Shown one piece after another: positions 1 through 32,406 of a stretch of DNA of 32,406 nucleotides (its first letter is position 1; each line of letters opens with the position of its first letter). The notes beneath the pieces were generated by a model that had not been told where the DNA came from, ran no database searches, and saw nothing but the letters and a program-made list of their open reading frames with translations. Where the stretch lies: assembly GCA_026983795.1 (NCBI GenBank), contig JALSTI010000276.1, positions 1-32,406 of the forward strand. Reading direction: 5' to 3'. The stretch comes from Melioribacteraceae bacterium. GTDB taxonomy: Bacteria; Bacteroidota; Ignavibacteria; Ignavibacteriales; Melioribacteraceae. The translations under genes were made by a program, and so were the position numbers.

Positions 1-167
1 CGGGTATGGTGATTGTTGCAGACGGAACTAAAGAAGCCGAAGAAAGATTGGAAAGAGTGCTTACTTACGATCCCGGTCTGGGAATTGCCAGACATGCAGA
101 TGCGGGATATGAAAGAGCCATTAATAACGCTAAAAAATTCGGAATTAAGATTCCAATGCTAAAATAA
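1..167 (+). CDS. hutU: Urocanate hydratase, C-terminal end (5' truncated by window)
   Basis: Only the last 54 residues lie in the window; the reading frame starts at base 3 and stops at TAA 165-167. The peptide carries the urocanase C-terminal signature: a GMVIVADGT segment, then [16 protein letters not shown] and a terminal KIPMLK. Urocanase uses tightly bound NAD+ to hydrate urocanate to imidazolonepropionate, the second step of histidine degradation in the cytoplasm. serA starts 18 bases downstream on the same strand, so the two are probably cotranscribed. The match is by remembered family sequence; the catalytic region is outside the window. Confidence 0.85.
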
Positions 168-185
168 ATATAAGGACTGAGAATT

Positions 186-1370
186 ATGAAAGTATTAATC
201 GCAGATAAACTGCCGGAGCAGTACATTAAGAAATTGGAAGAAAACGGACTGGAAGTAGTATTTAACCCTAAATTAGGCGAAGCGGATTTATACGAAGCGG
301 CAAAAGACGCCGATATTTTAGTTGTCCGTTCAACCGTAGTAAACGAAAAAACAATTCTGGGAAGTAATAAATTAAATTTAATTGTAAGAGCCGGTGCGGG
401 TTATAATAATATTAATTTACCCGCCGCAAATAAAAAAGGAGTTTATGTAGCCAATTGCCCCGGGAAAAACGCTATTGCCGTAGCCGAATTGGCAATAGGA
501 TTGATGATATCTCTCGATAGAAGAATTCCTCATAATGTAATGGATTTCAAAAAGGGAATCTGGAATAAAGCGGAATATTCAAAAGCAAAAGGGTTGTTCG
601 GAAAAACGATAGCAATTGTAGGTTTAGGTAATATTGGAAAAGAAGTAGCCAAGCGGGCAAATGCAATGGGAATGAGTGTATACGGAAAGGATATTTCAAG
701 AATAGAAGGCGTTGCATATAAAGATTTTTCGGAGTTCGATCAAGTGCTTCCTATTGCCGACGTTGTAAGCTTGCATTTACCGGTTACTTCTCAAACCAAA
801 AATCTTTTTAACAGTAAAATGTTCGGATATATGAAAGAGGGCGCAATATTCATTAATACCTCCCGGGCAGGCGTAGTTGACGAGGATGCGTTAATAGCGG
901 CAGTGAAAGAAAAAAACCTCCGCGTAGGATTAGATGTTTTTGCGGATGAACCGGAAACTAAAACCGGAACCGTATCTTCCAAACTAATGGAATTGGATAA
1001 TGTTTATGTAACTCATCATATTGGCGCCTCTACCGAACAAGCACAAAACGCCGTTGCGCAAGAAACCGTAAACATTATTTTAGATTATATCAAAAGCGGC
1101 GTTATTGCACATTGGGTTAACAAAGCAAAAGTTACCGAAACAGTTTACCAATTAGCCGTAAAACATTACGATAAGCCCGGAGTTCTAGCTTCAATATTAG
1201 ATGTATTACGCGAAGGGGATATAAACATCGAAGAAATGGAAAATATGATTTTTGAAGGCGGTTTAGTAGCTTTGTGCACTATGAAATTAATGTCACCCGC
1301 TACCGATGAAATGCTGGAAACTATTAGAAACAATCCAAATGTATTGACTGTTTCGCACGTAGCAATTTAA
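186..1370 (+). CDS. serA: D-3-phosphoglycerate dehydrogenase family (SerA-like), with C-terminal ACT domain
   Basis: This 394-residue D-2-hydroxyacid dehydrogenase most likely oxidises 3-phosphoglycerate to 3-phosphohydroxypyruvate, the first step of serine synthesis. The NAD-binding glycine motif GLGNIG is at residues 146-151, with Asp169 at the end of the next strand. The catalytic trio is visible as Arg227 in NTSRAG, Glu255 in ADEPE and His278 in HHIGAST. Residues about 322-394 form an ACT-type domain, which usually binds serine as feedback inhibitor. The length fits the short SerA type without the intervening ASB domain. AGGA lies 10 bases before the ATG. The stop codon overlaps the stop of the convergent minus-strand gene at 1367-1370. 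Other 2-hydroxyacid substrates cannot be excluded from sequence alone. Confidence 0.88.
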   Translation: MKVLIADKLPEQYIKKLEENGLEVVFNPKLGEADLYEAAKDADILVVRSTVVNEKTILGSNKLNLIVRAGAGYNNINLPAANKKGVYVANCPGKNAIAVAELAIGLMISLDRRIPHNVMDFKKGIWNKAEYSKAKGLFGKTIAIVGLGNIGKEVAKRANAMGMSVYGKDISRIEGVAYKDFSEFDQVLPIADVVSLHLPVTSQTKNLFNSKMFGYMKEGAIFINTSRAGVVDEDALIAAVKEKNLRVGLDVFADEPETKTGTVSSKLMELDNVYVTHHIGASTEQAQNAVAQETVNIILDYIKSGVIAHWVNKAKVTETVYQLAVKHYDKPGVLASILDVLREGDINIEEMENMIFEGGLVALCTMKLMSPATDEMLETIRNNPNVLTVSHVAI

Positions 1371-2119
1371 ATAAAATTTAATTCTTTTAATTCTTCAACT
1401 ATTCCGTGATAATAAGGCAATCTCAGAAGCTCGACGAGGGCTTCTGAGAAATTTTTCAGATTAAAGTTAACCGAGTAAAACTGTTCGTTAATATACGATT
1501 TTGCTTCAACTCCCAAATTTTTAGATTCGAGAATAGATTGTAACTTTTCATATAATTTTTCTTCGTCCGGTTCATTTTCACCGAAATTCAGAAGTTTTTT
1601 ATTTTTGGAAACTACCGCAAAATTTACGTATGGAAATTCAATTTGATCGGTAATTTCATCGGCAAGACTTAAACCGCTTTTCAAAAATTTAGTTTCGAAA
1701 TTTTTATCGCCTGCAATCAAATAGTTTTCTTCAAATAATTTTACCGGGCTCGAATCAAGCACAGGTTCAAGTTCTATCTCGAATTTTTCCATAAAAAGAA
1801 TTTTACTAATTACTATTTCGTTGCTGGAAACATCTCCCGAAATTAATAGTTTGTTAATTTCCCTTTTACCGGGTATAAAATACAAATAAGAATTTGACAA
1901 TCCCGTGGTAAATGAAATTCCGAATTTTTCGGATATGAAATATTCATTGTGACTTAATAAATCGAAAGATGGGATTATTGCAATATCACATTCATCGTTT
2001 TGCAATTTATTGGAAATTGAAGCCGCAGGGTAATAGGAAATTTCGGCGTTTGTTAATACAGACAAACTCTCTGCCAATAATCTAGTAAAAATGTTATCAG
2101 GTGAAAAAACTTTTAGCAT
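1367..2119 (-). CDS. MqnA/MqnD-like protein (VitK2_biosynth fold), divergent
   Basis: A 250-residue protein that fits the periplasmic-binding-protein-like fold of MqnA (chorismate dehydratase) and MqnD of the futalosine route to menaquinone. Supporting stretches are CDIAIIPSFDLL near residues 49-60, which resembles the DVALVP strand of MqnA, the ISGDVSSNEIVISKILF segment resembling its SSTSVALLK loop, and EFPYVNFAVVSK resembling its LPFVFAVW strand. It is shorter and more divergent than typical MqnA, so its reaction is uncertain; it lacks an obvious signal peptide, as expected for a cytoplasmic enzyme. It overlaps convergent serA by four bases. A terminator hairpin ends about four bases before its ATG and there is no Shine-Dalgarno sequence, so how it is expressed is unclear. 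Confidence 0.55.
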   Translation of the reverse strand: MLKVFSPDNIFTRLLAESLSVLTNAEISYYPAASISNKLQNDECDIAIIPSFDLLSHNEYFISEKFGISFTTGLSNSYLYFIPGKREINKLLISGDVSSNEIVISKILFMEKFEIELEPVLDSSPVKLFEENYLIAGDKNFETKFLKSGLSLADEITDQIEFPYVNFAVVSKNKKLLNFGENEPDEEKLYEKLQSILESKNLGVEAKSYINEQFYSVNFNLKNFSEALVELLRLPYYHGIVEELKELNFI

Positions 2120-2122
2120 AAT

Positions 2123-2148
2123 AAAAAATCCGGCATTTGCCGGATTTT
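2123..2148 (-). terminator. Rho-independent terminator of the ffh-rplS cluster
   Basis: A perfect 10-bp stem (AAAATCCGGC, 2125-2134, with GCCGGATTTT, 2139-2148) closes a 4-base loop. Read on the minus strand it is followed by six U (complement of 2123-2128). It starts 18 bases after the rplS stop. It also sits directly before the ATG of the next minus-strand gene at 2119. Seen directly in the sequence. Confidence 0.85.
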
Positions 2149-2166
2149 AACAAATTAATATTTTAA

Positions 2167-2514
2167 TTATCTAATATTTTTGCTTTTAATTCTGGCAGCT
2201 TTACCGGAAAGATTTCTAAGATAATATAATTTAGCCCGGCGTACTTTTCCTTCTCTGATTACGTCAATCTTAGCAATCTTGGGCGAATTATACGGAAAGA
2301 TTCTTTCAACGCCAACGCCGCTCGAAATTTTTCTAACGGTAAAAGTTTTATGAATTCCTCCGCCGCGAATACTAATAACATCGCCCTCAAAAGGTTGAAT
2401 TCTTTCTTTGTCGCCTTCTATTACCCGTACGTGTACGCGAATTCTATCGCCGGTATTAAATTTTGGCAAATCAGTTCTTAGTTGATCATTTACAAGTTCT
2501 TTTAATTTATCCAT
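2167..2514 (-). CDS. rplS: Large subunit ribosomal protein bL19
   Basis: At 115 residues this has the normal length of bL19, a 50S protein at the interface with the 30S subunit. Diagnostic stretches are [29 protein letters not shown], then [24 protein letters not shown] and the terminal basic [16 protein letters not shown]. It starts two bases after the trmD stop, with GGAG inside the last trmD codons as ribosome binding site, so the two are translationally linked. It is the last gene of the cluster and is followed by a clear terminator. Confidence 0.97.
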
Positions 2515-2516
2515 TA

Positions 2517-3197
2517 CTACTCCGTTCTATTTATTTTTTTCCAATTTTCAGTCAATTTTTTAGATTGTTCAATTTTCCATTTAGCAATTTCCGCATCGTT
2601 ACCCGATAATAATATTCCGGGTACTTTCATTCCTCTATATTCAGCAGGCCTTGTATAATAAGGTGCTTCAATAAAATTTCCATCCATCAACGAATCGTTT
2701 AGCGCCGATTCGCTGTCTCCCAATACACCGGGAATCAATCTGACAATACTGTCGACAATAATCAAAGCGGGAAGTTCGCCTCCGCTTAGTACAAAATTCC
2801 CTATTGATATTTCTTCCGTTGCAAACTTTTCCCTAACTCTATCATCAATTCCTTTATAATGACCTGCAATTATAAGAATATTTTCAGCCAGCGAAAATTT
2901 GTTAGCAATTTTCTGATTATAAATTTTTCCTTTCGGTGTAGAAAAAATTATATAATCATACTTTCTTTCACTTTTTAATTTTTCAATACACTCAAAGAAC
3001 GGTTCGGGTTTCAATAACATTCCCGGACCTCCGCCATAGGGTTTATCATCAATTTGACGATGTTTATCGTGTGTATAATCTCTCAGGTTATGAATAAAAA
3101 TTTTCACCAACCCTTTGTTTTGCGCCCGTTTAATAATGCTATTATTAAGCGGACTAATCAACAAATCCGGAACAGCGGAAATAATATCAATTCTCAT
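2517..3197 (-). CDS. trmD: tRNA (guanine-37-N1) methyltransferase TrmD
   Basis: TrmD methylates N1 of G37 in tRNAs with a GNN-type anticodon loop context, using S-adenosylmethionine bound in a trefoil knot; it prevents +1 frameshifting. Visible family motifs are YGGGPGM (54-60), [10 protein letters not shown] (111-120), [11 protein letters not shown] (131-141) and APYYTRP (178-184). Length 226 is slightly short but normal. At the position of the proposed general base Asp169 of the proteobacterial enzyme, this protein has Glu177 (codon GAA). The ATG lies inside the end of rimM, an 11-base overlap, typical of the rimM-trmD pair. Confidence 0.95.
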
Positions 3198-3699
3198 CTT
3201 CGTATTTAAAACTACCGGAAACTTTTATTATTTTATTTTTTATATCAATTTCCTCTACAAATTTTTTAACTGCGGGAATTAAAATTTCATTTTCCGTTTC
3301 TGTTTTAACCACGTAAACGTCGTTTGCCGGAAGAGATATAACATCTGTCAACATACCAAAGAACGCATTATTCAAAAAAACTTTACAACCGATTAAATCG
3401 TGAATATAAAAAGTATCGTTATTTAATTTAACCAATTGACTTTCTTCAACAAAAATCCTTTTCCCAACCAGAAATTCAACATCATTTGCATTATCAAAAT
3501 TTTGGAATTTAATAAAAACCTTACCCCGAAAAAAATTAACTTTTTCAATAATAAATTTTTTTTTCGTTCCGAAAACGTCGATAAATACAATTAAACCGGA
3601 TTTAAACCGTTCCGGGAAATCGGAAATTACATCAATTAACAGAAACCCATTTTTCTCAAAAACAGAAACTATTTTCGCTATTAAATAAAATTGACTCAA
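3187..3699 (-). CDS. rimM: Ribosome maturation factor RimM
   Basis: RimM assists late 30S assembly by acting on the 16S rRNA head and binding uS19. The 170-residue protein has the expected layout: an N-terminal RimM beta barrel (about 5-85, beginning YLIAKIVSVF) and a C-terminal PRC-barrel (about 97-165, with IHDLIGCKVF and DVYVVKTETENEILIPAVKKFV). Divergence is high but gene order (khpA, rimM, trmD) supports the call. The start is a TTG at 3697-3699 with no Shine-Dalgarno sequence, six U residues after the khpA TGA and in the same reading frame as khpA; no better start is visible. Confidence 0.88.
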   Translation of the reverse strand: MSQFYLIAKIVSVFEKNGFLLIDVISDFPERFKSGLIVFIDVFGTKKKFIIEKVNFFRGKVFIKFQNFDNANDVEFLVGKRIFVEESQLVKLNNDTFYIHDLIGCKVFLNNAFFGMLTDVISLPANDVYVVKTETENEILIPAVKKFVEEIDIKNKIIKVSGSFKYEDEN

Positions 3700-3705
3700 A
3701 AAAAA

Positions 3706-3939
3706 TCAATCGAGTATTTTTAGTATAGCTCTTTTCCCCTCTTTTGCTGCAATTGCCGTTAACAGAGTTCTCATAGCTTGCGCAGTCTTACCCTGTTTCC
3801 CTATTACCTTCCCAACATCGTCCGGCGCAACTTTAAGGGTAAGTTCAACTGTGTTTTCGTTGGGAACAGTTTCCTCGATATTCACATTATCGGGATTGTC
3901 CACAAGATGTTTGGCAATAAACTCAACAAATTCTTTCAT
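3706..3939 (-). CDS. khpA: KH-domain RNA-binding protein KhpA (YlqC family)
   Basis: A 77-residue single KH domain. The RNA-binding GXXG loop is GKQG in VGKVIGKQGKTAQAMRTLL near residues 43-61. In Firmicutes KhpA works with KhpB (Jag/EloR) in cell elongation and division and in small-RNA binding; the partner is not in this window. Position between rpsP and rimM is the standard one. GGGAG precedes the ATG by about five bases. The TGA stop is followed in frame by only two codons before the rimM start. Confidence 0.93.
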   Translation of the reverse strand: MKEFVEFIAKHLVDNPDNVNIEETVPNENTVELTLKVAPDDVGKVIGKQGKTAQAMRTLLTAIAAKEGKRAILKILD

Positions 3940-4007
3940 GAGACTCCCATAAAATGTTAAAGAAAGAGGGTACAGTTATAGCGTTTAATCAACAGATAAA
4001 AAGAAAA

Positions 4008-4496
4008 TCAGTTTTCTTTTTCGGTATCTGTAGAATTTTCGTCGGAAGCAGTACCCGTTACTTCCGGCAAACTTGCTTCAACTTTTTCTTCCGATTTATC
4101 TTCAGATTTTTCTTCTGTTTTTTCTTCAACTTTTTGTTTTTTATCTGCTTTTTTCTTTTTGGAAATTAAAGCAGCTTCTTTTGCTTTAAGCCAATCATCT
4201 AATACAGCATTTATTTCTTCTTCCGATTTACCAGATTTTAATAATTCTTTTTTAAGTAAAATACCTTTTTTAGAAAGCAACCCTTTAACAGTTGTTGTTG
4301 GTTGAGCTCCAACATTTAGCCAATAAAGCGCTCTATCTTCCGCTATTTCAATTATTGCTGGATCGGTTTTCGGATTATACAAACCGATTGCTTCAATAAA
4401 TTTTCCATCTCTCGGAGACCGGGCGTCTGCAGCCACAACTTTATAAACGGGTTGTTTCTTTTTACCCATTCTTCTTAATCTTAACTTGACAGCCAA
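4008..4496 (-). CDS. rpsP: Small subunit ribosomal protein bS16 with acidic/basic C-terminal tail
   Basis: Residues 1 to about 85 are a normal bS16 (MAVKLRLRRMGKKKQPVYK start, then RSPRDGKFIEAIGLYNP at 27-42). The protein is about twice the usual 80-90 residues. Residues 90-110 look helical, and about 111-162 form a low-complexity tail of Lys and Glu ending in a Ser/Thr/Asp/Asn-rich stretch; tails of this kind are known in bS16 of Bacteroidetes and Chlorobi relatives. The start codon is TTG at 4494-4496, fixed by the conserved MAVK N-terminus and by GGAGG ten bases upstream. Confidence 0.95.
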   Translation of the reverse strand: MAVKLRLRRMGKKKQPVYKVVAADARSPRDGKFIEAIGLYNPKTDPAIIEIAEDRALYWLNVGAQPTTTVKGLLSKKGILLKKELLKSGKSEEEINAVLDDWLKAKEAALISKKKKADKKQKVEEKTEEKSEDKSEEKVEASLPEVTGTASDENSTDTEKEN

Positions 4497-4506
4497 ATTA
4501 AATTAT

Positions 4507-4511
4507 CCTCC
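4507..4511 (-). promoter_or_regulatory. Ribosome binding site fixing the TTG start of rpsP
   Basis: GGAGG on the minus strand, ten bases before TTG 4494-4496. The next ATG (residue 10 of the protein) would remove the conserved MAVKLRLRR start, so TTG is the real initiation codon. Confidence 0.8.
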
Positions 4512-4524
4512 ACTTATTAAATAA

Positions 4525-5859
4525 CTAATTAAATTTAAAATTACGAAAATTACCGATTAATTTCTTGCCGCTTTTAGACGACATTCTTTTCATCATTTTT
4601 TGCATTTCATTAAATTGTTTTATAAGACGATTAACGTCTTGTATGGAATTACCGCTCCCTCTGGCAATTCTTTTTCGTCTGCTACCGTTTAATATTTTTG
4701 GTTTTGCTCTCTCCTTTTTTGTCATCGATTGAATTATGGATTCAACTTTTACCAATTGATTATCATCAATATCCGCATTTTTTAATGATGCCGACAATCC
4801 GGGTATCATACCTAACAATGATTTTAAAGAACCCATTTTTTTTATCATTTTAATCTGCTTTAAAAAATCATCAAAATCAAATTTATTACTTAATAATTTT
4901 TTCTCAAGATCTTGGGCTTCTTTTTCATCAATCTGCTGTTGCGCTTTTTCAACAAAGGAAATAATATCTCCTTTACCTAAAATACGGGATGCAAGTCTAT
5001 CCGGATGGAACACTTCTATAGAATCCAATTTTTCGCCAAGACTTACAAATTTAATTGGCTCTTCAACCACAGCACGAATAGAAAGCGCACAACCGCCACG
5101 TGAATCTCCATCCAATTTTGTAAGAACAATACCGTCAAAATCTACTTGATTATGAAAAGCTTTTGCGGAATTTACGGCGTCTTGCCCCGTCATAGAATCG
5201 ACTACAAACAGTGTTTCCGTAGGATTCACTTTTTCCTTGATGGAAACTACTTCTTGCATTAATTGTTCGTCAACGTGCAGTCTTCCGGCGGTATCAATTA
5301 TAACGGTATTCAGACCGTTTTCTTTAGCATATTTCAAAGAACTTTCGGCAATATTTACAGCATCTTTGCTTCCATCAATTGAAAATACCGGAGTATCAAT
5401 TTGAGTTCCGAGCAGTTTCAATTGATCGATGGCAGCCGGGCGATAAATATCGGCAGCCACCAATAAAACTTTTCTGTTTTTATTTTTCAGGTATTTTGCC
5501 AACTTTGCGCTGAAAGTGGTTTTACCCGAACCTTGCAGACCGACTAGTAAAATTACCGTGGGTCCGTTAGGATTAATTTTAAGCTCCTTGCCTTCCCCTC
5601 CCATTAATTTAGTCAACTCATCAAAAATAATTTTGGTAATAAGCTGACCGGGAGTAACGGAAGCTAAAACTTCTTTTCCAAGGGCTTTAGCTTTAACATC
5701 CTCAATAAATTGTTTAGCAACTTTATAATTTACATCGGCATCTAAAAGAACTCTTCTAATTTCCCTTAATGTATCGGAAATATTGCTTTCGGTTATTCGC
5801 CCTTGTCCGGTAACTTTTTTAAGAGCTTTATCAAATTTAAGGGTTAAATCCTCTAGCAT
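4525..5859 (-). CDS. ffh: Signal recognition particle GTPase Ffh (SRP54)
   Basis: Ffh binds 4.5S RNA and signal sequences and delivers ribosomes to FtsY at the membrane. The N domain is about 1-95. The G domain carries GLQGSGKT (107-114), DTAGR (189-193) and TKLDGDSRGG (247-256). The methionine-rich M domain follows from about 320, with the RNA-binding RIARGSGNS segment and a FNEMQKMMKRM helix. Length 444 is normal. It precedes rpsP by 28 bases, the arrangement also known from Bacillus. There is no strong Shine-Dalgarno sequence, and the 50 bases after atpG show no clear terminator, so read-through from the atp genes is possible. Confidence 0.97.
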   Translation of the reverse strand: MLEDLTLKFDKALKKVTGQGRITESNISDTLREIRRVLLDADVNYKVAKQFIEDVKAKALGKEVLASVTPGQLITKIIFDELTKLMGGEGKELKINPNGPTVILLVGLQGSGKTTFSAKLAKYLKNKNRKVLLVAADIYRPAAIDQLKLLGTQIDTPVFSIDGSKDAVNIAESSLKYAKENGLNTVIIDTAGRLHVDEQLMQEVVSIKEKVNPTETLFVVDSMTGQDAVNSAKAFHNQVDFDGIVLTKLDGDSRGGCALSIRAVVEEPIKFVSLGEKLDSIEVFHPDRLASRILGKGDIISFVEKAQQQIDEKEAQDLEKKLLSNKFDFDDFLKQIKMIKKMGSLKSLLGMIPGLSASLKNADIDDNQLVKVESIIQSMTKKERAKPKILNGSRRKRIARGSGNSIQDVNRLIKQFNEMQKMMKRMSSKSGKKLIGNFRNFKFN

Positions 5860-5909
5860 TCTATTTGTAATATATTTAAAATAAAAAAATTAAATTAATA
5901 ATCAAGAAA

Positions 5910-6791
5910 TCAAGTTCCCTTAAGAGCGTTTGCTCCCGAAACGATTTCGATAATTTCTTTTGTAATTGACGCTTGTCTTTCTTTGTTAAACTTAATTTTC
6001 AAACTTCTTATCATTTCTTTAGCATTTTCCGTAGCCATATCCATAGCTGTCATCCGCGCACCAAGTTCCGCCGCATAAGATTCAAGAAGTACTTTCCAAA
6101 TTGTTGCATTAAGATATTTTGGTAAAATTGAATTAATAATACTGGATTTGTCCGGCTCGTAAATATATTCGGCATGCAACTTTAGTTCTTCTTCGTTACG
6201 GTTTAATTCAATAGGCAAAAGTTGTTCGACTTTTAAATTCTGTTGAATCACGGATTTAAATTCATTGAATACAACAATAACTCTGTCCACTTCCCCGTTC
6301 AAGAATTTTGAAACCATTTCTTTCATGAATGAAGATGCGAAATCAAATTTTAATTTTCCGAAAATTCCCGTGTAAGATTTTGCAATTTTAAATTTTGAAT
6401 GTTTAAAATAATCGTAACCTTTTTTGCCAATTGTATAGAGTTGAATATTTTCAACATCAACCAAATTAGCATAATCGGTTTCTATCAAATCTTCAACTTC
6501 GCGAATAATATTCATATTAAATGCGCCGCATAATCCACGGTCCGATGTTACTATAACTATAGCTAATTTCTCCAAACTTCTTTTATCCAAAAGCGGATTG
6601 TCAATATTCTTTTCGGCAGTCAACAAATGATTTAATACTTGCGTCAACTTTCTGGAATATGGTCGGGCATTAATAATATTATCTTGCGCTCTTTTTAATC
6701 TTGCTGCCGCAACCATTTTCATAGCTTTTGTAATTTGCTGCGTATTTTGAACGCCGATAATTCTTCTTTTTATTTCGCGTAATGTTGCCAT
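5910..6791 (-). CDS. atpG: ATP synthase F1 gamma subunit
   Basis: Central rotor stalk of F1. Both conserved terminal coiled-coil helices are present: the N-terminal ATLREIKRRIIGVQNTQQITKAMKMVAAARLKRAQ and the C-terminal ARMTAMDMATENAKEMIRSLKIKFNKERQ, with the SDRGLCGAFN segment near residues 84-93. Length 293 is normal. It follows atpA after 77 bases. In most bacteria atpD and atpC come next; here the next gene is ffh, so the beta and epsilon genes must lie elsewhere. Confidence 0.97.
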   Translation of the reverse strand: MATLREIKRRIIGVQNTQQITKAMKMVAAARLKRAQDNIINARPYSRKLTQVLNHLLTAEKNIDNPLLDKRSLEKLAIVIVTSDRGLCGAFNMNIIREVEDLIETDYANLVDVENIQLYTIGKKGYDYFKHSKFKIAKSYTGIFGKLKFDFASSFMKEMVSKFLNGEVDRVIVVFNEFKSVIQQNLKVEQLLPIELNRNEEELKLHAEYIYEPDKSSIINSILPKYLNATIWKVLLESYAAELGARMTAMDMATENAKEMIRSLKIKFNKERQASITKEIIEIVSGANALKGT

Positions 6792-6868
6792 TTTCTCATT
6801 TGGTTTTATTATAAAATAATACCGGAATGGAATATCCCGGCATCAAATTTTACACAATAAAAATCAGT

Positions 6869-8419
6869 TTATTCGCTTGTTTTAAACTTAGCAATAAATT
6901 CGTCGGCAGCTTTTCTCATTGTATCAATAATTTCGTCGTCTAACTGTTTTTTTGTCCTAATTTTATCATAAAGTTCAGGATACTTTAAATCTATATATTC
7001 TAAAATTTCCTTTTCAAATCTTTTAATATCTCTAACAGGAATAGATTCAAGATAATCGTTAGTGCCTATAAAAATGCTAACTACTTGTCTTTCAACCGGA
7101 ACCGGTGAAAATTGTCCTTGTTTTAACAATTCAACCAAGCGCTCACCTTTAGCAAGAGTTCTTTGGGTAGCTTTATCCAAATCGGAGCCGAATTTAGCAA
7201 AGGCTTCCAATTCTCGGTATTGCGCCAAATCCAGTTTAAGTGTACCCGCGACTTTTTTCATAGCTTTAATTTGAGCATTACCGCCCACACGGGAAACGCT
7301 AATACCAACGTTAATTGCGGGGCGCACACCGGCATTAAATAAGTTTGGTTCCAAATAAATTTGTCCGTCGGTAATTGATATAACATTAGTAGGAATATAA
7401 GCCGATACGTCACCTTGTTGTGTTTCAATTATGGGAAGAGCCGTTAAACTTCCTCCGCCTAAATCATCGCTTAATTTCGACGCTCTTTCTAAAAGTCTTG
7501 AATGCAAATAAAAAATATCACCGGGATAAGCCTCGCGTCCCGGCGGTCTTCTTAATAATAAAGATAATTCGCGGTAAGCTACCGCTTGTTTGGAAAGGTC
7601 ATCATAAACTACCAATGCATGTCGACCGTTATCTCTAAAATATTCGCCCAAAGTTGCCCCGGAATAAGGAGCAATATATTGAAGCGGAGCCGGATCGGAT
7701 GAACCGGCAGAAATTACCGTAGTAAAATCCATTGCGCCATGTTCTTCCAGCTTAGCAACTACTTGAGCCACAGTAGAATTTTTTTGCCCGATAGCAACAT
7801 AAACACAATAAACGGGATCAACACCGTCAGCTTTAGCTTGTTCGGTGTGGGTATATTTTTGATTAATTATGGTATCTATAGCTACGGCTGTTTTACCTGT
7901 TTGACGGTCGCCGATGATAAGTTCCCTTTGTCCCCGACCGATTGGAATCATAGCGTCAACTGCAGTAATACCGGTTTGCAAAGGTTCTTTAACAGGTTGC
8001 CTGTAAATTACGCCAAGAGCTTTACGCTCAATAGGCATATATTTTTCTTGTTCTATCGGTCCTTTACCATCGACCGGTAAACCCAACGGGTTAACAACTC
8101 TACCTAAAAATTTCTCGCCAACCGGCATAGAAGCCACGCGTTTGGTTCTTTTAACCGTATCACCCTCTTTAATTAAATCGCTATCTCCAAACAGCACGCA
8201 ACCAACGCTATCTTCTTCGAGGTTAAGAACCATTCCGATAATACCGTTAGGGAATTCAACAAGCTCGCTTGCCATTACTTGAGAAAGTCCATACACCCTG
8301 GCAATACCATCGCCTACGGATAGAACGGTACCCACATCATAAACATCAACTTCGCTTTCAAAACCAGCAAGTTGTTGACGAAGAATAGATGAAACTTCAT
8401 CCGGTCTAACTTCAGCCAT
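6869..8419 (-). CDS. atpA: ATP synthase F1 alpha subunit
   Basis: Non-catalytic nucleotide-binding subunit of the F1 hexamer. The Walker A motif GDRQTGKT is at 170-177; other family stretches are [14 protein letters not shown], the [34 protein letters not shown] region containing the Walker B strand and the DELSEED-like loop, and [10 protein letters not shown] (the arginine finger region). Length 516 is close to the usual 500-515. AAAGGAAA lies shortly before the ATG. It follows atpH by 24 bases. Confidence 0.98.
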
Positions 8420-8443
8420 TTCGTTTTCCTTTAAGTTTTAATT

Positions 8444-8998
8444 TTAGTTTAAGTTATAACTTTGATTAAGTAATTTTTTCCTTAACAATACCAATTGATG
8501 CAATACGGAAGCGTCTAACACAGTATCTCCAATTTTAACTATGAATCCGCCTAAAATACTTTTATCAATTCTATAATTCATTTTCACGTTTTTTCCCGTA
8601 TAAACTGCCAATTTCCGTTTTAGTTCTTCTTTTTGAGATTCCGACAATTCAACCGGACTAGTAACTAAAACATTTGCAATATTCAGTTTTTCGTCTCTTA
8701 ATTCTAAAAACCTTTTCAATGTATCGAACAGAACTTCCTCTCTATTTTTATCGATTAAAAATTGGAGAAAGTTCAAGGTTTCGCCATCAATTTTGTTTGC
8801 GAAAAGCGCAGTTAGAATATCGTTCTTTTTACTATTGCTAATTACAGGGTTTAAGATAGCCAATCTCAATTCCCGCGATGCATTAAAAGTATTGAATATT
8901 AATTCAACGTCACCGGAAACAGTTTCGAAAATATTTTTTTCTTCGCTAAATTCCAAAAACGCCTTGGCATATCTTGTGGAAATAGTAAAATTACTCAT
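8444..8998 (-). CDS. atpH: ATP synthase F1 delta subunit (OSCP)
   Basis: Peripheral stalk subunit joining the top of F1 to the b subunits. The 184 residues begin with the typical ISTRYAKAFLEFSEEKN helix and end with the conserved GGFIVKIGDTVLDASVLHQLVLLRKKL segment of the C-terminal domain. The ATG comes one base after the atpF stop, indicating translational coupling. Confidence 0.95.
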   Translation of the reverse strand: MSNFTISTRYAKAFLEFSEEKNIFETVSGDVELIFNTFNASRELRLAILNPVISNSKKNDILTALFANKIDGETLNFLQFLIDKNREEVLFDTLKRFLELRDEKLNIANVLVTSPVELSESQKEELKRKLAVYTGKNVKMNYRIDKSILGGFIVKIGDTVLDASVLHQLVLLRKKLLNQSYNLN

Positions 8999-8999
8999 T

Positions 9000-9545
9000 C
9001 TAACTCTTCGCTATTTCATTAATATATTTACTTACAAGTTGTTTCTGAGTATTTTCGTCAAGTTTTTCTTTAATTATTTTCTCGGCTGCGCCAACTGCAA
9101 TTTCCGCAATTTGATTTTTAAGATTATTGAAAGCTTCCTGGTTCTTCCGTTCGATTTCGGCTGATGCATCTGCAATCATTTTTTTTGCTTCCAATTTACT
9201 TTCTTCAAGAATCTGCTTTTTAAGATTTTCGGCATATTCCCTGCCTTGTTCAATAATCTTTTGAGATTCCTGTTCTGCGCGGGCTAAATTTTCTTGATTT
9301 TTTTTGTATAGTTCTTCAGCTTCTTTTTTTGCCGATTCGGCTTTTTCCAAAGAATCTTTTATGAAATTCTCCCGCTCGCTTAAAGAATTAAGTATTGGTT
9401 TCCAAGCTGTTTTTTTGAGGACCCATAAAAGCAAAAGAAAAGTGACAGTCGTCCATATTATTACACCTGGATTAATATCCAGCGGGCTGCCGACTTTTTC
9501 ACTTTCGGAAAATGCAAGAACAGCAAAATTTAATATTGATGCCAT
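9000..9545 (-). CDS. atpF: ATP synthase Fo b subunit
   Basis: Peripheral stalk subunit. A short N-terminal extension rich in small residues precedes a single membrane segment at about 26-43 (GVIIWTTVTFLLLLWVL), followed by a long charged coiled coil (about 55-180) with many Glu, Lys and Ala, as expected for b. Length 181 is within the family range. It lies between atpE (40-base gap) and atpH (one-base gap). Confidence 0.95.
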   Translation of the reverse strand: MASILNFAVLAFSESEKVGSPLDINPGVIIWTTVTFLLLLWVLKKTAWKPILNSLSERENFIKDSLEKAESAKKEAEELYKKNQENLARAEQESQKIIEQGREYAENLKKQILEESKLEAKKMIADASAEIERKNQEAFNNLKNQIAEIAVGAAEKIIKEKLDENTQKQLVSKYINEIAKS

Positions 9546-9585
9546 TTAATTGATACCTTAATTTTTCTTGACGAAAAAATATTAA

Positions 9586-9804
9586 TTATTTAAGCGCTAA
9601 TAAAATACAGATAACAAGAGCAAAAAGTGCAATACCTTCGATAAGCGCAGCTGCAATAATCATTGAAGTTCTAATATCGCCGGAAGCTTCGGGTTGACGA
9701 CCGCTTGCATCCATTGCGGAACTTGCTAATTTTCCAATACCAAGTCCGGCACCAATTACTGCTAATCCGGCTCCAAATCCAGCTGCTAAAAATGCCATAT
9801 CCAT
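9586..9804 (-). CDS. atpE: ATP synthase Fo c subunit
   Basis: Proteolipid of the rotor ring; 72 residues with two membrane helices joined by the polar loop RQPEA (36-41, with Arg36-Gln37-Pro38). The ion-binding carboxylate is Glu56 in AALIEGIAL. The residue after it is Gly rather than Ser/Thr, and helix 1 lacks the Gln found in Na+ rings such as that of Ilyobacter, so proton coupling is likelier (inference). AAGGAGGT at 9811-9818 gives a near-perfect ribosome binding site eight bases before the first ATG, consistent with the high copy number of c; it favours this ATG over the one two codons later. Confidence 0.97.
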   Translation of the reverse strand: MDMAFLAAGFGAGLAVIGAGLGIGKLASSAMDASGRQPEASGDIRTSMIIAAALIEGIALFALVICILLALK

Positions 9805-9810
9805 TGAATT

Positions 9811-9818
9811 ACCTCCTT
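9811..9818 (-). promoter_or_regulatory. Strong ribosome binding site of atpE
   Basis: AAGGAGGT on the minus strand, ending shortly before ATG 9802-9804. It is the strongest Shine-Dalgarno sequence of the atp genes and fits the need for many c subunits per complex. Confidence 0.8.
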
Positions 9819-9855
9819 AAAGTTTTATTACGAGTTATAGTTATTGTATAAAAAA

Positions 9856-10698
9856 TTAATGTTCTTGGTGAACTGCCATCCCTATAAAAATTGATGAAAG
9901 CACCGTAAAAATATATGCTTGAATTAAAGCGACTAAAATTTCCAATAAAAATATAAACAATGCAAACGATACAGAAACCGGAGCTACAAAATATGTTTTC
10001 AAAATGAAAATCAAACCGATTAATGCAAAAATAACAACGTGACCGGCAGTCATGTTTGCAAAAAGACGCACAGCCAATGCAAATGGTTTTGTAAACAATC
10101 CCAAAAATTCCACTACTATCATTATCGGTAATAACCACATAGGAATTCCATGAGGAATTAATCCTTTAAAATAACCGAAAGCGCCGTTTTTCATCATTCC
10201 GCCTGCTTGAATTACAATGAAAGAAAGCGTAGCCAAGGTTGCCGTTACTGCAATATTACTTGTGGGTGTATTACCGTAGGGAATTAAGCCTGTAAGATTG
10301 CAAAAAAGGATAAAGAAAAATACCGTTAGAAGATAAGAAAGAAATTTTTCGTATCCTTTGCCAATTGTTGCTTTTGCAATATCATCCCTTACAAAAACAA
10401 TTAAAATTTCCATTAAATTAGAAATTCCGGTAGGTATAAGTGATTTCTTATGTTGTTTTGCCACGTAATTGATAATTATAAATAACACAATAACCGCAAA
10501 CCACATAAATACAATATGTTTAGTAATTGAAATATCAATGCCGAAAACTTCTATATGCGGTAAATCAATTACGCCAAAAGGAGAAAAATCCAATTGGTGA
10601 GAGTCCAATACATGGTGCATTATCCAACCGGATCCGCCCCCGCTCTCGCCTTCTTTTTTAGCGGCTTCGGTAACTGTTGTAGCTAATTCCCAAATCAT
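9856..10698 (-). CDS. atpB: ATP synthase Fo a subunit
   Basis: Membrane stator subunit forming the ion channels. The essential arginine is Arg211 in LAVRLFANMTAGH; the following GH (219-220) and the C-terminal LLEILVALIQAYIFTVLSSIFIG helix are also family hallmarks. There are five to six predicted membrane helices from about residue 62. The N-terminal ~60 residues are hydrophilic and Gly-rich. Length 280 is normal for the longer type. The ATG directly follows the TAA of the upstream atpI-like gene without any spacer. Confidence 0.97.
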   Translation of the reverse strand: MIWELATTVTEAAKKEGESGGGSGWIMHHVLDSHQLDFSPFGVIDLPHIEVFGIDISITKHIVFMWFAVIVLFIIINYVAKQHKKSLIPTGISNLMEILIVFVRDDIAKATIGKGYEKFLSYLLTVFFFILFCNLTGLIPYGNTPTSNIAVTATLATLSFIVIQAGGMMKNGAFGYFKGLIPHGIPMWLLPIMIVVEFLGLFTKPFALAVRLFANMTAGHVVIFALIGLIFILKTYFVAPVSVSFALFIFLLEILVALIQAYIFTVLSSIFIGMAVHQEH

Positions 10699-11088
10699 TT
10701 AGGTTGATTTTCCTTTAATTAAATCCTTTTTAGACAAAATATATCTTACTTCAAAAGAAAGTAACACAAAATAAAATAAAAAGAATACTAATATAAACGC
10801 ATATTTATCAATTTTCAAGAATTTTATTGATAAAGCAATCAATGCAAGCATTAAAAATATTCTAATACCTATTCCGCTTAAGTTGTAAAGAACAAATAAT
10901 TTATTCGGTTTTTTCAAGGATAAATTAAACAATAAATATGCACAACCCAAATTTAATAAATTTAATAATCCCGCGTAAATTGTTGAGATAAAACTTTGGT
11001 AAGAAATTATATTTTCCAGATACAGAAACGAGATAATTCCATAAGAAACGGCAAGAAACAATAGAAGGAGGCTACCTGTTTTTTTCAT
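10699..11088 (-). CDS. AtpI-like four-helix membrane protein of the ATP synthase operon
   Basis: A 129-residue, very hydrophobic protein with four likely membrane segments at about 4-24, 34-54, 68-88 and 93-113 and a short basic tail. Size, topology and place directly before atpB match the ATP synthase subunit I family (AtpI/UncI), thought to help c-ring assembly or Mg2+ supply. The central GIGIRIFLMLAL and FYFVLLSFEVRYI stretches resemble that family, but the match is weak. It overlaps the end of atpZ by 17 bases and abuts atpB. Confidence 0.6.
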   Translation of the reverse strand: MKKTGSLLLLFLAVSYGIISFLYLENIISYQSFISTIYAGLLNLLNLGCAYLLFNLSLKKPNKLFVLYNLSGIGIRIFLMLALIALSIKFLKIDKYAFILVFFLFYFVLLSFEVRYILSKKDLIKGKST

Positions 11089-11320
11089 CTTCTTTTTTCT
11101 TATTTAATACGATTGTTGCTTTTATAAAATTATAAATTCCCGCCGCACCTCCAAAAAATGCAAAAATTACCGATAAAATTGGATAAGTCTCAAATTTAGA
11201 ATCCAGCCACTTACCCAAAAAGAACATTAGCACAATAGTTGCCGCAAGTTGAGTTCCTAAGCCTAAATAAGGACCAATTTCCCTATAAGTATTAAACAGA
11301 TTGTTGTTTTTTTGCTTCAT
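11072..11320 (-). CDS. atpZ: AtpZ/AtpI-family protein (F1Fo-ATPase gene 1 type)
   Basis: 82 residues with two membrane helices, about 20-36 (LAATIVLMFFLGKWLDS) and 46-68 (PILSVIFAFFGGAAGIYNFIK), joined by the conserved GKWLDSKF loop. This is the layout of AtpZ, a small protein encoded at the head of many atp operons and linked to assembly or to Ca2+/Mg2+ transport. The ATG lies 29 bases inside the end of the bactofilin gene, so the ATP synthase genes are physically joined to the cell-envelope cluster upstream. Confidence 0.8.
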   Translation of the reverse strand: MKQKNNNLFNTYREIGPYLGLGTQLAATIVLMFFLGKWLDSKFETYPILSVIFAFFGGAAGIYNFIKATIVLNKKKEDEKNR

Positions 11321-11690
11321 TACTTACTGTTGAAGGCGGAGTATAATTTCCGCTCATCGAACTCTTACCGTCGAATTTTGCACCTTCCTCAATTACAAGA
11401 ACTTTAGTAACAATATCGCCCTTAACGTATGATCTGGCTTCAAGAGTCAATTTTTCATCCGCCGAAATTGTTCCTTCAACTCTTCCGCTCACTATTAAAC
11501 TTTTCGCTTTAACCTCGCCCTTTACTTCGGAACCTTCCCCTAATGTAAGGTTGCCGTTTATTATTACATCGCCCACTACTTTTCCGTCAATCCGGACGTT
11601 ACCGTCGCTTGTAATTTTACCTTCTATTTTAACGCCATTACTAAGAATGCTTACATCTTCGTTTGTATAATTTTCTCTTTTTAGTGCCAT
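11292..11690 (-). CDS. Bactofilin family cytoskeletal protein
   Basis: 132 residues with a central right-handed beta-helix typical of bactofilins (DUF583/PF04519): repeated short strands such as ILSNGVKIEGKITSDGNVRIDGKVVGDVIINGNLTLGEGSEVKGEVKAKSLIVSGRVEGTISADEKLTLEARSYVKGDI. Regular hydrophobic and Gly spacing is visible, with short unstructured ends. Bactofilins polymerise without nucleotide at the inner membrane and organise cell-wall enzymes. The gene starts 12 bases after an M23 peptidase gene, the classical bactofilin partner. AGGAG precedes the ATG; the 3' end overlaps atpZ by 29 bases. Confidence 0.92.
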   Translation of the reverse strand: MALKRENYTNEDVSILSNGVKIEGKITSDGNVRIDGKVVGDVIINGNLTLGEGSEVKGEVKAKSLIVSGRVEGTISADEKLTLEARSYVKGDIVTKVLVIEEGAKFDGKSSMSGNYTPPSTVSNEAKKQQSV

Positions 11691-11702
11691 ATTAATTATC
11701 TC

Positions 11703-12548
11703 CTATCTAATTGATAAATAATCTTCCGGATTAATGGCTTTACCATTTTTCCATATTTCGAAATGCAAATGCGGTCCCGTTGTGTTCAGACCCGAATTTC
11801 CGCTTAATGCTATTAATTCACCTTGGTAAACAAAATCCCGTTCTTTTTTCAAAAGGCTGGAACAATGTTTATAAATTGTAATGAATCCCTCTTTGTGTTG
11901 AATTATTATTTTTTTACCGTCATTAGGAGTAAAATCGGAAAAAATTACTATTCCCCCTGCGCTGGCATAAACCGGCGTACCCGATTTAACAGCAAAATCG
12001 ATACCAAGATGACCTTTTTTAGGATTAAAACCTCTAATAATAAAACCATTTGTAGGTTTAATGAATATTATACCTTTATTATCGGTATTAATGTGAAAAA
12101 ACTTACCCAAAAGATGAGTAAATGCGAAAAAAACATTTCCTCCGCCAGGTGGTAATTTTCCGTCGTCAGTCTTTCTGAGCGAATCTAAAATGGCAGAATT
12201 TGAATCAGATGTATCAGATCCGGCTAACATAATTGCGTATTTTAATTTTTGGTTTGTAGACGATATAGCTTCCAATTCTTTAGTTAAAAAAACAATTTTC
12301 TTTTCCAAATCTTTTATTTTTAACGCTTGTTCTTTTAACTGCTTGTTTTCGAAAAGTAGAATAATTTTTCTTGCAGGCGTAAAAAAATAAATCAGGCTGG
12401 TTAATAAAAAAATTAAAAAAGAATAAAGAACAACATAAAACAAGACTTTTTTAAGACTTACCTTAAACCGTTTGGTCAGGTTTCCGGTAAAAGTAGGCGT
12501 AAAATATACGGTTGAATTTAGTAGTTCTTTTAGTTTAATCTTCTTCAT
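11703..12548 (-). CDS. M23-family metallopeptidase (LytM-type), membrane anchored
   Basis: 281 residues: basic cytoplasmic N-terminus (1-34), one membrane helix (about 35-57), a coiled coil (about 64-104), a linker, then an M23 domain (about 165-275). The zinc and catalytic residues are all present: His180 and Asp184 in KKGHLGID, His228 in YKHC, and His260/His262 in GPHLHFE. It is therefore probably an active peptidoglycan endopeptidase. The order M23 peptidase then bactofilin is a recurrent pairing in which the bactofilin localises the hydrolase. A 60-base gap separates it from the upstream glycosyltransferase gene. Confidence 0.93.
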   Translation of the reverse strand: MKKIKLKELLNSTVYFTPTFTGNLTKRFKVSLKKVLFYVVLYSFLIFLLTSLIYFFTPARKIILLFENKQLKEQALKIKDLEKKIVFLTKELEAISSTNQKLKYAIMLAGSDTSDSNSAILDSLRKTDDGKLPPGGGNVFFAFTHLLGKFFHINTDNKGIIFIKPTNGFIIRGFNPKKGHLGIDFAVKSGTPVYASAGGIVIFSDFTPNDGKKIIIQHKEGFITIYKHCSSLLKKERDFVYQGELIALSGNSGLNTTGPHLHFEIWKNGKAINPEDYLSIR

Positions 12549-12608
12549 TAAAATTGCTGCAAACCTTTCGTTATTTTTTCAACTCCTAAATATACGAAAA
12601 CAAAAAAA

Positions 12609-13625
12609 TTATATTTGCAACAGTTGTTTTATTTTATCTATTACTAAATCCGGGACTAATTTAATTCCGCATTCAAATGTTTTGAGCGGGCATTTTTTTT
12701 GACCGTGTATACCGCACGGTTTGCATTCCAAATTATCATAACTTACAAAACTGCTTTTATTGTTATACGGAATAAAACCGAATTGAGGAACAGTTGAACA
12801 GAAGATTGTTAATGTGGGAATATCGGCTGCCATAGCCATGTGCGTTGGAGCGCTGTCGTTACTTATCAACAACTTTGAATTTTTTAGTAAGTAAATGGTT
12901 TGAGGAACGGAAAACTTTCCGGTTGAATTAAAAATTTTTCCGTTGAATTGCATTTCAATTGATTTGCAAAGTTCAACATCGTTTTTGCCGCCAATTAAAA
13001 TAACTTCGTAATTATTATCTAATAAAAATTTTATGATTTCCACATAGTACTTTTCCGGATATCGTTTCGTTTCCCAAACCGTTCCAGGCGCAATTGTAAC
13101 TTTCAATTTATTAACGTCAGTATTTTTCAAAAATTGCCGGACTTCCGCTATTTCTTTATCCGTAACATTTACCAAGGGTAAAATTTTCCATTTCCCGTTA
13201 TCATAATCTCCTAACAGCGAAAGATTTCTATATACTTCATGATAATCCTTTTCGTATTTTATTTTATTATTATAAACAAACCTGAACGAGGAATTATCAA
13301 ATCCGGTTGAATTTTCTTTCCTTAATAAAAATACAATTACAGACGACCTGAACGAACGGTGCGGTGAATAAATATGGTGATATTTTTTCTTCCTTAACGC
13401 TTTGGCAAATTTGATTGTTGCTAATAAACTTTTATGCGCTCCCTTTTTATCTAATACAAAGCATTCCCCAACAAAGGGCGAGGACGAAAAAATTTCCTTA
13501 GAAACCGGTGTACAAACCACATCAATTTTATTATTATATTTTGAAGATAATTCTTGAATTAACGGTAAAGTTAAAATTGCATCTCCAATAAAAGCGGTTT
13601 GAATTACAAGAATATTTTGCGCCAT
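12609..13625 (-). CDS. Glycosyltransferase family 9 (heptosyltransferase-like)
   Basis: 338 residues from the preferred ATG at 13623-13625, which overlaps the TGA of the acyltransferase gene (TGATG). The start giving MAQNILVIQTAFIGDAILTLPLIQ matches the family N-terminus; a longer frame up to 13658 exists but would add eleven unrelated residues. The C-terminal nucleotide-sugar site carries SNDSAPTHMAMA (255-266). A cysteine set (Cys301, 304, 312, 319; spacing 2-7-6) near the C-terminus is seen in many GT9 proteins. The product likely adds a heptose or similar sugar to the lipooligosaccharide core at the cytoplasmic face; the exact sugar cannot be read. Confidence 0.88.
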   Translation of the reverse strand: MAQNILVIQTAFIGDAILTLPLIQELSSKYNNKIDVVCTPVSKEIFSSSPFVGECFVLDKKGAHKSLLATIKFAKALRKKKYHHIYSPHRSFRSSVIVFLLRKENSTGFDNSSFRFVYNNKIKYEKDYHEVYRNLSLLGDYDNGKWKILPLVNVTDKEIAEVRQFLKNTDVNKLKVTIAPGTVWETKRYPEKYYVEIIKFLLDNNYEVILIGGKNDVELCKSIEMQFNGKIFNSTGKFSVPQTIYLLKNSKLLISNDSAPTHMAMAADIPTLTIFCSTVPQFGFIPYNNKSSFVSYDNLECKPCGIHGQKKCPLKTFECGIKLVPDLVIDKIKQLLQI

Positions 13626-14500
13626 CAGTATTTCCATATATTGTGCATCCAAAACCACTGCTCGGGATATTTTTTTATATAATGTTCCAATCTGCTCATA
13701 TAAAATTGATTTATTTGGCGAACCTTTTCTTCGGTTGTTCCTTCAAAAGTCTCTATTGGAATTTGTTCAACTATTAAATTATATTTAAAATCGCCGGAGC
13801 GTATCATTAGAGCGAACAAAACAGGTTTGTTCAACTTTATAGCAAATGATGCGGCACCGGGATATACCGCTGTATCTCTATTAAAAAATTTCACCCTCAT
13901 TCCGTCGGGATGTCCCCGTTGATCTCCAACTACACCAACAATGCCATTTTCTTTCAGTACTTTATAAATTTCTTTAACGGAAGAACCCAACGGTACAACT
14001 TTATTTCCGTAAGTTTCCCTCATACTGTTTAGCCATGCAAAAACCAAATCGTTTCTTTGCGGTTTGGCTAAAACGTGAATTGTTTTGTTCAAATAGAGTC
14101 TCATTGCCGTAACGCTTAATTCCCAATTGCCAAAATGTGCGGTTAAAAAAATCAATCCCTTTTTTTTATTTAAAATTTGTTGAATCATCTCCAAGTTATC
14201 AATCCGCACTAAGTTTAACAGCGTTTCCTTATGAAATTTAAAAAAGCAGAACAGTTCCACCAAAGTAATTGAGAGGCTATAATAGATTTTTTTCGTATAG
14301 TTTTTTAATTCGTCTTCGGAAATATCAGGAAAGGCAATTTTAAAATTTTTCCGGATAATATTCTTGCGGAGAGGGACAAAATAATAAAGAAATAACGATA
14401 ATAACTTTGCGGTTTCAGGTATTTTTTTAATACCGGGAATACAAAGAATTTTTGTTAAAAATTTTAATAATAAAAATTCTATCTTATTCTGGAACTTCAT
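13625..14500 (-). CDS. LpxL/HtrB-family lipid A acyltransferase
   Basis: 291 residues of the lysophospholipid acyltransferase superfamily. The catalytic HX4E motif is HFGNWE (His122, Glu127), followed by VGDQRGHPDGMRVKFFNRDTAVYPGAASFA, another region typical of LpxL/LpxM. A hydrophobic N-terminal segment (about 8-45) fits attachment to the inner membrane. It probably adds a secondary acyl chain to a lipid A precursor, so this organism most likely makes LPS or lipooligosaccharide. It starts seven bases after the GWxTD gene and is coupled to the GT9 gene through a TGATG overlap. Confidence 0.9.
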   Translation of the reverse strand: MKFQNKIEFLLLKFLTKILCIPGIKKIPETAKLLSLFLYYFVPLRKNIIRKNFKIAFPDISEDELKNYTKKIYYSLSITLVELFCFFKFHKETLLNLVRIDNLEMIQQILNKKKGLIFLTAHFGNWELSVTAMRLYLNKTIHVLAKPQRNDLVFAWLNSMRETYGNKVVPLGSSVKEIYKVLKENGIVGVVGDQRGHPDGMRVKFFNRDTAVYPGAASFAIKLNKPVLFALMIRSGDFKYNLIVEQIPIETFEGTTEEKVRQINQFYMSRLEHYIKKYPEQWFWMHNIWKY

Positions 14501-14506
14501 TCATCA

Positions 14507-15886
14507 CTATCGCGATGATAATCTTCGTTGCCAACCATCATCTCTTAATTCGCCCCGTTTTGTAGAATGCAGCAATTCGTAATCCGCGTAACCGGTTATA
14601 TCACCGAAAACGAAAATAACTCCTCCTTCAATTGAGTTATATTGCCAAATTTCGTAAGGTTTGGAGTTGATTTCATTAGGATATCTATCGACTTGATCGG
14701 GAGGACCGTACATCAAATAAACTCTTCCTCTATCGGTTTTATAACCTTTCTTATTCAGCGCAGAAAAATGGGCATTACAATAGTTTATTCTATCTAAATA
14801 CTCTTTTTTAAATTCATTTCTCGGCGTACTTGGCAAAGGGTCTCTTTTTTTCCAAAACTTATATAAAAATTCCCTTTTTGCCGAAAGTGAGTCTAATTTT
14901 TTGTAACCGTCAATTTCCTTTTTTGAGGCTATATATTTTGATTCGTTAAATAACAAATCGCATTCTTTATCGGTATAAACAGAAAATTCACTTGCCAAAT
15001 ATCCTTTCGAGTTTATAGTATTACGTTCAACATTTTTAACGCCGGGATTGATAAGAAAAAATTTCTTAGACGATATAAATTCTTTTTTCGATAACGTATC
15101 TTTAAGTATCAGGCTAATATTGTAACTATCGGTTGGAAGTTTCTTCAAATTAATTGCGCCAACTTCCACAATCGAATTATATTTAGTACCTATCTTTTTC
15201 ATTTTGGAATAAACAGATTCACCAAGACTGTTATACACAACTTGAGAAAATTCAAGGTTAGGAACTTTGGAATAGTTTTTTAAATTATAGAGTTCGGAAT
15301 AGAAAAATAAAACGGGTGCAACGTTTGAGTAAAGAATAGCCGGATTTGGAATGACTTCAAGACTGTTTTTATAAAACATAGAAGTAGAATCTTTAGAATT
15401 CATTTTAATATTTTGTGCTAACTCAATATTACTAATTGCCATTTCATCGGTTAAATACGGTACAATATTTATATCCTCGGTCTGATTGTATGAATGATCA
15501 TCATTTTGGCTATCTACCGCTACAAGTTTTAATTTATAGGACCCGGCGGGAACCACAAAACCCAAAACGCCCAAAGATAATTTTTTAACATCGTTAGAAT
15601 CTTTAATGGGTTTGTTTAGTACCCATTGTTTGTTAATTACCAGCTCGTCAGTGTCTGTATTTTGAAGCTGAATGCTAAGTTTTGCTTTTACGAATTTAGT
15701 ATTCCCTTCTTCTTGAACGGTTAAATTTTTCAGATTGAACGAGTAATAAATTTCTAAATAATTTGATGTTGAATCATATACGAAGTCGGCGTAATCAAAA
15801 TTAAAATTTAATTTGTTTTGCGCCGCGGTATTGATTACCAAAAGAAAGAATGAAAGTAAAACTTTTTTAATTAAAGACCTTTGCAT
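14507..15886 (-). CDS. GWxTD domain-containing secreted protein
   Basis: 459 residues with a signal peptide (about 1-22, LLSFFLLVINTAAQ). The N-terminal two thirds is beta-rich and not recognisable. The C-terminal region from about 335 carries the GWxTD-type domain: KKRDPLPSTPRNEFKKEYLDRINYCNAHF, then the core motif as GYKTDRGRVYLMYGPPD (381-397), with Tyr in place of the eponymous Trp. Proteins of this family occur in Acidobacteria, Gemmatimonadetes and Ignavibacteria; their function is unknown. It heads the cluster that continues into the lipid A, GT9, M23 and bactofilin genes, which suggests an envelope role (inference). Confidence 0.85.
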   Translation of the reverse strand: MQRSLIKKVLLSFFLLVINTAAQNKLNFNFDYADFVYDSTSNYLEIYYSFNLKNLTVQEEGNTKFVKAKLSIQLQNTDTDELVINKQWVLNKPIKDSNDVKKLSLGVLGFVVPAGSYKLKLVAVDSQNDDHSYNQTEDINIVPYLTDEMAISNIELAQNIKMNSKDSTSMFYKNSLEVIPNPAILYSNVAPVLFFYSELYNLKNYSKVPNLEFSQVVYNSLGESVYSKMKKIGTKYNSIVEVGAINLKKLPTDSYNISLILKDTLSKKEFISSKKFFLINPGVKNVERNTINSKGYLASEFSVYTDKECDLLFNESKYIASKKEIDGYKKLDSLSAKREFLYKFWKKRDPLPSTPRNEFKKEYLDRINYCNAHFSALNKKGYKTDRGRVYLMYGPPDQVDRYPNEINSKPYEIWQYNSIEGGVIFVFGDITGYADYELLHSTKRGELRDDGWQRRLSSR

Positions 15887-16065
15887 TTTAATTTTACCAA
15901 ATAATTAATAATCATATCCGGGATATTTTATGGACTCAAAAGAATTTTTATCCCAATATTTACATTTTATTATATTAAAAATAAGTAATTGGCATAATGT
16001 TGTAAAGTGGAAAAAACGAGTATCAATATTCAAAAAAGACAACAAGTAAAAACCGAAATAATTAA
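15887..16065. other. Intergenic region before the GWxTD gene
   Basis: 179 AT-rich bases with no gene. On the minus strand a TATAAT hexamer (complement of 15969-15974) lies about 82 bases before the GWxTD start, but no good -35 element stands at 16-18 bases from it. No terminator hairpin is visible after the hydrolase stop at 16066. This is the most likely promoter region for the envelope cluster. Confidence 0.4.
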
Positions 16066-17526
16066 TTACGCATTATTTTGAATATACCGGTTAATCCAAT
16101 CGGAAATTGTTTTCAAAACGTCAGGTGAAAATGTTTCCTTTATTTTACCGTACTCATTTGGCAAACCGGTTGAACTGCTTTGGAAAAAATGATTAAATCC
16201 GGGCAAAACTTTACCTTCCACATTTTTATTTCCGCCGCTTTTCAAAGCGTTAAGAACCACATCCAAGTTTTTGTGTGGGTCCACTTGAACATCGTTTTCG
16301 CCGTACAATACTAAAACCGGGCATTTAATTTGAGCAATATACTTAACGGGATTATAGTTTATATAATTTTGGAACCAATTAGTTAACATAAATTTCATCT
16401 GATTGCGAAAAGTTTTGACGGCATATTTTTTTCTAAATAAATCTTTAGGATTTAAATTAGCTCTGAATTTTTTATAGGCATCAATAAGTTTTTCTCTGGC
16501 TCTTGCCGTATCGGGTGTACTTTTAATAATATTGATAATAGTATGATTAAAAGCGGAGTCTTGCCTCACTTCTTTTTCCGGAAGGCCTATTTTACGCGGA
16601 ATTTCTGTGGCTTGCGTAAGCAAAATCTCTTTTCCATTTAAACCCGGCGTTGAAAGAAGGACAATAAATTTTAAGTCGTTTTCTTTTGAAGCTACAATTG
16701 AGGAAACTAAGCCTCCTTCATTAAAACCAATCATACCTATTTTTGTACTGTCTATAAACGGTTGGGATTTTAAAAACTTAAGCGCGGATAAAGCATCATT
16801 TGCAAAATCTTGTATTGTGGAGGAATAATAATCCCCGCCGGATTTACCTTTACCACGGTCATCATACCGTAAAACGGCAAAACCTTGTTTTGTTAAATAA
16901 TCTGCAATAACCATAAAGGGTTTATGACGGTACATGGTTTCATCTCTATCCTGCGGACCGATTCCGCTAAGGAGAATAACAGCGGGATGTTTGCCTTTGT
17001 TTTTGGGATATGTTAAAGTACCGGCAAGTTTAACACTATCAACGTTATTTACAAAACTGACCGAATCGCTGTTATAAGGGTAAGGTTTAAAAGGACATTG
17101 GGGTCTGTCAATTCTTGCCAGCTCGTCAGCCCGGTAAAATACCAAAGGCGAATAGATTTTTTTTTGATGCCATACTCCTCTAATTTTGCTGCTGTCTTCA
17201 ACAAATTCGCCTTTATATTCCGCAAAAAAATCGTTTACATTAAAGCTTATTTTATTATCATCAATTACTAAACTATCGGTTGGAACATTAAACTTTCGTT
17301 GTCTCGGACTAGAAAGCTTAACATAAGCATGGTTGTTGCTATCTAATCCAATATCTGCATAAATTAAATAATTCCGGGAAGGTGTTTTTAATAAGCCGCC
17401 CCATTTCCCTTTTATTTTTTCAACATTGAAAGAATTTGAATTACCGAGTAAACGGATTAACAAGTAGATTGCGGCAAATACCACTAAAACAACTAAACTA
17501 ATGATTTTTATATTCTTTTTATTCAT
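16066..17526 (-). CDS. Alpha/beta hydrolase-fold protein with nucleophile Ser replaced by Asn
   Basis: 486 residues. An N-terminal membrane anchor or uncleaved signal (about 8-27) is followed by a beta-rich domain (about 36-130) and an alpha/beta-hydrolase domain (about 155-486) of the type annotated as dienelactone hydrolase-like or acyl-peptidase-like. Family motifs include LLSGIGPQDRDE (186-196), YDDRGKGKSGG (221-231), GENDVQVDP (409-417, Asp412) and GFNHFF (443-448, His446). The nucleophile elbow, normally GHSEGG, reads GFNEGG: residue 269 is Asn (codon AAT), so the catalytic Ser is missing although Asp and His remain. The protein is probably not a conventional serine hydrolase. It is exported to, or anchored at, the inner membrane. 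Confidence 0.85.
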   Translation of the reverse strand: MNKKNIKIISLVVLVVFAAIYLLIRLLGNSNSFNVEKIKGKWGGLLKTPSRNYLIYADIGLDSNNHAYVKLSSPRQRKFNVPTDSLVIDDNKISFNVNDFFAEYKGEFVEDSSKIRGVWHQKKIYSPLVFYRADELARIDRPQCPFKPYPYNSDSVSFVNNVDSVKLAGTLTYPKNKGKHPAVILLSGIGPQDRDETMYRHKPFMVIADYLTKQGFAVLRYDDRGKGKSGGDYYSSTIQDFANDALSALKFLKSQPFIDSTKIGMIGFNEGGLVSSIVASKENDLKFIVLLSTPGLNGKEILLTQATEIPRKIGLPEKEVRQDSAFNHTIINIIKSTPDTARAREKLIDAYKKFRANLNPKDLFRKKYAVKTFRNQMKFMLTNWFQNYINYNPVKYIAQIKCPVLVLYGENDVQVDPHKNLDVVLNALKSGGNKNVEGKVLPGFNHFFQSSSTGLPNEYGKIKETFSPDVLKTISDWINRYIQNNA

Positions 17527-17611
17527 ACCTCAGGATTCACATAAATTAAATAAATTGAAGAATAAGTATTACTATAAAAATCGAGAAAATCAACAAGTAA
17601 AAATTATTGGT

Positions 17612-20600
17612 TTAATGGACAAGGGCAAATTTAAGAATTTTAGTTTTCCCTAATTCAGGCATATCGATGTTTATTATGTATATACCGCTTGCAACTGCTT
17701 TATTATAATCGTTTTTTAAGTCCCATCTTTCAAATTGTCCGCTTGTTTTTTTATGGTGTATTGTTCTTACCAGTACTCCGCTTATATCAAATATTCTGAT
17801 GATTGCTTCCTCTGGTAAATGACTAAAGGTTACATATCCGGAATTTATATTTTCAATATTTGATTCCAATTTGTAATATGGATTTGGAAATACATTAATT
17901 TTTTCCACGTCTTCTTTAGCCAGTTCATTGTTTTTCTTTACTTTAGGAGCCGTAAATTCAAAAACATCGCCGGGCAAATTAATTTTATTAGGTATGAATA
18001 TAATTGAAAATTTGTTTGCTAAATAATTGTTTCCACCCTTTTTGAGCGGCCAAATAAAATACATATTGCCATTTTGGGTTGCATTATTTTTCTGGTTATA
18101 AAACGACGGATTATATAATGTATTGCTTATGAGTATATATTCATTCCCGCCCGAAAAAGGATATTTGCTTCCGTTCCAACCCAAATCCCATTTCAGATTT
18201 GCGTTTCCCTCTATGGAATCCTCAACGAAAGAAACATTTAATTGTACCGGATTTAAGCTGTCGCTTATATCCCATGCGGTAAACGGCATCCAGCCTATTC
18301 CCGAATATTCATAATTCTTATCTTTTCTGTAAACGGCTCCTTGCGACCATCCGTTTTCTTCCGAAGGCACCTCAGAACCACTGCCTCCCGTAAATCTTAA
18401 TTCTACAGGAAGATATTTGTATATCCCCTCATTTCTATTCCAAAATTTATCGCCAATAACTGCTCTACCATATAATTGGTTCCCTCCCCAACCTATTATG
18501 TAAATCCAAGTATCACCTTTAAATTCAAGCTTCTTTATCCCTTTAGGCGGACTTATTACCTTGGGTAAGATTCCCCTGATTACCGGATAATCATTATCAC
18601 CTTTTTGATTTATTTGATTCTCTATTAATATTGTTCCGCTATTTTTTTCCTTTAAATTCCATACTATATTTTTATTGAGTGTATCGAATGTTATCTGATA
18701 TGTTTTCCCGTCGGTTTCTTTCGGGTTTATTACTATTGGGAAAAGTTTACCTTCGCTTTGTCCGGAATGCATGCTCAAAAGTGTATCGCCCAACTCTGCT
18801 CCGTATCTTATTCCCGGCGGTTCAATTTGAGGTATTACCATTTTAATATTAGCGGTAGACTGGATTGAATGGAATAGAAATATGGGTGAAGGATTATAAC
18901 CATACGATACAACGGTAAAATAATATTCTTGTCCGTTTACTAACTTTTTATGTTTTAACGAGTCTCTTGTTACTGTAATGTATCTAACTAATCCGTTATC
19001 TTTTCCGTCTATGCGCAATTCCGGTATTTTTACATAATTAAAATCTCTAATAGTATCATAAATTGCAGTAACACCGTTTACTAAATCGTAATTTCCTATC
19101 TTTACACCTTCTTCCAATCTTGCTGTTTTTGACGGTAATTGATAAATTTCATATCCTTCAAAATTATATCCGTCCATTGAAAAATTTTCCACCCTATTTA
19201 TTCCTTGTTGAGATAATCCCCATTCCAATATTACTTTACTGTCCAAACCGGTCACTTTAAACTCAGGCGGTTGAATTTTGGGAACCCTGAGTTCTCTATT
19301 AAAGAACTTTTGTATTCTTTTTACATTTTGTTTAAGTTCAGTTATACTGTTCAAATATGAGTTCCCTTCTCCTCCTACCAAAGCTATAAAAGTCTCAACC
19401 GTATCATTTAAATTCATTTTAAAAGGACCTGTCATCAAGTATAAAACTCTATCAGATGGTATGTCTATTGTACCGTCAATAATTCCTGTTCCTGTCACAG
19501 GATCACCATAAAGTAAATATGTGCCGAATGGAGTTGTAATACCGTAACTATCAGGGAATTGAGAATCTCTCGGATATCTTGGGGAAGGCAATCTACCTCT
19601 CATAATGCTATAATACTCCAAAGCTCCATTATAGCTAAACTCCGGTGTGACCCATGTATTTCCGGAAGCATCATGTATAAACGAACTCATCGGTTTATGG
19701 TTTACATATTTGTATCCTTTTCTCCATTTGAAATTAATAATCGCGCTATCTTGCGGATTCCCGGTATATTTAGATACCCCGTTAAGAAAAACATAGCCGG
19801 CAGCAGGAGGCGGCATCCCAATAGATGAATAAACTTTATCTTCACTTTCACCGTTGTACGTATATCCCAAATTTAACACCGTATCACATCCGGCTAAATC
19901 ATCACTCCAATTTCCCAGATCAGTATCCGACCATTGGCATATATACATACTATCAATGTAAGAATTAGCCGCCGATTTTGATGTCCCTTTATAAACTATA
20001 TCTACTTTCTTAAATATAGCTTCACCTAATGTGCCTGTATAATTATAACCCCAATATGTTTCCGTAACCTCAAGACCAATTGGTTTTGATTGATACAAAT
20101 TTTCAGAATCCGAATCATCATATTTTATAAATATGGTTTGCGTAGCCCCCGGCACACCGGGAATATCAATCTTTGGCTCATATTTACCGTCATTATTAAC
20201 ATCCATATAAATTGCTCCTTCTTCCGACGGCCATTCATTCCAATCTTTTTCGTATAAATCCCTTAACTTTTTTATGTCTTCTTTACTAACTTTCTCAATT
20301 GGTTTCTTAAAATAATTCGACGCATCCATCTTAAGATTTGCTGTTTTATAATCGCTTCTAACCCTATACAATCTTGTTATTGGTTTACAACCCGAACCGT
20401 ATGTATTACCGTTAACCCTTACTTTTTGATTTTGTCCGTCATAAACAAGTGCGCCCCAAACTATTCCTTCGCTAAATACAACTCCGGCTTTATCTCCATT
20501 TGGGTATGCTCCGTTCCAATGAGAATCAAAGACCCAATTATGAAACCCTTCTGCGCTTACCCAACTTGTAATATTTCCAACATCTATCACACTTTCGTCA

Positions 20601-20734
20601 TAATCATTTTTTTGCAGTTTCAATAAGGATAACTTCTTTTGCTTTAAGTGCGGGAATTGGGCTAATATTGTTGTGTTCAGGATAGCTATTAAAAAGATGA
20701 CTAAAATGCTTGTTTGGGCAATGATTTTTCTCAT
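17612..20734 (-). CDS. T9SS type A sorting-domain surface protein, paralogue 1
   Basis: 1040 residues with a signal peptide (about 1-25, ending ILAQ). Residues about 50-470 form a conserved domain shared with the paralogue at 22141-25476; in one 50-residue block starting NITSWVSAEGFH I count 36 identities. Asp-rich loops that could bind Ca2+ are DVNNDGKYEPKID (178-190) and SDTDLGNWSDD (269-279). Residues about 480-660 look like fibronectin-III-type modules. Residues 944-1040 are a T9SS type A C-terminal sorting domain (EKINVFPNPYY, then VASGIYIINIDM and terminal KTKILKFALVH). It has its own promoter and follows the terminator of the PorV-containing operon. Role unknown; expected at the cell surface. 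No enzyme motif seen. Confidence 0.82.
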   Translation of the reverse strand: MRKIIAQTSILVIFLIAILNTTILAQFPHLKQKKLSLLKLQKNDYDESVIDVGNITSWVSAEGFHNWVFDSHWNGAYPNGDKAGVVFSEGIVWGALVYDGQNQKVRVNGNTYGSGCKPITRLYRVRSDYKTANLKMDASNYFKKPIEKVSKEDIKKLRDLYEKDWNEWPSEEGAIYMDVNNDGKYEPKIDIPGVPGATQTIFIKYDDSDSENLYQSKPIGLEVTETYWGYNYTGTLGEAIFKKVDIVYKGTSKSAANSYIDSMYICQWSDTDLGNWSDDLAGCDTVLNLGYTYNGESEDKVYSSIGMPPPAAGYVFLNGVSKYTGNPQDSAIINFKWRKGYKYVNHKPMSSFIHDASGNTWVTPEFSYNGALEYYSIMRGRLPSPRYPRDSQFPDSYGITTPFGTYLLYGDPVTGTGIIDGTIDIPSDRVLYLMTGPFKMNLNDTVETFIALVGGEGNSYLNSITELKQNVKRIQKFFNRELRVPKIQPPEFKVTGLDSKVILEWGLSQQGINRVENFSMDGYNFEGYEIYQLPSKTARLEEGVKIGNYDLVNGVTAIYDTIRDFNYVKIPELRIDGKDNGLVRYITVTRDSLKHKKLVNGQEYYFTVVSYGYNPSPIFLFHSIQSTANIKMVIPQIEPPGIRYGAELGDTLLSMHSGQSEGKLFPIVINPKETDGKTYQITFDTLNKNIVWNLKEKNSGTILIENQINQKGDNDYPVIRGILPKVISPPKGIKKLEFKGDTWIYIIGWGGNQLYGRAVIGDKFWNRNEGIYKYLPVELRFTGGSGSEVPSEENGWSQGAVYRKDKNYEYSGIGWMPFTAWDISDSLNPVQLNVSFVEDSIEGNANLKWDLGWNGSKYPFSGGNEYILISNTLYNPSFYNQKNNATQNGNMYFIWPLKKGGNNYLANKFSIIFIPNKINLPGDVFEFTAPKVKKNNELAKEDVEKINVFPNPYYKLESNIENINSGYVTFSHLPEEAIIRIFDISGVLVRTIHHKKTSGQFERWDLKNDYNKAVASGIYIINIDMPELGKTKILKFALVH

Positions 20735-20963
20735 TTTTTGCCTCTATGTAATATTATTAATCATCAAAATTACCGGGCAGTATTATATTAATATTAAAGT
20801 CTTTATCAATACTTCATATTTAATACTTTCTAAAATAATAAAATCATTTACTTTTAATTTGTTGTAATTAAATTACCAATATGATTTTTTAAAAAAAAGA
20901 GAGAAAAAAAGTACCTTATCAGTTTAAGATTAGTTATAAAATTAATGTGTAGAACATGATTAA
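20735..20963. other. Intergenic region before T9SS paralogue 1
   Basis: Strongly AT-rich, no gene found. Besides the promoter at 20783-20810 it contains A-rich and T-rich runs around 20890-20911 but no further convincing structure. Confidence 0.5.
20783..20810 (-). promoter_or_regulatory. Sigma70-type promoter of the T9SS paralogue 1 gene
   Basis: On the minus strand TTGATA (complement of 20805-20810) and a perfect TATAAT (complement of 20783-20788) are separated by 16 bases. The predicted start is about 40 bases before the ATG at 20732-20734, which is preceded by AGAGG. Read directly from the sequence; not experimentally supported. Confidence 0.7.
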
Positions 20964-21002
20964 GAAAAAAAAACGGCTTTGCTTAACCAAGCAAAACCGT
21001 TT
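20964..21002 (-). terminator. Rho-independent terminator after the PorV-like gene
   Basis: A 14-bp stem (20971-20984 with 20989-21002) around loop AACC. In the plus-strand sequence one position is a C/A mismatch, but in minus-strand RNA it becomes a G-U pair, so the full stem forms only in the direction that also has the run of about nine U (complement of 20965-20973). It lies 28 bases after the PorV-like stop and separates that operon from the paralogue gene downstream. Confidence 0.9.
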
Positions 21003-21030
21003 ATGAAAAATATCGAAATATTATTGAATC

Positions 21031-22071
21031 TTAGAAACCGATATTTAGCGAGAAAACATGGTTAGATTCAAAATATTTAACAGGTACATAAGCGTAATCT
21101 ACCGATAAATCCAAACCGCTAACTTGATTCAAATTAATTCCGGCACCCAATGTGAAATCTTCAAAAATATTAGGGGAATTATCTGTTGCTTGCGGTGAGA
21201 AAAGATAACCGCCTCTAACATAGAAAGTTTTATCGTACGAATACTCTAATCCGATTTTATAGTCATCATAAGCATAATTATTATTATTATACGATGCCGA
21301 AACGGTAAAATTATTAAGTTCGTCTAATTGACGGGTATAAGACAATCCCAATCCTAATTCAGACGGGAATTGATTTTCAGCGGCTGCAAACTGATAGAAT
21401 GTAGGACCTCTTGAAGAAGAAGTAGCATCAGCTTGAATAAAAGTAGCATTTCCGCCATACTTCATAGAACCGCCTAAGTTCTTAACTGCAATACCTAAAT
21501 CAAGTCCGGGAACACTAAACAAATCCCTGTATTGAACACCGGCGTCAAATGTAAAACCGGAAGCTTCAGCTCTATCGAAACTTTCATTAATGATGTTAAA
21601 GTTAACACCGATAGAGATTCTATCTGTCAATACTTTTGAATAAGTTAATCCCAAAACAAAGAAGCTAGGATTAATTTGTTGACCGGTACCATCCGGTTGA
21701 TCCATAGTTGTAACATTAATTGTTCCGATATCAAGATATCTAAAAGCCAATCCCAAACTGCCGAGATCACCCATTTTGCCACTAACCGCAATAAAACCAA
21801 CATTCATATCGGCAATGTACTTACGATAAGAAAACATAGCACTAGCGCTGGATTGACTAAAATCGACACCTGCGGGATTCCAATAAATTGCTTCGAGACC
21901 AGTTACGCCGGCAATTTGAGATCCTCCCATAGCCAAATACCTTGCTCCAACAGGAATTCTTAATTCCGGGGCAGCTGATGTTCCGGCACGGTTATTACCA
22001 CTACCAAAAGTAACAATAGCGGAGAAGCTCACTATTATCAGCATATAAAATAGTCTATTTAGTTGAGACAT
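21031..22071 (-). CDS. PorV/PorQ-family outer-membrane beta-barrel protein
   Basis: 346 residues from ATG 22069-22071, chosen because GGAGG ends five bases before it; a longer frame starts at a TTG inside the ribosome binding site. A signal peptide (about 1-24) is followed by AAPELRIPVGARYLAMGGS (33-51) and YWNPAG (63-68), the N-terminal signature of PorV/PorQ (FadL-like) proteins. The rest is alternating amphipathic strands with a terminal aromatic (NIGF), as in outer-membrane barrels. In Porphyromonas PorV is the shuttle or attachment partner for T9SS cargo; position directly behind a T9SS cargo gene suggests a dedicated PorV-like partner (inference). Followed by a strong terminator. Confidence 0.85.
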   Translation of the reverse strand: MSQLNRLFYMLIIVSFSAIVTFGSGNNRAGTSAAPELRIPVGARYLAMGGSQIAGVTGLEAIYWNPAGVDFSQSSASAMFSYRKYIADMNVGFIAVSGKMGDLGSLGLAFRYLDIGTINVTTMDQPDGTGQQINPSFFVLGLTYSKVLTDRISIGVNFNIINESFDRAEASGFTFDAGVQYRDLFSVPGLDLGIAVKNLGGSMKYGGNATFIQADATSSSRGPTFYQFAAAENQFPSELGLGLSYTRQLDELNNFTVSASYNNNNYAYDDYKIGLEYSYDKTFYVRGGYLFSPQATDNSPNIFEDFTLGAGINLNQVSGLDLSVDYAYVPVKYFESNHVFSLNIGF

Positions 22072-22076
22072 AATTT

Positions 22077-22081
22077 CCTCC
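22077..22081 (-). promoter_or_regulatory. Ribosome binding site fixing the PorV-like start
   Basis: GGAGG on the minus strand, five bases before ATG 22069-22071. It rules out the in-frame TTG at 22081-22083, which overlaps it. Confidence 0.8.
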
Positions 22082-22102
22082 AATTATTAAATAAAATTTT
22101 AT

Positions 22103-22132
22103 AAGGTGCAAGCGAATATGCGCTCACACCTT
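22103..22132 (-). promoter_or_regulatory. Intercistronic hairpin between T9SS cargo gene and PorV-like gene
   Basis: Arms 22103-22114 and 22121-22132 with a 6-base loop. The two positions that mismatch on the plus strand become G-U pairs in minus-strand RNA, giving a continuous 12-bp stem. No U run follows, so it is more likely a processing, stability or partial-termination element than a full terminator. It lies eight bases after the cargo gene stop and 21 bases before the PorV ribosome binding site. Confidence 0.6.
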
Positions 22133-22140
22133 AAATAAAA

Positions 22141-25100
22141 TTAATATACTTTCAATATTTGTTGTTCTTGAACCACTGCCAACTTAAGAATTTTTGTTTT
22201 CCCAAGTTTCGGCATATCAATATGTACTATATAAATACCACTTGCAACTGGAAGATTACTATCATTTTGTAAGTTCCATCTATCAAATTGTCCGCTCGAT
22301 GATACGTGATGAATAGTTTTAACTAACACACCACTAAGATCGAATATTCTGATAGTTGCCTCGTCAGGTAAATGATTAAAAGTTACATAGTGATTGTCTC
22401 TTGAAGTTTCCCTGTTTTGGAATCCATAATAAGGATTCGGGAATACATTTATTTTTTCCACATCTGCTTTGGCAAGATTAATATCCGAAACATTAGCAGG
22501 GGCTTCTACTTTGAATTTATCTTTCGGAGTATTTGGCTTAGTAGTAGCTATATGGAAAACGGTTCCGACTTCCGGCAACAGAGCGTCAAACGGACCGTCG
22601 GGAACTGTACCGCCATTCCAGTTTACTAATACAACACGCATAAATCCGGGTTCCGAATTATAAGGATCGCCAGGATATTTAAATGCCCAAACAAAATTTC
22701 CGTCGAATCCTGCAGGATCTGCTTGCGCAGCAGCGACTAATTTATTGTATCCGTCTGATCCGGGTGTTCTATCTAACGGCATTATTGTGTAAATACCGTC
22801 TGTATAAGGATCGTTGTCGGCGCTGGAAACACCATGATCGGCGCCTGAATAATCAAATTGTCCGTCTTCGTTAAAATCTAACATTTGAACAAACATCTGG
22901 AAGTCATCCGAAGGATCATTAGGATCGCCAATGTTCCATACCTCAAACGGTAAATGAACAATACCAAGATGAACTGTATCGCCAAATCCTATAAAACCGT
23001 CACTACCGGTAGCAGTGAATCTAATTTCGAAGTCATCCGGTACTAATGCAGCCAAGCCTTGATCCGGTTCGCCCAAACCACCGCTATATTGAGTAATTCG
23101 AGAAACAAAAGTATCATAATCCGGAGCGTCTGCACTTGTGCTATTAATAAACCAGGCAGAACCATTAGTTTGTTGATTTCCTATATTAGTTCTTCCCAAT
23201 CCAGGGAATCCGAAGTAATCAGCTGCCGCGCCTGCCGGTGGATCTAAAGGTCCGTTAGCATTAGCAGTAACTTCAAAATTGGTAAATCCTAATGGAGCGC
23301 CGGATACTAAGAATTGAATACCATCTGCAATAGGAGAAGCGGCATCTGCATCTTGATCAGTTTGATTGGTTAAGACATCTTTTCCGTCTTCACGGGTAAC
23401 TTTCCATGTATTTACTCCGCCAACCGTGTCGAACGAAACTGTATACGACATACCGGTTAATTTACTCGGGTCAACAACAATAGCCGTAACGCTTCCGTCA
23501 CTTGCCCCGGAAAGTCGGGTAACCGCCAAAGTATCACCAAATGATCCGGAATATCTTACTCCAGGGTCTGGCTGCTGAGGAGTTACCTGCAGAGTTACCG
23601 CAGAAGATTTTAATGCATGGAACGGTAAAAGCGGGCTAGGGTTAACAGCATAAGCAATTACCGTAAAGTAATAAGACTGCCCGTCCCTTAATGCGGTTTT
23701 ATTTACAGCATCTTGATCAATTAATAAGAACCGTTTGATTCCGTTATCCTTACCATCAGCAACTAAAACCGGAATATCTACACCGTTTACATCTTTAACC
23801 GTATCATATACAGCCGTTATTCCATCTTTAACATCCCAGGTTCCAAGCAATACACCGTCTTTGGGACTTGCGGAAGGACCGGGTAATTGATATACCATAT
23901 ATCCTTCAAAATTGTAATTTTGATCTGAAAAACTCTCGATTTTATTCACACTCGTTTGATCACTACCCCAGTTAAGAACAATCTTATTATGTAAAGGTGT
24001 TACAGAAACAGCAGGTGGATCTATAGAGGGTAATTTAAATAACTGATCAAAAACTATTTGAGCAGTATTATCATTAGTTTTCATTTGAGTTATACTACTT
24101 AAATTATCGGTACCTAAACCGCCGACCAAAGCCAATACTACTTGCGCGGTATCGCCAATACTCATTGTGATAGGACCGTTTGTTACCATAATTCGTCTGT
24201 CGCCAGGACCATCAACACTACCGTCAATTTTGCCTGTGCCTGCAACCGGGTCACCATCTAACAAATAAGTACCGAAAGAGGTTACATCCGCAACGGATTC
24301 GGGGAACGGAGCTCCCGTAGGATAACGGGGAATAGGTAATTTTCCTCTCATCAAATTATAAAATTCCAATGTACCGGAATAGTCAAACCCCGGGTCGCTC
24401 CAAGTACCACCGGCTGCAAAATATTCAAAAGAGCTCATCGGTTTCGGATTAACATACTTATACCCTTTACGCCATTTTAAGTTAAATATTGCGCTATCTG
24501 CAGGGTTTCCGGTAAATTTTGAAACGCCTTGTAAAAAGTCATAACCCGCAGCAGGAGGAGCTAAGCCTAAACCTTCATAGGTAGCATCCGTAGCTTGCGA
24601 ACTGTATGCATAACCTAAGTTTAATGTTGTATCACAACCTGCAAAGTCATCGGTAGAGTTACCAACATCCGGATCAGCCCATTGTACAATATACATACTG
24701 TCTATTGTAGAATTAGCTGCAGAAGTTGAAGTTCCTTTATAAACTATATCTACCTTTTTATAAATAACATTTCCCAAAGCTCCGGAATAAGCATAAGCCC
24801 AGTAAGTTTCCGTTACTTCAAGTCCAATCGGTGGCGAAGCATAAAGAGATGCCGAAAAAGCATCATCATATTTAATAAAGATAGTTTGCGCAGCGCCGGG
24901 AACTCCGGGAATATCAATATTAGGATCATATTTTCCGTCACCGTCAACATCTTTATACATTGCGCCTTCGTCAGCAGGCCATTCATTCCAGTCTTTAGCA
25001 TACTGATCACGCAGTTGTTGAATGTCACCGTCGGTTACCGCTCCTAATGCTTTTGCAAAGAAGGAAGCAGCGTCCCTGGTTAAATCTCCTGTTTTATAAT

Positions 25101-25476
25101 CCGGTCTTACTCTGTACAAGCGTGTAATTGGTCTACATCCGGTACCGTATGTATTACCGTTAACGCGAATCAGCGGTGAAGAACCATCATTTACTTGACC
25201 TCCCCAAACGATTCCCTCGGAAAATATTGCGCCAGCATTCACCCCATTTGGGAATGCTCCGTTCCATGAAGAAGCAACGACCCAATCATGGAAACCTTCA
25301 GCGCTCACCCAGGAAGTAATGTTGTTTATATCCATTACACTTTGCCCGGGATCGACTGTAATCTTATTTAATTTATTTTTCTTATTTCGTTTACCCTTAT
25401 AACTCGCATACGAATTATACTGGAAACCGAAAAATAAGATTAGAACTATTAAGCTAAAAATATTTAATTTTTTCAT
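22141..25476 (-). CDS. T9SS type A sorting-domain surface protein, paralogue 2 (operon copy)
   Basis: 1111 residues from ATG 25474-25476, preceded by GGAGG nine bases upstream; the longer frame begins with a TTG overlapping that site. Signal peptide about 1-24, then a basic stretch and the NITSWVSAEGFHDWV domain shared with the gene at 17612-20734. Possible Ca2+ loops are DVDGDGKYDPNID and, in a segment the paralogue seems to lack, DFNEDGQFDYSGADHG. Fibronectin-III-like modules occupy the middle. Residues about 1007-1111 are the T9SS type A sorting domain (FPNPYYGF, then VASGIYIVHIDM and KTKILKLAVVQEQQILK). It lies between a TonB-dependent receptor gene (40-base gap) and the PorV-like gene. 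Function unknown; no enzymatic motif recognised. Confidence 0.85.
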   Translation of the reverse strand: MKKLNIFSLIVLILFFGFQYNSYASYKGKRNKKNKLNKITVDPGQSVMDINNITSWVSAEGFHDWVVASSWNGAFPNGVNAGAIFSEGIVWGGQVNDGSSPLIRVNGNTYGTGCRPITRLYRVRPDYKTGDLTRDAASFFAKALGAVTDGDIQQLRDQYAKDWNEWPADEGAMYKDVDGDGKYDPNIDIPGVPGAAQTIFIKYDDAFSASLYASPPIGLEVTETYWAYAYSGALGNVIYKKVDIVYKGTSTSAANSTIDSMYIVQWADPDVGNSTDDFAGCDTTLNLGYAYSSQATDATYEGLGLAPPAAGYDFLQGVSKFTGNPADSAIFNLKWRKGYKYVNPKPMSSFEYFAAGGTWSDPGFDYSGTLEFYNLMRGKLPIPRYPTGAPFPESVADVTSFGTYLLDGDPVAGTGKIDGSVDGPGDRRIMVTNGPITMSIGDTAQVVLALVGGLGTDNLSSITQMKTNDNTAQIVFDQLFKLPSIDPPAVSVTPLHNKIVLNWGSDQTSVNKIESFSDQNYNFEGYMVYQLPGPSASPKDGVLLGTWDVKDGITAVYDTVKDVNGVDIPVLVADGKDNGIKRFLLIDQDAVNKTALRDGQSYYFTVIAYAVNPSPLLPFHALKSSAVTLQVTPQQPDPGVRYSGSFGDTLAVTRLSGASDGSVTAIVVDPSKLTGMSYTVSFDTVGGVNTWKVTREDGKDVLTNQTDQDADAASPIADGIQFLVSGAPLGFTNFEVTANANGPLDPPAGAAADYFGFPGLGRTNIGNQQTNGSAWFINSTSADAPDYDTFVSRITQYSGGLGEPDQGLAALVPDDFEIRFTATGSDGFIGFGDTVHLGIVHLPFEVWNIGDPNDPSDDFQMFVQMLDFNEDGQFDYSGADHGVSSADNDPYTDGIYTIMPLDRTPGSDGYNKLVAAAQADPAGFDGNFVWAFKYPGDPYNSEPGFMRVVLVNWNGGTVPDGPFDALLPEVGTVFHIATTKPNTPKDKFKVEAPANVSDINLAKADVEKINVFPNPYYGFQNRETSRDNHYVTFNHLPDEATIRIFDLSGVLVKTIHHVSSSGQFDRWNLQNDSNLPVASGIYIVHIDMPKLGKTKILKLAVVQEQQILKVY

Positions 25477-25485
25477 ATAACCAAA

Positions 25486-25490
25486 CCTCC
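25486..25490 (-). promoter_or_regulatory. Ribosome binding site fixing the start of T9SS paralogue 2
   Basis: GGAGG on the minus strand, nine bases before ATG 25474-25476. The MKKLNIFSL start gives a clean signal peptide, unlike the upstream TTG frame. Confidence 0.75.
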
Positions 25491-25526
25491 ACAAGTTTAA
25501 AATTCTATGAGGTAATAAAATTTGAC

Positions 25527-28517
25527 TTAAAAATTAATTAAAACACCAGCGCGTATTGTTCTTGGCGCTGAGAATAAGTCATACCCATAAACACTAAATG
25601 CTGCTTCCCTGTTACGCAAATTAATCGCTCTGTATAAATCGGCAAATCGCTCTGTATATCTTGACCCGGCAATAATTTGTTGTCCGTCAGGTGAATTTAA
25701 GAAACCATCGTCATATGCATTACCTGTTTTTTGATATACGTTGATAACATTCATTGTATTAAATACATTTCTTACATATACATAAAAGTTAACGTCGAAA
25801 TCTGCGATAGAAACAGTTTTATCAACTTTAAGATCCAAATTATATTGCCAAGGAGTAGTTGCGCTGTTTACCGGTCCAATCGGTCGTCTGCCTCTTGTAT
25901 CGACAGCAGGAATTAAACCACCCGTCCATGCAGAACTTTGACCTAAACCAAGATTTCTTGCAAAAGTAAATGGATGTCCACTGTTAAATGTAAATAACAG
26001 GTTAACCCCAAGTCTTTCTAACAATGGCCCGCCTTCATCCTTGCCAAATCTATAATCAACACTAATATTACCGCTGTGAGTAAAATTATAAGTCAAAGGT
26101 AATAAAACCGTAGGCACTTGATTGCTAACTTCGGTTGAACCCAAGCCACTGGCAGAAAATGAGTTTGTACCTTCTGCATTTTGATATGTATAGTTAACTT
26201 GGGCAGCTACCCTTGCTACTCTTCTTACTCTTAAGCTAACTTCCACACCTTTTGTTGTTGCAAAGTCTTGGTTAACAAAAGCAGCATATTTACTTCTCGG
26301 TGCGCCAGGTTCGGTTAAAATATTTTTGTATTGTAACTGACCTTTAATATCTTTGTAAAATGCTGTTATATCTAATGCTGCAAAATCAGTGAATTGTTGT
26401 GCAAATCCAATCTCATAAGAAGTTGTTCTTATGGGTTGAGGATCATAAGCAACAGGATCTGTAAATAAGTTTGCCGCGTTCAATATTTCTGTTGCTCTAT
26501 AAATTCCTTTGTAAGCAACATCCAAACTAGGAGATTGAACAAATTGTCCGTATTGTAAATGGAATACCGTTCTATCGGTTACCGGAAAAGAGAATCCGAT
26601 TCTCGGAGAAAGATAACTAAATGTACTTCCACTAACCAATGCGGAATCGGGAATTAAATGAGTGTCATTATCTATTGCAGGCAATTTCGGATTTTTCCAT
26701 GCGAAACTATCCATATCGATAAAATCATATCTTAAACCTAGATTCAAAATCATATCACTTACTTCCAATCTATCTTCTATATAACCTGAAGCTAAGACAG
26801 GATGTTTTGCAGCAAACGGTCCTGAATCCACTTCGTTTCCGAACGGATCATAACCATAATTATTAAATGCCCGGAAAAGTTGATTTCCAATTAGGAATGC
26901 TAGTGAGTCATGATTTGCTGCCAAGTCCGGCGAATTTCTAATCGTACTTAGAACGGAACTCGATCGACCTATTCCTAAACTTCTAACGGTCCATCTTTGA
27001 TAAGATGCGCCTGCTTTCAGAGAATGTTTTCCGAATTGTGCGGTATACGAGAAAGAACCGCCGATGTAGCTGTTTTCGCTCTTATTATATGTAGTAGTCA
27101 ATGTTCCCGGTCTATTAAACGGGAAACCGTAAAAATCGTAACTTGCAGGACCTGTACTGTAATTTTGGTATTGTATTCCAACTTTTGAAGCTTCAAGACT
27201 ATCGGCATAAGCCATATAGTTATCTTTAAAAATAGGATCGTAAGTTTTGCTCCTTCCGTTGAAATAATTAATAATACCGGTAAAATAAGAATTAGGACCG
27301 GTTAAATACGTAGCTTTTAAGTTTAATAACAAATTTGAAAAGTCAGTTTGAGCAATTCGTTCATTGTTAAACAAATTAAAAAGAGTTGGTCCGTTTCTTT
27401 GTCTTCTTTGCCAAGTAAAAGCGCCGGCAAGTCTAACCATTAACGGGTTGCTATTATAAAGGGCTGTACCGTTAAAGGTATACCGGTTTCGCATTCTACC
27501 GTTAATATTACCGTCTTGCCATGTCAAAATTCTGGAATCTTTTTTATTACCGCCATAAAATCCGGTATCAAAAACATGTGTAGTATCCCACAATGCACCG
27601 TCTGAATAAGCGGCCGGATTAGCGAAGAAGAAATGAGGATTAAAATCTCTGGTAAAATTATTTTCACCCGATAAGAACAATTTCAATTTTTTCGTAAACA
27701 AGGGTCCGCTTAGGGTTAATACATAATCGGAATAACCATAAGAATGAGTCCCTAAAAATTTATCACCGGGATAGTTACCGAAATTATCGGTCTCAACCCT
27801 GAGTGAAGCGTGGTATTGGCTGGTACCGGTTTTAAAATCTTGAGAGACTATACCGGCATTTGCATTACCGAACTCAGCGGTATAACCACCGGCTTGAACA
27901 AGAATTTCTTGAAGTGCATCAGGAGTAACGCTAACAAGCGAACCACCGTTTCTGCTTAAGATGTTTTTTACATCAGCGCCTTCAAGTGTATAACCTGTTT
28001 CGTCTGCTCTACTACCACGTATATAAGTAATACCATTCAATTGAACAACACCAGGTTGTAATGCTACAATAGCGTTGATATCACGCGTAGGTAAAGAATT
28101 AATATTTTCCGCGCCAACAATTCTCATAGCGTTGGTAGCGGATTTTTGGATCAATGGTTTTTTTGCAACAATTACAACTTCTTTAGTTGCAATTTCGGTA
28201 GAAGGCAAAGCAAAATTTACCGTTGAGGTTAAGCCGGAAACTACTTTGATGTTGTTATAAACAACATCCTGGTAACCGATGTAAGAAGCGCGGACCGTAT
28301 AAGTACCGGCGGGAACAAGTGTAATCAAGTATTCACCGTTAGCATCGGTTGCTGCGCCAAAATCGGTGCCTTTAACAATAATGTTAGCCCCAATCAGTGC
28401 TTCACCCGTTTGCTTATCAATCACTTTACCGGCAATTCTACCAACACCTGTTTGAGCAAAAGCAAAAGTGAAAGTGATAAGCAACAAAAGTATTGTTGTG
28501 TAAAATGTTCGGAACAT
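25527..28517 (-). CDS. TonB-dependent outer-membrane receptor with N-terminal CarboxypepD_reg-like domain
   Basis: 996 residues from ATG 28515-28517 (GGAGG seven bases upstream; a longer frame to 28556 adds residues unlike a signal peptide). Signal peptide 1-21 (ending FAFAQ). Residues about 25-105 are a carboxypeptidase-regulatory-like beta sandwich (GRIAGKVIDKQTGEALIGANI, then GEYLITLVPAGTYTVRASYIGY). A plug domain spans about 125-232 (LPTRDINAIVALQPGVV, YIRGSRADETGYTLEGADV). The remainder alternates strands and turns as a 22-strand barrel and ends in aromatic AGVLINF. No SusD homologue accompanies it; instead it sits between a DUF4397-like lipoprotein and a T9SS cargo gene. Substrate unknown. 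Confidence 0.9.
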   Translation of the reverse strand: MFRTFYTTILLLLITFTFAFAQTGVGRIAGKVIDKQTGEALIGANIIVKGTDFGAATDANGEYLITLVPAGTYTVRASYIGYQDVVYNNIKVVSGLTSTVNFALPSTEIATKEVVIVAKKPLIQKSATNAMRIVGAENINSLPTRDINAIVALQPGVVQLNGITYIRGSRADETGYTLEGADVKNILSRNGGSLVSVTPDALQEILVQAGGYTAEFGNANAGIVSQDFKTGTSQYHASLRVETDNFGNYPGDKFLGTHSYGYSDYVLTLSGPLFTKKLKLFLSGENNFTRDFNPHFFFANPAAYSDGALWDTTHVFDTGFYGGNKKDSRILTWQDGNINGRMRNRYTFNGTALYNSNPLMVRLAGAFTWQRRQRNGPTLFNLFNNERIAQTDFSNLLLNLKATYLTGPNSYFTGIINYFNGRSKTYDPIFKDNYMAYADSLEASKVGIQYQNYSTGPASYDFYGFPFNRPGTLTTTYNKSENSYIGGSFSYTAQFGKHSLKAGASYQRWTVRSLGIGRSSSVLSTIRNSPDLAANHDSLAFLIGNQLFRAFNNYGYDPFGNEVDSGPFAAKHPVLASGYIEDRLEVSDMILNLGLRYDFIDMDSFAWKNPKLPAIDNDTHLIPDSALVSGSTFSYLSPRIGFSFPVTDRTVFHLQYGQFVQSPSLDVAYKGIYRATEILNAANLFTDPVAYDPQPIRTTSYEIGFAQQFTDFAALDITAFYKDIKGQLQYKNILTEPGAPRSKYAAFVNQDFATTKGVEVSLRVRRVARVAAQVNYTYQNAEGTNSFSASGLGSTEVSNQVPTVLLPLTYNFTHSGNISVDYRFGKDEGGPLLERLGVNLLFTFNSGHPFTFARNLGLGQSSAWTGGLIPAVDTRGRRPIGPVNSATTPWQYNLDLKVDKTVSIADFDVNFYVYVRNVFNTMNVINVYQKTGNAYDDGFLNSPDGQQIIAGSRYTERFADLYRAINLRNREAAFSVYGYDLFSAPRTIRAGVLINF

Positions 28518-28524
28518 AATTTTT

Positions 28525-28529
28525 CCTCC
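28525..28529 (-). promoter_or_regulatory. Ribosome binding site fixing the TonB-dependent receptor start
   Basis: GGAGG on the minus strand, seven bases before ATG 28515-28517; it places the start after, not inside, the upstream lipoprotein gene. Confidence 0.8.
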
Positions 28530-28548
28530 AATATGTTTAAACTTTTTT

Positions 28549-29265
28549 CTAATCATCTAAGAAGATATTGCCTTTTAGATTGTTTGTTGAGTCATAAGCA
28601 ACTGCTGTATAACGGTTTTGTGATCCTAACTTGGCCGGGAATGAAGTATAAGTCGAATCACCTATCATAAGACCAATTGTATAATCGGCAGCTTTTAATT
28701 GAATACCGCCCATTCCCTTACCAGGAGCCACGCTCGAAGCAAAGGTGATTGTTGTGTCTATACCATTCGCCGTTGCATGCAAACCATCAATAGATGCATC
28801 AAACGAACCGTTAATAAAGGCAACTACCGCAGAATCTTTGGGATAGAGGTCTTCATTATTGGGTGAATTTTTAGTTTGGAAAATATATCTTTCCGTTAAT
28901 TTAACCACATGTCTTTCACTACTGGTAGCTCCCATTACAAATAACCTGATTTTCCGGTCGGTTTCAGTAGTTACTTTATAAGATTCGGAATTAAACATTA
29001 AAGTTTTTGAACCTGCAGGGATATCCTTAAATCCTCCCTGACTTTCAGCTCCGAAGGCAACAGTACCGAATGATGTTTTATCGCCGGATTTGTTAATCAA
29101 GTCGATAGTAGCCGATTGACCGGCTAAATTGACAACTTTAACCTGACTTCGGAAATTAAAACTATCCGGAATCGGGTTAACGCTAGTATCAACACATCCA
29201 ACCAAGAACAGTACTATGCTGAAGCTTAGAATGAGTAGAATTTGTATTTTGCTTTTTTCTAGCAT
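28549..29265 (-). CDS. DUF4397-like lipoprotein
   Basis: 238 residues. The N-terminal hydrophobic helix ends in a lipobox LVGC, with Cys24 as the acylation site. Two beta-sandwich-like repeats follow: VKVVNLAGQSATIDLINKSGD with a later IPAGSKTLMF, and VAFINGSFDASIDGLHATANG with a later LKAADYTIGLMIG; this is the pattern of DUF4397 domains, whose function is unknown. AGGAGGT lies five bases before the ATG. It is the first gene of the probable operon with the TonB-dependent receptor (31-base gap to the preferred receptor start). It is expected to be anchored in the outer membrane; whether it faces outwards cannot be told. Confidence 0.7.
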   Translation of the reverse strand: MLEKSKIQILLILSFSIVLFLVGCVDTSVNPIPDSFNFRSQVKVVNLAGQSATIDLINKSGDKTSFGTVAFGAESQGGFKDIPAGSKTLMFNSESYKVTTETDRKIRLFVMGATSSERHVVKLTERYIFQTKNSPNNEDLYPKDSAVVAFINGSFDASIDGLHATANGIDTTITFASSVAPGKGMGGIQLKAADYTIGLMIGDSTYTSFPAKLGSQNRYTAVAYDSTNNLKGNIFLDD

Positions 29266-29345
29266 AAGACCTCCTGAATTATAAATTTAAAATACGATAT
29301 GAACTCTCAACTTTCATTAAGATTTCAAATGAATTCATGGGTTTT

Positions 29346-29408
29346 TTAATAAAGGTGGAAAAAACGAATGATTTTTTTTACATGTAGAATAGTAGCCCTT
29401 TGTCTCAT
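29346..29408 (-). CDS. Short leader ORF (20 codons) with very strong ribosome binding site
   Basis: ATG 29406-29408 is preceded by AGGAGG (complement of 29415-29420) at six bases. The frame runs 20 codons to TAA 29346-29348 and reads MRQRATILHVKKIIRFFHLY, basic and partly hydrophobic. It lies 80 bases before the lipoprotein gene on the same strand. It may be a leader peptide controlling the operon, a small protein, or chance. The Shine-Dalgarno match equals or exceeds those of the large genes nearby, which is the main reason to list it. Confidence 0.4.
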   Translation of the reverse strand: MRQRATILHVKKIIRFFHLY

Positions 29409-29500
29409 TTAGTTCCTCCTATATTGTTATTAAAACGTTTCGCTCATTAAATATCGTATTAAAGCAATATTTTGCTATGAGCATATTTATTAATGAAATA

Positions 29501-29529
29501 ATATTAAAAAAAATTGTCCGTTAAATCAA
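29501..29529 (-). promoter_or_regulatory. Candidate promoter of the lipoprotein-TonB-T9SS-PorV operon
   Basis: On the minus strand TTGATT (complement of 29524-29529) and TAATAT (complement of 29501-29506) are 17 bases apart. Each hexamer matches consensus in four of six positions, so the call is weak. A start near 29494 would give a leader of about 230 bases containing the 20-codon ORF. Confidence 0.3.
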
Positions 29530-29580
29530 ATAAAAAATTAAGTATCATTAACGGGATAAACATACACACAAATCCGTTAA
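29517..29580. repeat. Three TTAACGG-type motifs in the operon's upstream region
   Basis: TCCGTTAA (29517-29524), TTAACGGGAT (29548-29557) and ATCCGTTAA (29572-29580). The second and third form an inverted repeat with one extra G; the first and second form another inverted pair. The first abuts the candidate -35 element. They could be operator sites for a DNA-binding regulator; that is inference. Confidence 0.35.
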
Positions 29581-29606
29581 AAAACCTAAAAAAATTGAGA
29601 AAAAAT

Positions 29607-29628
29607 AAAAGTTAACCAAAAAACTTTT
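29607..29628 (-). terminator. Weak candidate terminator of the trxA operon
   Basis: Stem AAAAGTT (29607-29613) with AACTTTT (29622-29628), an 8-base loop, and a U-rich stretch following on the minus strand. The stem has only one G-C pair, so it would be a poor terminator; it is the only candidate after the trxA stop. Confidence 0.3.
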
Positions 29629-29662
29629 AATTCGTTTTTCCGCAGAAGAACACGGGTTATTA

Positions 29663-29986
29663 TTATTCCACAATTTTATTAATTTTATCTACAAACATTG
29701 CTTTTGGTACAGCTCCGATAACAACATCTTTAACTTCACCATTTTTAAACATTAAAACCGTAGGAATGCTGCGGACGCCGTATTTAATAGCTGTTTGTTG
29801 ATTATTATCTACATCCAATTTACCGACTTTCAGCTTGCCCTGATATTCTTCTGCAAGTTCTTCCATTATTGGCGCAATTAAACGGCACGGGCTGCACCAT
29901 TCCGCCCAAAAATCTATAATAACCGGAACATCCGATTTCAACACTTCGTTTTCAAAAGAATCGTCTGTAATTGTAATTGGTTTCAT
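29663..29986 (-). CDS. trxA: Thioredoxin with CSPC active site
   Basis: 107 residues, the normal size of thioredoxin, which reduces protein disulfides in the cytoplasm. The active site is WCSPC (Cys31, Cys34), a variant of the usual WCGPC. Other hallmarks are PVIIDFWAEW before it, KLDVDNNQQTAIKYGVRSIPTVLMF with the cis-proline, and a terminal helix. No signal peptide. TAGGAG precedes the ATG. It lies 30 bases after the acyl-CoA dehydrogenase gene and is probably the last gene of that operon. Confidence 0.93.
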   Translation of the reverse strand: MKPITITDDSFENEVLKSDVPVIIDFWAEWCSPCRLIAPIMEELAEEYQGKLKVGKLDVDNNQQTAIKYGVRSIPTVLMFKNGEVKDVVIGAVPKAMFVDKINKIVE

Positions 29987-30016
29987 ATTAATTTTTACTC
30001 CTAATCGAATTATAAT

Positions 30017-31159
30017 TTATATTTTACCGTTTTTTTTCAACACGTGATGAGCAATAATTGTTTTTTGTATTTCGTTTGTCCCCTCGAAAATTCTATTTAT
30101 TCGGGAATCCCGGTAGTATCTTTCGATAGGGAATTCTTTTGAATATCCCATTCCCCCATGAATTTGTACGGCATAATCTGCTATTTTATCCAACGATTCA
30201 GAACAATAAAGTTTTACCATAGCGGTTTGGGTAGATATTTTTTTCTTCAAATCGTAATCAACCGCCGTTCTATAAACCATCGATTCCATATTGTAAATCA
30301 TTGTTGCCATTTCTGCCAGCATAAACTGCACGGCTTGAAAATGACTTATTGATTGGTCGAATTGCTCTCTTTCTTTGGCATAATGTGTTGACATTTCCAG
30401 CAATTCTTTAGCGGCGCCAAGACAAGCGGCGCCAAGACCAAGTCTGCCGGCATCCAAAGTTTTCATTGCTATTAAAAAACCCCGTCCGTCTTTACCCATT
30501 AAATTTTCTTTAGGTACTTTTACGTTTTCGAGAGAAATGGCATTAGTTTTACTTCCTTTAATTCCCATTTTCTTTTCGGCGGGACCCGGATTAAAACCAT
30601 CCGTATCGGTTTCCACAATAAAAGCGGAAATTCCCATTTTAGTCCTCGCAAAAAGTGAAGCAACATCAGCAATACCCCCGTTGGTAATCCATAGTTTTTC
30701 ACCGTTTATCACCCAATGATCGCCTTCCAATTCCGCATGTGTTTTTAAATTGAAAGAGTCCGAACCGGCTCGAGCTTCAGTTAAACAAAAAGCAGCTATT
30801 TTTTCACCTTTTGCAAGCGGTACTAAATATTTCTTTTTCTGCTCTTCGTTACCGCCCAAATAAATTGCATTTGAACCGATTGACTGATGGGCGCCGATAA
30901 ATGTTGCGGTAGACATGCAGCCGCGGGCTATTTCCTCTTGCGTAATACAATAACCAACTTCGCCAAAGCCGCCGCCGCCGTATTCTTCGGGAAAGGCTAC
31001 GCCCAGAATTCCGAGCTCGCCGAGTTGTTTTATTAAGCTATCGGGAATTTCCTCGTTTTTATCAATATCTGCCGCTATAGGTTTTATTTCGTTATTTGTA
31101 AAATCCCGAACCATTTCGCGCAACATTTGCTGCTCTTCTGTAAAATTAAATTCAAACAT
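30017..31159 (-). CDS. Acyl-CoA dehydrogenase (short/medium-chain type)
   Basis: 380 residues, an FAD enzyme that introduces the alpha-beta double bond in acyl-CoA and passes electrons to ETF. Family landmarks in order: FTEEQQMLREMVRDFTNNEI near the start, AFCLTEARAGSD and WITNGG for FAD and substrate binding, the REQFDQSISHFQAVQFMLAEM helix, QIHGGMGYSKEFPIERYYRD, and the catalytic base Glu359 in RIFEGTNEIQ. Length and base position are those of butyryl-CoA dehydrogenase-like enzymes, but chain-length preference or a branched-chain substrate cannot be decided. It lies 34 bases after the enoyl reductase-like gene. No clear Shine-Dalgarno sequence. Confidence 0.93.
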   Translation of the reverse strand: MFEFNFTEEQQMLREMVRDFTNNEIKPIAADIDKNEEIPDSLIKQLGELGILGVAFPEEYGGGGFGEVGYCITQEEIARGCMSTATFIGAHQSIGSNAIYLGGNEEQKKKYLVPLAKGEKIAAFCLTEARAGSDSFNLKTHAELEGDHWVINGEKLWITNGGIADVASLFARTKMGISAFIVETDTDGFNPGPAEKKMGIKGSKTNAISLENVKVPKENLMGKDGRGFLIAMKTLDAGRLGLGAACLGAAKELLEMSTHYAKEREQFDQSISHFQAVQFMLAEMATMIYNMESMVYRTAVDYDLKKKISTQTAMVKLYCSESLDKIADYAVQIHGGMGYSKEFPIERYYRDSRINRIFEGTNEIQKTIIAHHVLKKNGKI

Positions 31160-31193
31160 TTTAAATTTTAAAATTGTTAGAGAATCAGTTTAT

Positions 31194-32018
31194 TTATTTT
31201 AACGGAATCGAAACAGGGTCTCCGATATAATTAACATTGTATTCGCCTCCGTCAACACCAATCACATTTCCGGAAATCCAGTCTGCTTTTTCATCGCACA
31301 GAAGCACAATAGCTTTTGCCACGTCTTCAGGAGTAGTTAATCTGCCTCTCGGGTTTTTCATTTGAGCGGCTTTTTTCATTTGATCGTTTCCGGGAATTTT
31401 ACGCAGCGCGGGAGTATCTGTAACTCCGGCCATAATTGCATTGGCAGTAATTTTCATATATCCCAATTCCACGGATAGTTGTCTAATATGCGCTTCCAAA
31501 GCAGCTTTTGCAGCAGAAACAGCTCCGTAATAAGGAATAACTTGATGCGAACCTGCGCTTGTAAGCGCAAAAATTCTTCCGCCCGGAGCAAAAAGATCCC
31601 GCAATATAAGTCCTTGTGTCCAATATACAAGTGCATGCGCCATAACGTCCAAAGTCATTTGCATTTGTGCGCGGGTAATAGATTCGTTTGGCGTTTTCGA
31701 TACAATAGGTTTTAAAGTACCAAAAGCGAGGGAATGAATTAAAACATGAACATGGGGATGCTCTTTAGTAGCAAATCTTTCTTTAATTTCGTCAAGAACA
31801 TCGTCCCTTTTAATCGGATCGGCAGCATTGATATTAAAGAAAACCGCTTTACTTCCATATTTTTGAATTTTATTAATTATTGTTTTTACTTTCGGCATTG
31901 TACTTTGACGGTCGAGATGAATTCCGAAAATGTTGTAACCTTCTTTGGCAAGTGCCACCGCAGAAGCGCCTCCGAATCCACTGGAAGCTCCTAAAATAAG
32001 TGCCCATTTTTTAACCAT
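31194..32018 (-). CDS. FabL-type enoyl-[acyl-carrier-protein] reductase (SDR family)
   Basis: 274 residues from the ATG at 32016-32018, chosen for the GAAGGA upstream and for the normal MVKKWALILGAS start; a longer frame to 32045 exists. The Rossmann motif GASSGFGG is at 10-17. Catalytic Tyr164 and Lys171 are spaced as YX6K (YGAVSAAK), the spacing of FabI/FabL enoyl-ACP reductases, not the YX3K of ordinary short-chain reductases; SKAALEAHIRQLSVEL-type continuation and a VDGG near the end resemble Bacillus FabL. It probably reduces enoyl-ACP in fatty acid synthesis. Another SDR reaction is possible. It heads the operon with acyl-CoA dehydrogenase and trxA. Confidence 0.7.
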   Translation of the reverse strand: MVKKWALILGASSGFGGASAVALAKEGYNIFGIHLDRQSTMPKVKTIINKIQKYGSKAVFFNINAADPIKRDDVLDEIKERFATKEHPHVHVLIHSLAFGTLKPIVSKTPNESITRAQMQMTLDVMAHALVYWTQGLILRDLFAPGGRIFALTSAGSHQVIPYYGAVSAAKAALEAHIRQLSVELGYMKITANAIMAGVTDTPALRKIPGNDQMKKAAQMKNPRGRLTTPEDVAKAIVLLCDEKADWISGNVIGVDGGEYNVNYIGDPVSIPLK

Positions 32019-32030
32019 AATTTTTCCTTC

Positions 32031-32081
32031 GTTTGTAAAAAGCAAAGGGTAATTTATAAAATAAGAGAAACTATTACAAAC
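32031..32081. promoter_or_regulatory. Inverted repeat flanking a weak promoter before the FabL-like gene
   Basis: GTTTGTAA (32031-32038) and TTACAAAC (32074-32081) are perfect 8-bp inverted arms 35 bases apart. Between and overlapping them a minus-strand TTGTTT (complement of 32078-32083) and an AT-rich TTATAA (32054-32059) stand 18 bases apart and could be promoter elements. Weak evidence only. Confidence 0.25.
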
Positions 32082-32112
32082 AAGAATTTACGTCCGTTTA
32101 TTTATTCCGGAG

Positions 32113-32406
32113 CTAAATTGTAGAAAATTTTACGTCTTCGCTTCCGATAATTTTTTTAAGTGCGCTTAACACGGTTTTATTCAATGCAATTTTTTTATCT
32201 ATATAAAAATCCCGTCTAAATCCGTTATCGCCAACAGAAACAATAACCGGAATGTTCCCCTCGTTCATTTCCAAAACCTTTTTTAACGAATCTATTGTTT
32301 CCGGTTTATGTTTAACAGGATTCATGTAAAGTATTATTTTTTTTGTTAATGTATAACGTGCATCTTCAAGTGACATTGCATCTTCAACATTTAATTTTAT
32401 TTCGTC
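32113..32406 (-). CDS. Probable DNA polymerase III alpha subunit, C-terminal end (5' truncated by window)
   Basis: The frame is open to the window edge, so the apparent ATG at 32374-32376 is internal; 97 residues are visible. The pattern DEIKLNVEDAMSLEDAR, then KIILYMNP, SLKKVLEMNEGNIPVIVSV and a final strand-helix pair with VLSALKKIIGSEDVKF matches the C-terminal OB-fold/tau-binding region of DnaE, where a short beta-rich unit ends the protein. No catalytic residue is in view, so the name rests on this end alone. No terminator is evident between its TAG and the next gene. Confidence 0.65.
   Translation of the reverse strand, partial: DEIKLNVEDAMSLEDARYTLTKKIILYMNPVKHKPETIDSLKKVLEMNEGNIPVIVSVGDNGFRRDFYIDKKIALNKTVLSALKKIIGSEDVKFSTI

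Follow-up and report, generated by a model that had tools for sequence, protein, structure and literature searches.

T9SS cargo proteins encoded directly before a PorV-family outer-membrane barrel bear a C-terminal domain of a different type from that of other cargos, an association that is new. The case from which this emerged lies in a stretch of 32,406 nucleotides (hereafter the window), where the cargo and barrel genes stand behind the gene for a TonB-dependent receptor. This receptor–cargo–barrel triad is a multi-copy paralogous system, with several copies per genome, and is not peculiar to the source genome.

In the window, four minus-strand genes follow each other with gaps of 31, 50 and 69 bases (starts at 28517, 25476 and 22071): those for a small DUF4397-like lipoprotein (28549–29265), the receptor P0002 (25527–28517), cargo 1 (P0003; 22141–25476) and the barrel P0004 (21031–22071). 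The match of the lipoprotein to DUF4397 is below threshold (23.6 bits against 30.6), and its lipobox, LVGC, was recognised by eye. Cargo 1 consists of a signal peptide, an N-domain (residues 45–495; 24010–25362), an Fn3-like region, a variable region and a sorting domain of the barrel-linked type (22144–22491), the signal peptide and the Fn3-like region having been assigned by eye. The protein ends in a C-terminal extension, VQEQQILKVY (22144–22173), which reaches 10 residues past the usual end of sorting domains. The run of genes is closed by a hairpin terminator (20971–21002, minus strand) with a 14-pair stem (21002–20971) followed by TTTTTTCTTA; it has the most pairs among the nine hits of the hairpin scan, although the scan overall gave fewer hits than shuffled sequence (13.8 expected). 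Beyond it lies the gene for cargo 2 (P0005; 17612–20734, minus strand), a paralogue 46% identical to cargo 1 and devoid of the C-terminal extension. Within the region, the strongest promoter-like match (11/12, at 20809–20782) is located 48 bases before cargo 2, suggesting that the latter is probably transcribed separately; promoter-like matches as a whole are at chance level (71 versus 66.5). No Rfam family matched anywhere in the window at gathering scores. Among viral contigs, no stretch fitted the search patterns.

The barrel P0004 scored 178.6 bits against the PorV/PorQ family model NF033709 (cut-off 90) and matched PorV (6h3i) in the PDB with an E-value of 4.9e-12. Its scores for PorV (NF033710, 97.3 bits), PorQ (NF033711, 90.7 bits) and PorV2 (NF052325, 68.1 bits) were below the respective cut-offs of 250, 220 and 325. 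Judged by these profiles, P0004 is a PorV-family barrel, but none of PorV, PorQ and PorV2. It belongs to a group of receptor-operon barrels, the branch separating which is weakly supported (SH-aLRT 50). In one genome, G069, a true PorV (locus L119, 265.5 bits) and a separate PorQ (L126, 268.8 bits) are present. The gene behind the true porV of G069 was considered as a candidate PorZ and rejected, as it encodes an M6-like inactivated metalloprotease; PorU labels at true porV loci derive from position and length.

The receptor P0002 possesses an N-terminal carboxypeptidase-regulatory-like domain (CarbopepD_reg_2, E 9e-22) and a plug (25.0 bits, cut-off 23.9), and scores far below the SusC/RagA cut-off (TIGR04056, 70 bits against 368.25). 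No SusD family was found among the matches of P0001, P0003–P0006 and P0010. The source genome contains a single match to SusD (PF07980), located on contig C53; across nine genomes, three have one such match and six none. SprA was found in all nine, source genome G000 included. With a type A sorting domain score of 26.7 bits (TIGR04183, cut-off 23) and SprA in the genome, cargo 1 qualifies as a T9SS protein of type A, whereas cargo 2 falls just short (21.6 bits). The layout given in the preliminary description, namely four closely spaced genes ending at a terminator, a TonB receptor without a SusD partner, a T9SS-sorted cargo with a paralogue behind the operon and a PorV/PorQ barrel, is thus borne out.

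The special domain type was defined by models trained within the order of the source organism, with six-frame detection of barrels, and the counts cover domains detected by either model at E 1e-3. Among domains from outside the order, the linked type accounted for 25 of the 26 adjacent to a barrel, compared with four of the 22 others (Fisher p 1.7e-8). Of these 26 adjacent domains, 25 come from outside the class (four genomes), and the remaining one (L205) belongs to a different order within it. The single miss (L204) is a double-barrel unit, and the four non-adjacent exceptions lie 6.8–7.3 kb before a same-strand barrel that directly follows its receptor. Inside the order, where the counts are in-sample, ten of 96 adjacent domains were not special (six by a true PorV, three in double-barrel units and one by PorQ), and 20 of 115 non-adjacent domains were. 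All 95 barrel-adjacent proteins sharing the cargo N-domain carry the special type. Proteins with this N-domain but lacking a barrel neighbour, which the preliminary description named as potential evidence against a link, do occur; however, 11 of the 19 such proteins, judged by the fetched stretches, carry an ordinary C-terminal domain, which supports the cargo–barrel link. For seven special-type domains, of which L107 contributes five and L103 two, the fetched stretch likewise contains no barrel, so adjacency to a barrel is not absolute.

Comparison with the NCBIfam models points in the same direction. In G069, none of nine barrel-operon domains reached the type A cut-off, whereas ten of ten ordinary domains passed it, indicating that the standard model can miss barrel-linked domains; this comparison covers 20 of 27 listed domains, the omitted ones being the linked domains at L126 (beside PorQ) and L130 (a double unit) and five ordinary-ended ones. 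For six of the nine, the PorZ model was the top match, though a weak one (15–30 bits against a cut-off of 260). The sorting domain of cargo 1 also finds its best, weak NCBIfam match in PorZ (NF052228, 41.5 bits over residues 1003–1109, far below the whole-protein cut-off of 260). Judging from these scores, the special domain leans weakly towards that of PorZ. Neither a type B domain nor a PorP/SprF family was detected in P0003 and P0004 up to E = 1. The tail type QEQQxLKxY is particular to the subfamily of the window: a motif search placed it immediately before a barrel gene in 54 of 56 instances, right behind one in one, and at a contig end in the last.

Of the loci retrieved from the order (L051–L110, 60 in all), 52 contain the triad and two more are interrupted by contig ends; since these loci were selected by cargo likeness (the first 40 mostly best hits, the last 20 for other architectures), this is no unbiased rate and counts from complete genomes are preferable. 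Across four complete genomes, a receptor plug lies upstream of 33 of the 51 PorV-family barrel genes, and 33 of the 83 plugs are paired with a barrel gene, corresponding to 5, 9, 9 and 10 triads per genome; the counts omit barrels below the family cut-off and three sub-cut-off plugs (one in G082, two in G080). The arrangement occurs with 83 of 122 distinct barrels, and a receptor is present in 83 of the 96 cases of a barrel with a long gene. Triads exist outside the class as well, while one genome with PorQ and PorV2 has none at either of those two genes. The cargo search matched all 116 genomes, matches to the sorting domain alone included. Relatives of the lipoprotein precede the receptor in just 15 of the 60 fetched loci; it is therefore an optional rather than, as first supposed, a core member of the unit.

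Within genomes, the distances between sorting domains of paralogous triads track those between the barrels (rho 0.81, 0.85 and 0.88; p 0.005 or less; n = 8, 7 and 8 triads). The test was confined to three genomes, those with seven or eight triads; the numbers in G000, G082 and G011 were three or four. The receptor tree also follows the barrel tree. For cargo body and sorting domain, one of the three genomes tested gave no significant correlation (rho 0.45, p 0.096). Co-duplication of an operon would by itself yield correlated trees.

Searches with the cargo 1 sequence against the PDB gave nothing useful (one match, E 0.46), and no catalytic domain was matched in Pfam up to E = 1. A model of the N-domain (pLDDT 84.4, pTM 0.88) resembles TxGH116 (VIA Z 17.2, 262 aligned residues, rmsd 4.0, 9% identity). 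The fold shared with TxGH116 is one which we take to be the super-beta-sandwich, so that the N-domain is predicted to have the fold of sugar enzymes of the GH116, GH94 and GH15 types. Structure comparison also recovered this fold, weakly, in YidC; a sugar ligand is therefore not implied by the fold. A candidate calcium loop, D182-x-D/N-x-D/N-G, is conserved in the cargo, D182 being invariant in 14 sequences. The full-length model (pLDDT 64.5) consists mostly of strands behind the N-domain, with no helical barrel; its confidence is low in part, and the poor region between residues 705 and 953 in model numbering was left uninterpreted.

Taken together, we give an even chance to the unit being a two-part outer-membrane uptake complex, in which the barrel receives the cargo and retains it next to the receptor, as a partner comparable to SusD. 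The cargo would pass Sec and then the SprA translocon, whereupon its special C-terminal domain would be received by the neighbouring barrel instead of the general PorV. The barrel would keep the domain uncleaved, holding the cargo on the cell surface in the way PorQ does with PorZ, and the N-domain, beside or over the receptor, would capture ligand in the role that SusD plays for SusC. Binding of the domain by the barrel, absence of cleavage, a complex with the receptor, uptake and a carbohydrate-like ligand are what we infer. The link suggested earlier gains good support from the conservation of the gene unit and from a matching domain type, although it concerns not a single operon but many, also outside the class; and the PorV-like protein, described at first as an export partner, is probably as much a retaining anchor.

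Alternatively, the barrel could be only a dedicated shuttle from SprA, after which PorU would cleave the cargo end for release or lipopolysaccharide linkage, while the receptor, a neighbour under common regulation, would handle a substrate of its own. PorV itself works so, according to PMC5562754, and cognate shuttles beside the cargo are described as proven for two type B cargos in PMC12618676. We nevertheless find this unlikely: the domain type leans to PorZ, which stays uncleaved according to PMC11285876, a receptor accompanies barrel and long gene in the large majority of cases, and its tree follows that of the barrel. Less credible still is a structural, adhesive or sensor assembly, in which the cargo would be an adhesin or surface-layer protein and the receptor a plug, an anchor or a signalling receptor. 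The great length of the cargo and its Fn3-like regions would suit such a role, as would a receptor to which no substrate is assigned; on the other hand, the receptor shares with SusC a plug and a regulatory-like domain at its N terminus, and hardly any SusD, the partner such receptors usually have, is encoded. Least of all do we favour neighbours that share nothing but their regulation, as in a cassette for expressing surface proteins, whose members act alone and whose sorting-domain type is a lineage mark of the protein family: operon genes need not interact and eight of the 19 N-domain proteins whose fetched stretch shows no barrel keep the special type, but the linkage persists outside the class and in multiple copies in each of the four complete genomes counted above, and same-N-domain proteins can switch to an ordinary end where the barrel is absent.

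Returning to the uptake complex, it is possible, though we would not presume it, that some Bacteroidota beyond the well-studied groups have SusCD-like receptors whose partner is exported by the T9SS and permanently anchored by a dedicated PorV-family barrel; this barrel would recognise a form of the type A domain peculiar to it, with a QEQQxLKxY tail in the subfamily of the window. PorZ–PorQ would then be a particular case within a large family of surface proteins held by barrels. The pattern suggests that, in other lineages, many PorV-family proteins each serve a particular cargo through a domain type of their own and are tied to TonB receptors. If true, this would join the fields of T9SS sorting and SusCD-type uptake and might explain the near-absence of SusD in the nine genomes searched; the triad may be another way to build lidded uptake systems. 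A literature search, with most subscription journals and all preprints outside its scope, found no paper tying PorV-family barrels to TonB receptors, judged by titles and the opening lines of abstracts. Triads also offer a concrete test of a published guess (PMC10202324) that cognate PorV-like barrels shield sorting domains from cleavage.

Several known systems share features with the triad. Like SusC–SusD, it combines a TonB-dependent receptor bearing an additional N-terminal domain with a surface partner encoded alongside; unlike it, the triad has no SusD, its partner is a T9SS protein rather than a lipoprotein, and a barrel gene follows. BtuB–BtuG and other receptor–lipoprotein complexes likewise combine a receptor with a non-SusD surface subunit, as proposed here, although the partner in BtuB–BtuG is a lipoprotein and not a T9SS cargo. 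Type B domains and their PorP/SprF shuttles resemble the triad in that the cargo gene precedes its own barrel gene and, as we propose for the triad, recognition is cargo-specific; the triad differs by its type A-like domain, PorV-family barrel and receptor in front. According to a 2025 paper, type A domains are all recognised by PorV (PMC12618676). In the Bacteroidota BAM complex, a FadL-type protein, BamG, holds a surface lipoprotein (PMC12611786, PMC12578637); the accessible parts of these papers mention PorV but do not describe the receptor–cargo–barrel unit. PorU and PorZ are reported to keep their C-terminal domains, with PorV and PorQ as their anchors (PMC5562754, PMC11285876). What the PorZ–PorQ and PorU–PorV pairs and the proposed unit would have in common is a PorV-family barrel that holds a protein exported by the T9SS and still bearing its C-terminal domain; the pairs as described include no receptor, whereas the triads have one, occur in many paralogous copies and carry a passenger that is not PorZ.

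The unit put forward in the preliminary description was found with all four of its genes: a small lipoprotein gene comes first, followed by those for a TonB-dependent receptor (1,000 residues), a T9SS cargo (cargo 1; 1,110 residues) and a PorV-family barrel (P0004; 350 residues), with a hairpin terminator (21002-20971) after the barrel gene. Cargo 2, 46% identical to cargo 1 and missing its C-terminal extension, starts 296 bases past the barrel gene, and the strongest promoter-like match in this region lies 48 bases ahead of this start. The unit is as real and coherent as had been described, but its breadth was underrated: receptor, cargo and barrel genes in series (the triad) recur across the order Ignavibacteriales and outside the class.

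Ten loci holding a cargo relative are named, and eight of these names are of Ignavibacteria, Ignavibacteriales, Ignavibacterium or Ignavibacteriota, all of which belong to the phylum Bacteroidota in GTDB. Among 60 loci fetched from genomes of the order by cargo likeness, 52 carry the triad as closely spaced genes on the same strand; two (L051, L086) are interrupted by the contig end, and six hold cargo paralogues without the triad, partly as tandem arrays. A lipoprotein gene precedes the receptor gene in 15 of the 60. At many of the order's loci, judged by gene size, the triad seems to have thioredoxin, acyl-CoA dehydrogenase and short-chain reductase genes on one side and, on the other, a GWxTD-domain gene (TIGR04514, 112 bits in the window), past which stand genes resembling ATP synthase genes by size; the corresponding stretches of the window are 14507-15886 and 29663-32045. 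The site seems to be a housekeeping-like fixed place.

A search for the PorV family in nine genomes gave 15–21 matches per genome at E 1e-3, 8–15 of them above the family cut-off. The neighbourhoods of 60 such matches, the 60 loci fetched first and the window together yielded 122 distinct barrels, 83 of which belong to a full triad; at 13 a long gene is present and no receptor was detected, five directly follow a receptor, six follow another barrel and 15 are otherwise placed. In four complete genomes (G069, G080, G083, G082) a receptor plug lies 1.5–8.5 kb upstream on the same strand for 33 of 51 above-cut-off barrels, and 33 of the 83 above-cut-off plugs are paired in this way. In a survey of 148 genomes of the phylum, in which at most 13 candidates per genome were scored, the family exceeds its cut-off in 117, and several families outside the class (e.g., f13, f15, f20, f23, f25, f31) have at least 8–14 matches. 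Outside the class, barrel neighbourhoods from four genomes (G118, G143, G173, G216) show the triad again, as do those from one genome (G168) of a different order within the class; in G166 neither extra member of the family, PorQ or PorV2, has it.

The sorting domain of the cargo is of a distinct type when the cargo gene directly precedes a barrel gene. Cargos without a barrel mostly have the usual end (...KKMxLLK); those directly before a barrel end in ...GKFAIIK or similar, in ...KILKLAVVQEQQILKVY in the subfamily of the window, or in ...MPQKQIQRF in a sister group. Loci of the order supplied the training set for two sorting-domain models (77 linked and 74 unlinked domains, duplicates then removed). 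Applied outside the order, they assigned the linked type to 25 of 26 barrel-adjacent domains, as against 4/18 farther upstream on the same strand, 0/3 behind the barrel and 0/1 without a barrel (adjacent versus non-adjacent, Fisher p 1.7e-8). The sole adjacent miss (L204) is in a two-barrel unit. The four exceptions (L179, L190, L193, L200), each starting where the fetched stretch does, at its very edge, lie 6.8–7.3 kb before barrels that directly follow their receptor and so look like the displaced cargos of these operons. Within the order, where the counts are in-sample, the linked type comprised 86/96 adjacent, 8/37 farther upstream, 4/32 behind-barrel and 8/46 barrel-less domains; the ten adjacent misses were six at true PorV, whose partners are by position presumably PorU, three in two-barrel units and one at PorQ. 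A motif search for the QEQQ-type tail returned 56 occurrences, 54 directly before a barrel, one directly behind and one at a contig end.

Sorting-domain type tracks the barrel more than the passenger. Proteins sharing the N-domain of cargo 1 have the special end in all cases before (95/95), farther upstream of (5/5) and behind (4/4) a barrel, and the ordinary end in 11 of 19 with no barrel within the fetched stretch; of the other eight, one lies at a contig end, two come from L103 and five from L107. Both of these loci hold tandem cargo arrays, and the five L107 paralogues (about 720–745 residues, ending IIPEKIIPDWY or near it) have linked-type domains and no barrel within the fetched stretch. 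NCBIfam scores in G069 agree with this pattern: none of nine barrel-operon domains (seven adjacent, two displaced) reached the type A cut-off, and the PorZ model was listed for eight and top for six, all weakly (15–30 bits), whereas all ten ordinary domains exceeded the type A cut-off (36–54 bits), with PorZ listed for two. The cargo 1 domain scores 41.5 bits with PorZ versus 26.7 with type A, and PorZ is its sole PDB match up to E 1 (E 0.11).

P0004 is a PorV/PorQ-family member scoring far under the PorV, PorQ and PorV2 cut-offs; in G069, true PorV, PorQ and a PorV2-like protein coexist with the triads. The gene behind true PorV in G069 (L119:12851-13180) has an M6-like inactivated metalloprotease end (NF052323), and in other genomes viewed a gene of similar size also stands behind PorV. 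In a tree of 75 barrels, all 49 from receptor operons (including L144, where no receptor was detected) fall on one side of a single branch, a grouping equalled in 0 of 500 shuffles, with weak branch support (50). Among paralogous triads within genomes (n = 8, 7, 8), distances of sorting domain and barrel correlate (rho 0.81, 0.85, 0.88; p 0.005 or less), as do those of receptor and barrel (rho 0.76–0.90); cargo body versus sorting domain gave rho 0.45–0.70, not significant in G080. Such agreement would also be expected from whole-operon duplication.

Several variant units were observed. Two PorV-family genes after a ~525–550-residue protein with a sorting-type end recur in L130 (both barrels under the PorV, PorQ and PorV2 cut-offs), L157, L165, L143 and L204, with no receptor detected. 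In L120, L134, L148 and L161, as in the four loci with displaced cargos, the barrel directly follows the receptor and the likely cargo, ending GKFLVIK or similar, is several genes upstream. A second, longer PorV-family gene (about 465–505 residues) follows the triad barrel in L177, L187, L169 and L171. L202 has two cargo–barrel pairs in succession with the same cargo ends and the same barrel lengths, so part of the unit was probably duplicated in tandem there recently.

The predicted model of residues 45–495 of cargo 1 (P0003) is good (pLDDT 84.4, pTM 0.88), and its best solved-structure matches are super-beta-sandwich domains of GH116, GH15 and GH94 enzymes (Z 17.2, 262 aligned, rmsd 4.0; Foldseek best E 4.2e-6). 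The catalytic barrel of these enzymes was not found behind the N-domain. A sugar ligand would be only a guess, because YidC is also among the weak Foldseek matches (E 0.19). Of 120 barrel-adjacent proteins at least 500 residues long, 95 contain the N-domain and 24 gave no hit for it: six PorU-like proteins, five from two-barrel units, eleven cargos of 617–896 residues and two further proteins, of 565 and 951 residues.

SprA, the T9SS translocon, is present in all nine genomes searched. SusD (PF07980) has one match in each of three and none in the other six, and PF14322 one match in one of the nine. The genome of the window seems to hold one ordinary SusCD pair (contig C53, plug 8380-8784, SusD match 5004-5264).

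The component families were already known; what is new is the link to the receptor and a sorting-domain type tied to the barrel, on neither of which a literature search by titles and abstract openings found anything. Earlier papers describe PorU and PorZ as T9SS proteins whose C-terminal domain is retained, with PorV and PorQ as the barrels that hold them (PMC5562754, PMC11285876, PMC10202324), propose that cognate PorV-like barrels shield this domain from cleavage (PMC10202324), show that two type B cargos need an adjacently encoded barrel (PMC12618676) and report a type A domain held by PorV loops in a solved translocon (PMC10994853). Taken together with our counts, these precedents are best read as meaning that the barrel of each triad takes up and retains its own cargo, which is fairly probable, and that the cargo serves the receptor. 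The whole of this reading we consider evenly balanced. By analogy with the SusC–SusD uptake pair, the cargo may then serve as SusD does, with the receptor in the role of SusC.
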